From: Streptomyces sp. NBC_00483
GTDB lineage: Bacteria; Actinomycetota; Actinomycetes; Streptomycetales; Streptomycetaceae
Direction of reading: 5' to 3'
Length of the DNA stretch: 64,000 nucleotides
NCBI RefSeq assembly: GCF_036013745.1
Contig: NZ_CP107880.1
Location: forward strand, 4,774,001 to 4,838,000
Shown here: positions 1 to 64,000 of the stretch, piece after piece
Position numbering within the stretch: the first letter of the stretch is position 1
How the letters are laid out: every line of letters starts with the position of its first letter
Made by a program: the position numbers and the translations under genes
Notes under the pieces: generated by a model
The model's database searches: none
Seen by the model: the letters and a program-made list of their open reading frames with translations, nothing else
Told to the model about the DNA's origin: nothing

Positions 1-855
1 CTCGGGCTGTTCCTCGCGGCCGTCCTGATCCAGGGCGCGGTGGGCTACGGTCTTGCCGGGCGGCGCGACATCGGCATGAGCTTCCTGCCGACCCGGCCGG
101 GTCCTGCGAACGGGCGCCTCGGCACGGCGGGTTCGCTGGCCTGGCGGCTGCAACGGGGCAGCGTGATCGGCTGGTCGATCGGGTTCCTCGCGGCCGGTGT
201 CGTCTTCGGCGGGATGACCGAGGGGGCGGCCGACCTGGTCGGCGACAGCGAGAACACCATGGAGATCATCGAGCGGATGGGCGGCCAGTCCGGCATCACC
301 AACGCCTTCCTCGCCACGATGGTCGGCATGCTCGGGATGGTCGCCGCGCTCTACATCGTGCAGGCGGTGCTCCGGCTGAACGGCGAGGAGACCTCGCAGC
401 GCGCCGAACCGATCCTCGCGAACGCGGTGGGCCGGATCGCCTGGGCCGGCGGCCACCTGGTGATCGCCTTCGCGGGAGCCGCGCTCATCATGCTCCTCGG
501 CGGTGTCGGCCTCGCGATCGGCTACGGCCACGAGTTCGGCGCGGTCATCGGCGCCTGCCTGGTCCAGCTCGCCGCGATCTGGACGCTCGGCGGGGTGGCC
601 GTGCTGCTGTACGGGGTGTGGCCGCGGGCGGCCGTCGCCGCGTGGGCGGCGGCGGGGGCGGCGCTCCTCATCGGCTGGATCGGCCCGGCCCTGAAGCTGC
701 CGCAGGCGGTCATGGACATCTCCCCGTTCGGCCACCTGCCGAAGCTGCCGGGTGGGGACATGACGTGGGGCCCGGTGCTCGTGGAGGTGCTGCTCGCGGC
801 GGTGTTCGTGGGCGTGGGCCTGGTCGGACTGCGGCGGCGGGACATGTCCAACTGA
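1..855 (+). CDS. ABC-2 type exporter permease, C-terminal part (partial)
   Basis: The reading frame is open from base 1, so the gene begins upstream of the window and about 284 C-terminal residues are visible. The protein alternates hydrophobic helices (roughly five or six) with short polar loops, including a segment around base 300-360 and paired helices near 560-700, and ends with a helix followed by an RRRDMSN tail. This is the layout of Streptomyces ABC exporter permeases annotated as polyketide-antibiotic exporters, which pair with a separate ATPase gene, presumably upstream. The substrate cannot be inferred. It ends 9 bp from the convergent P450 gene. Confidence 0.6.
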   Translation, partial: LGLFLAAVLIQGAVGYGLAGRRDIGMSFLPTRPGPANGRLGTAGSLAWRLQRGSVIGWSIGFLAAGVVFGGMTEGAADLVGDSENTMEIIERMGGQSGITNAFLATMVGMLGMVAALYIVQAVLRLNGEETSQRAEPILANAVGRIAWAGGHLVIAFAGAALIMLLGGVGLAIGYGHEFGAVIGACLVQLAAIWTLGGVAVLLYGVWPRAAVAAWAAAGAALLIGWIGPALKLPQAVMDISPFGHLPKLPGGDMTWGPVLVEVLLAAVFVGVGLVGLRRRDMSN

Positions 856-863
856 CGGTGCCG

Positions 864-2087
864 TCACAGCTCCACGGCAAGCCCCTCAAGACCCCGGATG
901 ACGAAGTTCGGCTTGCGCTGCGGCTCCGATGCGAGCCGCAGCGTCGGCGCCTGCGTGAGCAACGCCCGCATGGACGCGGCGAGTTCGATGCGGGCGAGCG
1001 GGGCGCCGATGCAGTAGTGGATGCCGGCCGAGAAGGAGATGTGCGGGTTGTCGGGGCGGGTCAGGTCCAGGCGGTCCGGGTCGGTGAAGACCGCCGGGTC
1101 GTGGTTGGCCGAGCCGAAGAGGAGGGCCACCTCCGATCCTGCCGGGATCGTGGTGCCCGCGACCTCGATCTCGTCGAGCACCCAGCGTTCGAAGAGCTGG
1201 AGCGGGGTGTCGTAGCGCATCAGCTCCTCGACCGCGGTGGGGATCAGGGAGTGGTCCGCGCGCAGGGCCGCCAGCTGTTCGGGGTGGCGGAACAGGGCCC
1301 ACCAGCCGTTCACGGTCGCGTTGACCGTGGCCTCGTGTCCCGCGTTGAGGAGCAGGACGCAGGTGGAGATCATCTCCTGCTCGGTGAGGCGGGCCGGGCG
1401 GGTGCCGTCCTCGTCGTCGTGGGCGGCGATGAGACCCGAGATGAGATCGTCGGTGGGGCATGCGCGGCGGGCCGCGATCAACTCCCGTAGGTACTCGGTG
1501 AATTCGAGCGACGCGGTGACCGCCGCCCGCGCCGTCTCCTGCGAGGGGCTCAGCTCGTACATCCCGCAGATCGCCGCCGACCAGGGCCGCAGCGGCGCCC
1601 GGTCCGACTCGGGGATGCCGAGCATCTCGGCGATGACGGCCACCGGGAGCGGTTCGGCGACGGCCGTGAGCAGATCGCCGCCGCCGTCCGCGACGAGCCC
1701 CGCGACCAGCTCGCCCGCCAACTTCTCTACGTAGGGCTGGAGTTGCTGCACCGTGCGCGGCGTGAACGCCTTCGACACCAGGCGGCGGATGCGCGTGTGG
1801 TCCGGGGGCTCCAGGTCGAGCATGCCGTGGTCGTTGAGGGTGTGGAACGGCTCGTGCTCGGGTGGCGGTGCCGTGCGGCCGAAGTCCTCGTGGGCGTAGC
1901 GGTGTTGGTAGGTGCGGCCCAGGCGGCGGTCGCGCAGGAGCGCCGAGACGTCGGCGTGGTGCGGGATCAGGTACTGGTTCGAGGGCTCGAACCAGTGCAC
2001 CCGGCCGGCCTCGCGCAGGGCCGCGTAGGCCGGGTACGGGTCGGCGACGAAGGCCGGGGACCAGGGGTCGAAGGCAGCGGCGTTCAT
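864..2087 (-). CDS. Cytochrome P450
   Basis: A 407-residue bacterial class I cytochrome P450, a haem monooxygenase that takes electrons from ferredoxin and ferredoxin reductase. The I-helix oxygen-binding motif AGHEAT, the K-helix ExxR motif (EELMR) and the haem loop FSAGIHYCIGAP with the thiolate ligand at about Cys359 are all present, and the length is normal. No ferredoxin gene is adjacent. It follows the response regulator by 19 bp on the same strand, so it is probably co-transcribed with the kinase/regulator pair. Substrate is unknown. Confidence 0.95.
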   Translation of the reverse strand: MNAAAFDPWSPAFVADPYPAYAALREAGRVHWFEPSNQYLIPHHADVSALLRDRRLGRTYQHRYAHEDFGRTAPPPEHEPFHTLNDHGMLDLEPPDHTRIRRLVSKAFTPRTVQQLQPYVEKLAGELVAGLVADGGGDLLTAVAEPLPVAVIAEMLGIPESDRAPLRPWSAAICGMYELSPSQETARAAVTASLEFTEYLRELIAARRACPTDDLISGLIAAHDDEDGTRPARLTEQEMISTCVLLLNAGHEATVNATVNGWWALFRHPEQLAALRADHSLIPTAVEELMRYDTPLQLFERWVLDEIEVAGTTIPAGSEVALLFGSANHDPAVFTDPDRLDLTRPDNPHISFSAGIHYCIGAPLARIELAASMRALLTQAPTLRLASEPQRKPNFVIRGLEGLAVEL

Positions 2088-2106
2088 GCGCGGACGTTAG
2101 CCCCGC

Positions 2107-2772
2107 TCAGCCCGGCGTGACCAGACGTGCCTCGTACGCGAACACCGCCGCCTGTGTCCGGTCGCGCAGCCCCAGCTTCACCAGGACCCGGCTCACATGC
2201 GTCTTGATCGTCGACTCGGCGACCACGAGCCGCTCGGCGATCTCGATGTTCGACAGGCCCTGCGCGATCAGGACGAGCACCTCCGTCTCGCGCTCGGTCA
2301 GCTCCCCGTACGCGCCCGTCTGCCGCCCCACGGGGAACCTCGACGTCTCGGACAGCTTGGCGAACTCGGTGATCAGGCGGCGGGTCACGGTCGGCGCGAG
2401 GAGGGCCTCGCCGCTCGCCACCACCCGTACGCCGTCGGCGAGTTCGCGTGCGGAGGCGTCCTTGAGGAGGAATCCCGAGGCCCCGGCCCGCAGCGCCTGG
2501 TACACGTACTCGTCCAGGTCGAAGGTGGTCAGGACGAGCACCTTCGTGCCAGCGTCCGCCGCGACGATCTCGCGGGTCGCCTCGATGCCGTTCAGCTCCG
2601 GCATGCGGATGTCCATCAGGACGACGTCGGGGCGGAGTTCGCGGACCTTGGCGATCGCCTCCACGCCGTTGACCGCCTCGCCGACGACCTCGAAGTCCGG
2701 CATGGCGTTCAGCAGGACCGAGAAGCCCTCGCGGACCATCATCTGGTCGTCGGCGACCAGCACCCTGATCAC
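2107..2772 (-). CDS. NarL/LuxR-family response regulator
   Basis: A 221-residue two-component response regulator. The receiver domain has the acidic pair near residues 8-9 (VADDQ), the phosphoacceptor Asp54 in VLMDIRMP, and the usual Thr/Lys positions (VLTTFD, LLKDAS). The C-terminal LuxR-type helix-turn-helix runs from LTERETEVL through NIEIAERLVVAESTIKTHV. Its start overlaps the stop of the kinase gene by 4 bp (ATGA), so the two are translationally coupled and are cognate partners. Downstream P450 is a likely operon member. Confidence 0.95.
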   Translation of the reverse strand: MIRVLVADDQMMVREGFSVLLNAMPDFEVVGEAVNGVEAIAKVRELRPDVVLMDIRMPELNGIEATREIVAADAGTKVLVLTTFDLDEYVYQALRAGASGFLLKDASARELADGVRVVASGEALLAPTVTRRLITEFAKLSETSRFPVGRQTGAYGELTERETEVLVLIAQGLSNIEIAERLVVAESTIKTHVSRVLVKLGLRDRTQAAVFAYEARLVTPG

Positions 2773-4103
2773 GCCTCGCCCTCCGTCCCGGTGGCCACGG
2801 CGCGGGCGACGGGGATGAAGACCGTCACCTCGTACCCGCCGTCGGCCGTCCCCTCCGCGGTCATCTCGCCGTCGAGCATGGAGACGCGCTCGCGCATCCC
2901 GGTGAGGCCGTGTCCCGCTCCAGGGCTCGGCTTGACCAGCCCGGTCGACGGGCCGTTGACGATCCTGAGGCCGAGGCCCCCGAGGACGTACGACACCTCG
3001 ACCGCGGCCCCCGCACCCGGCGCGTGCCGCAGCGCGTTGCTCAGCGCCTCCTGCACGATCCGGTACGCCGACAGCTCGACGCCCTGCGGGAGTTCACGGG
3101 CCGCGCCCGTCACCGTCCGCGTCACGGTCAGGCCCGCCTCCCGCACGTTCTCCAGAAGTCTGTCGAGGTCGGCGAGCGTGGGCTGCGGGGCGTCGGGCGC
3201 CTCGTAGTCCTCGGCCCGTACGACACCGAGGACGCGGCGCAGCTCGGTGAGGGCCGCCACCGCGTTCTCCCGGATCGTGACGAAGGCCTGCTCCAGCTCG
3301 GGCGGCGGGTTCTCGACGCGGTAGGGCGCGGCCTCGGCCTGGATGGCGACGACCGACATGTGGTGCGCCACCACGTCGTGCAGTTCGCGCGCGATGTTCG
3401 TGCGCTCCTCGAGGAGCGTGCGCCGGTCCCGCTCGACGGCGGTGACCGTACGCTCCTGGACGACCTGGCGCCGCGCGGTCCTGTTGACGTGGACGAGCGC
3501 GACGATCCCGATCCCGATGCCGGAGAGCACCGCCATCGGGACGGCGATGCCGCCGTCCAGGCCGCCGAAGACCGCCGCGGAGAGCAGCGCGTACAGCGTG
3601 GACAGGGCCCACATCCAGGCCGCCGTACGCGGCCGGGTGCGCGCCGCGACCACCATCATCACGATCGTGTGCCCCATGAGGCTGCCGGCCGACCACGGGT
3701 AGAGGTCGTCGCTCGTCACCCAGACCAGGACGGGGGCGACCGCCAACGACAGCCACCAGGCGAGGATCGGGCGGAGCAGGGTGAGCGCCACGGGGACCGA
3801 CACCATCAGCCCGGCGACGAGGGCGTAGATGCTGTCGTCGAGGGCGCCGTAGCTTGCCATGCCCGTGATCAGCGTGAGCCCGGCCAGGCCGAGCACGACG
3901 GCGTGCGGCAGCAGCCCCAGGCGCTTGCGGAAGCGGTCGGGGAACTGCCGGGCCCACGGCCCGTCCGTGCCCGCCCGCGGCATCGGCCGGTACGCGAGCA
4001 CCCCCCGGAACAGGTCCTCGCGCAGCCCCCGCAGCGCCGACTTCGCGAGATTGATCTCAGGGCTGTGCTCGCGTGGGCCCTGAATGATGGTCGTGTCGGT
4101 CAT
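2769..4103 (-). CDS. Two-component sensor histidine kinase (HisKA_3 type)
   Basis: A 444-residue membrane kinase from the ATG at 4103. An in-frame ATG at 4175 is possible, but the extra residues look like leader. Residues about 66-205 form several transmembrane helices with no large extracellular domain. The dimerisation/phosphoacceptor motif ARELHDVVAHHMS places the phosphorylated His near 242, and a GHKL ATPase domain follows (N-box NALRHAP, G-box GAGHGLTGMRERV). This is the DesK/NarX-like class. It is coupled to the response regulator by a 4-bp overlap. The signal is unknown. Confidence 0.93.
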   Translation of the reverse strand: MTDTTIIQGPREHSPEINLAKSALRGLREDLFRGVLAYRPMPRAGTDGPWARQFPDRFRKRLGLLPHAVVLGLAGLTLITGMASYGALDDSIYALVAGLMVSVPVALTLLRPILAWWLSLAVAPVLVWVTSDDLYPWSAGSLMGHTIVMMVVAARTRPRTAAWMWALSTLYALLSAAVFGGLDGGIAVPMAVLSGIGIGIVALVHVNRTARRQVVQERTVTAVERDRRTLLEERTNIARELHDVVAHHMSVVAIQAEAAPYRVENPPPELEQAFVTIRENAVAALTELRRVLGVVRAEDYEAPDAPQPTLADLDRLLENVREAGLTVTRTVTGAARELPQGVELSAYRIVQEALSNALRHAPGAGAAVEVSYVLGGLGLRIVNGPSTGLVKPSPGAGHGLTGMRERVSMLDGEMTAEGTADGGYEVTVFIPVARAVATGTEGEA

Positions 4104-4225
4104 GACACTCACGGTAGGACGCGGGTGCACCGCCCCGCGTCCGTACGAAGGAGGGTTCGCCGACGTCCGTCGCAAGGACTAGAGCCTGTCGTTTGGATCA
4201 GGCCCTGATGGCCGAGGAACCGCGG

Positions 4226-5116
4226 TCACCAGGCCAGTTGCGCGATCTCCTCCGCGACCACCGCGCAGGCGTCCGCCGCCGGATCGATCACCGGGAAGTG
4301 GCCGACCTCCTCCAGGAACGTGACGCCCACGACCTCGCCGGCCTTCGCCGCCGCATCCGCGTACGCCTCGGCCAGTTCGAACGGCACGGTCGTGTCCGTA
4401 CGCCCCTGGACCAGGGTCGTCGCGACGCCGGTCGGCAGCAGTTCCACGGGGTCCGCGTACGGGCGGCGCTCGTCGAACAACTCCCGCATCCCGCCCAGGA
4501 ACTGGACACACGCGCCGTCGCAGACCCCGAGCTCCTCGGCGAGCACGAAGCCCGCGAGCGGGGCGATGGCGACGACGCCGCGCAGCGCCGCCGAGTTCGG
4601 GGTGCGCCAGGGCGCGCCCTCCGGCAGCACGTGCCGGGCCCCCGCCCACAGCGCGAGCTGGCCGCCCGCCGAGTGCCCGGTGACGACGGTGCGGCGCGGG
4701 TCGGCCGACGGCAGGTGCTCGGCGGCGAGCGCGGGCATCGCGTCGAGCGCGGTCGCCACGTCGTCGAAGGTCTCCGGCCAGCGCCCCGCGACCGGCCCCT
4801 CGGCGCCCTGATGAGGCACCGCCGTGCCCGGTCCCCGCCGATACTCGACGTTGGCGACGGCGAACCCGCGCCTCGCGAGGAAGTCGCAGAACGGGGTCAG
4901 GTACTGCCGGTCGTACGGCGCCCGCCACGCGCCGCCGTGCAGGACCACGACGAGCGGGGCCGCGGTCGCGCCGTTCCTCGGGGCGTAGAAGTCGACGATC
5001 TGATCCGGGTGATCGCCGTACGCGGCGCTGACGTCCGGCGGCACGGCAGGGTGCGAGAAGGCCGACGCCTCCTCCGCCTCCTCGCGGGCGGCGCCGGACT
5101 TGTCGGGGTCTGGCAT
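4226..5116 (-). CDS. Alpha/beta hydrolase, probable kynurenine formamidase
   Basis: A 296-residue alpha/beta hydrolase of the esterase/arylformamidase group. Visible motifs are the oxyanion HGGAW at residues 60-64, the nucleophile elbow GHSAGG (Ser149), an acid in GRTDTTVP and the catalytic His in EVGHFPVID. HGGxW-type hydrolases include kynurenine formamidase, which converts N-formylkynurenine to kynurenine. The genes for the enzymes before and after that step (tryptophan 2,3-dioxygenase and kynureninase) lie 2-4 kb away on the same strand, so formamidase is the best inference; a general carboxylesterase remains possible. A TetR gene is divergent from it. Confidence 0.7.
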   Translation of the reverse strand: MPDPDKSGAAREEAEEASAFSHPAVPPDVSAAYGDHPDQIVDFYAPRNGATAAPLVVVLHGGAWRAPYDRQYLTPFCDFLARRGFAVANVEYRRGPGTAVPHQGAEGPVAGRWPETFDDVATALDAMPALAAEHLPSADPRRTVVTGHSAGGQLALWAGARHVLPEGAPWRTPNSAALRGVVAIAPLAGFVLAEELGVCDGACVQFLGGMRELFDERRPYADPVELLPTGVATTLVQGRTDTTVPFELAEAYADAAAKAGEVVGVTFLEEVGHFPVIDPAADACAVVAEEIAQLAW

Positions 5117-5211
5117 GCTCCAACCTCTCGACGTCGTGCGGAACTTGTGGTTACGGGTATGCGGACGCTACCAGGCCCGTGACGTGCGTCAACACGTACA
5201 GTGACCGCACA

Positions 5212-5231
5212 AACGGTTCCTTCGTTCCGTT
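5212..5231. promoter_or_regulatory. Possible TetR operator in a divergent promoter region
   Basis: The 127 bp between the hydrolase start (5116) and the TetR start (5244) must hold both promoters. It contains an interrupted dyad AACGG-n10-CCGTT with internal TTCC repeats 13 bp before the TetR start, a reasonable place for an autoregulatory TetR site. The arms are short, so this is weak evidence. Confidence 0.3.
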
Positions 5232-5243
5232 ACCCTGGCGGTC

Positions 5244-5876
5244 ATGAGCAGCGAGCAGAGCGCCGCGTCCACCGATGCGCCCGAACCCGGCACGCTCCGT
5301 CCCGGCGGGCGCACCGCCCGTGTCCGCGCGGCGGTGCTCGACGCGGCGGGCGACGTCCTCGCCGAGCACGGCTTCGACCGGCTCGACCTGGGCGACATCG
5401 CGCGGCGCGCGGACGTCGGCAAGACGACGGTGTACCGGAGGTGGGGCTCGCCGACGGGCCTCGTCGCCGACCTCCTCGACCAGATGGCCCAGGAGTCGCT
5501 CCCCCGCACGGAGACGGGAACCCTCCACGGCGACCTGACCGCCAACGCCCGCCTGGTACAACGCACGTTGGCGGACGCGCGGCAGGGCCCCCTGTTCCGC
5601 GCGGTCATCGCCGCGGCCGCCTGCGACGAACGCACGGCATCGTCCCTCGCCCACTTCTACGAGGTCCGGGTGGCCGAGTGGTCCCCCTGCGTGGAACAGG
5701 CGGTGTCCCGCGGCGAACTGCCGTCCGGCACGGACCCGTCCGAGGTCATCCGCGCGGTGTCCGCGCCGCTGTACTACCGCCTGCTGACGACGGGGGCCGC
5801 CCCCACGGAGAGGGACGCGGAACGCGCGGTGGCGGGGGCTGTCGCGGGGGCGGTGGCGGGGGTTTATGTGGGGTGA
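5244..5876 (+). CDS. TetR/AcrR-family transcriptional regulator
   Basis: A 210-residue one-component repressor. The N-terminal helix-turn-helix spans about residues 25-70 (AVLDAAGDVLAEHGF, then DIARRADVGKTTVYRRWGS), followed by an all-helical ligand-binding domain with the C-terminal TetR_C-like segment FRAVIAAAACDERTA. It is divergent from the formamidase-like hydrolase, and the likely role is control of that gene and itself. The C-terminus is Ala/Gly/Val-rich (AVAGAVAGAVAGVYVG) because the gene runs into the repeat-rich intergenic region. Confidence 0.93.
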   Translation: MSSEQSAASTDAPEPGTLRPGGRTARVRAAVLDAAGDVLAEHGFDRLDLGDIARRADVGKTTVYRRWGSPTGLVADLLDQMAQESLPRTETGTLHGDLTANARLVQRTLADARQGPLFRAVIAAAACDERTASSLAHFYEVRVAEWSPCVEQAVSRGELPSGTDPSEVIRAVSAPLYYRLLTTGAAPTERDAERAVAGAVAGAVAGVYVG

Positions 5877-5943
5877 GGGCGGGGGCGCGGCGGGACTCGG
5901 CGGGGTGGGTCGGCGGGGTGACCGATGGGCCGAACGCCGCACA

Positions 5944-6039
5944 CCGGGCCACCGGCCCGCCGGGCCGCCGGGCCACCGGGCCACCGGGCCACCGGGCCAC
6001 CGGGCCACCGGGCCACCGGGCCACCGGGCCACCGGGCCA
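5944..6039. repeat. Octamer tandem repeat CCGGGCCA
   Basis: Twelve head-to-tail copies of an 8-bp unit. The last nine (5968-6039) are exactly CCGGGCCA and the first three are variants (CCGGCCCG, CCGGGCCG). The array lies 68 bp past the TetR stop and is flanked on both sides by ATGGGCCGAACG (near 5924 and 6044). A period of 8 is not a multiple of 3, so it is not a coding repeat. It should be prone to slippage and copy-number change. Confidence 0.95.
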
Positions 6040-6078
6040 CCGTATGGGCCGAACGGACATCGGGCCGCTTGCCCGCCC

Positions 6079-6108
6079 ATCTCCCACCCACCCGCCCCCT
6101 CCGGGGGC
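6079..6108 (-). repeat. Shared 30-bp GC motif, copy 1 (inverted)
   Basis: Reverse-complement copy of a motif that begins GCCCCCGGAGGGGGC and continues GGGTGGGTGGGAGAT. Closely matching copies are at 6832-6861, 44428-44455 and 44673-44702. The first half is itself a perfect palindrome capable of forming a hairpin. Confidence 0.85.
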
Positions 6109-6171
6109 TCCGGCCCGAAGCCCCCGGGCCCGGCCGTCCCGGCCCACACCGGGCTGATCCCTGCCGCCACG

Positions 6172-6665
6172 CACGGCTCCCCACCCGTGGCGATCGACCA
6201 CCACCTCGGGCAGACCCCGCCAACCACGGCTCCCACCCATTTACGAACGACCGCCGCCGCCTCGGGCAGCCCCCGTCAACCATGGCCCGCACCCATTTGC
6301 GCCCCCACCTCGGGCAGACCTCGCTGACCACGGCTCCCCACCCCTGACGGCCGACCCGCCCCCGCCATGGGCAGCCCCACCCACCACGGCTCCCCACCCG
6401 TCACGGTCGACCGCCGCCGCCTCGGGCAGGCCCCGCCAACCACGGCCTCCCACTCGCTGCGAACTGCCACTACCGCCACGGGCACCCCCGCCAACCACGG
6501 CTCCCCACCCCTGACGGCCGACGCCGTCCCCGCCTTGGGTGAACCCCGCCAGCCGCGGCTCCCCACCCGTTGCGGTCGGCCGCACGCGCCTTGGGCAATC
6601 TGCCGCAGGCACGGCTCCCCCGCCATTGGCGGTCGACGCCACCGCCGCCTTGGGCAATCTGCCGC
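6172..6665. repeat. Degenerate tandem repeat of about 56 bp, nine units
   Basis: Nine imperfect units begin with CACGGCTCCCCACCC or a close variant at 6172, 6225, 6281, 6329, 6385, 6441, 6496, 6554 and 6610. Later in each unit comes a CGACCGCCGCCGCC-like stretch, then CTCGGGCAG or TTGGGCA, then CCCCGCCAAC. Spacings are 48-58 bp, mostly 56. Since 56 is not a multiple of 3, the same DNA is read in changing frames, which argues against coding. It lies between the convergent TetR and kynU genes. Confidence 0.9.
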
Positions 6666-6831
6666 CTGGGGCGGCAGGGTGGGCAAGGCGGCCCCCGGTG
6701 CCGCGCAACGAAAACGAACGGCCCCGGCCCCGGCCCCGGCCCCGGCCCCGGAAGAGCACAGCCCCCGCGCCGCGCAGCCATCCGAACAGACACCGCCCCC
6801 GGCACAGCCCCCGGGCCCCGGACGGGCCGAC

Positions 6832-6861
6832 GCCCCCGGAGGGGGCGGGCGGGTGGGAGAT
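6832..6861 (+). repeat. Shared 30-bp GC motif, copy 2
   Basis: Copy starting GCCCCCGGAGGGGGC and ending GGGTGGGAGAT, in the opposite orientation to the copy at 6079. The downstream bases (GAGCGGG, then GGCGCAGCCGG) also resemble those after the copy at 44673, so homology extends beyond the core motif. Confidence 0.85.
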
Positions 6862-6894
6862 GAGCGGGTACCGGCGCAGCCGGGCAAGGGCCGG

Positions 6895-7025
6895 TGCGGC
6901 GCGACAGTCACCTCAGGCGCCGGCCACGGCTCAGCCCCGCAGCCCCTCGCCGCGCGACAGTCACCTCACACGTCGGCCACGACACAGCCCCGCAGCCCGA
7001 CGCCGCGCGCCAGTCACCTCAGGCA
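6895..7025. repeat. Second tandem repeat, period about 54 bp, 2.5 units
   Basis: Units carry GCGCGACAGTCACCTCA (near 6899, 6953 and, as GCGCGCCAGTCACCTCA, 7005), followed in the first two by CGGCCACG and AGCCCCGCAGCCC. It differs from the 56-bp array just upstream. It lies 70 bp beyond the 3' end of kynU and no gene is visible in it. With the octamer and 56-bp arrays it accounts for most of the 1.2 kb between TetR and kynU. Confidence 0.8.
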
Positions 7026-7095
7026 CCAACCCCGGACCCCGGCATGGCCCCCACCCACAACGGCCGGAGGCCCCACGCCGCCAAAACGGATGACG

Positions 7096-8298
7096 CTAGG
7101 ACAGCCCCCGCGCCAACACCCGCGCCGCCCCCTCCACATCCACGAAGGACAGGTACAACGGCGTAAAGCCAAAGCGCAGAACATCCGGCGCCCGGAAGTC
7201 CCCGACGACCCCCGCCGCGATCAACCGCCCCATCACCTCCCCCGCATCCGCACACCGCAACGCCACCTGACTCCCCCGCTCCCCGTGCGCCCCCGGCGTC
7301 ACCACCTCGACCCGGCCCCCGGGAACGTACGCCTCGACGCACTCCACGAAGAAGTCCGTCAGCGCAAGGGACTTGGCCCGCACCGCATCGACGGAGACAT
7401 CGGGGCGCGCCCACACCTCAAGGGCCGCCTCAAGCGCCAGCATCGACAGGATGTCCGGCGTACCGACCCGCCCTCGTACGACCCCGTCCGCGGCCTCGTA
7501 CTCGGAACGCATCCCGAACGGCTCGGCGTGCGAGTTCCAGCCCGGCAGCGGCGAGTCGAAGGCAGCCTGGTGCTCGCGCCGCACATACAGGTACGCGGGT
7601 GAACCCGGGCCCCCGTTCAGGAACTTGTACGTGCAGCCGACGGCGAGGTCGACCCCGTGCGCGTCGAGCCCGACCGGCAGGGCCCCCGCGCTGTGGCACA
7701 GGTCCCACACCGAGATGGCCCCCGCGCCCCGGATCGCCGCCGTCAGCGAGGGCAGATCGTGCAACCGGCCGCTGCGGTAGTCGACATGGTTCAGCAGCAC
7801 CGCCGCCGTACGCGACGAAAGCGCCCCCGGCACCTCCCCCGGCTCCACGGCCCGCACCGAACAACCCGTCATCCGCGCCGCGGAGGCCGCGATATAGCCG
7901 TCCGTCGGGAACGTCGCGGCATCGACGAGAATCTCGTCCCGCCCGACCTCCGGCCCGCCCGACAACCGCACCGCACCCACAAGTGCCTTGAAAACATTGA
8001 CACTTGTGGAGTCACCAACCACCACCTGCCCGCTGCCCGCGCCCACGAGCGGCGCGATCAGATCGCCGATCCGCTCGGGCGCGGTCCACCACCCCGACTC
8101 GGTCCAGGACCGGATCAGCAACTCGCCCCACTGCCGCCGGACGACGTCATCGACCCGCCCCGGCACATTCGCGGGCAACGCACCGAGCGAGTTCCCGTCC
8201 AGATAGACAACCGCGTCATCCAGAACGAACTCCCCCCGCACACCCGCGAGTTCATCCTTCGCATCCAGCTCACGCGCCCGCTCGTACAGATCAGACAT
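7096..8298 (-). CDS. kynU: Kynureninase
   Basis: A 400-residue PLP-dependent hydrolase that cleaves kynurenine to anthranilate and alanine (and 3-hydroxykynurenine to 3-hydroxyanthranilate). Family signatures are YLDGNSLGALP near residue 32, DSTSVNVFKAL, the PLP-contacting Asp199 in VWDLCHSAGALP, and the Schiff-base Lys225 in CTYKFLNGGPG. The ATG at 8298 overlaps the 3' end of the dioxygenase gene by 8 bp (ATGTCTGA), so the pair is translationally coupled. Length is normal for bacterial KynU. Confidence 0.96.
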   Translation of the reverse strand: MSDLYERARELDAKDELAGVRGEFVLDDAVVYLDGNSLGALPANVPGRVDDVVRRQWGELLIRSWTESGWWTAPERIGDLIAPLVGAGSGQVVVGDSTSVNVFKALVGAVRLSGGPEVGRDEILVDAATFPTDGYIAASAARMTGCSVRAVEPGEVPGALSSRTAAVLLNHVDYRSGRLHDLPSLTAAIRGAGAISVWDLCHSAGALPVGLDAHGVDLAVGCTYKFLNGGPGSPAYLYVRREHQAAFDSPLPGWNSHAEPFGMRSEYEAADGVVRGRVGTPDILSMLALEAALEVWARPDVSVDAVRAKSLALTDFFVECVEAYVPGGRVEVVTPGAHGERGSQVALRCADAGEVMGRLIAAGVVGDFRAPDVLRFGFTPLYLSFVDVEGAARVLARGLS

Positions 8299-9133
8299 GA
8301 GACCTCGCCGTCCACAGCTCGGGGAACACGTTGCCGCGCGCCCGCTTCTCCAACCACGCCACACCGGCGGAGCCCCCCGTGCCCGCCTTCGCGCCCATCG
8401 CGCGCCGCGTGGCCACCAGGTGATCGTTGCGCCAGCGCCACACCAGCTCGGCGACATCGGTCAACGCCTCGCCGAGACGGGCGAGTTCATCGTTCTCGTC
8501 GCCCGCGTACAGGCGCGTCCACACCGCCTCGACCTCCGCCGACGGCTCGTACTTCTTCGACACGTCACGGTCGAGCACGGCCCGCGGCACGGCGTGCCCG
8601 CGCCGGTGGAGCAGCCGCAGCACCTCGTCGTACAGGCTCGGCTGGTGCAGCGCCTTCTCCAGCTCGGCGTGCACCCGGGGCGCGCCGCGGTGCGGCACCA
8701 GCATCGACGCCGACTTCTCGCCGAGCAGGAACTCCATGCGCCGGTACATCGCCGACTGGAATCCGGAGCCCTCGCCGAGCGCGGACCGGTACGAGTTGAA
8801 CTGGGCCGGAGTGAGCTGCGCCAGCGGCCGCCAGGAGTCGTTCAGCGCCTGCAACTCCCGTACGGAGCGCTTCAGCGCGGCCACGGCGGTCGGCACGTCA
8901 TCGGCGGACAGGGCCCGCGAGGCGGTCTCCCACTCGTGCACGATGACGGTGAACCACAGCTCCATGACCTGGGTCGTGACCAGGAAGACCATCTCGCCGG
9001 GATCGTCCGAGCGCAGGTGCTGGAGGTGGGTGAGGACGTCGGCCTGGACGTAGTCCTCGTAGGGCGTGGTGCCCGCGAAGTCGAGATGCGGGGTGGCGGG
9101 GACTTCCGCCTCGTGATCCGCGTCGTGGGACAT
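8291..9133 (-). CDS. kynA: Tryptophan 2,3-dioxygenase
   Basis: A 280-residue haem dioxygenase that opens the indole ring of tryptophan to N-formylkynurenine, the first step of kynurenine catabolism. Typical TDO segments are DFAGTTPYEDYVQAD, TTQVMELWFTVIVHEW, GFQSAMYRRMEFLLG and the C-terminal WRNDHLVATRRAMG with the haem-region His. It is first in a two-gene operon with kynU. In the undisturbed chromosome the DUF3151 gene would lie directly upstream. Confidence 0.96.
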   Translation of the reverse strand: MSHDADHEAEVPATPHLDFAGTTPYEDYVQADVLTHLQHLRSDDPGEMVFLVTTQVMELWFTVIVHEWETASRALSADDVPTAVAALKRSVRELQALNDSWRPLAQLTPAQFNSYRSALGEGSGFQSAMYRRMEFLLGEKSASMLVPHRGAPRVHAELEKALHQPSLYDEVLRLLHRRGHAVPRAVLDRDVSKKYEPSAEVEAVWTRLYAGDENDELARLGEALTDVAELVWRWRNDHLVATRRAMGAKAGTGGSAGVAWLEKRARGNVFPELWTARSHV

Positions 9134-9236
9134 CGCTGTCTCCTGTTGTACTCCGGGTAGCGGTCCGCCCTGCCGTTACCGACACGGGGCCCCGGTCCCC
9201 ACGGGCATCCTCCGCAATCGTCCCCGGAAACGGCAA

Positions 9237-9268
9237 GGCCCGCCTGGTCACAATGGACCGGGCGGGCC
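9237..9268 (-). terminator. Hairpin between the DUF3151 3' end and kynA
   Basis: GGCCCGCCTGGTC and GACCGGGCGGGCC form 13-bp arms with one mismatch around a 6-base loop. It lies 18 bp past the DUF3151 stop codon (9287) and before kynA, consistent with a Streptomyces-style hairpin terminator without a T tract. Confidence 0.6.
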
Positions 9269-9286
9269 TCACAGCACCACAAAACC

Positions 9287-9430
9287 TCAGGTCAGCGTCT
9301 GCGCCGCCGCCTCCGAGGAGTCCTTCAGGAACTGCGTGCAGCGCTCGTACTCCTGCTGCTCACCGATCTCGCCCGCGGCCCGCGCGAGGGCGTGCAGCGC
9401 GCGCAGGAAGCCGCGGTTGGGCTCGTGCTC
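9287..9430 (-). pseudogene. DUF3151 gene, 3' fragment cut off by element 1
   Basis: Reading the minus strand from 9430 gives GAG CAC GAG CCC AAC and then NRGFLRALHALARAAG to the stop at 9287-9289, ending KDSSEAAAQTLT. This is the C-terminal third of a DUF3151 protein, aligning with the end of the complete copy at 39590-40009. The matching N-terminal part is at 40385-40113. Joining the two at the shared GAG codon gives an uninterrupted frame of 137 residues. Translation cannot begin here, so the fragment is dead while the element is integrated. Confidence 0.93.
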
Positions 9431-9448
9431 TCAGGAGAATGGCGGAAG
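9422..9448. other. attL of element 1
   Basis: On the plus strand host CTCGTG is followed by the core CTC (9428-9430, the GAG codon on the minus strand) and then element sequence TCAGGAGAA and arm TGGCGGAAG (9440-9448). The arm is the exact reverse complement of CTTCCGCCA at the other end (40102-40110). Confidence 0.88.
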
Positions 9449-9487
9449 TTGTGCCCGAATGACGCTATGACCTGGGAGGGGCGGAAC

Positions 9488-9643
9488 ATGACCGAGCAAG
9501 AATGGCTGGACAGCGTCGCAGCACAGTTGCCGGAACGGGACATCGAATGGGTCCTGGACCTCGCCAGAATCTGTTCTACGGAATGGGCGGGCGACAAGGC
9601 CCCGACAGGCGAGGCATCTACCACCACCGGCGCCTCCGAGTAG
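9488..9643 (+). CDS. Small protein with W-L-x3-AQLP-x-RD-x-EWV motif
   Basis: A 51-residue protein starting at the ATG after GGGAGGGGCGGAAC. Its first 30 residues (MTEQEWLDSVAAQLPERD, then EWVLDLARI) match the start of a second small protein at 36229-36333 in the same element (TEDEWLRRVEAQLPDRD, then EWVEDLLRI). Conservation between two distant copies and the good ribosome-binding site show it is a real gene. It lies only 40 bp inside attL. Function is unknown; a recombination directionality factor or regulator is one possibility, but nothing in the sequence proves it. Confidence 0.7.
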   Translation: MTEQEWLDSVAAQLPERDIEWVLDLARICSTEWAGDKAPTGEASTTTGASE

Positions 9644-9770
9644 CGCACAAGAGGAAGGCCGGGTGTCGACCGTCTCGACGTCGCGCCCGTCGAACTCATC
9701 ACGGGGCGAAGCTGTCGACCATGGCCACCCACGCCCACGACAATTGAGGTACCGGCAGTAACGTAAGAAC

Positions 9771-10139
9771 ATGAGGACTGCTGAACTCGCCTTTGCCATA
9801 GAGGACTTCGGGCATCTGGTCGCCTACGTCGAGACCACCGGAAGGCGTGTCACGATCACAGACGAGGGCCGGCCCACCAGTGTGCTCTTCCCCGCCGCCG
9901 AACTCGTCGAGCTCAACCACTGGGCCCAACGCCCATACGGCACCCTCCTTCCCCTGCCGAGCGCGACTGAGAGATTTCCGTGCGGCCCGACACAGCACGG
10001 CGTGTATATGCAGTACGTGCACGCAGGCGGAGGTCGAATGACGTTCACGCGTGACCGAGTCGTAGTCGCCGAGCTGCGTCCCGTCGACTGGCTCGAGCGG
10101 CTGGAGCGGCGAGCGGGCCGCGACCGATCAGTGAACTGA
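9771..10139 (+). CDS. Phd/YefM-like antitoxin-type DNA-binding protein
   Basis: 122 residues. The segment GRRVTITDEGRPTSVLFPAAEL resembles the Phd/YefM fold (a strand ending in a GRPxxVL turn, then the helix AELVELN). A second, looser version follows at GGRMTFTRDRVVVAELRPVDWLERLER, so the protein may be a tandem pair of Phd-like units. In the family these proteins repress their own operon and neutralise a toxin. No convincing toxin gene follows, so it may act alone as a regulator or be an orphan antitoxin. Confidence 0.55.
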   Translation: MRTAELAFAIEDFGHLVAYVETTGRRVTITDEGRPTSVLFPAAELVELNHWAQRPYGTLLPLPSATERFPCGPTQHGVYMQYVHAGGGRMTFTRDRVVVAELRPVDWLERLERRAGRDRSVN

Positions 10140-10217
10140 CAGAGTCGCCGGATACGAATCACAAGGGACACCCGTTGGGGAGGCCGGAAACACAGTCCGA
10201 CTCCTGGACGCACTCCA

Positions 10218-10427
10218 TTGTGGTGTGAGGCCAGAGTCAGAGCGACGTGCGGGGTGCCCTCATCCGGCGGCGGTCCCTGCCGACGTCATGCCGCGACACC
10301 GACAGTGCCCGACTGCCCCCGATGCGCCCGGGCGATGGCCCTCCCGCCCTGGGACGTCCTCAACCAGCCCACCGGCACCCACATCGCCGTCTGCAGCCGC
10401 TGCCAGACCGCCTCCCTGACCACGTGA
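10218..10427 (+). CDS. Possible small zinc-ribbon protein
   Basis: A frame of up to 69 residues whose C-terminal part contains two CxxC pairs, CPRC and CSRC, about 27 residues apart around ALPPWDVLNQPTGTH, as in a zinc ribbon. The TTG at 10218 is the most upstream candidate start and no strong ribosome-binding site is seen. It could be the remnant of a longer protein. Function unknown. Confidence 0.35.
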   Translation: MWCEARVRATCGVPSSGGGPCRRHAATPTVPDCPRCARAMALPPWDVLNQPTGTHIAVCSRCQTASLTT

Positions 10428-10609
10428 CTGGTCACGGTTCCTTCGTTGCCCCTGGATCGACCACCCGGGGCGGTGGGAGTAGGGCAGCGAGATGGCGCCC
10501 GGTATGCGCAGCTGGCTCAGGACGCATACGGTTGCGCCCTTTCCGTGAGGAACCGAAGGAGGTTCTGCCGGTCGTACGCCCGGGCCCGGTGGAGCATCGT
10601 TTTGCCAGT

Positions 10610-10816
10610 ATGAGCGATACCGCGCGCACCCAGCAGTTGGCTGAATTGTCCGAACCGTACTGGATGGACTCCCCTGTGCTTCGGCACGGGTTGTCCGCCT
10701 GTGCATGCGATCTTCCCGAACCGCCTCGGAACCGGGTCGGCGCGCTGCGCTCCACCCTCGTCGGTCTGGCCGGCGGGCTGGTCGTCCTGGGGCTGGCGGT
10801 CACCTTGATGACCTAG
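10610..10816 (+). CDS. Small single-span membrane protein
   Basis: 68 residues. The N-terminus is polar and cysteine-containing, and the C-terminus is one strong transmembrane helix (STLVGLAGGLVVLGLAVTLM) ending at the stop. There is no clear Shine-Dalgarno sequence before the ATG at 10610. No family is recognised. It ends about 165 bp before a palindrome that marks a truncated glycosyltransferase gene. Confidence 0.4.
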   Translation: MSDTARTQQLAELSEPYWMDSPVLRHGLSACACDLPEPPRNRVGALRSTLVGLAGGLVVLGLAVTLMT

Positions 10817-10980
10817 GCTCGCCCCACGCCCGGCCAGGTGGCGGGGCATCGACGTTCTGGCCACAGGCGGGCAGTTCATCCGCATGCAGGTGGGGCTGCT
10901 TGGGGAGTGTGGTGTCGGCGACGGCAGTCCCGTCCCGTATCGGGTGTAGCGCGAGCGAGTTACGTCTCGCAATAGAGAAC

Positions 10981-11012
10981 GTGTTCCCCGGTCGTCGGCG
11001 GCCGGGGAACAC
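10981..11012. repeat. Palindrome GTGTTCCCCGG...CCGGGGAACAC, copy 1
   Basis: Perfect 11-bp arms around the 10-base loop TCGTCGGCGG. A near-identical palindrome is at 14508-14540. This copy sits 7 bp before the point where a glycosyltransferase fragment becomes recognisable, so it coincides with a gene breakpoint. Confidence 0.85.
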
Positions 11013-11018
11013 CCCTCC

Positions 11019-11360
11019 GAGAGCCTGTGGGCGATCGCCATCGAAGCGCTGCTCTCCTACGTGTGGGTGGTGCTGATGCTGTGCACCACGGTCTACAGCT
11101 GCGTGCACTACCTCGTCGCTCCGCAGGACGCCCACTTCAGGGCTCTGCTGGCTTGGGGCCTGGGCATCGCGGTCATCGCTACCATCCAGGTGAGCGTCGC
11201 CGCCCTGGTCGACCTGCACCTCGAGCTGCTGCTGCCGCTCTATCCGCTGGCGTACTGGACCATCAACGCCCTGGCGGCGATCCGCTCTCAGACCCCGGGC
11301 CTCGTGCGCGGGCCCCGCAAGAAGCGGGTCGTGTGGGACCTCGCCCGCAGCTCGACCTGA
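11019..11360 (+). pseudogene. Membrane glycosyltransferase, C-terminal fragment
   Basis: The open frame begins abruptly after the palindrome with ESLWAIAIEALLSYVW. It contains two or three transmembrane helices and ends with the segment PLYPLAYWTINALAAIRSQT, then RGPRKKRVVWDLAR. This matches the C-terminal membrane region of processive family-2 glycosyltransferases (poly-N-acetylglucosamine or hyaluronan-synthase-like). The catalytic N-terminal domain is absent and no plausible start codon is present, so this is a remnant. Confidence 0.55.
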
Positions 11361-12139
11361 CGCCTACAAGCGGCCGAACAACCGAAGCCGGCGGCGGCTT
11401 CGTTGGGGTCGGGGGCGGGCCAGCCCCGCCGGTTCGAGGAAGCGAGGCTGACCCCCAAGGAGAGAGCCCAGCCGCGAGGTGTGTGCACTTCCCCAGAACG
11501 CTCACTCCGCGTCAGGTACCCGCAGCGGAGCCCCGCCACTGTAACGATGCACCAACCGCCAAGTTCTGCGTTCTAGCAGCGAATTGACGAATCCCCGAGG
11601 AACCAAAGCGCCTTCACGCACCGTTCATGCAGGCGAAGCGCCGATGCGAAGGTACACCGCAGGTTGACGTTGCCTCCCGTCAGTGAGGCACTTCAAATCT
11701 CTCCAGGGTGGCTGCGAATCGGGCGGATCAGCAGAACGCCGAGGCCCGGGCAGACGAGTTGTGGTCCAGGGTCTCGATCCGCATTGGGCGCAAGCAAGCG
11801 CCGCCGGCGCACAGGAGGGGAACCGACGGACGCGGCGGCAGCCTGCTCACCGCAGGAACGTTTCCACACGAGGATCATGAAATCTCGTAACCGCGCCGCC
11901 TTGAGTCGACGGACCCTTCAGCTCCGTAGGTGGGAGGCCGCGGCTGTGGCCTGATGTTTGTGGGCATGGTCCGCAGCAGCCGCACCGGCTCATGTTGTGA
12001 CTGATCGCAAGGGCCATCGCCGGGGCTTCGCGGGGCGTCCTTCGCTGTGCTCGGCTTCACTGTCCAGAGGCGGCCTGCCTCAAGAGGGCGGGGTGAGTCG
12101 CGGCGGCGTTTTGTCGCTTTCTGGTGTGAATCTAACGAT
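11361..12139. other. Intergenic region with no recognisable gene
   Basis: About 780 bp. Short open frames exist on both strands but none has a recognisable motif, membrane segment or good ribosome-binding site. The region probably holds the promoter of the alkylsulfatase gene near its right end and decayed sequence elsewhere. Confidence 0.5.
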
Positions 12140-14032
12140 ATGAATCTGACGCCGAAGGCCGTGCAGCCGCCCATCGCCCAGCAGCAGGCCGAGATGCGGG
12201 AGCGCCTCCCGTTCGCCGACTCCCAGGACTTCGAGGACGCCTCGCGGGGGCTCATCGCCCGCAGGGTGCCGAGCGCCGTCACCGACGCCGACGGCGCCGT
12301 CGTGTGGGACAACGACACGTACGCCTTCCTGAAGGGCGATGCTCCCGACACGGTGAACCCGAGCCTGTGGCGTCAGTCCCAACTGGTCGCCGAACAGGGC
12401 CTGTTCGAAGTGGTCGAGGGTATCTACCAGGTGCGCGGCCTCGACCTGTCGAACGTCACGTTCGTCGAAGGCGCCACCGGTGTCCTCGTCATCGACCCGC
12501 TGATCTCCACGGAGACCGCCGCTGCGGCCCTGGCCCTGTACCGCGAGCACCGAGGCGAGCGTCCGGTAACAGGTGTCCTGTATACGCACTCGCATGTCGA
12601 CCACTTCGGCGGCGTCAAGGGCGTCACCACCCAGGAGGACGTCGACGCCGGCCGGGTCACGATCATCGCGCCGGAGGGTTTCACCGAGCACGCGGTGGCG
12701 GAGAACGTGTACGCGGGCACCGCGATGGGTCGGCGCGCCGCCTATATGTACGGGGCCGCACTCGCCCGCGGCCCCCAGGGCGCGGTCGGAGCCGGGCTCG
12801 GCCAGACCACCTCCACCGGCACGGTCACTCTGATCCCGCCGACCCTGATCGTCACCGAGACGGGGCAGGAGGAGGTCGTCGACGGGATCCGGATGATTTT
12901 CCAGATGGCCCCCAACACCGAGGCGCCGGCCGAACTGCTCATCCACTTCCCCGACTTCAGGGCCCTGTGCACGGCCGAGGACGCCACCCACACGCTGCAC
13001 AATCTGCTGACGCTGCGCGGCGCCGTGGTCCGTGACCCGCACGCCTGGTCGCACGCGCTCACCGAGACCATCGACCTGTTTGGCGAGGCGACGGACGTGG
13101 CGTTCGCCTCGCACCACTGGCCCACCTGGGGGCGGGACCGCGTAGTCGGCTTCCTGGGCGTCCAGCGTGACCTCTACGGCTACCTGCACGACCAGTCGCT
13201 GCGGCTGATCAACAAGGGCTGGACCGGCATCGAGATCGCCGAGCACCTGGAACTGCCCCCGGCTTTGGAGAACGCCTGGAACACCCACGGCTACTACGGT
13301 TCGGTCAGTCACAACCTCAAGGCCATCTACCAGCGCTACATGGGCTGGTTCGACGGCAACCCGGCCCACCTGTGGCAGCACCCTCCGGTCGAAGCCGGCC
13401 GACGCTATGTCGAGTTCATGGGCGGTGCCGACGCCGTCGTGGACAAGGCGCGCGGTTCCTTCGATGAGGGCGACTACCGGTGGGCGGCCGAGGTGCTCAG
13501 CCACGTCGTCTTCGCCGAGCCCGACCATGCCGCGGCCCGCGAACTGCTCGCCGACACCTTGGAACAGCTCGGCTACGGCGCGGAGAACGGCACGTGGCGA
13601 AACTTCTACCTCTCCGGCACCACCGAACTGCGCGCAGGCCAGTTCGGCACCCCCACCGTCACCGCGTCTCCCGACATCGTCGCGCACCTCACCCCCACGA
13701 TGCTGTTCGACGCCATCGCCATCCAGATCGACGGCCCCAAGGCGTGGGACGAACAGCTCACGGTCGACGTCCGCCTCACCGACGCCGACGAGCGCTACCG
13801 CCTCACCCTGTCCAACGGCGTCCTCAACTACAGCGTCGCGACGCAGAAGACGGCCGCGGACGTCACCCTCACCAGCACAGTCCACGCCCTGTCGGAGCTG
13901 GCTGTCACCGGGCTCACCCCGGAGAGCCTCGACCGGGCCGGTGTCCAGGTCGAGGGCGACACGTCGGCGCTCCAGCGCCTCACCGCCGTACTCGATCCCG
14001 GCGACCCGGACTTCCCCATCGTCACCCCCTGA
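12140..14032 (+). CDS. Alkylsulfatase, metallo-beta-lactamase fold (SdsA1-like)
   Basis: A 630-residue linear alkylsulfatase that hydrolyses alkyl sulfate esters to alcohol and sulfate. The binuclear zinc motif THSHVDHFGG is at about residues 152-161, with further metal-ligand regions CTAEDATHTLHNL and ASHHWPTWG. A helical dimerisation region (RYVEFMGGAD, then HVVFAEPDHAAARELLADTL) and an SCP2-like C-terminal domain follow in the family order. The ATG at 12140 is chosen because it begins the conserved N-terminus; an upstream ATG at 12047 has no homology. A sulfate-permease pseudogene follows directly, suggesting a former sulfur-scavenging operon. No signal peptide is obvious. Confidence 0.93.
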   Translation: MNLTPKAVQPPIAQQQAEMRERLPFADSQDFEDASRGLIARRVPSAVTDADGAVVWDNDTYAFLKGDAPDTVNPSLWRQSQLVAEQGLFEVVEGIYQVRGLDLSNVTFVEGATGVLVIDPLISTETAAAALALYREHRGERPVTGVLYTHSHVDHFGGVKGVTTQEDVDAGRVTIIAPEGFTEHAVAENVYAGTAMGRRAAYMYGAALARGPQGAVGAGLGQTTSTGTVTLIPPTLIVTETGQEEVVDGIRMIFQMAPNTEAPAELLIHFPDFRALCTAEDATHTLHNLLTLRGAVVRDPHAWSHALTETIDLFGEATDVAFASHHWPTWGRDRVVGFLGVQRDLYGYLHDQSLRLINKGWTGIEIAEHLELPPALENAWNTHGYYGSVSHNLKAIYQRYMGWFDGNPAHLWQHPPVEAGRRYVEFMGGADAVVDKARGSFDEGDYRWAAEVLSHVVFAEPDHAAARELLADTLEQLGYGAENGTWRNFYLSGTTELRAGQFGTPTVTASPDIVAHLTPTMLFDAIAIQIDGPKAWDEQLTVDVRLTDADERYRLTLSNGVLNYSVATQKTAADVTLTSTVHALSELAVTGLTPESLDRAGVQVEGDTSALQRLTAVLDPGDPDFPIVTP

Positions 14033-14090
14033 CCTATTGCCAGGTGTTCGACGGGCCCGCGCCCGGCACGTGCCGTCCAGGAGGGCGATC

Positions 14091-14507
14091 ATGACCGACA
14101 GCGGGACCCCGCGGCCCCCACCCCTTCGCCTGAGAACCCGGCGCCACCGGTCAAGCCAGCCGGACTCGGACGTCCGACGGCACGCGACGTCGTCTCCGGC
14201 TTCGCCACCGGCCTGTTCTCCATCCCCGAAGGCATGGCCTACGCGGGTATCGGAGGCTTCGCCGCGCCCCTGGGCCTATGGTCCGGCGTCGTCCCCACCA
14301 TCGTCGGCTCGGTGTTCGCCCGTACCGCCCTGATGGTCACCACCCTCACCATCCTGGTCGGCGTGGTCATGCTGCTGATGAGGCTGCTGAAGCTCGGCTC
14401 CGTGATGTCGTTCGTATCGACAGCCGTGATGACCGGCTTCACCACCGGCATCGCACTGCAGATCGTCACCGGCGTCCTCAAGGACGCCACCGGCAGCAGT
14501 AATGATC
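14091..14507 (+). pseudogene. SulP-family sulfate/anion permease, truncated and frameshifted
   Basis: A good start (GGAGGGCGATC then ATG) begins a frame that goes out of phase within about 10 codons. The SulP sequence continues in another frame as ARDVVSGFATGLFSIPEGMAYAG and on through several membrane helices (MSFVSTAVMTGFTTGIALQ). Homology stops dead at about 14507, where a palindrome begins. So the gene has an early one-base shift and has lost most of its length. It originally followed the alkylsulfatase by about 58 bp, sensible for uptake of released sulfate. Confidence 0.8.
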
Positions 14508-14540
14508 GTGTTCCCTCGGCGGTCGGTGGCCGGGGAACAC
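14508..14540. repeat. Palindrome GTGTTCCCTCGG...CCGGGGAACAC, copy 2
   Basis: Arms GTGTTCCCTCGG and CCGGGGAACAC with loop CGGTCGGTGG. It differs from the copy at 10981-11012 at only a few positions, and like it lies exactly at a gene breakpoint, here the truncation of the SulP gene. Confidence 0.85.
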
Positions 14541-14595
14541 GCCCCTTGATCCGTTCACCGTTCCTGTCATAAGAACATCGCTCCACCCGACCTCT

Positions 14596-15033
14596 ATGCA
14601 TAGCTCGCCCGCTCGTAGATCCTTTGGAGCTGTGACAGAAGCGGCTAACACTCCTTCATGGACCAAAGGCATCAGTGCGATCACTCTCTTCGTCGAGGAT
14701 CTCGACGCCACGAAGCAGTTCTACCGTGAGGTCTTCGGGCTACCGGTGGCCTACGAGAATGACAACTCGGCTGTCTTCGAGTTCGGCAACACCATCATCA
14801 ACCTGCTGAAGATCACAGCAGCACCCGAGCTCATCGCGCCCGCTCGCGTCGCCCAGGCCGACGTCGGCTCCCGTCTCCAACTCACCCTGCCGGTGGACGA
14901 TGTGGACGCGATGTGCAAGGAACTGGTCGCCCGCGGTGTCACCCTGCTCAACGGCCCCATGGACCGGCCCTGGGGCATACGGACCGCCAGCTTCCGCGAT
15001 CCCGGCGGCCACATCTGGGAAATTGCCCAGTGA
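14596..15033 (+). CDS. VOC-superfamily (glyoxalase/bleomycin-resistance-like) protein
   Basis: Up to 145 residues, single VOC module pair: ISAITLFVEDLDATKQFY for the first beta-alpha-beta unit, then VDDVDAMCKELVARGV and ASFRDPGGHIWEIAQ for the second. VOC proteins are metal-dependent isomerases, dioxygenases or drug-binding proteins, and the substrate cannot be told from sequence. The ATG at 14596 is tentative; a GTG at 14632 is an alternative. It lies immediately after the palindrome at 14508. Confidence 0.8.
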   Translation: MHSSPARRSFGAVTEAANTPSWTKGISAITLFVEDLDATKQFYREVFGLPVAYENDNSAVFEFGNTIINLLKITAAPELIAPARVAQADVGSRLQLTLPVDDVDAMCKELVARGVTLLNGPMDRPWGIRTASFRDPGGHIWEIAQ

Positions 15034-15315
15034 CTGCGCCGCTTGGCCTCGGGCCCCGGACACACCTCTGCCGGCCACCTCGACGCGGCGCGAAAACTCC
15101 TCGACGGCCGACGATGGATGATCCAGACCTAACGCGGCCGGCGGGTATGCCACCAAGGACAGGCTGAGTCCACGAAGTGCCTGAACGGCCTTGCGGAACA
15201 ACCCGGCAGGCCGTGCCGATAACCAACGTCTGGTCGCTGAGGCTCCGTGTGCGCCTCGCATGATGATCAGTGCGGATGCTGCGGTTGGACAGCGATGCTT
15301 CTAGGGGGAGTTGAA

Positions 15316-15816
15316 GTGCAGAACACGAGTGGAGAGGCTGGCCTCGTCATAGCCGTGGTGGTCGTCGGCCTGGTAATACGGCAGCAGCTGCGTACCCGTC
15401 CCGTTTCGCGTGCCGGATCGCTGGTCACTCCAATGGCAGTCGGTGCCTTTGGTGCCATCGGGATCGCGTTCGGTATCGGCTCGGTCGTCAAATATCGCCC
15501 GCTGACCACGCTGACCGTTGCCCTCCTGGTGGCAAGCCTGGCCATCGCGGCGTCATTCGGCGTGGCAAGGGCCCGGACCGTGGAGATCTGGCGTGGACCC
15601 CAGAGCGAGGTGCTGCGCAAGGGGACGGCAGCGACGACTGGTCTGTGGCTCGCCTCGGGTGGGGTGCACATCGGGCTGGCACTGTGGATCGACCACGCGG
15701 CCGGGACCGGGCTCCTGGGGAGCGCGTCGCTCTACGCATACCTGGCGATCGGCCTGGGGACGCAGAACCTCCTGGTGCGCAGGCGCGCCGCCGCACTCTC
15801 CTGGCTCTGTCCATAG
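15316..15816 (+). CDS. Membrane protein, DUF1453-like
   Basis: 166 residues from the GTG that follows GGGGGAGTTGAA. Five hydrophobic helices are visible (LVIAVVVVGLVI, VGAFGAIGIAFGIG, TLTVALLVASLAIAA, GLWLASGGVHIGLALWI and LYAYLAIGLGTQNL). The topology and the RTRPVSRAG loop resemble DUF1453 proteins found beside two-component systems. The C-terminus ends in an unusual RRRAAALSWLCP and an IS110 remnant follows within 70 bp, so the natural end may be altered. Function unknown. Confidence 0.7.
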   Translation: MQNTSGEAGLVIAVVVVGLVIRQQLRTRPVSRAGSLVTPMAVGAFGAIGIAFGIGSVVKYRPLTTLTVALLVASLAIAASFGVARARTVEIWRGPQSEVLRKGTAATTGLWLASGGVHIGLALWIDHAAGTGLLGSASLYAYLAIGLGTQNLLVRRRAAALSWLCP

Positions 15817-15885
15817 CGCTGTTCGGGTCCACCGCCGTGGTGGTGGGCCCCCGGGCTCCGCCCGTGCGAGCCTGTCGGCCGCGTA

Positions 15886-16417
15886 TCAGGGCCAGTTCCT
15901 GTCGTATCTGGCGGTGGACCTCGTCCTGGGCCTCATCGTCCCCAGCCTCGCCAACTCGCTCCAGGCCGTGCTCGACCAGCGCAAACTCCTGGCCCACCGC
16001 ATCGAGGAACTGCTGGAGGCCCACCCTCTTTCCCAGGTCCTGATCTCGATGCCCGGTATCGGCATCAGGACCGGCGCCCGCATCCTCATCGACGTCGGCG
16101 ACGGCACCCGCTTCCCCAGTGCCGCCCACCTCGCGGCCTACGCCGGCCTCGCCCCCGCGACCCGCAGCTCCGGGTCCTCGATCCGCGGCGAACAGCCCTC
16201 CCGCAGAGGAAACAAGCAGCTCAAACGAGCCTTCTTCCTCTCCGCTTTCGCCGCCCTGGGCGACCCGCAATCCCGCACCTACTACGAAAAGAAGATCAGC
16301 CAGGGCAAGCACCACACCCAAGCCCTCCTCTGCCTCGCCCGCCGCCGAGCCGACGTCCTCTTCGCCATGCTCCGCGACGGCACCTTCTACCAACCACCAA
16401 CCCCGATTGCCCCTTGA
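15886..16417 (+). pseudogene. IS110-family transposase, C-terminal fragment
   Basis: The frame ending at 16417 encodes the Transposase_20 domain of IS110 transposases: LLEAHPLSQVLISMPGIG, then HLAAYAGLAPATRSSG, then NKQLKRAFFLSAFAALGDP and LCLARRRADVLFAMLRDGTF. The N-terminal DEDD catalytic domain is missing and the left boundary is indistinct, so this is a remnant. Confidence 0.85.
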
Positions 16418-16579
16418 CCAAAGTCATAGGGACGCCCCCCCAACGTGGTGCTCTCGCCTGCTGCTTGGACGGTCAGCAACCTCAAGTGCACCTGCGCAGC
16501 GGGCACTTCACCCTCCCGCACCATTCCATCCGTGATAGCACAGGAGGGGTTTGTCAGGTCGAGTGTCGAACGGGGTGCT

Positions 16580-17716
16580 GTGGTGGCTGTGGGCTATCTG
16601 GTGACCGTGGTGTTGGCCGTACTGATCGTGGTGTTCTGCCTGGCTCGCATACGCGGACCGCAACCGCTCTTCTACTTCAGCTACCGGCTCGGCCTGGTCT
16701 TCAACGAGATCCCGCACGTCGCTCTCTACGCACTGGCGGCCTCGACGGCACTGGCCTTCTCGGAAGGCGACATCACCACGACCTCCGACCGGGTGAACGT
16801 CGGGGTGGCGGGGGCCGCGGCTGCCGGACTCATGGTGGTCACCCTGCGCGGGATGCGGGCGGCGTCCGTGGTGCGTGTCGCCTTGGACGACGCGCTCGGC
16901 GCCGGGACAGGGACGCACCGCCGGCCGCCGCTGGCACGCATCCTGTTCAGGCCCGTCTTCCGCCGCCGCCGTGACGTCAAGCGGGTGGGCAACCTCAGCT
17001 ACGGGGACGCAGGCCGTCGCAACCTCCTCGACGTCTACCACCACCGCTCGTGCCCCGAGGGCGGCTCCGTAATGATCCACTTCCATGGTGGCCACTACGA
17101 CCAGGGTCGGAAGAACACTCAGTCGCTGCCCCTGCTCTACCGGCTCGCCAGCCAGGGCTGGGTCTGCATCAGCGCCAACTACCGGCTGCGCCCCGACTTC
17201 CCGCATCCCGCCCATCTGATCGACGCGAAGAAGGTCATCGCCTGGGCGCGCGAACACGCAGCGGAATACGGCGCGGCGCCTGCGGCGGCCGTGTTCGTAT
17301 CGGGGAGCTCCGCAGGCGGGCACATGGCGGCGCAGGCAGCACTCACCCCCAATGAACCGGACTACCAGCCCGGGTTCGAGGAGGCGGACACCTCCGTGAC
17401 CGCCGCCGTCGTGCTCAACGGTTTTCTCGCGGAGTACTTCGACGGAGACCCGGCGACCTCGCCCGTAAACCTCGTCCGGACGGATGCACCGCCATTCCTC
17501 ATCGCGCACGGGGACCTGGACGAGCACGTGGACACGGAGAACCCAAGGGCTCTTGTCACCGCTTTGGGATCGGTCTCCGCCTCGCCGGTCGTGTACGTCG
17601 AACTACCGGGTGCCCACCACGCTTTCGACCTCTTCCACTCATTCCGGTTTGAAGCGCTCATCGGCGGCGTCGAGGACTTCGCCGCGTGGGTGACGGCCCG
17701 GAGGAATCCGGCCTAA
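16580..17716 (+). CDS. Membrane-anchored alpha/beta hydrolase (HSL-like)
   Basis: About 378 residues from the GTG at 16580 (the frame is open from 16445). N-terminal transmembrane helices (VGYLVTVVLAVLIVVFCLA, and others near residues 45-100) are followed by an alpha/beta hydrolase domain with oxyanion HFHGGHYDQG, nucleophile elbow GSSAGGH, acid in AHGDLDEHV and base in LPGAHHAFD. This is the hormone-sensitive-lipase type of esterase. It begins about 160 bp after the IS110 remnant. Substrate unknown. Confidence 0.82.
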   Translation: MVAVGYLVTVVLAVLIVVFCLARIRGPQPLFYFSYRLGLVFNEIPHVALYALAASTALAFSEGDITTTSDRVNVGVAGAAAAGLMVVTLRGMRAASVVRVALDDALGAGTGTHRRPPLARILFRPVFRRRRDVKRVGNLSYGDAGRRNLLDVYHHRSCPEGGSVMIHFHGGHYDQGRKNTQSLPLLYRLASQGWVCISANYRLRPDFPHPAHLIDAKKVIAWAREHAAEYGAAPAAAVFVSGSSAGGHMAAQAALTPNEPDYQPGFEEADTSVTAAVVLNGFLAEYFDGDPATSPVNLVRTDAPPFLIAHGDLDEHVDTENPRALVTALGSVSASPVVYVELPGAHHAFDLFHSFRFEALIGGVEDFAAWVTARRNPA

Positions 17717-17740
17717 GAACTCGTCACACGATCATGCGTT

Positions 17741-17965
17741 GATCTCGCCGCCGCGCGGGCCCGCGGCCGCGTCGGAGGGCGCCCCAACGCCGTCAACGCC
17801 GACCTGCTGCGTCAGGCCCGCGACCTGCTGTCCAACCCGGACAACAGCGTCGAGTCGATTGCCGAGCTCCTCGGCGTCTCCGTCGGCGCCCTCTACAACC
17901 ACATCCTTGACCTCAAGCCGCTCCGCGTCACCCGCATCCCCACGGTTTCGCCCGGGGAACGCTGA
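17741..17965 (+). pseudogene. Resolvase/invertase C-terminal DNA-binding fragment
   Basis: The frame reads ARARGRVGGRPNAVNADLL, then DPDNSV-like NPDNSVESIAELLGVSVG and ALYNHILDLKPLR before the stop. This is the helix-turn-helix tail of small serine recombinases (Hin/Tn3 resolvase family). The catalytic domain is absent and there is no start codon, so it is a remnant of another mobile element. Confidence 0.8.
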
Positions 17966-18134
17966 GCTCAGCACGGGTGGGGGCATGGTGCGAGAGGTGG
18001 AGGGGGCGGGCGAGGGGTCACGGGGTGGGGAAAACCGAACCACCGGGTTACGTGCGGGCACCATCGTCCACAGTGGGCCCGCCCGGAAAGCTGGAGGCAT
18101 CGCGTTCGTCCAGCTCACAGTGAGGTGCATTCCC

Positions 18135-18761
18135 ATGGTCACATCAGCTTCCCCGGCCCCGGCCCACCTGTCCGCTCCGTCCATCCGACGCGGAGCGCGG
18201 GCGGTCCTGCGGGAGCCGTTCCGGGCAGCGACCTGGCGGCGCGTGGCGTACCTGCTGCTGGCCCTGCCGGTCGGCGTGCTGTGCGTACCGCTGGCGCTCG
18301 TCGGCGGTCCGGCCGGCCGCGTCCAGCGCGGGCTGGCCCGGCGGCTGCTCGGCCTGCAGATTGCGGAGCCGGCGCACACCGGCCCCAGGGCCCTGGCACA
18401 CGCAGTGATCAGCCTGCCGCTCAACCTCATAGCCGCCGTGCTCACCGTCTACGGCTGGTCGACGGTGCCGCTCAACTTCGGCTGGCCGCTGCGTCCCCTC
18501 ATCAGCCTCGGCGACGCCGACCCCACCCACGCCTGGGGTGGCCCAACCCTCGCGGGAGTCTGGGGTCTGCACGCCCTCGGCGGGCTGGGCTTCCTCCTCC
18601 TCATGCCGTGGATCGGCCGGGGCCTGACCGCACTTCAGGCCCGGCTGGCCACCGGCCTCCTCGGCGGCCGCCGCACCGGGGTGCTCACGCCCGTACTCCT
18701 GGCCCTGCTGGTCGTCGTCGTGGGTGCCGCACTGGCCCTCCCGGTCGCCCATCAGATCTAA
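18135..18761 (+). CDS. Membrane sensor-domain protein
   Basis: 208 residues. It starts with the motif LREPFRAATWRRVAYLLLALP typical of the putative-sensor domain that actinobacteria place next to HisKA_3 kinases. Four helices follow (about residues 34-55, 82-105, 139-160, 175-205). It is 10 bp upstream of the kinase gene that carries a very similar N-terminal layout, so the two probably form one membrane signalling unit. A phosphoacceptor domain is absent here. Confidence 0.75.
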   Translation: MVTSASPAPAHLSAPSIRRGARAVLREPFRAATWRRVAYLLLALPVGVLCVPLALVGGPAGRVQRGLARRLLGLQIAEPAHTGPRALAHAVISLPLNLIAAVLTVYGWSTVPLNFGWPLRPLISLGDADPTHAWGGPTLAGVWGLHALGGLGFLLLMPWIGRGLTALQARLATGLLGGRRTGVLTPVLLALLVVVVGAALALPVAHQI

Positions 18762-18771
18762 GTTGAGTCCC

Positions 18772-20064
18772 ATGCGCCGCCTACGCACCTTCGTCACCAC
18801 CCCCTTCGCCCCCAGAAGCCTGACCGCTCTCCTGTACACACTCCTCGTGCTGCCCCTCGCCGTGGCGGGGGCCCTGCTCGTCGTCACCGGCCTGCTCCTC
18901 GGCGGCCTGCTGTCGGTGACCCCGCTCGGCCCGTGGCTGATCGCACTGACCGTGCGCGGCGCGCTCTCCCTGGGAATTCTCCAACGGGCACTGGCTCAGG
19001 CCCTGTTGGGGATGGCGATCGAGCCGCCGGTGCTGCGCAGCGAGCCCGGAGTCTTCGGCTGGCGGCGGGCCGCGCTCGGCGCCCGGGCCGGCTGGCGCGC
19101 GGTGGGCTGCGCGCTCGCCGCGCCCCTGACCGCGGCCCTGCCCGTCGCGGCCGTGACGATCGGCTACGTGTACGGGCTGCTGCTGGCCCTGCATCCCGTC
19201 CTCAAGCACTGGAACTACGTCACCGTCCGCGCGGCCGACGGTTCCGTACGGCACGTATCACTGCAGGTCATGGGTGTCGAGTTCGACTCCTGGCCGCGCT
19301 GGGTGGTGGCCGTCGCGGCCGGGCTGCTGCTCCTGCTGACCGCCCCGTGGTTGTTGCGCCACGCCCTCGCCCCGCACCGGGCTCTACTCAGCTCCCTCCT
19401 CGGCCCGGGCGCCGCCGACCAGCGCATCCGCACGCTCGAGGAGACCCGCGCCCAGGCCGTCGACGACGCGGCGGCCGTGCTGCGCCGTATCGAGCGGGAT
19501 CTGCACGACGGCGCACAGGCGCGTCTGGTCGGCCTCGGGATGCATCTGACGCTGATTCATGAACTGATCACCGCCGACGCCGACCGCGACCGGCTGCTCG
19601 CAGTCGTCCACACCGCCCAGGGCAACGCGAAACAGGCCGTGGTCGATCTCCGCAACCTTGTCCGCGGCATCCACCCGCCCGTCCTGGACCAGGGGTTGGA
19701 CGCCGCGCTGGCCACTCTCGCCGCGGACAGTGCGCTGCCGGTGACCCTCACCGCCGACATCCCCGTCCGCCCCACCCCTGCGATCGAGTCCATCGCCTAC
19801 TTCTGCGCCGCCGAGCTCCTCGCCAACGCGGTCAAGCACAGCAGCGCCTCGGAAGTGTCCATCGATGTCGCCGCCGGGTCGGGAGCGGCGGCCGGTGCGC
19901 TGCGGCTGGCCGTCCGCGACGACGGCCGCGGCGGGGCGGTCCTCGGTGCGGGCAGCGGGCTGACCGGTCTGTTGGCCCGGGTCCGCACCGTGGACGGCAT
20001 CCTGACCTGTGACAGTCCCTCCGGAGGGCCTACGGTGGTCACCGTCCTCCTGCCCGCCAGATGA
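18772..20064 (+). CDS. Two-component sensor histidine kinase
   Basis: About 430 residues from the ATG at 18772. N-terminal membrane domain with four helices, then the HisKA_3 motif RIERDLHDGAQARLVGLG carrying the phosphoacceptor His, then the GHKL ATPase domain (ELLANAVKHS for the N-box, DDGRGGA and GSGLTGLLARV for the G-boxes). It is followed 32 bp downstream by its response regulator, making a three-gene signalling operon carried as element cargo. Confidence 0.93.
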   Translation: MRRLRTFVTTPFAPRSLTALLYTLLVLPLAVAGALLVVTGLLLGGLLSVTPLGPWLIALTVRGALSLGILQRALAQALLGMAIEPPVLRSEPGVFGWRRAALGARAGWRAVGCALAAPLTAALPVAAVTIGYVYGLLLALHPVLKHWNYVTVRAADGSVRHVSLQVMGVEFDSWPRWVVAVAAGLLLLLTAPWLLRHALAPHRALLSSLLGPGAADQRIRTLEETRAQAVDDAAAVLRRIERDLHDGAQARLVGLGMHLTLIHELITADADRDRLLAVVHTAQGNAKQAVVDLRNLVRGIHPPVLDQGLDAALATLAADSALPVTLTADIPVRPTPAIESIAYFCAAELLANAVKHSSASEVSIDVAAGSGAAAGALRLAVRDDGRGGAVLGAGSGLTGLLARVRTVDGILTCDSPSGGPTVVTVLLPAR

Positions 20065-20096
20065 ACAACTGATCACAGACAGCAGAGGTACCGGCC

Positions 20097-20771
20097 ATGC
20101 GCGTCGTCATCGCCGAGGACTCCGCGATCCTGCGTGACGGACTCGCCCAACTCCTCGCCCTGCGCGGCGTGGAGGTGGCCGCCGCCGTCGAGGACGCCGA
20201 GGCACTGCTCACCGCCGTCGCCGAGCACCGTCCGGACGCCGCCGTGATCGATATCCGGCTGCCGCCCGGCCATACCGACGAGGGCCTGCGCGCGGCTGTG
20301 ACGATCCGTCAGGAGTATCCGGCCACCGGCGTGTTGATCTTCTCGCAGTACGTCGAGACGAAGTTCGCGGACCGCCTGCTCGGCAGTCGGAGCACAAGCA
20401 GTGGAAGTGACGGTGGTGGAATCGGCTATCTCCTGAAGGAACGCGTCATGGACATCGGCGAGTTCGTGGACTCGCTGCGGCGGGTCGCGGCCGGTGGTAC
20501 CGCCCTGGACCCGGAGGTCGTCGCCCAGCTCTTCGGCGCCGCCCGCCGCGCCTCGGCATTGGACGCCCTGACCCCGCGCGAGCGCGAGGTGCTGTCCCTG
20601 ATGGCCCAGGGCCGGACGAACTCCTCCATCGCGGAGGCCTTCGTCGTCTCCGAGCGTGCGGTCGAGAAGCACATCGCCAATATCTTCACCAAGCTCGACC
20701 TACCACCCTCCGACACCGACAACCGGCGGGTGCTGGCGGTGCTGCGCTACCTGGAGACCGGCGGCGCGTAG
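20097..20771 (+). CDS. NarL/LuxR-family response regulator
   Basis: 224 residues. Receiver: VVIAEDSAILRDGL at the start, phosphoacceptor Asp in AVIDIRLPP, conserved Lys in YLLKERV. The LuxR helix-turn-helix is LTPREREVLSLMAQGRTN through AEAFVVSERAVEKHI. A Ser/Gly-rich insertion (GSRSTSSGSDGGG) separates the last receiver strands, slightly longer than usual. It is the output of the upstream kinase. Confidence 0.94.
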   Translation: MRVVIAEDSAILRDGLAQLLALRGVEVAAAVEDAEALLTAVAEHRPDAAVIDIRLPPGHTDEGLRAAVTIRQEYPATGVLIFSQYVETKFADRLLGSRSTSSGSDGGGIGYLLKERVMDIGEFVDSLRRVAAGGTALDPEVVAQLFGAARRASALDALTPREREVLSLMAQGRTNSSIAEAFVVSERAVEKHIANIFTKLDLPPSDTDNRRVLAVLRYLETGGA

Positions 20772-20899
20772 CCCCGAGTCTCCGTCGGGTCCGCGGCGCC
20801 GAGCCGCGAGGAGGTCGTCGCGAGCATCAAAGCCACTGCCTGCAAATGACCTCTACCGCAGGCAGCCCACGCCCTGCACAAGCTCCCGAACCAGCGTCA

Positions 20900-21265
20900 T
20901 CAGGCCGGGGTCGGCTGAGTGAGGTTCACCGCGTTACCGTCGGGGTCCTTGATGTGGGCGACGCGCTGTCCCCACGGCATGTCGTTGGGTCCGCCGGTGA
21001 CCGAGCCACCCAACGCCTCCACCCGGCCGAGCGTCGCCTCGACGTCGTCGACACCGATGCTGAGCAGGATCCGCGGCGCCGCCCTGCTTCCCGGGTCGTC
21101 CTTGGCCACCAGCCCGAGGTCGGTGTCGCCGATGCGCAAGCCGAGGTAGAAGACCGGGCCCTTCGCCGGCACCCGGAAGATCTCCTCGGCCCCGAACAAT
21201 TCCGTATAGAAGCCGAGCAGAACGTCCTGGTCGGCAGTCAGGATCACTGGCTGGATGGTGGACAT
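20900..21265 (-). CDS. VOC-superfamily protein
   Basis: 121 residues from the ATG at 21265, which is preceded by AGGGGTGCC. Typical glyoxalase-like units: LTADQDVLLGFYTELFG at the front, VDDVEATLGRVEALGGSV and IKDPDGNAVNLTQP at the end. It is convergent with the response regulator. The catalytic metal ligands cannot be assigned confidently, so the activity is open. Confidence 0.8.
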   Translation of the reverse strand: MSTIQPVILTADQDVLLGFYTELFGAEEIFRVPAKGPVFYLGLRIGDTDLGLVAKDDPGSRAAPRILLSIGVDDVEATLGRVEALGGSVTGGPNDMPWGQRVAHIKDPDGNAVNLTQPTPA

Positions 21266-21428
21266 GGCACCCCTGTCGAGAACGGTCGTATCGCTGGACA
21301 GACCGTTCGAGGGCGGTGGACTCATCGGCAAACTCGCTCCGCCGGACGGACCGCTGGTGAAGGACTTGAGCGCCGGCTTCACCCAAGCCGGAAGAGCTCT
21401 CCGCAACGTGAGCCCACCGGCTCATCAC

Positions 21429-21998
21429 TCACGTGCCATCGGGCACTTCTTCCTGCCGTGGCTGGTAGTCGAGATATACACGGTCCGTGTGACCAGGCCA
21501 TGACAGGGAGAGCCGCCGGCATCCGGCCTGGGGCAGGTCCACGATCGAGGAACCTAGATCCACAACGCGGGCAACCCGCTGCGCCGGATTCGCGAGTGTG
21601 GCCTCGATGGTCAACCGCGCATCACCGGGAGCGTCGTCGCGCGGCACCCAGCGGATCTTGTTCGTTCTCGCGCTGCCGCCGGACGGCGCGTGGTACGGAT
21701 AGCCGAACAGGACCGCCAGGATGCGGTTGTGCTCACCGAGCGCGTAGTGGGGCACGCTGCGGGGTCCGAAGCTGTCAGCGGCCCACGTCGGGAGGCGACC
21801 AGACCTGGTTCCCGGGCCGCAGGTCCCACCTCCGTTGGTGGCCGCCGAACGGGATTTCGGTGTGCGGTCTGTGCCGGCGGCGTCCGGTGTGGACTTTCCT
21901 AACGAACACGCGGGCAGAAGGACAGCGAGCAGCAGGCACAGCGCCCCAAAGGATCTGGGCGCGCCTTTCACGCGATCGGTGCGGGCAGGTGTCTTCAC
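21429..21998 (-). CDS. Putative lipoprotein
   Basis: 189 residues from the GTG at 21998 (GGGGGAG six bases upstream). A signal sequence (RSFGALCLLLAVLLPAC) ends in a lipobox with the modified Cys, followed by a low-complexity linker and a beta-rich domain containing RRLSLSWPGHTDRVYLDY. It is probably anchored outside the cytoplasmic membrane. No family recognised. Confidence 0.65.
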   Translation of the reverse strand: MKTPARTDRVKGAPRSFGALCLLLAVLLPACSLGKSTPDAAGTDRTPKSRSAATNGGGTCGPGTRSGRLPTWAADSFGPRSVPHYALGEHNRILAVLFGYPYHAPSGGSARTNKIRWVPRDDAPGDARLTIEATLANPAQRVARVVDLGSSIVDLPQAGCRRLSLSWPGHTDRVYLDYQPRQEEVPDGT

Positions 21999-22106
21999 GC
22001 ACCACTCCCCCAAGTTGACCTGCCGTCCGGGCACTTAACGGTAGTCCGCAGGCTCAGCTGAGGGTGCGGGTCTGTGCAGCGATCGGTGGAGCGCGGTCGG
22101 GTTGAT

Positions 22107-22285
22107 TTAGCTGCGGCCTGCGGCGAGTCGGCCGTCGAGGGTGATGTCGAAGGCCTGAAGCGCGGCCTTCCAGCGCATGGTCCAGCGATTGCGTCCGGTG
22201 CCGTGGGATCCAGGCTCATGACGGCCAGGCAGACGCACTTCAGCTCGGCCTGCAGACGGTGCAATCGGCAAAACGGGTGAGCACG
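22107..22285 (-). pseudogene. IS256-family transposase, C-terminal fragment, frameshifted
   Basis: The minus strand encodes LQAELKCVCLAVMSLDPT and then, after a one-base shift, RNRWTMRWKAALQAFDITLD and GRLAAGRS before a stop. This is the end of IS256 (mutator-type) transposases, where WKTALNAF-like sequence is conserved. Only the last 60 residues remain. Confidence 0.7.
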
Positions 22286-22304
22286 GGTCGCCACGAAGGC
22301 GCCG

Positions 22305-22592
22305 CTATGAAGTGGCCTGCCCATCCTCACCTGCACGCGGCACGGAACCTCCGGGCTCAGCTGGGTTGGAGTGGCGCTCGGATGCCTCCAGGAGGGACTC
22401 CCAACTCCTTTGCCTCGCCTTGTAGACGCACCAGCTTTCACTGCGCATTCGCTGAAATACGCCGAGTTTTCTGAGGATGAGGCGGTCGTCGGCGTTCGCC
22501 TCCAGTCGCCCCGCCCGTATCTCGTCCAATCGCCACCCGAGTACCGCAGCATCAAGAAGTGCCTCGAACGTCGGCTCTGCTTCGTCTCCCAT
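22305..22592 (-). CDS. Small conserved-looking hypothetical protein
   Basis: 95 residues from the ATG at 22592, with AGGGGAAGG seven bases upstream. Largely helical and acidic at the N-terminus (EPTFEALLDAAVLGWRLDEI), with a second charged helix (RLILRKLGVFQRMRSESW). The good ribosome-binding site supports translation. No family recognised. Confidence 0.5.
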   Translation of the reverse strand: MGDEAEPTFEALLDAAVLGWRLDEIRAGRLEANADDRLILRKLGVFQRMRSESWCVYKARQRSWESLLEASERHSNPAEPGGSVPRAGEDGQATS

Positions 22593-22792
22593 TGGCTGCC
22601 CTTCCCCTGAGCTTGCCTGTGAGTCGTCAGCGTACGTCGCGTCGTTCAACTGCGTTCCACATGAAGCTATTTGACCGAAGGTGCGCGATTGGTGCGCAAA
22701 CTGTCCACCGGCACGAAAAGGAGCCCCCCTCGCCCGCCACGTCCGCACGCGGAGCCCGCTCCCGCGCGCAGGTCAACCCACCGGAGCGCCGC

Positions 22793-23299
22793 CTACGACA
22801 AGTGCTTCCGCATCAGTGTGCATGTGGTCTCGTATCGACGCAGTGTCCCGTCGGAGGCTTGCTCGTCCCACGAATCGGGCCGGCTGCCGTACGCGATGTA
22901 GCCCAGGCGTTCGTACAGGGCGCGAGCGCGCGAATTGTCCTCTTCCACGCCCAGCTCCGCCTGCCGCAGGCCGCGGTCCTTGATGCGTTGTTCCGCGGCC
23001 TCAATGAGGACGGTTCCGATTCCACACGATTGCAGTGCGGGATGGACGGCCAACTGCCACAGAGTTCCAGCACCTTCTGAGGCCCGGTAGTCCACGCCGC
23101 CCTTCGCGATCGGAATGTTCGCGGGCGTGCAGACGGCCAAGTAATCGACGTCACCAGCCTGAGCTCGCTTCAACTGCTGTGCGACGCCTCGGAGATGGTG
23201 GTCGGATCCTGCCCATGAGCACGACGTCAGATCAGCAGACGTCAGATCACGCACGACGAGTCTCACCTCAACCTTGACCAAGACAAGCACCTCCGGCAT
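22793..23299 (-). CDS. GNAT-family N-acetyltransferase
   Basis: 168 residues from the ATG at 23299. The acetyl-CoA-binding motif A region reads WQLAVHPALQSCGIGTVLIEAA, matching the Q/R-x-x-G-x-G/A pattern, and ARALYERLGYIAYG is the usual motif B. Substrate unknown. The downstream stop is 200 bp from the small protein on the same strand. Confidence 0.85.
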   Translation of the reverse strand: MPEVLVLVKVEVRLVVRDLTSADLTSCSWAGSDHHLRGVAQQLKRAQAGDVDYLAVCTPANIPIAKGGVDYRASEGAGTLWQLAVHPALQSCGIGTVLIEAAEQRIKDRGLRQAELGVEEDNSRARALYERLGYIAYGSRPDSWDEQASDGTLRRYETTCTLMRKHLS

Positions 23300-23423
23300 G
23301 CCCGCATCCCCACCGACCAGGCCCGGCGCGATGCGGATTCGCGACGCGGGCCTGCACAGCGCCTGCCAGAAGGCGAGCGGCCTGGCCCCCTGGCGGGCCG
23401 TGTCGCTCACGATGCCCAGCCAG

Positions 23424-23861
23424 TCAGACCGGCGGGTTGGAGTAGGCCTTGCGCCAGAACGCGGCCTTGGTCCCCGATCCTGCGATGCCGTCGAGAGCAC
23501 CCTTGTAACCGTAGAACTTCTTCAGGTTGGCCTGGAGCGACACGATCGTCTTGGGCCCCACGACCCCGTCGATGGCGCCCTTGTAAGGCGAGGGCTGACT
23601 GGGCCAGGTGGCCAGGTATCGCTGCAGCGCCTTCCAGCTGCTGGTCCCGAGCGCCCCGTCGATCGAGCCCGTGTAGCCGTACATGGTGAGGATCCACCGC
23701 TGGATCCTTTTGGCACCCTGGCGGTCAAGGCCGAGATTGACCACGGCCGCGCTCGCCGGTCCTGCGAAGCCGACCACCGCCACACCGGAAGCCGCCACCG
23801 CCAGCAGCCCGCCTCTGATCAGCCCGCGACGCGAGACACCGTCCCGCCTGCTCTGCTCCAC
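23424..23861 (-). CDS. Secreted peptidoglycan-binding-domain protein (Tat signal)
   Basis: 145 residues from the GTG at 23861 behind GGGAGGGAAGAAC. The N-terminus has a twin-arginine signal (SRRGLIRGG, then LLAVAASGVAVVGFAGPASA) that predicts export in a folded state. The mature part contains repeats of the PG-binding-1 type: YTGSIDGALGTSSWKALQRY, YKGAIDGVVGPKTIVSLQ and YKGALDGIAGSGTKAAF. No catalytic domain is attached, so it probably binds cell wall. Confidence 0.8.
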   Translation of the reverse strand: MEQSRRDGVSRRGLIRGGLLAVAASGVAVVGFAGPASAAVVNLGLDRQGAKRIQRWILTMYGYTGSIDGALGTSSWKALQRYLATWPSQPSPYKGAIDGVVGPKTIVSLQANLKKFYGYKGALDGIAGSGTKAAFWRKAYSNPPV

Positions 23862-24069
23862 GTTCTTCCCTCCCCGTGGCCGGGGATCTTCTCCCGGCTC
23901 GGCGCACAACTTAACCCTGTTCGCCGTCGAACACCCCGGGTTCGTGGACTCCCGCCCTGGGCCCGGCCTTCCCACCGGCGGATCACACGATCACTGGCGC
24001 CCCGTTGTCTGCCTCCGCACCTGCCGGTGAACAGCGGGAAGGCAACTGCTCTATCAGCGGCGTCGACGG

Positions 24070-24300
24070 GTCTGCACAGGCGAGGACGGGGCCGGGCCGC
24101 CCGATCACCGAGCGGGCGGTCGAGGTCGTCGTCGAACTCGAACAGGCCGGCTATCTGAATCGGCGACGGGTCGGACGGCGCAACCAGTACACCCTCGACC
24201 GATCAGCCGCTCCGGCACCCGGCGGAAAGAGGTCTCACCGTTCGCGACCTGGCTGAAGCCGTTGCAGGCCGTGAGCTTCAGGTGCGCAGAACGTCTGTGG
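24070..24300 (+). pseudogene. Winged-helix (MarR-like) regulator, frameshifted C-terminal fragment
   Basis: The frame encodes RPITERAVEVVVELEQAGYL and NRRRVGRRNQYTLDRSAA, the recognition helix and wing of small winged-helix regulators, then goes out of phase. The natural continuation LRHPAERGLTVRDLAEA is in the next frame (bases about 24210-24265). The first helices are missing. Together these show a decayed regulator gene. Confidence 0.6.
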
Positions 24301-24750
24301 AGTTCTGGTGGGCCTGCGTACCCTCCAGTTGCTTGCTGTGTCACTTCCGGTTCGCCAGGGAGGGTGTGGCGTGCTTGGCGCCGGGAACTCGGACTGCCGT
24401 GTTCCGTGGTTAGGCAGTCAGCCTGGGACGCCTGGTGTCCGCGGTCGGCCGTCCGGCGGCGGACACCGCGCACTTGGTCTGGGATCCGGTTGTCGTGCGG
24501 CCTCATGGCGTAGAGGAAATGCGCGGGGCCGTAACTGATTGGGCGGGCTTTCCAGAGGAACCTGGAAGTGGGTGGTACCGGCAGTGACGGGCTCCCCTCC
24601 ACGGCTGGTGCCGCCCCGGCCGTGGCGCCGATGTCGCGGGAATGCGTCGGAGCCACGGGGACTGGTCCGACGATTCCTTCCCTCGGCGGCCCAACCGGAA
24701 CGCCGTAATGCCTCAGATGCGCAGCGCGATGGTCGGAGGCTTGCGGAGCT

Positions 24751-24786
24751 CCCCTGTTGCCGCCGCAGATGCGGCGGCAACAGGGG
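24751..24786. repeat. Perfect 17-bp inverted repeat
   Basis: CCCCTGTTGCCGCCGCA and TGCGGCGGCAACAGGGG are exact reverse complements separated by only GA, a 36-bp near-continuous palindrome able to form a very stable hairpin or cruciform. No T tract follows on either strand. Confidence 0.9.
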
Positions 24787-24897
24787 ACGCGCGGGACCGT
24801 GGCTCCCCTTTTCTCGGTCCTCGCGCGGGGTGCCCTCCTGGCGTGGGGGCGAGGCTGCGGGAGTTGCCTCGCCGCTCGGTCACGTGCGGAGGGCGGA

Positions 24898-24933
24898 GGC
24901 TGGAGCCGCGTTGTCGGTGATGCGGCTCCAGCC
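24898..24933. repeat. 12-bp inverted repeat
   Basis: GGCTGGAGCCGC and GCGGCTCCAGCC flank a 12-base spacer. Exact arms. It lies 110 bp from the stronger palindrome at 24751. No adjacent gene explains it. Confidence 0.8.
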
Positions 24934-25307
24934 GGCCTCGGTCGTCATGACTCGGGGGCAGGGAGCCCGGGGCATGGGTGTGAGCCCAATTCCCCTTCTA
25001 GGTGCGAGCGTAGGGCGGTCCCAGGGCGATCGGAAGAGCGTTGCGGGCATGCGGCCCGCGAGGCCGGTCGGTTCCAGGAGCCCACGGCTCATCGCATAGG
25101 AGATGTCGAGGGCGGCGTGCTCGTCGACCACCTGGTCGACGATGTGCTGCTGGCCCAGATCGTGCCCACCCGACGCCTGCCATGCCGCGTGCCGGTTGAC
25201 GTTGTACTTGCGCTGCACCCCGCTACGGAGACCGAGCTGAGACTTCGTGCGGAGGCGTCATCCTCAGTCTCGGCCGGCAGAGTCCGTTGAATGGAGAAGA
25301 ACGGGTG

Positions 25308-25334
25308 GCGGCCGCCGTTCGGGACGGCGGCCGC
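25308..25334. repeat. 11-bp inverted repeat
   Basis: GCGGCCGCCGT and ACGGCGGCCGC around the loop TCGGG. Very stable hairpin with terminator-like geometry but no obvious upstream gene. Confidence 0.75.
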
Positions 25335-25664
25335 GTGCCCTCCTGTCCTCCCCGGACAAGCCACTGGAGCACTCCCTCCAGGCAGCCGGGGGCGTGCTTC
25401 TGCCCGGCCTCGAAGTTGCCCCGAGGGACCGGCCGGGCTGTCGGTGACTTCCGCGGGAGTGGAAGGCAAGCCCGGCGTCTTCACGATGCGCCACAGGCTC
25501 GCTCTGCTGCAGGGTTGCCCCTCCCCGGTAGGCCAGAAGGCGCGGAGGGTTGTACTCACCGTAGAACCCGAGCTGCAAAACGAACCCTGACAGCCCGGAA
25601 CCGTTACGCACGGCCGCACCGCGCTGCACGGACACGTGCGGCCACTGTCCTCACAAGTCCCCGA

Positions 25665-25805
25665 ATCGCACAGTGGCGACGGGTGTTCCCCGTGCACGGG
25701 ATAGCCTGGGGTTATGCGGTGCTTTTGTGTGCCGCGCGGCGGTGGGGCTCGCCGTACCCGAACCGCGGCAATGCTGCCGCCAACAGTCCCTACCCGTGAC
25801 CGACC
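25665..25805 (+). promoter_or_regulatory. Candidate fluoride riboswitch (crcB motif)
   Basis: The stretch starting GGCGACGGGTGTTCCCC at about 25675 matches the conserved 5' core of crcB-motif RNAs (GGNGAUGGNGUUCNCC, from memory of the family). A later CAGTCCCTAC near 25785 resembles the conserved 3' element. It lies about 50-170 bp upstream of two fluoride-channel genes, which is the known genomic context. The pseudoknot cannot be folded here, so this is a strong but unproven call. Confidence 0.6.
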
Positions 25806-25849
25806 CTGTCCGTGCACCTGCGGTCGGGGCACCACGTGTAGGGAGAGGT

Positions 25850-26341
25850 ATGCGTTCGGACGAGACTGGGCTGTCGACAGCGGAGCCCACCGACCCCGAT
25901 ATCGATCTGGCCGGGACGGGGCAGCGCCAGGAGCTGCGGCGTTCGCATGACGGTGTCTTGCTGGTGATCGCTCTGGGCGGGGCGCTGGGTGCTGTCGCTC
26001 GCTTCGAGGCCGCCCAGGCGTGGCCGACCGTCGGCAACGGCTTCCCCTTCACCACCTTGGCGGTGAACGTCATCGGCTGCCTGGTGATCGGGATCTTCCT
26101 CGTCGCGGTCACCGAGATCTTCTCCGCCCGCCCGCTGCTCCGCCCGTTCTTCGGCACCGGGGTACTCGGCGGCTTCACGACCTTCTCCACCTACTGCGTG
26201 GACATCGAGCGTCTCGTCACCGGCGGCCGGCCGGGCATCGCACTCACCTACCTGGCGGCAACCGCCGCGGCAGCGGTGGCCGCGGTGACCGTGGGCGCGT
26301 GGAGCACGCGCCGGATCCTGGCGAAGTGGAGCGAATCATGA
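25850..26341 (+). CDS. crcB: Fluoride-specific ion channel CrcB/FluC, subunit 1
   Basis: 163 residues from the ATG at 25850. A polar N-terminal extension of about 45 residues precedes the four-helix FluC core, which has [13 protein letters not shown] in the first helix, [15 protein letters not shown] in the second and the signature [15 protein letters not shown] in the third. FluC exports fluoride as a dual-topology dimer. A second crcB gene downstream suggests a heterodimer, as in other Gram-positives. Its stop overlaps the next start (ATGA). Confidence 0.92.
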
Positions 26342-26688
26342 GCTGGAGCACGCAGGCGGCACTGCGGCTGACCGTCCTGGTCGATGACACCGACCTGTGG
26401 CACCACAAACCTGTGTGCAGCGAGATCGTCCACCGGGCCCACGCCGCTGGACTGATGGGCGCCTCGATCTTCCACGGCATGGAGGGCTTCGGCAGCCGAC
26501 AGGTTGTCCACACCACCCGGCTGCTGTCGATGGCCGACGACCTCCCCGTGGCCGTGGTGATCGTCGATACCGAAGAACGCGTCCAAGCCTTCCTCCCGCA
26601 GCTGGAAGAGATGAACATCGAGGGCCTGATCACCCTGGAACCCGTCCAGGTCGTCCGCTTCGACAGCGCACAGGTGAAGAGCCCGTGA
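26338..26688 (+). CDS. DUF190-domain protein
   Basis: 116 residues, starting with [20 protein letters not shown] and containing [17 protein letters not shown], the DUF190 signature. DUF190 is a PII-like alpha/beta fold often encoded between or beside crcB genes; its role in fluoride resistance is not established. It overlaps both neighbours by 3-4 bp, so the three genes are tightly coupled. Confidence 0.92.
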
Positions 26689-27062
26689 GTGATCTTCTGC
26701 TGGTCGCTCTCGGCGGCGCGGTCGGCGCCCCGCTGCGCTATCTCACCGACAGGGCCGTCCAGGCCCGCCACGACACCGTCTTCCCCTGGGGCACGTTCAC
26801 CGTCAACGTCGTCGGCTCCCTGATCCTGGGCACCCTCACCGGCGCCGCCCTCTCCGGAACCGCCGGACACACCGTGCAGCTGCTACTGGGCACCGGGCTC
26901 TGCGGAGCACTGACCACCTACTCGACGTTCTCCTACGAGACACTGCGCCTGGCCGAGGGTGGGGCACGGTTCTTCGCCGCGGCCAATGCCGTCGTCACCA
27001 TCGTGGCCGGACTCGGCGCCGTCTTCGTCGGCTCTGCCCTCGCCCAGGCACTGTTCGCATGA
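26685..27062 (+). CDS. crcB: Fluoride-specific ion channel CrcB/FluC, subunit 2
   Basis: 125 residues from the GTG that overlaps the DUF190 stop (GTGA). FluC features: [35 protein letters not shown] and [16 protein letters not shown]. Shorter than subunit 1 because it lacks the N-terminal extension. With subunit 1 it probably forms the fluoride-exporting dimer controlled by the upstream riboswitch. Confidence 0.93.
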
Positions 27063-27400
27063 TCCGAATCAGCGCCGCGCAAGAAGGCCGGCATGTACGG
27101 ACCTGCTCGCTTCCCTGCCGAGCACCAGAACTTGCCGTGTCCGTGCTGTTCGTCGGATGGGCTGCGGCGACACTGCCCGATCTGATCGATGCCAGGTCGT
27201 AGGTACGGGCTCCGATTGGCCCGCACCCGGTCGGCCAGACGCGGCGGTCGATAACCGACCATCTCAGTCCGAGTATTTACCCACCCTGCCCTCTTGTGAC
27301 CGTTTGGTGACATTGGTGGTGAGTCTCGTGGCAAGACGCCAGTGCAGAGGAAGTTGCGACTGCCTCCGTACGTGAGCACGAACTGCAAGGAGGAACGAAC
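27063..27400. other. Intergenic region, no gene seen
   Basis: 338 bp between crcB and the DUF4232 gene. It ends with a strong ribosome-binding site (AAGGAGGAACGAAC) for the downstream gene, whose promoter is presumably here. No coding sequence or structured repeat was recognised. Confidence 0.5.
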
Positions 27401-27934
27401 ATGGTCATCTCGCGCGCCACCATCGCCGTCACCGCCGCGGTCGCTTTCGCTGCCGCGGGAACGGGGACGGCTCTCGCATCTGACGCCACATCGTCTGCGA
27501 CGCGAGCCACGCAGGAATGCCAGCCGGGCACTCTGAAGGCGACCACGACGCAGCTCGGGACCGAACAGGCGGGCATGAACCATGCCGGGACGTTCCTGAA
27601 GCTCACCAACACCGGGAACGTCACTTGCGTGATTTCCGGCTACGCGGGCCTCGCCCTGGAAGGCAGCGGCCACACCGCGCTGACGACGCAGACCGAACAC
27701 AGCGACACCTACTTCGCCGCGGACCCCGGGCGGCATGATGTCACCCTGCAGGCTGGCGACTCGGCCTACGCCGACCTCGTGTGGACGCATACCGGAGCTG
27801 ATACTGCAGCCGCCCGCTACCTGCAGATATCGCCTACGGGCGGCAATTCGCACAGCACCGTGGCCTTCAAGCAAGACGTGGACAACGGCGATCTGTCAGT
27901 CACGGCGTGGAGCGACGCTCCGCCCACCATCTGA
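27401..27934 (+). CDS. Secreted DUF4232-domain protein
   Basis: 177 residues. A signal peptide (ATIAVTAAVAFAAAGTGTALA) precedes a DUF4232-type beta-sandwich with two cysteines (ATQECQPGTL, then LTNTGNVTCVISGYAGLALE), and the conserved GGNSHSTVAF near the end. Such proteins are exported and common in Streptomyces, but the function is unknown. The start is fixed by AAGGAGG at the right distance. Confidence 0.85.
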   Translation: MVISRATIAVTAAVAFAAAGTGTALASDATSSATRATQECQPGTLKATTTQLGTEQAGMNHAGTFLKLTNTGNVTCVISGYAGLALEGSGHTALTTQTEHSDTYFAADPGRHDVTLQAGDSAYADLVWTHTGADTAAARYLQISPTGGNSHSTVAFKQDVDNGDLSVTAWSDAPPTI

Positions 27935-28101
27935 GTTGGGTGTGGCTCTCGGCTCTTCCAAGATTTTCGTAGGCGTTGATCGACTGCCCGGTTTCCGCTC
28001 GGCCGGCTGGATCGGCACGGCACGCTGGTGACGTGTGATGTCAATGTGACGGACCTGCTGCCGCAGCTGTCGGCGGGAGCAGCGCAGGGAGAGAGCCATC
28101 C

Positions 28102-28542
28102 GTGGCCTTGAGCAGGCAGACTGACGGGATGGAAATCGTGGGGACGTGGTCGGGCACCGTGTGCGTAGAGAATTCTCTGTTCGGGGCGCAGGAGGACGCC
28201 ACCGTCGGCGAGGAGCCCTGGACGGAACTTGACCTGGACTCAGGCCCTCTGGTTGCCGGTCGCGGCGCTTTGCTCATCGTCAGCCCCTCGATTGATCACG
28301 ACGCTGACGTCACGGTTCAGGTACTGAGCGGCGCGCCCGACGCTCGTGAGCAGGCAGGGTGGGCGACGGCCGGTAGGGCCGTGTACCACAGCACCGGTAC
28401 TGATCTGGCTGTCTGTTCTCTCACACAGGGCTTCGAGTCGACCGGACTCGAGCTCCAGGAGCGCACGTACTCGGTTCGGCTGTTGCGGCGCCAAGTCCAG
28501 ATGGAAGAGCAGAACGACGCATTCCTCATCCAACTGTGGTGA
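28102..28542 (+). CDS. Hypothetical beta-rich protein
   Basis: 146 residues from the GTG at 28102; an ATG at 28129 is an alternative start. Mostly beta-strand, acidic, with two closely spaced Cys and no signal peptide (EIVGTWSGTVCVENSLFG near the front, TYSVRLLRRQVQ near the end). No family is recognised. It is followed by a strong hairpin shared with the convergent nuclease fragment. Confidence 0.55.
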   Translation: MALSRQTDGMEIVGTWSGTVCVENSLFGAQEDATVGEEPWTELDLDSGPLVAGRGALLIVSPSIDHDADVTVQVLSGAPDAREQAGWATAGRAVYHSTGTDLAVCSLTQGFESTGLELQERTYSVRLLRRQVQMEEQNDAFLIQLW

Positions 28543-28549
28543 GCCGGCG

Positions 28550-28584
28550 GGTGGGTGGCGCGATCTGCGATCACGCCACCCACC
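28550..28584. terminator. Bidirectional hairpin terminator
   Basis: GGTGGGTGGCG and CGCCACCCACC form 11-bp arms, and GATC/GATC pairs continue the stem inside. It sits 8 bp past the stop of the gene ending at 28542 and just beyond the 3' end of the convergent nuclease fragment. Confidence 0.7.
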
Positions 28585-28592
28585 GTGCGCTC

Positions 28593-28892
28593 TCAGGTGA
28601 TGCGAACCTGGAACGCGTCGGTGTGCAGGACTCTCTGCGCCTTGTAGAACGCTGCCAGGGCTGCTCCGGCCTTGGAGTTGTCAGTACCCGGCACGTACTT
28701 CAAGGAGTAGTTGCCGTTTCCCGCACCGCTTCCTTCCCAGGTTGCGGCGAAGGGGAATTCGTCGCACTGTTCGTCCGCGTTGGGCGGTGGCAGCTTCTTG
28801 CATTCACGGGCCGTGGTGTTGCGGTTGTTCTTGTACTGGCCGTCCGCCGTGGCGTCCCACTTCGAGTACAGCCGGTAGTTCTCCCTGGTCAA
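28593..28892 (-). pseudogene. NucA/NucB-type secreted DNase, C-terminal fragment
   Basis: About 99 residues ending QVRIT. The segment CDEFPFAATWEGSG, then NYSLKYVPGTDNSKAG and ALAAFYKAQRVL is the C-terminal half of NucA/NucB deoxyribonucleases of Streptomyces. The signal peptide and the catalytic N-terminal half are missing. Homology ends at about 28892, exactly where a different gene fragment on the other strand begins. Confidence 0.7.
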
Positions 28893-29325
28893 CCACTACC
28901 AGCAACAGATGCCGAAGCCCCTGTCCGCCCCATTCGTCACCGCCCACGGCAAGGAACTCGGCCTCGGCCGTGACACCCGGGTATGGCAGTTCCTCAAGGC
29001 CGCCGCCGAACGCCCGATCACCGAGGAGCAGTGGCGGGACTTCCTGCGGATGAGCCCGTGGTTCGAGGACCACAAGCACTTCATGCGGGACCAGGTGACC
29101 GCCTACCGGGAGACGGGACGCCTGGCCGCCGCCACCTACGGCATGGTGCAGGGCAAGGCATCCGTGCGGGACATCGACGAGAAGACAAAACCCTGGATGC
29201 TCAACAGCCTCTACGTCCCCCGCACAGTCCGCCACGAACGAGGCGCCCCACTGCCGCGCACCTACGCCGTCTCCGACGACTTCGCCGCCCTGCAACGCGA
29301 ACAGGACCGCCTCCCGAAAAGCTGA
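28893..29325 (+). pseudogene. Unrecognised gene, probable C-terminal fragment
   Basis: Open frame encoding LVNHYQQQMPKPLSAPF, then VWQFLKAAAERPITEEQWRD and FEDHKHFMRDQVTAYRETG, ending DFAALQREQDRLPKS. It is highly charged, helical, and reads like a genuine protein, but the frame runs directly out of the nuclease fragment without its own start or ribosome-binding site (the first ATG is at 28909). It is therefore likely the 3' part of a gene joined at a rearrangement breakpoint. No family recognised. Confidence 0.45.
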
Positions 29326-29491
29326 TCTGCCCAGACCCCTCCCAGTCCCGGGTGCTGCGGAAGCATGCGTCGCGTGCTCCCCGCTGACGTCCAAGATGAA
29401 GCGGGAACGTCTTGCATGTGCTGGGCGGGCGGTGGCAGCGGCATGCGACACCAGCGAGGGATCCTCAGCGAGGCAGGTTCGGTTCCCGGGC

Positions 29492-30049
29492 TCAGATGCC
29501 GGGCGTCCAGCCTGAGGCTCCCGCCCAGGCTTCGGCCCGCTCGCTGATCTCGGCGATCAGCGGGCCCTTGGCCGCCGCGTAGGCGTTCATGTCGGGCCAG
29601 TCCTGCTCGGCCAGGTGCTGCTTGTGCCGGGCGTAGGCCGCACGGTCGGCGGCATCCCTGCGCAGCCAGTCGCGGAACAGCAGGTGACGGCGCTCCCACT
29701 CGCTTCCGGCCGTGCAGATGTGTACCTGGACGCCCAGGTCGGGGGTGCGCACCATGCGGTGGCCGGGCTGGCGCACGCGCAGGACGTATCCGGCCCTCTC
29801 CAAGGCCAGGAGATAGGCGTCCTCGTCATCGGCGTCCGGCACGCTCAGGTCGATGTCGATGATGGGCTTGGCGACCAGCCCGGGCACGGCCGTCGAACCG
29901 ACGTGGTCGACCCGCCGGGCCACCGGGCCCACCGCGTCGACGATGCGTCGCCGTTCCCGCTCGAACGCGACCGGCCATGCCGGGTCGTAGGCGACAACCC
30001 GGATCTCGCGCTTTTCCTGGCCGCCTATCAACTCAGTCTGATCGCCCAT
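29492..30049 (-). CDS. GrpB-family nucleotidyltransferase-like protein
   Basis: 185 residues from the ATG at 30049. GrpB/UPF0157 signatures: VVAYDPAWPVAFERERRRI, RVDHVGSTAVPGLVAKPIID with the two catalytic-type Asp in IDIDLSV, and HICTAGSEWERRHLLFRDWL. The family has a nucleotidyltransferase fold, and its substrate is generally unknown. It is downstream of the mobilisation genes on the same strand. Confidence 0.88.
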   Translation of the reverse strand: MGDQTELIGGQEKREIRVVAYDPAWPVAFERERRRIVDAVGPVARRVDHVGSTAVPGLVAKPIIDIDLSVPDADDEDAYLLALERAGYVLRVRQPGHRMVRTPDLGVQVHICTAGSEWERRHLLFRDWLRRDAADRAAYARHKQHLAEQDWPDMNAYAAAKGPLIAEISERAEAWAGASGWTPGI

Positions 30050-30182
30050 GACTCCATTACAGCCCAGCGGGATGACGGTCTGTTCCCCGGTCCATGCCAA
30101 TTCGCCCGCGGCCTACAGCTACGAGCCTTGGGTTCACAGTCATCCAGGCACCTGCCAGTGGCTGTCCGTGCCGTCAGGGTGC

Positions 30183-31892
30183 TCAACGGGCACGGCTTGG
30201 TCGGGGTAGGGGCGAGACGGACGCGGGCTGTACCTGCGGGCTGGGTGCCACGTGGGCCCGGTGATCGCTGCGGGCCTGTGCCGCGAGGGCGCGTGCGCTG
30301 GGTGCTTGTCGTGCGGCGAGGCGTTGGATGCGCCAGGTGAGGACCCGGGCCGGTCGGTCGGCGTCGGCAAGCGGGCGTCGGCCGACGGCGCTGCGCAAGA
30401 CCTCCTCGGGGTTGTGCCCGGCCTTCTCGGCTTGGGTGAAGGTCGCGGTGAGCGCGTCGAAGGCGGCGTCCTCGACGATCTTCTCGGCGTACTCGGGTAC
30501 GACGTGGTGGACCAGGCGGATGTGCCGTTCGACGGTGGGGCGGGGCGGCCGTTGCTGGGCGAGAGCGGCCAGGGGTGCAGTAGCCGCTTCGTCGTAGGCG
30601 GCCTGGAGGTCGAGCTGGGTGCGCTGAGCGGCGGCGGCCTGCTGGTCGTGGTGGCGGAGCTGGTGCCATCGGGCAGCAGCGATCACGGCCAGGAGCGCGA
30701 CATCGAGGAACATCGCCAGGACGGCGCCGTCCTTCGGCGACGGCTCGCGCAGAATCGCGCGGACCGCACTGCGCAGGGCGCGAGCATGCTGGTGATCGGC
30801 CCGGATGCGGGAGCGAGCCGCTCGCTCAAACTCCCTTGACGCCCTATGGAGTTGGGCCCGCAGTGGTGCGGGCGCGATGAGGGGCAGGGTGTCGAGGGCT
30901 TCGCCGAGGGCGTTGATGTGGGCTTGGGCGGCCTCGTCATCGGCGTTGCTGTCGAGGTGGTGGGGGATGCGTTCGGTGGCGGCTGTTGCCTGGTGCCAGG
31001 GGTCCGTGCGACGCGCGGCCGTCTGACCGTCGGCGTGCGAGGCAAGGTCGTCGAGTCGCTTTTTGATCTTCGGGAAAGACAGGTCCGGTGCGAGTTCGGA
31101 GCCGGAGAACCGGATCGGCTCGCCGGCCTGGTTGGTGTCGCTGGTGAGAGTGACCGTGTAACCCCGGATGTCGCCGGAGGGGAAGTGCTTCACGTCGACC
31201 TGGACACCGTCGGTGTGAGCGAGCAGGTCGAGAAACTCCTCAGTTCCGCGGGCGGCGGCCACGGCGGTACGAACCGTGGTGCGCAGGCGCTCGCGAGTAG
31301 TGCTGGGCTGCCCTGCGCGCTTGGCCTTCTCCTGTTCGGCGCGGGTGGATCGCCTGGCGGCCGTGCGGTCACCGCGCACCACCTGGAACAGGCCGTACTC
31401 CTTTTCGACCTTGGCGAGTTCGCGGTCGGCGGTGAGGTAGTCGTTCCAGTGCCGGGCCGGGCGCAGGTCGGCGCGGATCGTGGTGGCGGCGATGTGGATG
31501 TGGTCGTCGGCGTGGCGCACGGCGACCCAGCGGCAGCCGTCCGGATCACCGGCGGGGGCGATGCCGGTGGCGGCGACGACGCGGCGGGCGATGTCGGCCC
31601 ATTCGTCGTCGGTGAGGTGGCGGTCGGTTGTGGCGGCGCGGATCGAGCAGTGCCACATGTGGCGTTCGGGCGCGCGGCCGAGGCGTTCGGCCTGTTTGAC
31701 GTGCAGGTCGAGGTCCGCGACGAGCTGCCTGCGGGCGGCGTCGGGGTCATCGGGGGTGCGGCCTGGGTCAGGGGCGAAACCATCCCAGGAGGCGACCAAG
31801 TGCGGGTCGTGGTGGTCGGTGGCCTTCTTGGTGTCGTACAGGTAGCGGATGAGGCCGGCGGTGCTCTTGCCGCCCGTGATCTTCGCGATCAC
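30183..31892 (-). CDS. Relaxase / mobilisation nuclease (HUH type)
   Basis: 569 residues. Starts MIAKITGGKSTAGLIRYLYD, as in MobA/VirD2-type relaxases of actinobacterial elements. The metal-binding HUH motif is RHADDHIHIAATT (His127, His131, His133), with possible catalytic Tyr residues near the N-terminus (Tyr17, Tyr19). The C-terminal half is helical and Ala/Arg-rich, without a primase or helicase signature. It would nick oriT and pilot one DNA strand. It overlaps mobC by 4 bp. Confidence 0.9.
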   Translation of the reverse strand: MIAKITGGKSTAGLIRYLYDTKKATDHHDPHLVASWDGFAPDPGRTPDDPDAARRQLVADLDLHVKQAERLGRAPERHMWHCSIRAATTDRHLTDDEWADIARRVVAATGIAPAGDPDGCRWVAVRHADDHIHIAATTIRADLRPARHWNDYLTADRELAKVEKEYGLFQVVRGDRTAARRSTRAEQEKAKRAGQPSTTRERLRTTVRTAVAAARGTEEFLDLLAHTDGVQVDVKHFPSGDIRGYTVTLTSDTNQAGEPIRFSGSELAPDLSFPKIKKRLDDLASHADGQTAARRTDPWHQATAATERIPHHLDSNADDEAAQAHINALGEALDTLPLIAPAPLRAQLHRASREFERAARSRIRADHQHARALRSAVRAILREPSPKDGAVLAMFLDVALLAVIAAARWHQLRHHDQQAAAAQRTQLDLQAAYDEAATAPLAALAQQRPPRPTVERHIRLVHHVVPEYAEKIVEDAAFDALTATFTQAEKAGHNPEEVLRSAVGRRPLADADRPARVLTWRIQRLAARQAPSARALAAQARSDHRAHVAPSPQVQPASVSPLPRPSRAR

Positions 31893-32539
31893 CCGGCCGC
31901 CTTCGTGGTGACGGCCTGGTTCGCGGCGTTCGCGATGTGGCGGACCGCCGTGCCGACGGCATCCAGGGTGCGATCGGTCTGGGCCAGCAGGGCGCTGTCC
32001 CCAGGGTGTGGATACCCGCCGGAGTTGAGCCTCCAGGCGATCTGGTTGACGTTGCGGCCGATCTTGGCGACCTGCTCACGCAGGGCGTTGAGCTCGTCGA
32101 TGTAGTCGTCGAGCTGGGTGCGCTGGCCGGGGAGAGTGAAGCCGAGGTCACCGTTGATGTGGGCCATGACGAGGGCGCCGACGTAGTGGGCGGCCGCGAT
32201 GTTCAGGGACCGGGCCTTGGCCAGGATGACGGCCTTCTCGTCGGCGCTGTAGCGCACGTCGACGCGGTCTGTGCGCTGCACGGGCATGCGGCTGCGACGG
32301 CGGGCGACGCGGTGCACGGCGGCTTCGTCGGCGGCACGCGGCAGCGGCAGTTCGGCGTCGACGAGAGGCTTCTCCGAAGTGGGCGCCCCCTGGCGCCCGC
32401 GTGCCTCCGCCACCCCTGGGGCGGAGGCTCCCCCGTTGGACCGGCCCTTGGACGGTCCAACGGGATACCTTGCTCCGCCGGTGGGCCCGGTGGTCATCTC
32501 CTGCTGGGCGGTGCGCAGTTCGTCGTGCGACTCATGCAT
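31889..32539 (-). CDS. mobC: MobC-type mobilisation accessory protein
   Basis: Up to 216 residues, with possible starts at 32539, 32497 or 32287. The conserved part is ribbon-helix-helix-like: RVDVRYSADEKAVILAKARS, then MobC features (HYVGALVMAHINGDL, VAKIGRNVNQIAWRLNSGG). MobC helps the relaxase open oriT DNA. It precedes the relaxase with an ATGA overlap. The N-terminal 80 codons include two perfect inverted repeats and low-complexity residues, so the true start could be downstream of them. Confidence 0.88.
   Translation of the reverse strand: MHESHDELRTAQQEMTTGPTGGARYPVGPSKGRSNGGASAPGVAEARGRQGAPTSEKPLVDAELPLPRAADEAAVHRVARRRSRMPVQRTDRVDVRYSADEKAVILAKARSLNIAAAHYVGALVMAHINGDLGFTLPGQRTQLDDYIDELNALREQVAKIGRNVNQIAWRLNSGGYPHPGDSALLAQTDRTLDAVGTAVRHIANAANQAVTTKAAG
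32403..32463. other. Candidate oriT: two adjacent perfect inverted repeats
   Basis: GCCTCCGCC/GGCGGAGGC (32403-32428) is followed at once by CCGTTGGACCG/CGGTCCAACGG (32433-32463, loop GCCCTTGGA). Two strong hairpins side by side at the 5' end of mobC is the usual position and form of a relaxase target site. No nic consensus could be assigned. Confidence 0.45.
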
Positions 32540-32587
32540 GGGCTGGTTCTCCGGGAGTGCGAGGCCGAGATCGAGGAGGTCTGGAAG

Positions 32588-33361
32588 TCAGGCGGCTTCC
32601 GCGCCGAGTTCTGGTCGACCGGCGGCGGCGTCGAGCTCCGTCTGGACGAGGCCCTTCAGCTGGTCCGCTTCCTGTCGCCCGATGCTGAGGCCCTGGTTAC
32701 GGAAGGCGGTCTCGATGTGGCGGCGTGAGGCGCGTTCGTTGCGGCCCAGGGGTGCGGTGCGGGCGATGTCGAGCCGGTCTGCGGAGGCGTACTCGAAGGT
32801 GAACTCTTCGGTCGTGGCTGGGGCCTCAGGAGCGTCAGCCACGTCGGTAAGGCCCGAAGCGGCGCCGGTGGCGTCTGGTACCACGTCGGTGGCCTCGGCT
32901 TCCACTTCGGGCGTGGGATGGCGGCGGACGACGAGGTAGAGGTGGACGGCGCCGGCCAGAGCGAGTGGGGCGATGGCCGAGAGCGCTCCGACGGTGACGT
33001 CGTCGAGCCGGAGGCCGTCCCCCGGGTGGGTCTGTTCGTTGAGGCGTACAGCGTGCAGGGCGTTGGCCCAGATGCTGGTGATGGTGGCGGCGCCGACGAG
33101 GGTCCATACGTAGGCGCGTGAAGGGGTGGGGGCGGTGCGCAGCATGAGCAGAGCGCCCACGCCGATGCCGATGAACCCGTCGATCACAAGCGGGAAGGCG
33201 TACGTGAGCAGCCCGCGGATGTGGATGGCCACAGCCATCTGCCGCAGGGCGTCGTAGGAGAGGGCGAAGGCGAACGCGGCGAGCAAGGCGATGCCGGCGC
33301 GGATCGCTGCGGTGCCCGCGGCCGGGGCCGTGGGCGTGGCCGGGGTGGTGCGGGAGGGCAA
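32588..33361 (-). CDS. DUF2637 membrane protein with C-terminal DNA-binding-like tail
   Basis: 257 residues from the TTG at 33361, chosen because GGAG lies eight bases upstream. The N-terminal half has four transmembrane helices in the DUF2637 pattern (FAFALSYDALRQMAVAIHI, then FPLVIDGFIGIGVGALLML). The C-terminal half is acidic and then helical (ERASRRHIETAFRNQG). DUF2637 proteins are characteristic of integrative elements and plasmids of Streptomyces, where they are thought to act in transfer. The gene lies between replication- and mobilisation-type genes. Confidence 0.85.
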   Translation of the reverse strand: MPSRTTPATPTAPAAGTAAIRAGIALLAAFAFALSYDALRQMAVAIHIRGLLTYAFPLVIDGFIGIGVGALLMLRTAPTPSRAYVWTLVGAATITSIWANALHAVRLNEQTHPGDGLRLDDVTVGALSAIAPLALAGAVHLYLVVRRHPTPEVEAEATDVVPDATGAASGLTDVADAPEAPATTEEFTFEYASADRLDIARTAPLGRNERASRRHIETAFRNQGLSIGRQEADQLKGLVQTELDAAAGRPELGAEAA

Positions 33362-33401
33362 GGTTCGAACTCCAGAAAGATGCTTTGCGGGACTGTGAGG
33401 G

Positions 33402-33477
33402 GAGCGTTCACGCGGGGTCACGCGAGGGGGCGTACACGCGGGCCCCCTTCTAAAGGGGGGCCCGCGCGTGAACGCTC
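33402..33477. repeat. Nested inverted repeats with GCGTG(A/T)ACG-type repeats
   Basis: The outer arms GAGCGTTCACGCG and CGCGTGAACGCTC are perfect. Inside, GCGGGCCCCC and GGGGGCCCGC form a second stem. Further short repeats follow on the right to 33605 (GCGTGTACGG twice, GTGAACG three times, GTGTACGCC). All this is packed into the 263 bp between the DUF2637 and DnaB-like genes, as in an iteron origin or regulatory site. No other feature is seen there. Confidence 0.65.
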
Positions 33478-33624
33478 GGGTGCGTGTACGGCGTGAACGG
33501 TCCCGTGATCGTTTGACCTGCGGTTTTTCCGTGTCCGTGTACGCCGCGAGCGGTTCATGGCGCCGGTTGCGCGTGAGGGGCGCGTGTACGGTTCCGTGAA
33601 CGCTCTGCAGGGGCCGGGGACGGT

Positions 33625-35148
33625 TCAGCCGACGGCGGTGAGGTGGCGGGCGGAGGCGTAGTAGCGGGCCTGCTGGCCGCCCCCGGATCCTCCGGCGATG
33701 CCGTCGGCGCGAGTGGCCAGGCCGGTGTCGACGAGGCGGGTCAGATGGCGGCGTGCCTTCTCCACGTCGGCACGCTCGGGCTCGGCCCCGCCAGTGAGGG
33801 TGGCCGCCAGCTCGCGGACGGTCATCCCGTTCACGGCGTTGCGCAGCAGGACGGCGGGATCCCGGCTGGGGTCGACGGTGGTGGTGCCGCGCTTGTGGTC
33901 GTGGGTGACGTCCAGCGGGCCGATCTCCCCGGTGGGGGTTTTGAGGTGGTGCAGGGTGACGGCGGGGTCGCCGGCCCGGCCGGTCACGAACAGGACGCTG
34001 CCCGCTCCGGCCGTCAGCCACGTGGAGCCGTAGACCTGGTCGAGGGCTGGGCGTTGGCCGCGTGGGGCGTCGGCGGTGGCCTTGCGCTGGTGGTGCAGCT
34101 CCAGGATCTCGACGCCGCCTCGCAGGGCGCGCATGCGGGCGTTGTGGAAGGCGACGGCGAGGCTGTCGTCGACCATGGTGCTGACCGCGTCCTTGAGGCT
34201 GTCGATCACGATGGTGTCGGCCTGGTGGGCGGCGGCGAGGTCAGCGAGGAGGTCCGGCTCCTTGTCGAGGGTGGCGGGCAGCGGACCCTGCCAGACGACG
34301 AGCCGGTCCCGGAGGATCTTCTCGTCGGTGTCGAAGACGCGCCGTGCCATGGCCTTGGCGATCTGCTTGGGCCGGTCCATGGCCAGGTAGAGGACCCGCC
34401 TGCTGGGGGCGACCGGCATTTCCAGGACCGTCTCCTGCAGGCCGAGGCGGGCGAAGATCACCTGGTGGGCCAGGGTGGTCTTCCCGACCCCCGGTGCGCC
34501 GACGATCATCAGGCTCTCGCCGGGCGCCCAGATGGTCTGTTCCCGGGTGCCCCACAGGGGTTCGGCGTCCGCGCCGGTCTCGCGCACGAAGCACCAGCCG
34601 TCGACCGCGAAGCGCGACAGGCGCCCCTGCCCCGACGCGAGGGCGCGCTCACGTTCGGAGCGCATCTCGGTTTCCACCTCGCTGCGGAGCGCCTCGGGAT
34701 CGGCTCCCGGTTCCCGGGCGCGCTGCACGGTGTGGACTGCGAAGGAGAGCAGGCGGCGCAGGTCGGCCTTCGCGCGGACGATCTGTGCGTGGTGTTCGGC
34801 GCTGCCGATGCCATAAAGGGCGTTGGCGAGCTGGTGCAGGTGGGCAGGGCCGCCGATTCGCTGCAGGTCGCCCTGCTGCTGGAGTACCTCGGTGAGCACG
34901 ATCGGGTCGGTCGGCTTGTCCTCGCGGTGCTGGGCGAGGAGCGCGCGCCAGATGGTTTCGTGCGCGGGCCGGTAGAAGGCGTCGTCGCCCAGGACGGGGC
35001 GGACCGCGTCGATGACGGCGCTGTCGTGCATGCAGGCGCCGAGCACCGCGCGCTCGGCGTCCACGTTGTAAGGCGGCTCGGCCGCGTCGAGCGTCGACTC
35101 GGGACCGTCCTCGTAGCGGGATGGCGTGTTCGGCCGGTTGTCGGCCAT
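33625..35148 (-). CDS. DnaB-like replicative helicase / RepA-type ATPase
   Basis: 507 residues. Residues about 26-130 match the DnaB N-terminal domain (NVDAERAVLGACMHDSAVID, IWRALLAQH). A RecA-like ATPase follows with Walker A GAPGVGKTT at 217-225 and Walker B-type VIDSLKDAV. The C-terminus has a winged-helix-like segment (MTVRELAATLTGG, then ARRHLTRLVDTGLATR). Fusion of a DnaB N-domain to a RepA/AAA_25-like ATPase is typical of actinobacterial integrative elements and suggests the element can replicate after excision. Confidence 0.88.
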   Translation of the reverse strand: MADNRPNTPSRYEDGPESTLDAAEPPYNVDAERAVLGACMHDSAVIDAVRPVLGDDAFYRPAHETIWRALLAQHREDKPTDPIVLTEVLQQQGDLQRIGGPAHLHQLANALYGIGSAEHHAQIVRAKADLRRLLSFAVHTVQRAREPGADPEALRSEVETEMRSERERALASGQGRLSRFAVDGWCFVRETGADAEPLWGTREQTIWAPGESLMIVGAPGVGKTTLAHQVIFARLGLQETVLEMPVAPSRRVLYLAMDRPKQIAKAMARRVFDTDEKILRDRLVVWQGPLPATLDKEPDLLADLAAAHQADTIVIDSLKDAVSTMVDDSLAVAFHNARMRALRGGVEILELHHQRKATADAPRGQRPALDQVYGSTWLTAGAGSVLFVTGRAGDPAVTLHHLKTPTGEIGPLDVTHDHKRGTTTVDPSRDPAVLLRNAVNGMTVRELAATLTGGAEPERADVEKARRHLTRLVDTGLATRADGIAGGSGGGQQARYYASARHLTAVG

Positions 35149-35246
35149 ACTGGGCCTCAGCTCCTCTGCTCGCGGGCCATACGGGACGGCAATCCCGGCC
35201 TCGCGTGTTGATCGCTAGGGATGGCGGTTGAGAGGTTTGCGCTTGA

Positions 35247-35274
35247 AGCCCCCGGCACTGCCGGGGGCTTTTTC
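35247..35274. terminator. Rho-independent terminator
   Basis: AGCCCCCGGCA-CT-GCCGGGGGCTTTTT: a near-perfect GC stem with a short loop, followed on the plus strand by five T residues. It separates the DnaB-like gene promoter region from the XRE gene and would stop plus-strand transcription entering from the left. Confidence 0.85.
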
Positions 35275-35348
35275 GTGCCCACGCATCAGTACGGGCGCCG
35301 CCTTGGGCGCCTTGCGCGGGATCATCAGCATGCCACACGAATTGCAGA

Positions 35349-35376
35349 TCGCAGTATTGCTCTGCGTATCGCAGAG
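35349..35376. promoter_or_regulatory. Probable operator of the XRE regulator
   Basis: The palindrome CTCTGCG-TAT-CGCAGAG (35360-35376) and a repeated ATCGCAG (35348-35354 and 35369-35375) lie about 65 bp upstream of the XRE gene, in the divergent space shared with the DnaB-like gene. This fits a helix-turn-helix repressor that controls both directions. Confidence 0.5.
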
Positions 35377-35437
35377 TAGATGTTACTGTTGAGGAGTTCC
35401 TGCGAACGGCAGAGAACCGCTACGAACGGAAGGAGCA

Positions 35438-35959
35438 GTGGTGCCGGAGGAAGAAGCGCCCGAAGACGGCGTCCTGCTCAGCGGCGAGGCGAATGTCGCC
35501 ACGCGCATCAGGGTGGAGCGCGAGGCGCGCGGCTGGAGCACCAACGCCGTCTCCGACCACCTGAACGAGGCCGGCTTCGACATGAACCCGTCCGCGGTCT
35601 GGCGCATCGAGAACGGCAAGCGCCGCATCAACCTCGACGACGCCATCGGCTTCGCCGAGGTCTTCGGCATCGACCTGCGCAACCTCGTGGGGCCGCCACA
35701 ACTGGCCGCCAAGGCGCGCGCCATGGAACTCATCGACGAGGTGGTGGACGCGTTCCGCGCGACGCAGAGAGCCAACATGGCATTCACCGAGGCGCGCGAC
35801 GCCCTCGACACCTACCTCACCGAGCACCCCGACATCCGCGACGAAGCCGACCTCATGGTCCAGAGCGCCATCGCGGAGGAGGCCGAAAAGACCATGCAGA
35901 AGATGCACGGCCCTCCGTCCGGCGAACACGACAACGACACCCCCGGCGACGAGGCGTAG
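35438..35959 (+). CDS. XRE-family helix-turn-helix regulator
   Basis: 173 residues. The start is one of two tandem GTG codons after AAGGAGCA. The helix-turn-helix is at about residues 20-70: RIRVEREARGWSTNAVSDHL, then NPSAVWRIENGKRRINLDDA. A helical tail follows with an acidic C-terminus. It is divergent from the DnaB-like gene and is the best candidate for the element's maintenance/excision repressor. Confidence 0.88.
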   Translation: MVPEEEAPEDGVLLSGEANVATRIRVEREARGWSTNAVSDHLNEAGFDMNPSAVWRIENGKRRINLDDAIGFAEVFGIDLRNLVGPPQLAAKARAMELIDEVVDAFRATQRANMAFTEARDALDTYLTEHPDIRDEADLMVQSAIAEEAEKTMQKMHGPPSGEHDNDTPGDEA

Positions 35960-36228
35960 CCCTCCGTAGGCCCAACCCCGCGCGCCCGCGCCGAGCCCGC
36001 AAACCCTCGGCATGAGCAGCTCACTCACATCCCTGGCCATCAATCGGCGAGCCGGTGTTGCCGCACCCACGCCCGCCGGACCTCGAAGAGGATCCACTCC
36101 TTGCGCCACCCCCTCCCCACCCCACATCGACCTTCGCTCGAAGGCCGCAGCCTCCCTCGCCCTGTCCCACCACCGCCCGCTCCCCCAAGCGGCGGCCACA
36201 GCGGGAACGGTGAGGGAGGTCCGGCCCT

Positions 36229-36333
36229 TTGACCGAGGACGAGTGGCTGCGCCGCGTAGAAGCTCAACTCCCTGACCGGGACGAGGAGTGGGTCGAGGAC
36301 CTGCTCCGGATCTTCGGCATAGAACGTGCATGA
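36229..36333 (+). CDS. Small paralogue of the protein at 9488, TTG start
   Basis: 34 residues beginning at TTG behind GGGAGGT (eight-base spacing): TEDEWLRRVEAQLPDRDEEW, then VEDLLRIFGIERA. Of the first 28 positions about two thirds match the protein at 9488, including W6, L7, AQLP, RD, EWV and RI. Too short for ordinary gene finders. A strong terminator lies 10 bp downstream, supporting a real transcription unit. Function unknown. Confidence 0.7.
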   Translation: MTEDEWLRRVEAQLPDRDEEWVEDLLRIFGIERA

Positions 36334-36343
36334 GAACGAATGA

Positions 36344-36387
36344 GAGCCGGGCTCCAGCCAGCTTGATTGCTGGCTGGGGCCCGGCTC
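36344..36387. terminator. Strong hairpin terminator
   Basis: GAGCCGGGCTCCAGCCAGC and GCTGGCTGGGGCCCGGCTC pair over 19 positions (one mismatch) around the loop TTGATT. It begins 10 bp after the stop of the small TTG-start gene. Confidence 0.85.
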
Positions 36388-36527
36388 CCGTTCGTGACCG
36401 CACACTGAGGCTTTGCCAACCTCAGATTGGGCAGGTCGAGGGGTGCGTGGGGCGAGACAGGGCCTACACCCACGGAGGCGTCTCCGGACGGCACACCGGC
36501 CAACTCGGGCCTGAGTGATGGACTCGC

Positions 36528-37079
36528 TCAGCGTGCTGGGACGTGCACGGTGAAGCGGACTTTGGTGGAGCCGAGCGTCTCGGTCACCTTCCAGCAGCCG
36601 GGCTCGGGGAAGTTGATGACCGTCGGCCACCACTGCCGGCCATCGTCGGCGGTGGCAAATCCACCAGTACTGCTGCGCGCGGAGCCGGGGCGGTCCAGTC
36701 GTTCGACGTCGACGTGCGGGGTGCCCTTCTGATCAGTCATCTGCCCGTGGGCGTCCAGCGTTATCGACGCGTACTTCGTGCGGTATCCCTGTTCGCGTTC
36801 GTCCGCGTGATCCAGAAGGTCTGGTCTGGCCACCCATAAGTCATCAGCGCCGTACCATCTGCGCTTCTTGTCGAAGTCCTGCACAGCGGCTGGCACGGAG
36901 TCGGAAGAGACGGGAGCGGTGTCGGTGCAGGCTGCATTTGTCCTGCCAGGAGCATCCGGCCGGCCTGTCGAGCAGGAGGGCGAAACCGGCTGGGGTGGCA
37001 TCGAGGTCGAACAGCCGACGGCCAGCAACACCAACGGGCCAACCCAGGACGCTGCTCCTCGTGCCATCCGGCTTCGCAT
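36528..37079 (-). CDS. Putative lipoprotein
   Basis: 183 residues. The N-terminus (ARGAASWVGPLVLLAVGCST) is a signal sequence with lipobox LAVGC. The mature part has KYASITLDAHGQMTDQKGTP and ends in GCWKVTETLGSTKVRFTVHV, beta-rich with several Cys. Surface-anchored protein of unknown function, at the IS5-side end of the element core. Confidence 0.7.
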   Translation of the reverse strand: MRSRMARGAASWVGPLVLLAVGCSTSMPPQPVSPSCSTGRPDAPGRTNAACTDTAPVSSDSVPAAVQDFDKKRRWYGADDLWVARPDLLDHADEREQGYRTKYASITLDAHGQMTDQKGTPHVDVERLDRPGSARSSTGGFATADDGRQWWPTVINFPEPGCWKVTETLGSTKVRFTVHVPAR

Positions 37080-37122
37080 GCGCCTCAGTCTTCCACGGCG
37101 GTGAGCTCCAGCGGGTGCGTCC

Positions 37123-37893
37123 TCAACCTGCGATCGAGTTGGTGCGGTGCAGGGTGAGGACGGCCCGGACGAGGCTGGTGATGCGGGTCGTCGAACAGCG
37201 GATCTTACGCAGGAGCCGCCAGGTCTTCAGGGCTGCCATGGCCTGTTCGACGAGAGCCCGGATCTTCGCGTGGGACCGGTTCGCCGCTTGTTGGCCTGCG
37301 GAGAGTGTCTCCCATCGGCCCCAGTGCGGGATTCGGATCGTGCCGCCGGCGCCGCGGTAGCCCTTGTCCGCCCAGCAGGCGATCTGCACCTGGTCGAGAG
37401 CGTCGATGATGCCGTGCTCCCGAGCTGCCCGAACATCGTGGACCGCACCGGGCAATGCGGGTGACGCCCACAGCAGCTGGCCGAATGGATCCGCGAGGAC
37501 CTGCACGTTCATCCCGTGCCTGCGGTGCTTGCCGGAGTAGAACGGCCGGTCGGCGGCTATACGGTCGATGGGCAGGAGCGTTCCGTCCAGCAATACGTAC
37601 GCCTCGGTCGACGCTGCCCCGACGGCCTCGGTCAGCGTCGGTGCGAGCGCCGCGAGCAGGTCGACTGCTTCGGTCACGTAGCGGTAGACCGTGCTCGTTC
37701 CAACCCGGAAACCTGTCGCAAGTTGGGCATAGGTCGTCCCGTTCCGAAGATGCGCCAGCGCGAGCAGTGCCTGCCTGCCAGAGCTCAGTCGGCGCCAGCG
37801 GCTCCCGATCCGGCGACGGTGCTCACTCAACCGGGCGGCAAGGAAGCGTAGGGAACGGCTGGACACGTCCAGCCCGCACGGATAGACAAGCAC
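37123..37893 (-). CDS. IS5-family transposase (DDE)
   Basis: 256 residues, apparently intact. An N-terminal helix-turn-helix (NGTTYAQLATGFRVGTSTVY) precedes a DDE domain with the first Asp in YVLLDGTLLPIDRI, the second in SPALPGAVHDVRAA or ACWADKGYRG, and the acidic helix KIRALVEQAMAALKTWR. This is the DDE_Tnp_4 layout. Terminal inverted repeats were not clearly found; TGAGCT near 37100 and its reverse complement near 37958 are weak candidates. Confidence 0.88.
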   Translation of the reverse strand: MLVYPCGLDVSSRSLRFLAARLSEHRRRIGSRWRRLSSGRQALLALAHLRNGTTYAQLATGFRVGTSTVYRYVTEAVDLLAALAPTLTEAVGAASTEAYVLLDGTLLPIDRIAADRPFYSGKHRRHGMNVQVLADPFGQLLWASPALPGAVHDVRAAREHGIIDALDQVQIACWADKGYRGAGGTIRIPHWGRWETLSAGQQAANRSHAKIRALVEQAMAALKTWRLLRKIRCSTTRITSLVRAVLTLHRTNSIAG

Positions 37894-38018
37894 AGGAAGC
37901 CTCTGGAGAGTCGGGCAATCTTGGTCGTGAACCCGTCTACCAGGGGCTTCGCCTCTGCGTCAGCTCAACAGCCCAACTCAGAAGTCGAGTTGGCAAAGCC
38001 TCACTGCCTACATTGCCG

Positions 38019-39467
38019 TCACCTGAGTACCGGCTCGATGTCCGCCGGATCGAAGACCGGCCCGTTGGACGCCGGCTTGATGACAACCGCACGGAAGACC
38101 TTGAGCACGGCTGCCCGCTGCTGCTCGATCGTCAGGTCCTCCCACCGCTCCCGTACGTCGACGGGCCCGGCCTCAAAGGTCGCCACCTCGGCCCGGTGGA
38201 GGGCACGCTCCCTCTGGAGCTCCGCCATCTGCTTCTCAAGGTCATCGGTGAGGGCGACGTAGCGGGCAGCGGACATCCGCTTCTCCTGCCATGCCTGCTT
38301 GAACTCCGCCATGTCCCTTTCCAGGGAGGCCAGTTCCTCCTCCTTGGTCCACTCCGGCGCACGCGTCCGGACATCCGTCAGCGCCTTGTCCGAGCTGAGG
38401 AACACGGCGTTCCTGATGAGGCGGTCGACCGGCTCCCCCGACCTGGCCACTCCCCCGCATCCCCCGTCGTTCTTCCCGGGGCAGGCGTACCTGAACTGCG
38501 ACGACGTCTTCGACTTCCGGTACGAGGGGAAGGCGCGCATCTTCGTGCCGCATCGACCGCACCGGGCGATGCCGGAGAGCAGGTACTTGGTGGCGTAATC
38601 CCGGACCACCCGCCCCTCCGTCTCCTGCCGGACCTTGTCCATCAGGAGATGCCACTCGTCCGGCGTGACCACCGGTTCCCAGTCGCCGACAACGGGCTCG
38701 CCGCGCTCATCGAGGAACAACTCCCCCTGGTGCATGCGGTAGCCGCAGACCCGCGGGTTCATCAGCATGCGCTTGATCTTGGAGTCGTCGAAGAAGCCGC
38801 CGCTGTGCGACCGAATTCCCTTGTCCCGCCACTCGCGCGCGATCGTCGCCCAGCGGATGCCGCCCAGGAAGTCCCTCACCGCCTTGCGGAGGTTCTCGGC
38901 TTCCTCCGGCACCACGGTCCTGCGGTCCTCACGACTCCATCCGTACGGAGCCCGGCCGCCCGGCAGCTTTCCCTGCGTGGCCAGTTCGAGGTGCTTGCGC
39001 TTCGTACGTCGCGAGGTGTCCGCCGAGGACTTGTTGGCGATGGTGACCTTGATCCGCGCGATGAACCGGCCGTTCTCCGTGGACAGGTCGATGTCCGACG
39101 CCGATACGGAGTCGAAGACGAGATGACGCTTGCGGCGCTCGGCGTCCTCGTACTCATCGATCCACGCTTCGAGTTCGCGCGGCTGCCGTGTGAAGCGGTC
39201 GATGTCCCAGGCGACGACACCGTCGATCCGCCCGGCCTTGAGGTCCTCCAGCATCTTCCGGAACTCCGGGCGCACGGTCCTGCGCTTGTACGCGGACAGG
39301 TCGTTGTCCTCATAGACCTTGGCGACCTCCCACCCCCGCGCGGCACAGTGCAGTCGGCAGTCCTCCTCCTGCCGCACGACGCCAAGGCCCTCGGCCTCGT
39401 CGTCCTTGCTGATGCGGGTGTAGATGCCCACCTGGATGCCACCGGAGGGCCCCCGTCGTTCTGCCAT
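38019..39467 (-). CDS. Large serine integrase of element 1
   Basis: 482 residues from the ATG at 39467. The resolvase catalytic domain has IYTRISKDD with the nucleophile Ser near residue 20 and the Arg-rich WDIDRFTRQPRELE. The recombinase domain follows (PYGWSREDRRT, IRSHSGGFFDDSKIKRMLMN). The zinc-ribbon domain has CGRCGTKM and CPGKNDGGCGG, and the long coiled coil (TKEEELASLERDMAEFKQAW) is the part that governs directionality in this family. It lies about 650 bp from attR, as expected of the element's own integrase. Confidence 0.95.
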   Translation of the reverse strand: MAERRGPSGGIQVGIYTRISKDDEAEGLGVVRQEEDCRLHCAARGWEVAKVYEDNDLSAYKRRTVRPEFRKMLEDLKAGRIDGVVAWDIDRFTRQPRELEAWIDEYEDAERRKRHLVFDSVSASDIDLSTENGRFIARIKVTIANKSSADTSRRTKRKHLELATQGKLPGGRAPYGWSREDRRTVVPEEAENLRKAVRDFLGGIRWATIAREWRDKGIRSHSGGFFDDSKIKRMLMNPRVCGYRMHQGELFLDERGEPVVGDWEPVVTPDEWHLLMDKVRQETEGRVVRDYATKYLLSGIARCGRCGTKMRAFPSYRKSKTSSQFRYACPGKNDGGCGGVARSGEPVDRLIRNAVFLSSDKALTDVRTRAPEWTKEEELASLERDMAEFKQAWQEKRMSAARYVALTDDLEKQMAELQRERALHRAEVATFEAGPVDVRERWEDLTIEQQRAAVLKVFRAVVIKPASNGPVFDPADIEPVLR

Positions 39468-39589
39468 GCGCGGGATCGTCGCACACCGTGAACGCATACA
39501 TCAAACGCCGTTCTCACTACCATTTACTCCCTGGCCGAGGTTCCCTGCACCCATCCCGAACTGCAGGCGGCAAGTGGCAGACTGGCGGT
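39468..39589. promoter_or_regulatory. Divergent promoter region of integrase and DUF3151 copy
   Basis: The 122 bp between the integrase start (39467, minus) and the DUF3151 copy start (39590, plus) must contain both promoters. A TTTACT/TTGATG-like AT-rich patch near 39500-39530 stands out against the GC-rich surroundings. This means the rescue gene and the integrase share control sequence. Confidence 0.5.
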
Positions 39590-40009
39590 ATGACGACGCA
39601 CAAGAACCTGCTGGGTGGACCGGACCCGACGTACCTTCCGGAGAACGAAGAGGCGTACTGCCTCCTGGGCGAGGAGTCCCAGTCGCCGGCCGATGTCGCG
39701 GCCAAGTACCCGACCTTCTCGCTCGCCTGGGCCATGCTCGCCGACGACGCCTTCGAGGCGGGGCGTGTGGTCGAGTCGTACGCGTACGCGCGCACCGGTT
39801 ACCACCGCGGGCTCGACTCGCTGCGCCGGGCGGGGTGGAAGGGGCACGGCCCCGTCCCTTGGGACCACCAGGCAAATCGCGGGTTCCTGCGCTGCCTCGC
39901 CGCCCTCGCCCGCGCCGCCGGCGCGATCGAGGAGAAGGACGAGACCGAGCGGTGCTGGCAGTTCCTCAAGGACAGCAGCGAAGAGGCGTACACGACGCTG
40001 AAGCGCTGA
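39590..40009 (+). CDS. DUF3151 protein, element-borne replacement copy
   Basis: 139 residues, complete. It matches the interrupted host protein along its whole length: KNLLGGPDPTYLP, AAKYPTFSLAWAMLADDAFE, ESYAYARTGYHRGLDSLRRA, GWKGHGPVPWDHQANRGFL and FLKDSSEEAYTTLKR. The host equivalent of PWDHQAN is PWEHEPN; the host target codon GAG is GAC here (39863-39865) and the bases around it differ (CCTTGGGACCACCAG). It would restore the function lost on integration while not being a target. DUF3151 function is not known. Confidence 0.93.
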   Translation: MTTHKNLLGGPDPTYLPENEEAYCLLGEESQSPADVAAKYPTFSLAWAMLADDAFEAGRVVESYAYARTGYHRGLDSLRRAGWKGHGPVPWDHQANRGFLRCLAALARAAGAIEEKDETERCWQFLKDSSEEAYTTLKR

Positions 40010-40055
40010 CCAGCGCGGCGGTAGCCGTTGCAGCCGCCGTAGCAGCACAAAAAAA

Positions 40056-40083
40056 TGCCGCCGCTTCTTACGAAGCGGCGGCA
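40056..40083 (-). terminator. Terminator at the right end of element 1
   Basis: TGCCGCCGCTTC and GAAGCGGCGGCA are perfect 12-bp arms around TTAC. On the minus strand the stem is followed by seven T residues. It would stop minus-strand transcription coming from the truncated host DUF3151 gene and may also serve the plus-strand replacement copy. Confidence 0.85.
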
Positions 40084-40101
40084 CCGAGTGCACGATTACA
40101 T

Positions 40102-40121
40102 CTTCCGCCACTCTCCCACGG
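40102..40121. other. attR of element 1
   Basis: Plus strand: element arm CTTCCGCCA (40102-40110), CT, the core CTC (40113-40115), then host CCACGG. The core is the GAG codon following TGG in the minus-strand DUF3151 gene. The arm is the exact reverse complement of that at attL. Confidence 0.88.
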
Positions 40122-40385
40122 CACCGGGCCGTGGCCCTTCCAGCCGGCACGGCGCAGCGAGTCGAGGCCGCGGTGGTAGCCGGTGCGGGCGTAGGCGTAG
40201 GACTCGACGACGCTGCCGCGCTCGAACGCGTCGTCGGCGAGCTGCGCCCAGGCGAGCGAGGAGGTGGGGTACTTCGCGGCGACGTCCGCAGGGGCCGTGC
40301 CGGACGCGAGCAGCTCGCGGGGCTCCGGGTCGTCCGGGAGCTCGGTCGGGGGCGGACCGCCGAGGAGGTTCTCGTGAAGGTTCAT
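40113..40385 (-). pseudogene. DUF3151 gene, 5' fragment cut off by element 1
   Basis: 91 codons, starting MNLHENLLGGPPPTELP and running to GHGPVPWE at the attR core. The frame then reads into the element for 14 meaningless codons (SGGRCNRALGAAAS) and stops at 40068, inside the terminator hairpin. The missing 46 residues are at 9427-9287. The upstream neighbour is fba, as expected in the native order. Confidence 0.93.
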
Positions 40386-40443
40386 GGGGTCAAGTGTGCC
40401 GCGCCCGGACGGTTACCCGTCGAGCGCCCTCGTGACATGCGAC

Positions 40444-40472
40444 GGGCCCGGCTCCCCGAGGGGATGCCGGGC
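40444..40472 (-). terminator. Hairpin downstream of fba
   Basis: GGGCCCGGC and GCCGGGCCC flank TCCCCGAGGGGAT, whose own CCCC/GGGG can pair, giving a long stem. It is 39 bp beyond the fba stop. No T tract, as is common in Streptomyces. Confidence 0.65.
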
Positions 40473-40510
40473 CCTTGCACAGAAGGGCCTGCGGGAGGCC
40501 CCACGGAGGA

Positions 40511-41542
40511 CTACTTGATGCGCGTACCCGTCGAACGCAGGTTCTCGCAGGCCTGGACGATGCGGGCGGTCATGCTCGCCTCGGCCTTCTTGCCCCACAC
40601 GCGCGGGTCGTACGTCTTCTTGTTGCCGACCTCGCCGTCGACCTTCAGGACGCCGTCGTAGTTCTCGAACATGTGGCCCGCGATGGGCCGCGTGAAGGCG
40701 TACTGGGTGTCGGTGTCGAGGTTCATCTTCACGACGCCGTTCTCCAGCGCGGTCGTGATCTCCTCGACCGTCGAGCCGGAGCCGCCGTGGAAGACGAAGT
40801 CGAACGGCTTCGAGCCGGCCGGCTGACCGTACTTCGCGGCGACGCCCTCGTTCAGCTCCTTGAGCAGGTCGGGGCGGAGCACGACGTTGCCCGGCTTGTA
40901 GACGCCGTGCACGTTGCCGAAGGACGCGGCCAGCAGGTAGCGGCCCTTCTCGCCCAGGCCCAGGGCCTCGGCGGTGCGCAGCGCGTCGTCGACCGTGGTG
41001 TAGAGGTTGTCGTTGATCTCGTGCGAGACGCCGTCCTCCTCGCCACCGGTCGGCGTGATCTCGATCTCGAGGATGATGTTCGCGGCCTTGGCCTTGGCGA
41101 GCAGCTCCTGCGCGATCGTGAGGTTGTCGGCGAGGGTCTCGGCCGAGCCGTCCCACATGTGCGACTGGAAGAGCGGCAGGCCGCCGGCCTCGACGCGCTT
41201 GGCGGAGATGTCGAGCAGCGGGCGCACGTAGCCGTCCAGCTTGCCCTTGGGGCAGTGGTCGGTGTGCAGCGCGATCTTGTTGCCGTAGCGCGCGGCGGCG
41301 ACGTGCGCGAACTCGGCGAGCGCCTCGGCGCCGACGACCATGTCCTTCACGCCCTGGCCCGAGAGGTACTCGGCGCCACCGGTGGAGATCTGGATGATGC
41401 CGTCGGACTCGGCCTCGGCGAAGCCCTGAAGCGCCGCGTTCAGCGTCTGCGTCGACGAGACGTTGATGGCCGGGTAGGCGAACTTCCCCGCCTTGGCCCG
41501 GTCGAGCATCTCGTTGTACTGGTCCGGGGTTGCGATGGCCAT
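40511..41542 (-). CDS. fba: Fructose-bisphosphate aldolase, class II
   Basis: 343 residues from the ATG at 41542 (GAGGAGACGGCAG upstream). Zinc-dependent aldolase of glycolysis and gluconeogenesis, cleaving fructose 1,6-bisphosphate. Zinc-site motif HTDHC at residues 93-97, further ligands in SFGNVHGVYKPG and FHGGSGS, and the catalytic-loop NLDTDTQYAF. Full length, cytoplasmic. Its native downstream gene is DUF3151, now interrupted. Confidence 0.97.
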   Translation of the reverse strand: MAIATPDQYNEMLDRAKAGKFAYPAINVSSTQTLNAALQGFAEAESDGIIQISTGGAEYLSGQGVKDMVVGAEALAEFAHVAAARYGNKIALHTDHCPKGKLDGYVRPLLDISAKRVEAGGLPLFQSHMWDGSAETLADNLTIAQELLAKAKAANIILEIEITPTGGEEDGVSHEINDNLYTTVDDALRTAEALGLGEKGRYLLAASFGNVHGVYKPGNVVLRPDLLKELNEGVAAKYGQPAGSKPFDFVFHGGSGSTVEEITTALENGVVKMNLDTDTQYAFTRPIAGHMFENYDGVLKVDGEVGNKKTYDPRVWGKKAEASMTARIVQACENLRSTGTRIK

Positions 41543-41700
41543 CTGCCGTCTCCTCGTAAAGCGCGCGGGTTGCGGGTTCGGGTTGTCGTTCTGGGTGACC
41601 CTCACCAAGGGGGTGACATCATCGTCGACCCCATCCTTCCAGACTCGGCCAAATGCTCCAGCCCTGCGAAGTGGACCGGGTCGGTCCGGGTGAGTCCGGG

Positions 41701-42261
41701 TCAGTCCAGTCCGAGCTCGTCCTTCGAGAAGGCGAAGAGGTACGGAACCCCGGCGCCCTCGGTGATCTTCTCGGCGGCGCCGGTGGCCCGGTCCACGATG
41801 GTCACGACGGCGACGACCTCGGCCCCGGCCTCGCGCACCGCCTCGACGGCCTCCAGCGGGGAACCGCCGGTGGTGGACGTGTCCTCGACGACGACCACGC
41901 GACGGCCCTTGATCTCCGGGCCCTCCACACGCTTCTGCATGCCGTGCGCCTTGGCGGCCTTGCGGACGACGAACGCGTCGAGGCGCTCGCCGCGGGCGGC
42001 GGCGGCGTGCAGCATCGCGCCGGCGACGGGGTCGGCGCCCATGGTGAGGCCGCCGACCGCGTCGAACTCCAGCCCGTGCTTGCCGGTCAGGTCGAGCAGC
42101 ACCTGGCCGACCAGCGGGGCGGCCTCGCCGTCGAGGGTGACGCGGCGCAGGTCGACGTAGTAGTCGGCCTCGATCCCGGAGGAGAGCGTCACCTTGCCGT
42201 GCACCACGGCCTTGTCCTTGATCTGCTGGAGCAGCGCGTCGCGCACGTCGTTCGAAGTCAT
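41701..42261 (-). CDS. pyrE: Orotate phosphoribosyltransferase
   Basis: 186 residues. Transfers phosphoribose from PRPP to orotate to make OMP in pyrimidine synthesis. The PRPP-binding motif is VVVVEDTSTTGGSPLEA, the N-terminal substrate loop is TLSSGIEADYYVDLRRVTLD and AVGGLTMGADPVAGAML is conserved. Normal length. It lies 158 bp upstream of fba on the same strand. Confidence 0.97.
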   Translation of the reverse strand: MTSNDVRDALLQQIKDKAVVHGKVTLSSGIEADYYVDLRRVTLDGEAAPLVGQVLLDLTGKHGLEFDAVGGLTMGADPVAGAMLHAAAARGERLDAFVVRKAAKAHGMQKRVEGPEIKGRRVVVVEDTSTTGGSPLEAVEAVREAGAEVVAVVTIVDRATGAAEKITEGAGVPYLFAFSKDELGLD

Positions 42262-42298
42262 GGCTATGAGCTTAAGGGCCCGGCGCGGGGGCCGGTTT

Positions 42299-42356
42299 TA
42301 CAGGTGGCTCCACGTCGTTACAGGTGGCTCCACGTCTCTACAGGTGGCTCCACGTC
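42299..42356. repeat. Triple direct repeat at the 3' end of the epimerase gene
   Basis: Three copies of the 18-mer TACAGGTGGCTCCACGTC at 42299, 42319 and 42339, each separated by two bases (period 20). On the minus strand each copy contains the gene's final codons Trp-Ser-His-Leu and TAG stop. The first copy read is the real end of the gene and the two others lie beyond the stop. Confidence 0.95.
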
Positions 42357-43132
42357 CAGGTCGTGCTCGCCTCCAGCGGCTCCACGGGCGTGACCAGGCG
42401 CGGCGCGGTGTTCAACCCGTTCGGAGGCCCTGTCTGCGGCTCCACGCACACAGCCGCGTCCTGCTCGTCGTACACGACGACCCACTGCTCGGGGCTCTTC
42501 ACCTCGAGCTGGAGGGCGCCCGGCCAGGACAGCATGACGTCGACGCCGTCGGGCATCCCGAAGCAGTCGTCCCAGGGCCCCGGGGTGGGCTCGATGCGCT
42601 TGCCGGTCGGCAGGTGGTCGGCGCCGCGCTCCTCCTGCCAGGCCGGGTCGAAGGCGATCTGCACGCTGCTGCCGCCGTCGGTGACCGTCCGGTTGAACCA
42701 GGGGTGCCAGCCGATCTGCGCGGGAAACGAGTCGCCGTACGTCTCGATCCCCATCGACAGGGTCAGCGAGTTCTCGGTGAGCGAGACGAGCTGCGTGACG
42801 CGTCCGCTGTACGGCCAGGGGTCGGTGAGGTCGTACGTGAAGGCCGCCTCGGTGTGGGTGGCGCGCGCGGTGGTCCACTCGGCGTTTCGGCCGAAGCCGT
42901 GGATGGCGTGCGGCGGGGAGTTCAGCGGCATCTGATGGACCTTGCCGCCGTCCCGGAACTGCCCGTCCCTGATGCGCCCGCACCACGGCACCATCGGAAA
43001 GCAGCCGTACTTCTCGCCCTGCCGCAGCAGCTCGGTACCGGAAATCTTCAGGCTGCTGATACGGCAGCCGTTGCCCGGCGCCACGGTCACTTCCGCGTCG
43101 CCCGCGGTCAGCGTCGTCTCCTGTGTCGTCAC
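42338..43132 (-). CDS. Aldose 1-epimerase family protein
   Basis: 264 residues from the GTG at 43132 (AGGA upstream). Galactose-mutarotase fold: FPMVPWCGRIRDGQF, HAIHGFGRNAEWT with the first catalytic His, QIGWHPWF with the second, and PQTGPPNGLNT near the end. It interconverts anomers of a hexose or hexose-6-phosphate; the specific sugar is not certain. Its last codons overlap a 20-bp-period repeat. Confidence 0.9.
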   Translation of the reverse strand: MTTQETTLTAGDAEVTVAPGNGCRISSLKISGTELLRQGEKYGCFPMVPWCGRIRDGQFRDGGKVHQMPLNSPPHAIHGFGRNAEWTTARATHTEAAFTYDLTDPWPYSGRVTQLVSLTENSLTLSMGIETYGDSFPAQIGWHPWFNRTVTDGGSSVQIAFDPAWQEERGADHLPTGKRIEPTPGPWDDCFGMPDGVDVMLSWPGALQLEVKSPEQWVVVYDEQDAAVCVEPQTGPPNGLNTAPRLVTPVEPLEASTTWTWSHL

Positions 43133-43202
43133 GGGTCCTGAGCCTATGCGGGGCGGGGCCACCGGCGCCTGCGCAGGGCTCCGCCGATTGTGCGGAGAGG
43201 GC

Positions 43203-44189
43203 CTAGCGGCGCCTGCGCAGGACCCGGCCGACGACGATCGCCGAGGCGAGTGCGACGGCGGCCGCGGGGGCGGCCCAGCGCAGCGTGGCGCTGGTCGTGA
43301 CGCCTTCGGGGGCTGGCACGGGGGCGTACCGGCCGCGCGGCGGTGCGTGGTCGACCTCTTCCGCGCTGCGGCCGATCATCGTGCGCCGGGCGTGCGCGGC
43401 GACCGGCTCCGCCGGGAGGTCGGATTCGGGTCCGTCGGCGGCCGCGAGATCCGTGTCGGGGTCGAGGGACGGCGGCGGAATCTCGGTGTCGAAGACGGAG
43501 GAGTGGTCGTCGCCCCCTTCGGCTCCGCCTTCGCCGGAACCGTTGTGGGCGGCGCTCTCGCGGGGGTCGCCGACCGAGCTGCTGCCGGAGCCCTCGACGG
43601 TGTCCTCAGCCGGCCCACCGCCCGCGTCGTCGTCCGTGTCCGCGCCGGTACCCGCGCCCGGGTCCGTGCTCACGTCCGTGCGCGCGTCGTCGTCGGAGTC
43701 CGCGCTCCCGCTCATGTCCTCGTCGGGGTCCGAGCCCGGCTCCTGGCCGGTCGCTCCCAGGTTCTCCGCGAAACGGTTCAGCAGACGATGGACCGCCGAC
43801 GCCACGGCCTCGCGCGGCAGTTCCGCGACCCGGCCGTCGCCGGAACCGGTGCCGGAGAAGGTGACGGCGGAGCCGCCGGCCGCCGCCGCGACCCGGGCGG
43901 TCAGGGCGAACTTCACGCCTCCCGTGCCGCGGGCCTCGCTGCCTTCACCCGTCACGGCGAAGGAGCCGTCCGCCGACTGCGTCACGGTGACGCCGCCGCG
44001 GTACGTGATGGTGTGCCCGCCGATACGTACCTTCAGCCGGCCTCCGCCACCGGAGGCGTCACGCTGGTAGCCGGGCAGGGCCCGGTCGACGCGTTGGGAA
44101 TCGCAGAGCACCGCCCGCAGTGACTCCGCCGGAACCGGAACGAACACCTCATGCTCCATGCCGCCGAGCCTAGCGACCTCATCGCTCAC
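43203..44189 (-). CDS. CoxG/SRPBCC-domain protein with acidic linker and membrane tail
   Basis: 328 residues from the GTG at 44189, which has AAGGGGGGA just upstream; the ATG at 44159 is an alternative. Residues about 11-150 form an SRPBCC (CoxG-like) domain (EHEVFVPVPAESLRAVLCD, then ADGSFAVTGEGSEARGTGG). A long Asp/Ser/Gly-rich linker of about 120 residues follows, then a single helix (APAAAVALASAIVVGRVL) and RRRR. CoxG relatives may bind hydrophobic ligands; this one would be tethered to the membrane face. Confidence 0.85.
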   Translation of the reverse strand: MSDEVARLGGMEHEVFVPVPAESLRAVLCDSQRVDRALPGYQRDASGGGGRLKVRIGGHTITYRGGVTVTQSADGSFAVTGEGSEARGTGGVKFALTARVAAAAGGSAVTFSGTGSGDGRVAELPREAVASAVHRLLNRFAENLGATGQEPGSDPDEDMSGSADSDDDARTDVSTDPGAGTGADTDDDAGGGPAEDTVEGSGSSSVGDPRESAAHNGSGEGGAEGGDDHSSVFDTEIPPPSLDPDTDLAAADGPESDLPAEPVAAHARRTMIGRSAEEVDHAPPRGRYAPVPAPEGVTTSATLRWAAPAAAVALASAIVVGRVLRRRR

Positions 44190-44427
44190 GTGTCCCCCCT
44201 TCGCCCTCCGCCTTTCGACTTTCCAACGCCCCAGGGTGCCCTTGTGCTACCGCGACCGCGAGTGGGCGCGGGGGCTGCACCACATCGACGACGGGCGCTA
44301 CCCCGGCGCCGCACATCGACGACGGCAGGCGCCGCCCTCGGCCCCACGCATCGACCACGGCAGGCGCCGCCCCGGCCAGCACACCGCCCCCGGCACCACG
44401 AAACAGGCACCACCCCGGGGAGCCGGA

Positions 44428-44455
44428 GCCCGGAGGGGGCGGGCGGGTGGGAGAC
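44428..44455 (+). repeat. Shared GC motif, copy 3
   Basis: GCCCGGAGGGGGCGGGCGGG followed by TGGGAGAC; differs from copies 2 and 4 by loss of two C residues at the front. Confidence 0.85.
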
Positions 44456-44672
44456 GACCAAGGCCCGGCCCAGCCGAAAACACGACGGCGTCGCGAACCG
44501 ACACCGCAGACGCCACCCCGGCAAAACCCAGGCCCCCGCATCGACCACGGCAGACGCCACACCCGGCCCGCCCCCACAACCCCGACCCCACGCATCACCG
44601 ACGGCAGGCGCCACCCTGGCCCACGAACCAACCCTCGGCACCCCGAAACAGGCACCACCCCGCGGGGCCGAA

Positions 44673-44702
44673 GCCCCCGGAGGGGGCGGGCGGGTGGGAG
44701 AC
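44673..44702 (+). repeat. Shared GC motif, copy 4
   Basis: GCCCCCGGAGGGGGC followed by GGGCGGGTGGGAGAC, identical to the copy at 6832 except for the last base. Confidence 0.85.
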
Positions 44703-45031
44703 GACCGAAGCCCGGCGCAGCCGGAAAGGCACGGCGCCGCGAACCGGCACCACAGGCGCCACCCCCGGCAAAACCCCGGCCCACGCCTCGACCACGACAG
44801 GCGCCACCCCGGCCCACAAACCAACCCCCGGCGCCGCGAACCGACACCACAGGCGCCGCCCCACAACCCCGGCGCCGCAAACCGGCACCGCAGGCGCCAC
44901 CCCCGGCACCGCCCCACAACCCCGCCCCCGCGCAACACCCCCGACGACCCCCGGCCCCGCCGACCCGCACCCCGGGCCCCGGGCCCCGCCGACCCGCACC
45001 CCGGCCCCCCGAACCCGCCGGCCAGGCGTCG

Positions 45032-46555
45032 TCAGTCGCCGAATCGCGGATGCACCAACGTCGACGGCGCGTGTCCCGCCCCGGCCCGTACCACCCGCGC
45101 CCCCGCCGGAGGCCCAGGTCGCGTCCATCCCGCCAGGACGAACCCCACACCCCCGTCGCCGCGATACGCCACCGCCCGCAACCCCGCGGAGCGAACCGTC
45201 GCGGCAGCCGTCCCCAGCGGCCCCGCCCCGCCCCTCACCCGCGCCACCACTCGCCCCCGGTCCGCGAGAACCCGCCCCACCAACCCGTAGAACTCCTGCG
45301 AGTACAGCTTCGTGCTCGCCGTGCTGCCGGGGTCGGGCAGATCGCACACCACCACGTCGTACGGCAGCGCCCGCGGAGCGCTCCGCAGCCACGCGAACAC
45401 GTCCCCCGTCAGCACCCGCACCCGCGGATCCCCGAGCGACCGCCCGTTCAGCTCGCGCAGCCCCGGGTCGGTCCGGGCCAGGTGCACCACCGCCGGGTCG
45501 GGGTCGACCACGTCCACGCGCCGCACCCCGCGGACCCGCAGCGCCTCCCGCGCGGCGAGGCCGTCACCCCCGCCGAGGATCAGGACCCGCGCGCGCGGAC
45601 CGCCGTGCAGCGCGGGGGCGACGAACTGCCGGTAGGGACGGCCCCGTTCGCGCCCGTCGGCCCGCAGCTGCCCGTCGAGAAAGAGCGACGTGGGGCGCCG
45701 CCCACCGCCCGTGAGCACGACTTCCTGCGCCCCGGTCTGCACGGCGACCCGCACATCCGCCCCGAACAGGGCGTGCCGCGCCGCCCGTTCGAAGTCGTCG
45801 ACGAGGACCCAGGACGTGGCGAGCACACCGAGCACCGTGACGTTCGCGACGATCAGCAGCCAGCAGGCCCGCCGGCTCAGGTCCCGCCGGAACAGGCCGA
45901 GGACGAGCACTGTCCCCGCCACCGCGTTGACCGCCCCGGTGAGCAGCGCCCCCGTCAACTGTCCGAGCAGCGGCAGCAGAAGGAAAGGGAACGCAAGGCC
46001 GCCGACCAGCGCACCCACATAGTCCGCCGCGAACAGGTCGGCCACGGCCCCGCCCGCGTCCTGCCGCCGGATCCGCTGGATCAGCACCATGAGGAGCGGC
46101 ACTTCCGCCCCGATCAGCACCCCGATGGCCAGCGAGAACCCGACGAGCAGCCAGCGCGGCCCGTCCGCCCAGGCCCCGCCCCAGGCCCCGGTCCACGCGA
46201 ACACCGCGTACAGCGCCATGGCGCTGCATCCGCCGACGAGCGCGAGCAGCGCCTCGATCATTCCGAAGCCGACCGCGGCGCGCAGCCGCAGCCACTTGGC
46301 GGCGAGCGAGCCGAGGCCCATCGCGAAGACCATGACGGAGAGCACGACGGAGGCCTGGGTGACCGAGTCGCCCATCAAGTACGAGGCGAGCGCGACCAGT
46401 TCGAGTTCGTAGACCAGTCCGCAGGCCGCGCAGACGAAGACGCCTGCGAGGACGAGGAGGCGCCCGGTGCCCGGCTTCACCGGGAGCGGGGACCGGACCG
46501 GGCCGCCCAGGGACCTGGGGTCTCGGGTCGTCACGGGTGGGTGCGGTTCGATCAC
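45032..46555 (-). CDS. Membrane-fused spermidine-synthase-like protein
   Basis: 507 residues. The N-terminal half has seven or more transmembrane helices ([20 protein letters not shown], then [19 protein letters not shown]). The C-terminal half is a polyamine-synthase-type Rossmann methyltransferase-like domain ([41 protein letters not shown]). Fused proteins of this kind are common in actinobacteria; aminopropyl transfer is plausible but not shown, and LPDPG replaces the usual DSTDP. The stop lies at the edge of the repeat region. Confidence 0.88.
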
Positions 46556-46739
46556 GCCTGGAACGCTACGTCACCGTTCGACTCCGTCCGGTCACCCACA
46601 AGTGTGGAACCGATGTACCGCAGGCATACCCGTGATCCGCGCGACCTGCGCGACCACCGCGAGCCGGGCTCACGCGGCCGCTCACTCCGCCGCCCGGGCC
46701 TCCGCCCACGCGCCTCCGCCCGCACCACCGCCCGCGCCG

Positions 46740-47264
46740 CTACAGCGCGGCGGCCACCGGCATCCGCGCCCCCACCCGCGTACGAGTGGCGACCAACTGG
46801 CCGTCCTGCGGGTAGGCGTGCCAGGTGCGCCAGTGCACCTGACCCTCGTGCCGCTGGGCGAGCATCGCGGTGAAGGCGTGCGGGCTGCCGGGAAAGACGC
46901 CCGCCAGACCGTTCGGATGGTCGGCGACGAGCGCGAGCAATTCCTGTGCGCGGCCCGCAAATTGACCCGCAGTCAAATGTTCGACGCGGGCCGCGAATTC
47001 GTACTCCCAGTCGCCGAGGCGCTTCGCGACGCCCAGCGGGAGCGGCGTACTGCTGCCGGGAATGCACGCCACGGTCTCCGAACAGCTGCCGTTCTCCTCC
47101 TCGAGCAGCACCTGGTGAGAGGCGCCGAGCAGCCTCAACTGAAGCCTGGCATCGTCGATGTCGAGGTCGAGCGTGGCGAGCGCGGGCAAGGGCTCCCGGC
47201 CGAGGGCCCAGGCCAGATCGGCCGCACTCGTATCGGTATAGGCGGTGTTCAGGGTCGTGAGCAT
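46740..47264 (-). CDS. DUF2617 family protein
   Basis: 174 residues. The DUF2617 pattern is seen in DLAWALGREPLPALATLDLD, LGASHQVLLEEENGSCSETV, and the C-terminal LVATRTRVGARM. It lies next to the spermidine-synthase-like gene, a conserved Streptomyces arrangement as far as I recall. No known function. Confidence 0.88.
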   Translation of the reverse strand: MLTTLNTAYTDTSAADLAWALGREPLPALATLDLDIDDARLQLRLLGASHQVLLEEENGSCSETVACIPGSSTPLPLGVAKRLGDWEYEFAARVEHLTAGQFAGRAQELLALVADHPNGLAGVFPGSPHAFTAMLAQRHEGQVHWRTWHAYPQDGQLVATRTRVGARMPVAAAL

Positions 47265-47599
47265 GGGTCGGCTCCGCTAGCACGCAAAGGGAGGTGGGGC
47301 CGGCTGCGTCGAAGGAGCCGGCTCGTGCCCACGTGAACGCGATAACTACGTAGTACGAGGGCTGCGTTGACGGTTAAAGGGAATCATGGTGGGCGACGCC
47401 ATCACAGCATTTTTACCCAACTTCGGAGGGTTTCCATCCCCCCGAGGGCAGCACAGCTCAACTGTTCAACTTCCACGAGCACCTTTCGCGCCCGGCGCAC
47501 AACCTCCGAGGGCACAACCGGACAAGCGTGCGGCCCACGCGGACCGACTGCCCCGTGTCAGTCGCCTCCGCGCGGGCCGCACGCCCCGACAGCGGTGTG

Positions 47600-47899
47600 T
47601 CAGCTTCCGCCGCCCCCGCATCCACCACCGCCACCACCGCACGACGAGCCGCCTCCACCACAGGAGGAGCCGCCGCCGCACGAGTGGCCGTGATGACCGC
47701 CGCCGGAGTCACCGGACGAGGAACACCCGTAGCCGCCGCCACCGCTCGCGGCACCGCCACCGGCCCACCAGCTGCTCCTGCCGGCACGGTTCTTCTTCAA
47801 CGATGTACTGGGTGAGCGGCCGCTGCCGCCCGCCCTTGCCGTCCCGAGCACGATGGCGAGCACCACCATCACGAAGACCACGATGAAGAACACGTTCAT
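47600..47899 (-). CDS. Small membrane protein with Gly/Cys-rich tail
   Basis: 99 residues from the ATG at 47899 (GAGGAGGGCCGGTG upstream). One N-terminal transmembrane helix (VFFIVVFVMVVLAIVLGTA) is followed by a basic linker and a tail rich in Gly, Ser, Cys and His (GGGHHGHSCGGGSSCGGGG). The composition suggests metal binding or self-association at the membrane. Function unknown. It is divergent from the interrupted aminotransferase gene. Confidence 0.75.
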   Translation of the reverse strand: MNVFFIVVFVMVVLAIVLGTARAGGSGRSPSTSLKKNRAGRSSWWAGGGAASGGGGYGCSSSGDSGGGHHGHSCGGGSSCGGGGSSCGGGGGGCGGGGS

Positions 47900-48024
47900 C
47901 ACCGGCCCTCCTCTCTCTTCCCCCGTATCCCCCGAGGGGCCGCCCCGTGCGGGCGTGACAGGGGAATGCCCGTGCCCGGAGCACGCCAAGCAGGAGTTGA
48001 GGAAGTCCAGAGGTTCGGCGCAGG

Positions 48025-48790
48025 ATGACCGGCATGACCTCCAGCGCACGCCCCCTGCTCAACCGCCGCCTCGCCGAGTTCGGAACGACGATCTTCGCCG
48101 AGATGTCCGCGCTCGCCGTGCGGACCGGCGCCATCAACCTCGGCCAGGGCTTCCCCGACACCGACGGCCCCGAGCAGGTGCGCGAGGCCGCCGTACGGGC
48201 GCTGCGCGCGGGACACGGCAACCAGTACCCGCCGGGCCCCGGCATCCCCGAGCTGCGCACCGCGATCGCCGACCACCAGCAGCGCCGCTACGGCATGGAG
48301 TTCGACCCCGACCGCGAGGTCCTGGTCACGGCGGGCGCCACGGAGGCCATCGCCGCCTCCCTCCTCGCCCTCGTCGAACCCGGCGACGAGGTCATCGCCT
48401 TCGAGCCCTACTACGACTCGTACGCGGCGAGCATCGCGCTCGCGGGCGGTACGCGCGTACCCGTGACGCTGCGCCCGCACGAAGGTTCCTTCCGCCTCGA
48501 CCTCGACGAGCTGCGCGACGCGGTCACCGACCGCACCCGTCTCCTCCTCATCAACACCCCGCACAACCCCACCGGCACCGTCCTCAGCCGCGCCGAACTG
48601 ACCGCCATCGCCGAACTCGCCGTCGAACGCGACCTCCTGGTCGTCACCGACGAGGTCTACGAGCACCTCACCTACGGCGACGCCGAACACATCCCGCTCG
48701 CCACGCTCCCCGGCATGCGCGAGCGCACGGTCACCATCGGCTCCGCGGGCAAGACGTTCTCGTTCACCGGCTGGAAGGTCGGCTGGGTCA
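48025..48790 (+). pseudogene. Class I/II aminotransferase, 5' part, interrupted by element 2
   Basis: About 255 codons of a fold-type I PLP aminotransferase, from RPLLNRRLAEFGTTIFAEMS through GQGFPDTDGPE, LLLINTPHNPTGTVLS and the PLP-lysine region TIGSAGKTFSFTGWKVGWV. After GWKVGWV (about 48790) the frame turns into unrelated sequence (KPSSRTYFSRTARTR) and stops at 48876. The remaining 130 residues should lie beyond the right end of the element, outside the window. A complete copy is at 52014-53177. Confidence 0.92.
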
Positions 48791-49044
48791 AGCCTTCTTC
48801 ACGCACCTATTTCTCTCGCACCGCACGCACGCGGTCACGGCGGCCGGCGCACTCGCACCCCTGTAGTCCCAAATAGCGTGCACTCGCTAGACACCCGTCT
48901 TTCGCTCGCGAGCTTTATAGAAAATCCCAAACCCCGTGCACTGTGGGCCACTTAGGCCCTAGCTTCTACTGTCTTACCTGTTGCCGGGGATCACACGGGG
49001 CGTTCGGCCTCTCCTGGATCCCTCTGTTCTCAGGAAGGACGCAC

Positions 49045-49236
49045 GTGCCGCAAAAGCCGATGTACGTGATCATCGCGGTCCTCGCTGCGCTGGTGGTCGC
49101 GCTCACAACCAGCCTCGTCGCCGCCTTCGCGGGCGAGCGACCCACGGCGGTCTTCAAATCCGGAGGGGCTACCTTCGGCGCTGCTCTGACGCTCGCTCTC
49201 GGCGTGCTGGCTGCTTTGGGGGTGGTGGGCCCGTGA
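49045..49236 (+). CDS. Small two-helix membrane protein, first gene of an M/S operon
   Basis: 63 residues from the GTG behind AGGAAGGACGCAC. Two hydrophobic helices (YVIIAVLAALVVALTTSLVA and ALTLALGVLAALGVVG) are separated by GERPTAVFKSGGATFG. Its stop overlaps the methylase start (GTGA), so the two are translationally coupled. No family recognised. A small membrane protein coupled to a DNA methylase is unexpected. Confidence 0.7.
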   Translation: MPQKPMYVIIAVLAALVVALTTSLVAAFAGERPTAVFKSGGATFGAALTLALGVLAALGVVGP

Positions 49237-50699
49237 CCGAGACCCGTATCCCGCAAGGGAGTTCGCCTGCCGATGACAAAGCGATGCATGGGGCTCTCGC
49301 GCAGGTGCGCCAAGAGCGCGCACGGCTTTCCCGCCAGATGAACGCTCCTGACGCGGCCCGAATCGTCCTCGGGCTGCTCTACCTGAATCGAACCGCGCGC
49401 TTCGCCGCCGAGCCGGGTATTCCCACGTGGGGATGGCTGGTGAGCGAGGCCCAGAAGGGCAGCTCGTCCATGGGGCCTGCTGTGAGGAAGTGTCTCGCCC
49501 GTCGGCTTCCGTCGATCGACACCGGCGACGGCTCGACGACGCACGACTCCATACCCGCCCTACCTCCGGGCGCCGACGCCCCTCTACGCGGCATCATCCG
49601 CGCGATCAGCTCCGTTCAACACGTCGGAACGCTACTCGATGAGAGCCTCAGAGACCTATCGGCTGACCAGGCACGCGAGGACCGCTACTTCACGCCGGAT
49701 GACATCGCTCGCCTCATGGTCGGTACCGTCGCACCCCAGGACGGGAACTCCGTGCTTGACCCCGTATGTGGTTCAGGTGGGCTGCTGGTCGAGGCCCACC
49801 GCTACGTCCGTGATCGCGTAGGACTCGACCCGAACATGTCCTTGCGGGGAAGGGATCGGCACACCCAGACTTCGCAAGTCGCCCTCATGAACGTCTCCGT
49901 TCGAGGTATCGAAGCCCATATCTATCCGCCGAGGGACAGTCTCGCCGAGGCCGAACCGGATCGGTACGACATAGTCCTGGCCAATCTCCCCTTCAACCAG
50001 CGCGACTGGGCACCAGAGGACCAAGTCTCCTCCGACCCCCGGTGGTCGGAAGAAACCGCGCCCAAGAGTTCAGCCAACTCGGCGTGGATCCAGCACGTCA
50101 GGCATGCACTGGCCGAGCAGGGCAGGGCCGCCTTCCTGATGGCCGACACCGTGGCCACGAGCAGTCAGCCCGCTACACGGCGGCTGCGGGAGAGGCTGCT
50201 GCGGGAAGATCTGGTCGAATGTGTCATCTCGCTGCCGCCGCGCATATTTGGCCACACGGATACCACGGCCTGCCTCTGGGTGCTCAACAAGGACAAGAGC
50301 CCACGCCCCGACTGGAATGTCGTCGACCGTCGCGGACACGTGCTGTTCATCAACGCGCGGCGGGCTTTCGAGGCCGTCCCACGATCGAGAGCGCGCCGAC
50401 TGGGCGAGAAGCACTGCAAGCACATCCTGGCCACTCTGGCCATATGGCGCGGCAGCACCGACAACGGTGACGCGCCCACGGACTACCGCGATGAACCCGG
50501 CTGGTCCCGGAGCTGCTCTACGAAGGAAGTCGCCGGCGACGATTACAAGGTCCTGCCCACCCGGTGGGCCACAGAGCCTTTGGATCCCGAATGCGATACA
50601 CGGAGGCGGATCGACCAGCTCAAGCAAGAGCTGATCGACGACCTCACCCAAGTCCACACTCTCGAGACGCAATTGCTGGACGCATTGGAGGAGATCTGA
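49233..50699 (+). CDS. Type I restriction-modification methylase subunit (HsdM-like)
   Basis: 488 residues. The N6-adenine methylase motif I is LDPVCGSGGLL (residues 176-183 core) and motif IV is NLPF (251-254) in place of the usual NPPF; NLPF may still allow activity. An N-terminal helical domain of about 150 residues is present, shorter than in the second HsdM. It is coupled to the small membrane protein upstream and overlaps the specificity subunit downstream (ATGA-type). No restriction subunit accompanies it in the window. Confidence 0.85.
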   Translation: MTETRIPQGSSPADDKAMHGALAQVRQERARLSRQMNAPDAARIVLGLLYLNRTARFAAEPGIPTWGWLVSEAQKGSSSMGPAVRKCLARRLPSIDTGDGSTTHDSIPALPPGADAPLRGIIRAISSVQHVGTLLDESLRDLSADQAREDRYFTPDDIARLMVGTVAPQDGNSVLDPVCGSGGLLVEAHRYVRDRVGLDPNMSLRGRDRHTQTSQVALMNVSVRGIEAHIYPPRDSLAEAEPDRYDIVLANLPFNQRDWAPEDQVSSDPRWSEETAPKSSANSAWIQHVRHALAEQGRAAFLMADTVATSSQPATRRLRERLLREDLVECVISLPPRIFGHTDTTACLWVLNKDKSPRPDWNVVDRRGHVLFINARRAFEAVPRSRARRLGEKHCKHILATLAIWRGSTDNGDAPTDYRDEPGWSRSCSTKEVAGDDYKVLPTRWATEPLDPECDTRRRIDQLKQELIDDLTQVHTLETQLLDALEEI

Positions 50700-52009
50700 T
50701 GGGCGAGACTGCACGTCATGACGACTCCGCCAGCGGAGCGTGGCAGAGGACAGCCATCGCTGACCTCAAGGACATGTACACCACTTCCGGAGTCCTGGAC
50801 GACAAAGCTCGTGACCAGGCAGGCATCATCAGCTCGACGTATGTCGAGGACGGCAGGATCCGCACGCCCCAGCCTGGGACGCCTGCCCCAGATGGCTCGT
50901 CCCCCAATCGAGCAATCCTCAAGGAGGGCGATCTGGCCGTCGTACTCGTCAGGAGAACGGGCGATGCCGCTCTCGTCACTGCCGACCACGCGGGGTGGAC
51001 TGCATCCAGGTCGATCGGAATCGTTCGTGGGGATCCGCACGTCGTCAAGTGGCTGCGAATCTGGCTGCAAACGCCCACGGCGAAGTCACGGATCGATGAG
51101 GACGTGACGGCGCACGTCGAACCGACAGTGAGTCTCGGAACGCTCCGCCACATGCCTTTCCCTCTCCCCCCACCAGACATCATCACCACGTACGACACAG
51201 TCTTTCGCCTCATCGAAGAGATGATCCAGCTCCGCCAGGCGGCTGCCCGAAGGGCAATGGAATTGGCCGACGCAATCCATGACGACTACTGCTCCTCCTC
51301 GGGACCGGCCTGGAGGACACGACCGCTCGGCGAGGTCGCCAAGGCGAAAACGGGCACCGGTTCCGCGCGCTCTATTCCCCACAAGTCGAATGAGCCCGGT
51401 ATAGACGTAATTGCCCCGACCGATCTCTTCGACCTCCCGGTGCCCTATGTGTCGAATTTTCGCCTCAGCAGTCCCGCCCACAAGACGGCATGGCCGCCCG
51501 GCACCTTCATGCTGAGCACTCGACCTGACGGCACACACATCGCCGTGACGCAGCACCCGGCAACACCCACCCGAGGAGTCGTGGCGCTGCAGCCCACGGA
51601 CGAAAGTGACGGCTGGTGGCTGCTCCACGAGATGAGAAGCCGGAGCAGTGACATCGCGCAGGCAGCCCCGGGCCGGAACTCCCGAGAGATCTCCGCACGC
51701 GCTCTCACTCGCCTGAGCATCGCCTGGCCCGACCCGATCACCCGCGAAGACTTCCACTTCAAGGTCGATCCGCTGCACGCGACAGCACGGCAACTGGTTT
51801 CCGCAGTCTCGACGCTGAGCGCCCTCAAAGACGCGATCCTTCGCGACATCGCAGCAAAGGCCCGCACTGTCTTGGAGCGCGGGAAGGAGCCCGACCCAGG
51901 CGGCACACCTCTCGCCCCCGCGATCCTCCCCATGCCGCGCGAGGCCACAGCCGACCATGAGCCAGGATGGACTCCGGAAAGTCGACGGGAACCCGAGCGA
52001 GAACGGTGA
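50699..52009 (+). CDS. Type I specificity subunit (HsdS-like)
   Basis: 436 residues from the ATG that overlaps the methylase stop. Two target-recognition domains separated by helical spacers: the first ends LRHMPFPLPPPDIITTYDTV and the spacer LIEEMIQLRQAAARRAMELA, the second ends ALTRLSIAWPDPITREDF with the spacer VSAVSTLSALKDAILRDIAA. This repeat of a PxP loop and helix is the HsdS layout. It would set the sequence methylated by the upstream HsdM. The next gene starts 4 bp later. Confidence 0.8.
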   Translation: MGETARHDDSASGAWQRTAIADLKDMYTTSGVLDDKARDQAGIISSTYVEDGRIRTPQPGTPAPDGSSPNRAILKEGDLAVVLVRRTGDAALVTADHAGWTASRSIGIVRGDPHVVKWLRIWLQTPTAKSRIDEDVTAHVEPTVSLGTLRHMPFPLPPPDIITTYDTVFRLIEEMIQLRQAAARRAMELADAIHDDYCSSSGPAWRTRPLGEVAKAKTGTGSARSIPHKSNEPGIDVIAPTDLFDLPVPYVSNFRLSSPAHKTAWPPGTFMLSTRPDGTHIAVTQHPATPTRGVVALQPTDESDGWWLLHEMRSRSSDIAQAAPGRNSREISARALTRLSIAWPDPITREDFHFKVDPLHATARQLVSAVSTLSALKDAILRDIAAKARTVLERGKEPDPGGTPLAPAILPMPREATADHEPGWTPESRREPERER

Positions 52010-52013
52010 AGAG

Positions 52014-53177
52014 ATGAACGACAGGCCCCTGCTCAACCGCAGGCTGGACGGGCTCGGGACGACGATCTTCGCGGAGATGTCGGCGCTTGCGACGGCAACG
52101 GGAGCGATCAATCTGGGCCAGGGGTTCCCCGACACGGATGGTCCGGAGTCCGTACGTGAAGCGGCCGTACGCGCCCTGCGCGAAGGCCACGGCAACCAGT
52201 ACCCGCCGGGCCCCGGCATCCCCCAACTGCGCGCAGCCATCAGCGATCACCAGCGCCGCTTCTACGACCTGAGCTTCGACCCCGACACTGAAGTTCTGGT
52301 CACCGCGGGAGCGACGGAGGCGATCGCCGCATCCATGCTCGCTCTGCTCGAACCCGGCGACGAGGTGATCGCCTTCGAGCCCTTCTACGACTCGTACGCC
52401 GCGTGCATCGCGATGGCCGGCGCGAAGCGGATCCCCCTCACCCTGCACGCGCCGTCCTTCCGCCCGGACCTGGACGAGCTGCGCTCCAAGATCACCCCGC
52501 GCACCCGCCTCCTGCTCATCAACACCCCGCACAACCCGACGGGGATGGTGCTCACAGCCGAGGAGCAGAGCGCCATCGCGGCCCTCGCCATCGAGCACGA
52601 TCTGCTGGTCGTCACCGACGAGGTGTACGAGCACCTGGTCTTCGCCGGCGCCCACCGCCCCATCGCGGCCCTGCCCGGCATGCGTGAGCGCACGGTCACC
52701 ATCGGCTCCGCGGGCAAGACCTTCTCGTTCACGGGCTGGAAGGTTGGTTGGGTCACTGCGGAAGGTCCACTCCTCGCGGCCGTCCGGACGGCCAAGCAGT
52801 ATCTGACCTACGTCAGTTCGGGCCCGTTCCAGTACGCCATCGCCGAGGCGCTGCGACTGCCCGACTCGTACTTCGACGACTTCCGCGACGACCTGCGTCG
52901 CAAGCGCGACCTGCTCGGCGACGGCCTGCGCGCGGCCGGGTTCGAGGTCTACGAGCCGCAAGGCACGTACTTCATCACCACCGAGATCACCCCCTTCGGC
53001 GAGAAGGACGCCTACGCCTTCTGCCGTGCACTCCCGGAACGCTGCGGCGTCGTCGCCGTCCCCAACTCCGTCTTCTACGACGACCCCGAGGTCGGCCGCA
53101 GCCAGGTCCGCTTCACGTTCTGCAAGCGGGTCGAGGTCCTGGAGGAAGCGGTCGAGCGTCTCGGGACGCTGGCGTAG
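52014..53177 (+). CDS. Class I/II PLP aminotransferase, element-borne complete copy
   Basis: 387 residues from the ATG at 52014. All fold-type I landmarks are present: GQGFPDTDGPESVREAA, LLLINTPHNPTGMVLT, the aromatic DEVYEHLVF, and the PLP-binding Lys in TIGSAGKTFSFTGWKVGWV, then the C-terminal domain with RVRFTFCKR-like QVRFTFCKRVEVLEEA. It is closely similar to the interrupted host copy over its first 255 residues. Probable substrates are amino and keto acids such as N-succinyl-diaminopimelate or methionine/aspartate family; not resolved. It is last in the operon after hsdS and would replace the broken host gene. Confidence 0.92.
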   Translation: MNDRPLLNRRLDGLGTTIFAEMSALATATGAINLGQGFPDTDGPESVREAAVRALREGHGNQYPPGPGIPQLRAAISDHQRRFYDLSFDPDTEVLVTAGATEAIAASMLALLEPGDEVIAFEPFYDSYAACIAMAGAKRIPLTLHAPSFRPDLDELRSKITPRTRLLLINTPHNPTGMVLTAEEQSAIAALAIEHDLLVVTDEVYEHLVFAGAHRPIAALPGMRERTVTIGSAGKTFSFTGWKVGWVTAEGPLLAAVRTAKQYLTYVSSGPFQYAIAEALRLPDSYFDDFRDDLRRKRDLLGDGLRAAGFEVYEPQGTYFITTEITPFGEKDAYAFCRALPERCGVVAVPNSVFYDDPEVGRSQVRFTFCKRVEVLEEAVERLGTLA

Positions 53178-53252
53178 TCCGTTGCCCAGCCGATTCGACG
53201 TTGCGGAAGTTACGGTGCCGCTCTGCGCGGGATGCCACCTGGAGGCAGCGTC

Positions 53253-53557
53253 ATGAGCAGCGTTGCCGACACCCTGCTCGTCCTGGTGCCGCAGCTCTCC
53301 GGGCTGCGTGAGCCTCGCCGGTGCTGCGTCTGGTGCGATGCCGCGCTGGGCTCCGGACGCAACGTCGATCTCGGCGAACGCGAAGCAGGCGAACGCCACT
53401 GGTTCCCCCGCGCGGCTGCCCGCGTTGCACCGCGCGGGAGGTCTACCGGCAGCTCATAGAGCACACCAGTTCCTGCGAACAGTGCGTCGATGATGAGAGC
53501 TTGTGCGCTGCCTCGACGGACCTGCGCCGCGCACTACGGGAAGGGCAGCGTGGGTGA
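53253..53557 (+). pseudogene. Small zinc-finger protein, frameshifted
   Basis: A good start (GGAGG, then ATG at 53253) begins ADTLLVLVPQLSGLREPRRC with CCVWCDAALGSG. After GERHWFPR the reading frame has to shift (an extra GC at about 53413) to continue as GCPRCTAREVYRQLIEHTSS, then CEQCVDDESLC, to the stop at 53557. Together the two frames give a coherent protein of about 100 residues with three Cys pairs. It is either a mutated gene or a programmed or sequencing frameshift. Confidence 0.6.
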
Positions 53558-53979
53558 GCAGGCTCGCGACGCCGCAGCGCGGAGTCATCCCCTGCTACTG
53601 CCCCATCCGTAAGCCCGGCACAGAACTGCGCTGCACGCGCCCGCCAGCTCACGGCGGTGACCACCACGACTACACAGCGAACAGACGAACAGCTCCGGGA
53701 TTCGCCCAGGCACAACCTGGCCCGCCCGCGTCGGCGAGACGCAAACGGGCTGAAGACACCCGACACCGGGCACACCTGCGCGCCCGTCGGCGGGACCAGG
53801 CAGCCGCCCGGTTCGCCCTCAAGCTCGGATCCCAGGGCCTTACGCGTCAACGACGAAGTTCCGAGACGCTGTCGGCGGGATCCCCTTCCAGGATGGTCCA
53901 GCTCCACGAGCGACCGTCGACCGTCAGAGTGATGTCGTCTGCGATGCGCCATCCGCTCATCCATCGGCCACCACCGTGA
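53554..53979 (+). CDS. Small Cys/His protein
   Basis: Up to 141 residues from a GTG that overlaps the previous stop (GTGA). The N-terminus has possible zinc ligands (VIPCYCPIRKPGTELRCTR, then PPAHGGDHHDYT); the rest is Arg-rich and helical. The coupling to the zinc-finger gene supports translation, at least of the first part. The end overlaps the opposing gene at 53847. Function unknown. Confidence 0.5.
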   Translation: MSRLATPQRGVIPCYCPIRKPGTELRCTRPPAHGGDHHDYTANRRTAPGFAQAQPGPPASARRKRAEDTRHRAHLRARRRDQAAARFALKLGSQGLTRQRRSSETLSAGSPSRMVQLHERPSTVRVMSSAMRHPLIHRPPP

Positions 53980-54824
53980 TTGCGCGCCCGACACGAACAG
54001 GTGCATACATAGCCGAGTGCACCCATACAGCGAGGGTTGCACTTCTCGGAACGGTTGAACTCTCTGCCAAGCAGAATGCGGCCGTGCCGCTGCACAAGGG
54101 TGCCAGCGAGTTCGATGAAGTGGTCGGTGGACACGGCCCAGGAGTCGCTTTCCCGTTCCCACTCCGGCCTAGCTCGCCGATGTACGTAGTCGTGCACGAA
54201 CTGCTCATGCTTCTGCCAACCGTACTTGGGGATCCAGTAGCCGGTGCGCCCCTTGGCGGGAAGAGTGACGATGGGGGCGTCGGTGTCGCCCCACAGCGGG
54301 ATCCACGATGGTCTCGGTACAGGCACTTCCCGAATCGTGCTGCGCGGGCGGCGCGGCACTGAAGGCGACCTGTCGGAGTGGCCGGTCGGGGAGAGGGGTG
54401 CCCGGGGCGCTCCGGGCTGATAGCGCTGCTTTGCCGACTCCGGGCACTGCCCTGTCCGCCGGTCGGCGCGAGGATGGGCGAGCACCTTCCCAGTACGCCG
54501 ATCTATCCGTATGACGCCGCCACAGAGCCGACACCGGCCCTTCTCAGTAGGGGAAGTGGGCAAAAGCGCTCCCTTCGTACTGAGAGAGTCCGAATGCTTT
54601 GACGGGCTCAGGCCCTTCGGACGCGGCAGGCCCAGCGTAGGCGTGAAGTCCTGTGACGGACACCGAGTTGGAGATATCTGACTACACACCTGGCCATCAC
54701 GCCGAACTCCATCAGCGTGCATCAGGAGACCCTTCAGGAGACCGGAACGAGGGAGCTCGACAGATGCAGGGCCGCCAGGAGGCTGGCGCCAGACGTCCGG
54801 TATACCGGGATGGTCGGCGCTCAA
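53847..54824 (-). CDS. Hypothetical protein with two Cys clusters
   Basis: Up to 325 residues. A TTG at 54824 overlaps the stop of the upstream gene (TTGA), and an ATG at 54722 is another start. A zinc-knuckle-like CRLCGGVIRIDRRTGKV with GQCPES lies in the middle; the C-terminal part has FVHDYVHRRARPEWERESDS and CNPRCMGALGYVCTCSC. The first 80 residues are low-complexity and may not be translated. No family recognised. Confidence 0.5.
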   Translation of the reverse strand: MSADHPGIPDVWRQPPGGPASVELPRSGLLKGLLMHADGVRRDGQVCSQISPTRCPSQDFTPTLGLPRPKGLSPSKHSDSLSTKGALLPTSPTEKGRCRLCGGVIRIDRRTGKVLAHPRADRRTGQCPESAKQRYQPGAPRAPLSPTGHSDRSPSVPRRPRSTIREVPVPRPSWIPLWGDTDAPIVTLPAKGRTGYWIPKYGWQKHEQFVHDYVHRRARPEWERESDSWAVSTDHFIELAGTLVQRHGRILLGREFNRSEKCNPRCMGALGYVCTCSCRARNHGGGRWMSGWRIADDITLTVDGRSWSWTILEGDPADSVSELRR

Positions 54825-56077
54825 TCAGTCTTCTCGTCGCCTTGTTCGTCGTTCCCGCGCAGACGACGCGCTCTCTCGGCGATACCGGTGGAAAGCTTGC
54901 TCTTCACCGAATTGGCCCGGCCGAGCGTCTCGCTGCCGAGACTTCGGGCCGCATCAACACCCATTACTCCGGTTGCCAATGCATTGTCCCTCACTTCCAA
55001 GACAGCTTCCGTCCAGCGCCTCGCCTCAGATGAGTTTCCGCCGGTCTCGATTCCGAGCCGTACGTGAAAGTCATGGACGCCGGCCGCAGCCCGGTTGCTC
55101 GACTGGACCACAGTCGGGGACGTCGTCGGGTGCAGCAGCACCTTGGCGTTGGCCACGCCGGCAGCAGTGTTCATCCTGGCCAGCAGATTCTCGGTGCTCT
55201 GCGATATGTGCTCCAACCGGTCTTGCCGGGCAGCCTTCAGACCCAGGCGATGCCCGTTGAGCTCATCCGGGGAAGCGTCCAGCACCCTGTCGAGTTCGAG
55301 TACGGCGATCGCGTCCTGCAACCGGAAGGAGCGGGCAAGAACGGCGAGCCACTCCCGAACGATGCCCTCAGCCTCCTTGACCCTCGTGGCGAGATCACCG
55401 ATCTTGGTCTGCCTCTCCATGTTCTCCGCAAGCGCGTCGAGTTGACGCAACGCGTACGCCTGCGTCTCCGCAATCGTCGCCGGCGCGGCGTGCACCTTCG
55501 ACCAGGTAACTTCGTCGACCCTGCCCCGCTTCTCTCGGATGGTCATGGCCTCCTCGATCACGAAGCCCACTCCGATCATGCGGGCCAACACAGCGTCCTT
55601 CTGGGCACGCAGTACGTCGTCGACCTTCTTGTCGATCGCGGCGAGATAGTCAGTGATCTCGTCCATGGTCTGTTGCATCGCAACCTGCGCCATGAACTTC
55701 CCGGCGTTGGCAAGAGTCGTCGGGTTGGACAGGAGCGATCGGGGCGCGTGCGCGAACTCGAGGAATCCCTTGATCTGGCCCTTCTGCCCCTTCAGCACAC
55801 CCGTGCTGAGCCCTGTTTTCGCGCTCTCTCTCAGGCCATACTTCTTGATAAGCAGCGCCGATTTTGGTGTCAGCTTCACCCAGTGAGCGGAGTTGGCGGC
55901 GATCTCCGATGCTGCCTCGGCGGCTGCAGCACCCGTGGCGAAGACGGACTTGTACCATCGCGGCCCGAGGCTCTTGGACGGCAGTCCCTCCGAAGCGAGG
56001 AAGCTTTCGACATCCTTTGTGCTCCCCATGACTGTCAGCCCATCGCCGTCGCTGATCAGCTGAATCTCGTTGTCCAT
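54821..56077 (-). CDS. Conserved unknown protein beside the restriction operon
   Basis: 418 residues from the ATG at 56077. It opens with DNEIQLISDGDGLTVMGS, has a long helical middle (QVAMQQTMDEITDYLAAIDK, KVDDVLRAQKDAVLARMIGV) with coiled-coil character, and ends in charged residues. I recall very similar proteins in other actinobacteria but not a function. It is 157 bp downstream of hsdR on the same strand, so it may be a late member of the restriction operon. No catalytic motif or signal peptide is seen. Confidence 0.75.
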   Translation of the reverse strand: MDNEIQLISDGDGLTVMGSTKDVESFLASEGLPSKSLGPRWYKSVFATGAAAAEAASEIAANSAHWVKLTPKSALLIKKYGLRESAKTGLSTGVLKGQKGQIKGFLEFAHAPRSLLSNPTTLANAGKFMAQVAMQQTMDEITDYLAAIDKKVDDVLRAQKDAVLARMIGVGFVIEEAMTIREKRGRVDEVTWSKVHAAPATIAETQAYALRQLDALAENMERQTKIGDLATRVKEAEGIVREWLAVLARSFRLQDAIAVLELDRVLDASPDELNGHRLGLKAARQDRLEHISQSTENLLARMNTAAGVANAKVLLHPTTSPTVVQSSNRAAAGVHDFHVRLGIETGGNSSEARRWTEAVLEVRDNALATGVMGVDAARSLGSETLGRANSVKSKLSTGIAERARRLRGNDEQGDEKTD

Positions 56078-56234
56078 GGTCCGCTCCTGCAGTGGCTTCT
56101 CGCCGTCGAAGGTGGTCGGAGTTCGCAGAGTGATCGCCGGACCGCGGCCGAGGTCTTCCAAAAGCAGGAGACCTCGGCCCAGACCCGGCCGGGACGTGGG
56201 TGCACTGCCATTTCGCCGGCGTGGTCGCGCGGCC

Positions 56235-59200
56235 TCAGCTGTCGGGCATACCGGTCGTTGCCCACTCGTCGGCGAAGTGCTCCATCTGCTTCAGGACCAG
56301 GTCCACAGCCTCCGCGCGCCTGTCCGGCGGATAGCCGTGGCGGGCCAGCAGGCGCTTGATGGCGCTGCGGAGACCGGCGCGGACCGGTTCACGGGCGATC
56401 CAGTCGGGCTTGAGCTTCTTTTGGACCTCCGCGACGAGATCGCGGGCGATGCTCGCCAGGACTTCATCGCCCATGAGTTCCTGAGCCGTATCGTGTTCGG
56501 CTACGGCGTCGTAGAAGGCGAGCTCGCGCCAATTCAGCGGCGGATCGAACTTCTCGCCGCGCCGAGCGTCTTCGACCACCTCCTTGGCCATCTCGACCAG
56601 CTTGGCAATGAGTTCGGCGCTCGTGTACTGCTGCCGCGTGTACCGGATCATCAGGTCCTGCAGACGGTCGGAGAAGGCCGTGCGGCGGACGATGTTGTGA
56701 CGGGTGACCTCGCGCATCTTCTGCTCGATGAGCCGACGCAACGCCTCCGCCGCGAGGTGCGGGGTATCGCTTCCCTGGAGCTTGGCGACAACCGCGTCGT
56801 TGAGGTGCGTCAGGTCGGCCATCTCCAGGCCGGCCTCGGCGAACAGGTCCGATATGCCGCCGGTCTCGACCACAGACGAGGTCAGCTGGGCGAGGTACAG
56901 CTCGACGTCGCGGGCGACGGGCAGGCCGCGGGCTTCGCGGTCCGCCGCGTCGAGCTTGGCCATGTAGGCGCGGACCTCGACGAAGAACTGGATGTCCCGG
57001 CGCCAGGTCGGGTGATCCGGGAAACGTTCGCCGATGTTCGTGGCGCTGGCGGACAGCGCGTAGAAGCGCTCCAGGCGGTGGGAGTGGTCGCGGAAACGTC
57101 GGCCGACGGTCTGGCGGGGGTCGTCGAGCTGCTCCGGGTCGTTGCCGGGGGTACGCGGGTTCCGGAGGTACTCGGCGGCTCCACCAGCGGCGTTGACGAA
57201 CGCCTTCGCTGTCGGCTGTTCAAGACGCGCCCGCCAGTTGTAGCCGCGCAAGATGTCGCTGAGGATGCCGTACTCATTGCGCAACTCGTCCAGCGCGCGG
57301 TCTAGGTCTTGGCCGAGGGTGCGGTCCTCCTGGTCGGCATCCGTATACTCGGCGATCGCCTTTTGCAGGTTCTCCGTCAGCGGCGCGTAGCCGACGAGCA
57401 GACCGTCCTCCTTGCCGCGGAAACGGCGGTTGACCCGAGCGAGCGCCTGCATCAGGTTGGCGCCCTTGAGCGGACGGTCCAGGTACATGGTGTGGACCGG
57501 CGGAGCATCGAAACCGGTCAGCAGCATGTTGTTGACGATGAGCAGCTCCAGCTCGTCGTCGGGGTCTTTGGCCCGGTTGATGACCGCCTTACGCTGGCCG
57601 TCGGGCAGCGCGTGGACGAGCAGACGGTCCTCGTCCTTGCGGGAGTTCGAGGAGAAGACGATCTTCATCGCGCCCTTGGCCGGCTCGTCGTGGTGCCACT
57701 CCGGCCGCAACTCACGCAGGGCGTCGTAGACGCGGACGCAAATCTCACGGGTCGCGCAGACGACCATCGCCTTACCGGCTGCCCCGCCATCCTCGGAGAC
57801 GCCGACGAACGGTCGCATCCGCTCGCGCCGCTCCTCCCAATGCGCCACCAGGTCTTCGGCAAGGTCTCGGACACGGGCAGGTAAGCCGTACATGGCGTTC
57901 ATCGTGGCCACGGCGGTCTCGACCCGGCGGCGCTCGGTGTCATCGAGACCATCGGTGATGCGGTCGGCCTCTTCGTCGATCTGTGTCGGGTCGACGTCCT
58001 TGTCGAGGACGAGCTTGATGACGCGGCCCTCGTGGAAGACCTTGACCGTCGCGCCATCGTCGGCGGCCCTCTTGAGGTCGTAGATGTCGATGTAACGGCC
58101 GAAGACCTGGCGGGTGTTGCGGTCGGCCTCGGAGATCGGCGTTCCGGTGAATGCGAGGAGCGTGGCGTGCGGGAGGGCGTCGCGGAGGTGGCGGGCGTAG
58201 CCGTCGAGGTTGTCGTAGTGGCTGCGGTGGGCCTCATCGACGACGACCACGATGTTGCGCCGGTCGGAGAGCAACGGGTGGTCGGCCCCCGACTCCTTCT
58301 CCTTCTTGGTCTTGCCGAACTTCTGCAGGGTGGTGAAGAGGATGCCGCCGGTCCGCTTGGCCGCGAGCTCCTCCCGCAGTTGGGCCCGGGTCGATATCTG
58401 GAGGGGCGTACCCGGAAGGATCTCGCTCTCCAGGAAGGTGGAGTACAGCTGGTCGTCGAGGTCGTTGCGGTCGGTGATGACGACGACGGTCGGGTTCAAC
58501 AGCGCCGGGTCGCCCATCACCATCGCCGAGGTGAGCACCATCTCCTCGGACTTGCCCGAACCCTGCGTGTGCCAGACGACACCGGCCTTACCGTCTCCAG
58601 ATGCCGCCTCCCGCACCTTCTTCGCGGCCTCGATCACCGCGAAGTACTGGTGCGGCTTCGCGATGCGCTTCATCCGCTTGGCCGGGACGAAGTTGATGAA
58701 GGACCGGCACAGGGAGAGGAACCGAGGCTGGGTGAACAGCCCGTGCAGGGCCAGATCCTGGCCCGAGTCAAACACCCCATCGCTGTCCGCGGCGAACGGG
58801 TCGACCCGAGCCCCGGTCTCGTCCGTGTTCCACGGCGCGAAGTGCTCGTACGGAGTGAAGGGTGTGCCGTACTTGGCCGTGATGCCGTCGGAGAGCAGCA
58901 CCACCGCGTTGTAGCGGAAGGCGGTCGGGAATTCCTTCACGTACCGGGAGACCTGGGAGTGCGCGTCCTGGAGCGTGGCGCTCTCGTCGCCGGCACGCTT
59001 CAACTCCAGTACGGCGAGCGGGAGTCCATTGACGTACAGAACGATGTCGAAGCGGCGCCGCTTCTCGCCGTCGACAACGGTGACCTGGTTCAGCGCGCGG
59101 TACGTGTTCCCATCCGGGTCCGTCAGGTCGACGAGGCGGATGGTCGGGTTGCGCTCGGCACCGAAGGTGTCGGTGTAGACGACGGAGCGGATGCCGGTCG

Positions 59201-59504
59201 TCAGGTAACCGTGGGCGGTGCGGTTCTCCTCGTACGTGTCCTGCGACTCCGGGGTTGCAGCGACACCGACGGCGTCGCGGACGGCGTCGGGGGGCAGCTC
59301 GGGGTTGAGCCGCTCGACCGCCTCCTGGAGGTCGGGGTAGAGGATCAGGTCGTCCCAGGACTTACGGTGCCCGGAACCGGGGGCGAACTCGTTACCGGAT
59401 GCCGGCAGCCAGGCCAACTCGGCGAGCTCGTCGAGGGCGAGCAGTTCCCAGTCGGCTTCCAGGGGGCGGTGACTCTGGCTTCTTCCGCTCTCGTCGTACG
59501 TCAT
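56235..59504 (-). CDS. hsdR: Type I restriction enzyme, HsdR subunit
   Basis: 1089 residues, full length. The nuclease site is RFDIVLYVNGLPLAVLELK (Asp153, Glu167, Lys169; PD-ExK type). The translocase has Walker A TQGSGKS (315-319 core), DEAH box VVVVDEAHRSHYD (423-426) and later helicase motifs (FTGTPISEADRNT, MLLTGFDAP, QALARVNRRFRGK). It translocates and cleaves unmethylated DNA with HsdM and HsdS. Its ATG overlaps the hsdS stop by 4 bp. Confidence 0.97.
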   Translation of the reverse strand: MTYDESGRSQSHRPLEADWELLALDELAELAWLPASGNEFAPGSGHRKSWDDLILYPDLQEAVERLNPELPPDAVRDAVGVAATPESQDTYEENRTAHGYLTTGIRSVVYTDTFGAERNPTIRLVDLTDPDGNTYRALNQVTVVDGEKRRRFDIVLYVNGLPLAVLELKRAGDESATLQDAHSQVSRYVKEFPTAFRYNAVVLLSDGITAKYGTPFTPYEHFAPWNTDETGARVDPFAADSDGVFDSGQDLALHGLFTQPRFLSLCRSFINFVPAKRMKRIAKPHQYFAVIEAAKKVREAASGDGKAGVVWHTQGSGKSEEMVLTSAMVMGDPALLNPTVVVITDRNDLDDQLYSTFLESEILPGTPLQISTRAQLREELAAKRTGGILFTTLQKFGKTKKEKESGADHPLLSDRRNIVVVVDEAHRSHYDNLDGYARHLRDALPHATLLAFTGTPISEADRNTRQVFGRYIDIYDLKRAADDGATVKVFHEGRVIKLVLDKDVDPTQIDEEADRITDGLDDTERRRVETAVATMNAMYGLPARVRDLAEDLVAHWEERRERMRPFVGVSEDGGAAGKAMVVCATREICVRVYDALRELRPEWHHDEPAKGAMKIVFSSNSRKDEDRLLVHALPDGQRKAVINRAKDPDDELELLIVNNMLLTGFDAPPVHTMYLDRPLKGANLMQALARVNRRFRGKEDGLLVGYAPLTENLQKAIAEYTDADQEDRTLGQDLDRALDELRNEYGILSDILRGYNWRARLEQPTAKAFVNAAGGAAEYLRNPRTPGNDPEQLDDPRQTVGRRFRDHSHRLERFYALSASATNIGERFPDHPTWRRDIQFFVEVRAYMAKLDAADREARGLPVARDVELYLAQLTSSVVETGGISDLFAEAGLEMADLTHLNDAVVAKLQGSDTPHLAAEALRRLIEQKMREVTRHNIVRRTAFSDRLQDLMIRYTRQQYTSAELIAKLVEMAKEVVEDARRGEKFDPPLNWRELAFYDAVAEHDTAQELMGDEVLASIARDLVAEVQKKLKPDWIAREPVRAGLRSAIKRLLARHGYPPDRRAEAVDLVLKQMEHFADEWATTGMPDS

Positions 59505-60790
59505 GTGCGATCCTCGACAATCTTCTCGGCGTCTTTGACGCGAAGGCGTCCGGACATGAGCTGGGGGAGGAGGATGTCTCGGAGGGCGGCGAGGGTCAGC
59601 GTCTCCGCCAGGGCCTGGTCAGCTTGCTCCTCCAGTGCCTCGAGCTTGGGGCGGAGTTGCTGCTGCCGCGTCCTATTAGGCAGGGTGATCTCCAGGCCAC
59701 CAAGTTGAGCGCGGCGAAGCTCAGTTTGGCCAGTACTTCCCTCGCCCATCGCCTCGATCTCAGGCTGAGCACGGAGCAACGCAAACCCAGCACAGACCGG
59801 GTCTACACGCGCTTCGTCAAAGCGCACGATCGTAATGTGGGAGTCGACGGTAGCCGCATCATCAGAAGTCCACAGTGCGACTCGACCGAGGGTCCCGACG
59901 CCCGTCGAATTGACTAGTACGTCGTTTCGATGGAGCAGCTTCGGAGCCTTTACCTTCTCACGTAGCGTGCGGCGTGCAGGGCCCAGGTTCACACGGCCAT
60001 CACGGATGCATTTCTGATTCAGGACTACAAGAGATTCGCAAGATTCTGAATACTTTGGGGCAACTCCCCGAGTTAGTACGTTTGATACGGATGCGACGTC
60101 GACTTGCGCGAGGTCGCCCGCAAGCGAGGAACGAGCAAAGAGGGTCAACCCAAGTTGACGAGCCGCGGTTGCGATGCGCTCATTGACGGCGATCTTGTCA
60201 TCCAAAGATCCGAGCACGGAGACGATCCGATCCTGCTCTCCGCGACTGGGGATGCACACGTGGAAGGCTTTTGCCTCGGGGTAGTAAACAGTCTGGTGGG
60301 TTGTTCCATGCGCGAACCGCCGGACGGAGTCCTGCTCCATGACCAGGATGTAGTGAAGGTAGCGAGATGAAATCTGCGGCCCGCATACCCAGTTGATGAA
60401 ATCCTGGCTCGTCGCCATTGGAACACCCATGGTGACCACATAGCCCACCGATGCCGTTCGAGACAGGCAAACAGTACCGGCGGGAAGCAATCGTGCGGAT
60501 GAGTTGTCCAGGCCGTCCTGCGTGATCGTTTGCAGGGTGGATGTAATGACTCGCCCATGATTTCCGGTCGCATCCTTGATGCCGATCCATGGGACGTCAC
60601 CATCCCAGTACTCGGCGTGCCGACGGCTTGGAGTATGACCACTCTCCAGACGGGCAATGTCTGACAACGGAGTCCAGATAAAGCCCGAAGGTGACGGAAT
60701 GCTGGGTTTGCCGACGCTCAATGCCCACTTACCAGGGATGATCCCGGTTGTGGCGGCGCGTCCGCCCGTAGTTGTACTGGTCCTAGCCAT
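59501..60790 (-). CDS. hsdS: Type I restriction enzyme, HsdS specificity subunit
   Basis: 429 residues from the ATG at 60790, which overlaps hsdM by 8 bp. First recognition domain: DIARLESGHTPSRRHAEYWD with the typical VPWIGIKDATGN; central spacer with QDRIVSVLGSLDDKIAVNER; second domain ending GGLEITLPNRTRQQQL; C-terminal spacer ALRDILLPQLMSGRLRV. This two-domain structure recognises a bipartite DNA site. It is coupled to both neighbours. Confidence 0.95.
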   Translation of the reverse strand: MARTSTTTGGRAATTGIIPGKWALSVGKPSIPSPSGFIWTPLSDIARLESGHTPSRRHAEYWDGDVPWIGIKDATGNHGRVITSTLQTITQDGLDNSSARLLPAGTVCLSRTASVGYVVTMGVPMATSQDFINWVCGPQISSRYLHYILVMEQDSVRRFAHGTTHQTVYYPEAKAFHVCIPSRGEQDRIVSVLGSLDDKIAVNERIATAARQLGLTLFARSSLAGDLAQVDVASVSNVLTRGVAPKYSESCESLVVLNQKCIRDGRVNLGPARRTLREKVKAPKLLHRNDVLVNSTGVGTLGRVALWTSDDAATVDSHITIVRFDEARVDPVCAGFALLRAQPEIEAMGEGSTGQTELRRAQLGGLEITLPNRTRQQQLRPKLEALEEQADQALAETLTLAALRDILLPQLMSGRLRVKDAEKIVEDRT

Positions 60791-62405
60791 CGAGGGCCCC
60801 CAACTGTTCCCGAACCGTCTTCTCAAGCTCCGCCGACTGCTCGAACAGCCCGAACAGCTCCTTCGTCAGCGTGGAGATCCGTGCCGCCACAGCCTCCGCG
60901 TCCTCCTCCTCTGTCTCGACTGCCCCTACGTACCGCCCCGGCGTCAGCACGTACCCATGCTCACGGATAGTGACCAGGTCGGCCGAGAAGCAGAACCCCG
61001 CCTCATCCGCGTACGTCAGCCCAGCCTTCCGCGCCGACGCCGTCCCCCGCCACGCGTGATATGTGTCGGCGATCTTCGCGAGGTCGGCCTCTGTCAGGAA
61101 CCGTTCCGTCCGGTCCACCATCTCGCCCATGTTCCGCGCGTCGATGAAGAGGATCTCGCCTCGCCGGTCGTCCAGACGCTTCGCACCCTGCGGCGTCTTG
61201 TCCTTGGCCAGGAACCACAGGCAGGCCGGGATCTGTGCCGTACGGAACAACTGCGACGGCATGGCGACCATGCACGCCACCAGATCGGCCTCGACCAGAG
61301 CCTGCCTGATCTCGCCCTCGCCACTGGACTGCGAGCTCATCGACCCGTTCGCCAGGACAATGCCGGCGGTCCCCCGCTCTCCCAGCTTGGAAATCATGTG
61401 CTGGAGCCACGCGTAGTTGGCGTTGTTCTTCGGCGGGACGCCGTGCCGCCACCTCGGGTCGCCCTCGTCCCTCGCCCACTCCTTGATATTGAAGGGCGGG
61501 TTGGCCATAACGAAGTCGGCCTTGAGGTCAGGGTGCTTGTCGTCGGCGAAGGTGTCACCCCAACGGGCGGCAAGGTTACCGTCGATGCCGTGAATGGCGA
61601 GGTTCATCTTGGCCAGGCGCCAGGTGCGCTCGTTGAGCTCCTGACCATAGACAGCGATGTCCGCCTTGTGGCCGCGCCCTTGATGCGCCTCGATAAACTT
61701 TGCCGCTTGGACGAACATGCCACCCGAGCCGCAAGCCGGGTCGTACACACGCCCCTCGTACGGTTCCAGAATCTCGACGATCAGCCGGACCACCGACTGT
61801 GGCGTGTAGAACTCACCGGCCCGTTTGCCCTCGGCCCGCGCGAAGTTGCCGAGGAAGTACTCGTACACCTCACCCAGCACGTCCTGTGCCGGCTTGTCGC
61901 CGCTGCCACCGAAGCGGGCGTCGCTGATGAGGTCGACGAGTTCGCCGAGACGCTTCTGGTCGACGTTGTCGCGGTTGAAGATCTTCGGCAGGACGCCCGT
62001 GAGCGAGGCGTTCTCGCGCATGACGGCGTCCATCGCGTCGTCGAGGAGCTTGCCGACGCCCTGGCTCTTGGCGTGAGTGGCGATCCACGTCCAGCGGGCG
62101 GTCTCCGGTACCCAGAAGACGTGGGCGCCGGTGTACTCATCCTGGTCCTCCAGGAAGTCGGCCATCCGGTCCTCGCCGATGCCGGCATCGGCGAGTTCCA
62201 CGGCGAGTTCGGAGCGGCGCTCCTCGAAGGCGTCGGAGACGTACTTCAGGAAGATCAAGCCGAGGACGAACTCCTTGTACTGCGCGGCGTCAATGGAACC
62301 GCGCAGCTTGTCGGCGGCCTTCCACAGAATCGCCTGAATCTCCCTGGCGGTGGAGGCGCTGAACAACTCCGCCTGTTCGGTCGGTTTTTTCGTAGCGGTA
62401 GCCAT
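60783..62405 (-). CDS. hsdM: Type I restriction enzyme, HsdM methylase subunit
   Basis: 540 residues from the ATG at 62405; a TTG at 62426 overlapping the previous stop (TTGA) is possible. N-terminal helical domain (ILWKAADKLRGSIDAAQYKE), then SAM-binding motif I DPACGSGGMF (222-229 core) and catalytic NPPF (302-305). All expected N6-adenine methylase motifs are intact. It methylates host sites and forms the core of the complex with HsdS and HsdR. Confidence 0.97.
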   Translation of the reverse strand: MATATKKPTEQAELFSASTAREIQAILWKAADKLRGSIDAAQYKEFVLGLIFLKYVSDAFEERRSELAVELADAGIGEDRMADFLEDQDEYTGAHVFWVPETARWTWIATHAKSQGVGKLLDDAMDAVMRENASLTGVLPKIFNRDNVDQKRLGELVDLISDARFGGSGDKPAQDVLGEVYEYFLGNFARAEGKRAGEFYTPQSVVRLIVEILEPYEGRVYDPACGSGGMFVQAAKFIEAHQGRGHKADIAVYGQELNERTWRLAKMNLAIHGIDGNLAARWGDTFADDKHPDLKADFVMANPPFNIKEWARDEGDPRWRHGVPPKNNANYAWLQHMISKLGERGTAGIVLANGSMSSQSSGEGEIRQALVEADLVACMVAMPSQLFRTAQIPACLWFLAKDKTPQGAKRLDDRRGEILFIDARNMGEMVDRTERFLTEADLAKIADTYHAWRGTASARKAGLTYADEAGFCFSADLVTIREHGYVLTPGRYVGAVETEEEDAEAVAARISTLTKELFGLFEQSAELEKTVREQLGALDG

Positions 62406-62422
62406 AGGGAATATCGTCTCTT

Positions 62423-64000
62423 TCAATCGTCGGTTCCGGGGAGATTCTGGAGGGTGAGCGTGCCGTCTGCGATACCAGCGGCGGTAAGGCGGGCCAAGTC
62501 GTCGAGAGCGGCGGACTGCTCCCGCAAGAGGTGCGCGCGGGTCTCGATCTCCGCGAGCATGACGTCGAAGCGCTCGGCCTCGCGTCGGCTCAGGTCGGGT
62601 ATGAGGAGGTCTTCGATGCCCCGCGAGGCCCGCACCGCGCCGCTGGTACGCGCATACTCGGCGGCTGCCGCCCGCAGTAGAGCCGCCAGCACCCGTGGCA
62701 GCACCGGCGGATCGGCATCTGGGTGGACCCGGAGAATGCGGGCTGGGGCTGCCACCAGGGACAGGCCCTCTTCGTCGACGTAGGCACCGAAGCGAGGGCT
62801 CGTTGTGACGACTATGTCTCCCGGCTCGGTGAACAGGGCGTGTTCGTATCCGGTGAGGAGTACTCCGCGATCGATGCGGCGGCCGCCCGGAGGCGCGATA
62901 CCGAGGACCTCGTCGGGCGTGAGCACCGTGTAGTGACCGTCTGTCGTGAGGTGCTCGTGGGCGAAACGGTGCCCAGGGCGGCGGCGTAATCGTCGATCGT
63001 CGAGGAGACGGCGGACGGTGGTGCGCCGCACCGGCTGGTCGTCGGGGCGCAGCACGGCCTGGACGCTCAGTGCCGTGCGCAGGTCGGTACGCTGCCCGGC
63101 CTGCTCGTGCAACTCCGTCAGGCGCTGCTCCAGGGCGCTGATGCGGACCGGACGCTCGATGACGTCTCGGGTGTAGCGGGCCATGGGCGGGCGGTGCTGG
63201 GTGGTGAAGGCGGCGCCCGGCCGATCGTTGAGGTCCTTTGCGGGCACGATCACCGCATGGCGGGGTTCGTGCCGGCGGTCACCGAGCCAGGTAGCGGCGC
63301 GCCAGATGGCGATGTCCTCGGCGAGCGCGTCAAGGACCGTTTCGGTGAGCGGCTGCGCGGAGTAATCGGCGAGGAGGACCAGGCCCGTGCGGTGTTCCGC
63401 CGAGGTGCGGGCCAGCACCCAGAGGGCGGTGCGGTAGCCGGGACGGTAGGGAAACGCACCGTCGGGGAGGCTTACCGTGGCCTTGAGCAAACCGTCCCGG
63501 AGGAAAGACCGGCGCAGGCGATCGGCCTCGCTGTGCCGGGGTAGCGGGCGGACGAGTACGTCGGCGGGGCCGAGGACGACCGCTGTGGAACCTTCGTCGA
63601 GATAGTCGGTGAGTGCCTGCACCTGTTCCAGGACGGCCTGCGGGCTGCGGTTCTCCGCCGGTTCGTAGGGGAGGACAGAGACCAGCAGATGGGGGTATCC
63701 CCAGTCGTCGACAGGCAGGTCCTCCCCCTCAGTTACGCCGAGGTCGAACTCGTTCACTCCTCGGACGAGCATCCGACGGCGGACCAGGCGAGCCCGCACC
63801 GGGTCGGAGTCAGCGGCGAGGTAGGTGTGGCCGGAGCCCTCGGCGGACCGGGCGTGCAGCGCGGCGAGCAAGTCGCCAGAGCAGGCATACGGGGTGGCGA
63901 CGACGGAGCCTTCTTGAAGAGTGCCGACGCCGGACAGGGCCGCGAGGGCGCATACCACCGCCGGGGTGGGCTCGTCGGCTGCCAGGTCGTGGGAGCCGAG
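62423..64000 (-). CDS. Degenerate methylase/specificity-like protein upstream of hsdM (partial)
   Basis: At least 525 residues; the frame is open to the window edge, so the start is outside. The first half follows the N6-methylase domain order, with ATPYACSGDLLAALHA at motif I and HLLVSVLPYEPAENRS where NPPF should be, then TVSLPDGAFPYRPGYRTALW as in HsdM. The second half resembles a specificity domain (TPDEVLGIAPPGGRRIDRGV, IEDLLIPDLSRREAERFDVM). The catalytic NPPF is absent, so methylation is unlikely. It is coupled to hsdM by TTGA or an 18-bp gap. Confidence 0.7.
   Translation of the reverse strand, partial: LGSHDLAADEPTPAVVCALAALSGVGTLQEGSVVATPYACSGDLLAALHARSAEGSGHTYLAADSDPVRARLVRRRMLVRGVNEFDLGVTEGEDLPVDDWGYPHLLVSVLPYEPAENRSPQAVLEQVQALTDYLDEGSTAVVLGPADVLVRPLPRHSEADRLRRSFLRDGLLKATVSLPDGAFPYRPGYRTALWVLARTSAEHRTGLVLLADYSAQPLTETVLDALAEDIAIWRAATWLGDRRHEPRHAVIVPAKDLNDRPGAAFTTQHRPPMARYTRDVIERPVRISALEQRLTELHEQAGQRTDLRTALSVQAVLRPDDQPVRRTTVRRLLDDRRLRRRPGHRFAHEHLTTDGHYTVLTPDEVLGIAPPGGRRIDRGVLLTGYEHALFTEPGDIVVTTSPRFGAYVDEEGLSLVAAPARILRVHPDADPPVLPRVLAALLRAAAAEYARTSGAVRASRGIEDLLIPDLSRREAERFDVMLAEIETRAHLLREQSAALDDLARLTAAGIADGTLTLQNLPGTDD

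Follow-up and report, generated by a model that had tools for sequence, protein, structure and literature searches.

What becomes of a host gene when the mobile element that cuts it in two carries a complete gene of the same family? The question is raised by a 64,000-nucleotide stretch of Streptomyces sp. NBC_00483 (hereafter the window, part of one 10.2 Mb contig), where the host DUF3151 gene is split by an element of 30.7 kb that encodes a large serine integrase, and a complete DUF3151 gene (hereafter the copy) lies within the element. A sequence-only reading had taken the copy for a replacement that restores the lost function and whose own target site has been recoded against the integrase. 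As set out below, the replacement holds up on comparison with the rest of the genus and the special recoding does not. Our main reading, to which we give a probability of roughly 0.8, is that the copy would replace the host gene while the element is present and would then be left as the only functional DUF3151 gene once the element and the host halves have decayed, a course probably taken several times within the genus.

Structure of the locus and of the element

On the minus strand the host genes run from the aldolase through DUF3151 to tryptophan 2,3-dioxygenase. The features of the interrupted locus, by position in the window, are:

8600..9136, minus strand: tryptophan 2,3-dioxygenase of the host flank (the part used as query; PF03301), orientation reference
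9287..9431, minus strand: 3' part of the host DUF3151 gene, standard type, cut at attR, last ~47 residues (genome-search match 9293-9442)
9433..40117, no strand: the whole integrated element, about 30.7 kb, from its junctions and the genome search
30183..31892, minus strand: relaxase, MobA/VirD2 type (PF03432, E 3e-8)
32588..34021, minus strand: DUF2637 protein (PF10935, E 5e-10)
33625..35148, minus strand: DnaB-like helicase N-terminal domain plus AAA domain (PF00772, E 5e-26)
38019..39497, minus strand: large serine integrase, 492 aa (Resolvase, Recombinase and Zn_ribbon_recom domains; alternative start 39467)
39498..39589, no strand: divergent intergenic region, with the candidate copy promoter TGGCAGACT directly 5' of the copy ATG
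39590..40009, plus strand: the complete element-borne DUF3151 gene (copy), 139 aa (PF11349, E 7e-56)
40056..40083, minus strand: strong hairpin followed by a T-run (fold of the plus-strand region, z -5.4)
40118..40385, minus strand: 5' part of the host DUF3151 gene, standard type, cut at attL, first ~89 residues (frame continues to 40068 in element sequence)
40511..41608, minus strand: class II fructose-bisphosphate aldolase of the host flank (PF01116), orientation reference

The copy matches PF11349 with 188 bits (gathering threshold 28.4) over model positions 2-125 of 127, and a search of the whole genome with it found DUF3151 in three places: besides the copy there were only the two host parts, the 5' one at 73% and the 3' one at 66%; the PF11349 match of the 5' part falls within 40068-40385 on the minus strand (E 1e-35). 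A complete copy at 39590-40009 beside a host gene in two parts, as had been claimed, is therefore real, and the sequences quoted for the target site, CCGTGGGAGCACGAG in the host and CCTTGGGACCACCAG in the copy, are correct, the host form being assembled from both junctions and present uninterrupted in relatives. Searches of NCBIfam (E 0.001) gave no family for the copy and only matches below cut-off for the integrase, relaxase and helicase, and no solved structure matched the copy significantly.

From attL inwards the element consists of the hairpin, the copy, the integrase, the cargo and attR. The hairpin is terminator-like and would face transcription arriving from the host 5' part. Within its 492 residues the integrase carries the Resolvase N-terminal, Recombinase and zinc ribbon domains, all above the Pfam cut-off, which fits a large serine recombinase. 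The relaxase also exceeds its cut-off, and the 20 interior ORFs scanned (20 of 109, at least 110 aa) contain no conjugation protein; from these features the element is probably an integrative mobilizable element. A prophage was considered and rejected, as those 20 ORFs hold no structural domain and the best phage integrase reaches 39%. DUF3151 was absent from 50,697 phage records and no relatives of the integrase were found in viral contigs, while plasmids gave four DUF3151 records, in other genera and at 49-63% identity. The element also contains two insertion-sequence transposases (15518-16414 and 37126-37893, one of IS110 type and one of a DDE type) and, at 18724-20768, a sensor histidine kinase with a LuxR-type response regulator. 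A small ORF at 9488-9643 adjoins attR, and since a similar stretch is seen by eye at the right end of locus L006 and of the other right-end loci compared, the right end may be conserved and include this ORF.

The integrase and the copy are arranged divergently. Their starts had been placed 122 bp apart; this distance applies only if the integrase begins at the internal Met at 39467, and from the ATG at 39497 it is 92 bp. A block like GTGGCAGACTG is seen by eye a few bases before the ATG in nearly all of 47 copy-type genes from the genus, and further upstream the sequence varies between small groups. We suggest that the block could be a leaderless promoter that accompanies the copy; a similar block also precedes the ATG in several standard genes among those displayed.

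The copy and the integrase travel together

Close relatives of the integrase were found at five loci of the species-genome collection, all in Streptomyces, and in four of 392 genomes of the genus, the window's own included; these 392 genomes hold a further 24 relatives at 39-47% identity. Altogether the close relatives occupy eight distinct loci (87-100% identity, window included), of which that of Streptomyces sp. NBC_01016 (L004) is a near twin of the window, being almost identical at integrase, copy and aldolase. The question put by the sequence-only reading, whether related elements always carry the copy, can be answered for these eight: all have it, divergently beside the integrase, and the two starts are separated by ~90-100 bp. 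At the 24 distant integrase loci no DUF3151 match was found within up to 1.5 kb on either side (for L036, cut at a contig end, this covers the downstream side). The cargo, on the other hand, varies. Relatives of the window's relaxase occur at 95% in L004 and 57% in L054, and in L006, L008 and L053 just 0.2-0.6 kb separate the integrase from the host 3' side, with no matches there to the cargo of the window.

The integration junction

Four elements allow both junctions to be compared, and the insertion falls at the same point in all of them, with a very short shared core. Read in the host direction, the left junctions run CCGTGGGAG then AGTGGCGG, AATGGCGG or AACGGCG, and the right junctions TTCC(G/A)CC(A/G)TTCTCCTG(A/G)GAG then CACGAGCC. 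The attachment sites of the window are placed by this comparison at:

40095..40140, minus strand: attL, probable central TG 40117-40118
9410..9460, minus strand: attR, probable central TG 9432-9433

The attP predicted from the four elements (two of them the near twins) has mirrored arms around TTCTCC-TG-GGAGAA, a palindrome that places the central dinucleotide at the TG of a Trp codon. The crossover is thus probably at this TG, just upstream of the GAG codon at which it had been put earlier. Two elements (in G268 and G393) have TGGGAG at attR, as predicted from a TG crossover. The window and its near twin in G392 have TGAGAG, which could reflect either one later substitution or a crossover inside GAG. 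The attR arm recurs in L006 and L007 and also in L053, where there is a deletion at the core.

Copy-type genes are inverted at the DUF3151 locus

DUF3151 was found in 381 of the 392 Streptomyces genomes, the same 11 being negative whether the copy or a standard protein served as query. By comparison, by eye, of the two best E-values per genome, the copy type is the best match in 45 of the 381 (~1 in 9) and the standard type in 336. Only four of the 45 copy-type genomes have a close integrase. In the other 41 the copy-type gene is the sole complete DUF3151, and two of these (G370 and G376) also keep host fragments; a second match in G297 (E 9e-4) looks spurious. The type is diverse, with identity as low as about 65-68% in G045 and G297.

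Its orientation is distinctive. Relative to the aldolase and dioxygenase flanks the copy-type gene is inverted in 49 of the 50 loci with a readable flank, made up of 46 of 47 (eight with integrase, 39 without), both G045 and G297, and G432. Standard genes are co-directional with their flanks in all 75 readable cases (41, 26 and 8), among which the 26 include a truncated gene and another that a frame break divides. Flanks of up to 6 kb each side were fetched for 39 of the 41 integrase-free loci and for 41 standard loci, and of 1.5 kb for G045 and G297. The 41 standard loci are the upper part of the match list, nearest the copy query, and the 26 are the weakest standard matches; the counts cover neither the copy-type locus of G465 and the locus of G427, whose flanks were unreadable, nor five further standard loci (G095, G133, G223, G273 and G292). 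A Fisher test on 116 genes, made before the last loci were added, gave 4e-32; as related genomes are non-independent, this shows only that the pattern differs from noise. The single exception is a draft assembly (L096, in G377) in which the aldolase lies on the other side of the copy-type gene and on the same strand, through either a local rearrangement or misassembly. DUF3151 was also co-directional with the aldolase in all 12 outgroup loci in which the latter was in range (the other eight of the 20 fetched gave no aldolase match), so that the standard orientation is ancestral. The inverted state is what the geometry of the element would leave. In one standard locus (L140:4737-4846, in G041) the space between the aldolase and the intact standard gene also holds an extra standard-type DUF3151 N-terminal piece, which lies on the opposite strand.

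Phylogeny of the copy type and of its locus

In a tree of DUF3151 proteins that also includes 41 of the standard type and 20 from outgroups, the 47 copy-type sequences form one clade (100/94); the alignment is short, the bootstrap was unsettled and many forks are weak. The nearest outgroup to this clade is a long-branched sequence of another family (G518; 92/80), and the source of the copy type may therefore lie outside the genus. The neighbouring aldolase gives a different picture. In its tree (45 of the 47 copy-type genomes, 40 of the 41 standard ones and 12 outgroups) the two types are intermingled, with a minimum of 24 label changes, of which at least 6 are forced when only well-supported branches are used, and a single aldolase clade of copy-type genomes is rejected (p-AU 0.00017). 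The aldolase is a single nearby marker and its tree a quick one with many weak forks, and the number of displacement events is only loosely bounded, as recombination near the locus could inflate the count. The trees, the alignments and the scan for remnants described below cover the copy-type genes other than those of G045 and G297.

Proposed intermediate stages between element and bare inverted gene

The loci can be arranged by what remains of the element and of the gene it entered. Integrase and both host halves are present in the window, in L004 (right end L051), in L005 (right end L052, on another contig) and in L054 (right end L246). In L006, L007 and L053 the integrase is intact and the host 3' part remains, the 5' half not being found, and L008 has an intact integrase with neither half found. 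Among the 39 integrase-free loci scanned, five keep scraps: L082 (G376) has an integrase C-terminus together with parts of the two host halves, in L089 the integrase is represented by two pieces and in L087 by 53 bases from its 5' start, and L090 and L086 keep host-gene pieces, from the 3' side in L090 and a short one from the 5' side in L086. The other 34 gave no counted scraps. The 41 standard loci, scanned as controls, gave no integrase scrap and one extra DUF3151 scrap, that of L140 mentioned above. Wherever a host fragment could be typed (the window, L004, L005, L054, L007, L053, L082 and L090) it is of the standard type. The count rests on the main scrap scan; blastn with element pieces, which included host flanks and so gave a noisy result, was used only for the L087 piece and for agreement with that scan. 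Short copy flanks common to L086, L089, L090, L091 and L095 were kept out of the count, as were a piece common to L096, L103 and the control L153 and a marginal host-gene match in L114 (E 0.004).

Through these stages the copy itself is maintained. It is open from start to stop in all 47 copy-type genes, which had been chosen as nearly full length, and its divergence is mostly synonymous, with a median dN/dS of 0.12 in element copies and 0.20 in integrase-free copies, compared with 0.15 in standard genes. The earlier proposal of a standing replacement is borne out by the presence of the copy in eight of eight close relatives, by this mostly synonymous divergence and by its being intact in genomes in which only decayed remains of the element and host halves, or none at all, are left. 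In a copy-type subgroup (L108, L111, L114 and L115) the N-terminus is host-like (MNLHENLLGGPPPT) and the Trp at the crossover is replaced by Phe or Tyr; gene conversion with a host 5' remnant is a possible source.

The target site in the copy

The sequence-only reading had also held that the copy differs from the host in bases at the crossover while the protein there is conserved. The changes are in fact non-silent, the standard W-E-H-E-P reading W-D-H-Q-A in the copy, and residues changed in the copy vary in outgroups too. Over the 18 bases right of the crossover, hosts differ from each other by 4% in pairwise comparison, against 13% gene-wide, so this is a conserved part of the standard gene. 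Element copies differ from hosts by 32% over the same bases, which is ordinary beside their overall difference of 30% from standard genes. Sliding windows never single out the attB segment: in raw divergence of the element copies 28-62% of windows match or exceed it, and in excess over the divergence within standard genes 23-38% of windows do so at the nucleotide level and 14-26% at the protein level (16-40% and 16-28%, respectively, for all copy-type genes). At the codon named earlier, GAG occurs in 8 of 47 copy-type genes and GAC in 2 of 41 standard ones, and the residue beside the crossover is S in 20 copy-type genes, D in 18, E in 8 and T in 1, with E, S, D and A in outgroups. The copy in the window retains the probable central TG. 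Special recoding of the target is not borne out by these comparisons. It is plausible that the copy lacks a good attB; it would resist the integrase only if the enzyme reads the bases that differ. No interruption was found in the 49 copy-type genes examined, which were picked as near full length and for which none is expected at the observed rate of insertion.

Proposed displacement of the host gene and its alternatives

We propose the following course of events. The serine integrase would recognise a conserved site within the host DUF3151 gene and split the gene by inserting the element there. The full copy that rides in the integration module, separately expressed, would supply DUF3151 for as long as the element stays; this presumes expression of the copy and a function shared with the host gene. 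Precise excision, if it occurs, would restore the host gene and remove the copy. After damage to the element or to the host halves, selection would keep the copy as the only functional gene, and the process would end with a DUF3151 gene in reverse orientation at the original locus, where the gene of the element has displaced that of the host. Most integrase-free loci would on this account come from decay of an element rather than from chromosomal exchange of an already displaced locus, although many of the scattered cases could be due to chromosomal recombination of a locus that was inverted beforehand. For the 34 scrap-free loci, and for G045 and G297, the attribution to an element rests on clade membership and orientation. 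In about one-ninth of the sampled genomes of the genus a copy-type gene would thus have taken the place of the chromosomal one at the native locus, most likely on several occasions. We are evenly divided on a stronger form of the proposal, in which the integrase aims at one widespread host gene an orthologue of that gene, the swap having been made independently in no fewer than 6 lineages of the genus and perhaps in up to 24. In this form the element also changes from a dispensable insert into the carrier of the only complete DUF3151 gene of the cell, a one-way ratchet that in addition removes attB from the population.

Events could in principle have run the other way, with an early lineage flipping its own DUF3151, which then diverged and was later captured by the element, so that the integrase-free copy-type genomes would be the native lineage, spread by descent or chromosomal recombination. 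Such a history accords with the 34 of 39 scanned loci that hold no scrap of element or host gene and with the age and diversity of the type (about 65-68% identity in G045 and G297). We nevertheless regard it as quite unlikely: a captured gene would have to land at the same locus in the native gene's orientation, scraps of integrase, host gene or both lie beside the copy in five loci, and the typable host fragments at eight loci are all of the standard type, which argues that a standard gene was displaced more than once.

Could the copy serve chiefly to block re-insertion of the element or a relative through its altered attB, with rescue secondary? In 45 of 47 copy-type genes the E93 of the standard protein is replaced by R, Q or A, there are base changes no more than 12 bp away from the probable crossover, and none of the 49 copy-type genes is interrupted. 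Against this, the divergence of the attB segment is ordinary, the crossover-side codon varies freely, the copy of the window keeps the probable central TG, and zero interruptions would be expected in any case at the observed rate among genes picked near full length; an immunity device is unlikely. Even less probable, to the point of being hard to credit, is a paralogue acquired by chance with a role of its own, unrelated to the split gene. The copy is only about 65-77% identical to the host fragments, as such a passenger might be; yet its family is exactly that of the gene cut, it accompanies this integrase in 8 of 8 cases and was not seen at the 24 distant loci, and about 41 genomes have no other complete DUF3151.

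DUF3151 and known integrative elements

The occurrence of DUF3151 in 381 of 392 genomes of the genus and in 87 of 98 genomes sampled from the class suggests that it is of value to its hosts. The 11 negative genomes in the genus, by protein or Pfam search, are mostly fragmented drafts (nine of 550-1380 contigs and G168 of ~120), with the exception of G010, which has two contigs at 93% completeness. A further near-complete genome, G180, has no copy and a standard-type gene of which only the first ~77 residues are present (L245, G180:C2:5008000-5024000, DUF3151 at 9802-9572). Strict essentiality is doubtful in view of this partial gene and of the lack of the gene in G010. The literature, in a search that took in few subscription papers, yielded passing mentions of DUF3151 and no characterisation; we take Rv0360c to be the member of the family in M. 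tuberculosis. Among the matches listed, judged by titles and the beginnings of abstracts, there was no precedent for displacement by integrative elements or for an element-borne full copy of a target gene.

Orthologous (xenologous) gene displacement, in which a foreign orthologue replaces the native gene, is the general process to which our case may be compared; here a site-specific integrase would aim the copy at its own orthologue, and the inversion marks the event. Related solutions are known among integrative elements. Some are described as carrying a replacement part of the target gene in attP, as for tRNA genes and icd (PMC10111431); they share with the present element integration inside a conserved gene without net gene loss, but there the gene part fuses to the host remainder, whereas here a whole separate gene is carried, with its own start, antiparallel and far diverged. 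An element that restores its target in this manner was itself considered for the window and rejected, as the host gene stays split and only the separate copy could provide its function. Serine-integrase integrative mobilizable elements are said in a review to disrupt genes dispensable to the host, and rumA is an example there of a site inside a protein gene (PMC5704250). The present element resembles them in its serine integrase, its relaxase and its site in a protein gene, and differs in that the target is found in most genomes sampled (the 381 of 392 and 87 of 98 above) and a full copy is supplied. Elements that regulate gene integrity (helper-embedded satellites, PMC10111431; sigK/skin, PMC5025042) likewise split a protein gene that excision would restore, but there is no sign here of excision acting as a switch, and a second intact gene makes excision unnecessary.

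If our main reading is right, the locus illustrates how a mobile element can substitute its own gene for a widespread host gene where the latter resides, apparently more than once and through intermediates that lead from the intact element to a bare inverted gene. It would explain the patchy, phylogeny-defying DUF3151 allele in the genus, and it cautions that a phylogeny built on a near-universal gene can in part be that of a mobile element. It also points to a serine integrase whose natural attB lies inside a gene present in 381 of 392 Streptomyces genomes, in 336 of them as the standard type.
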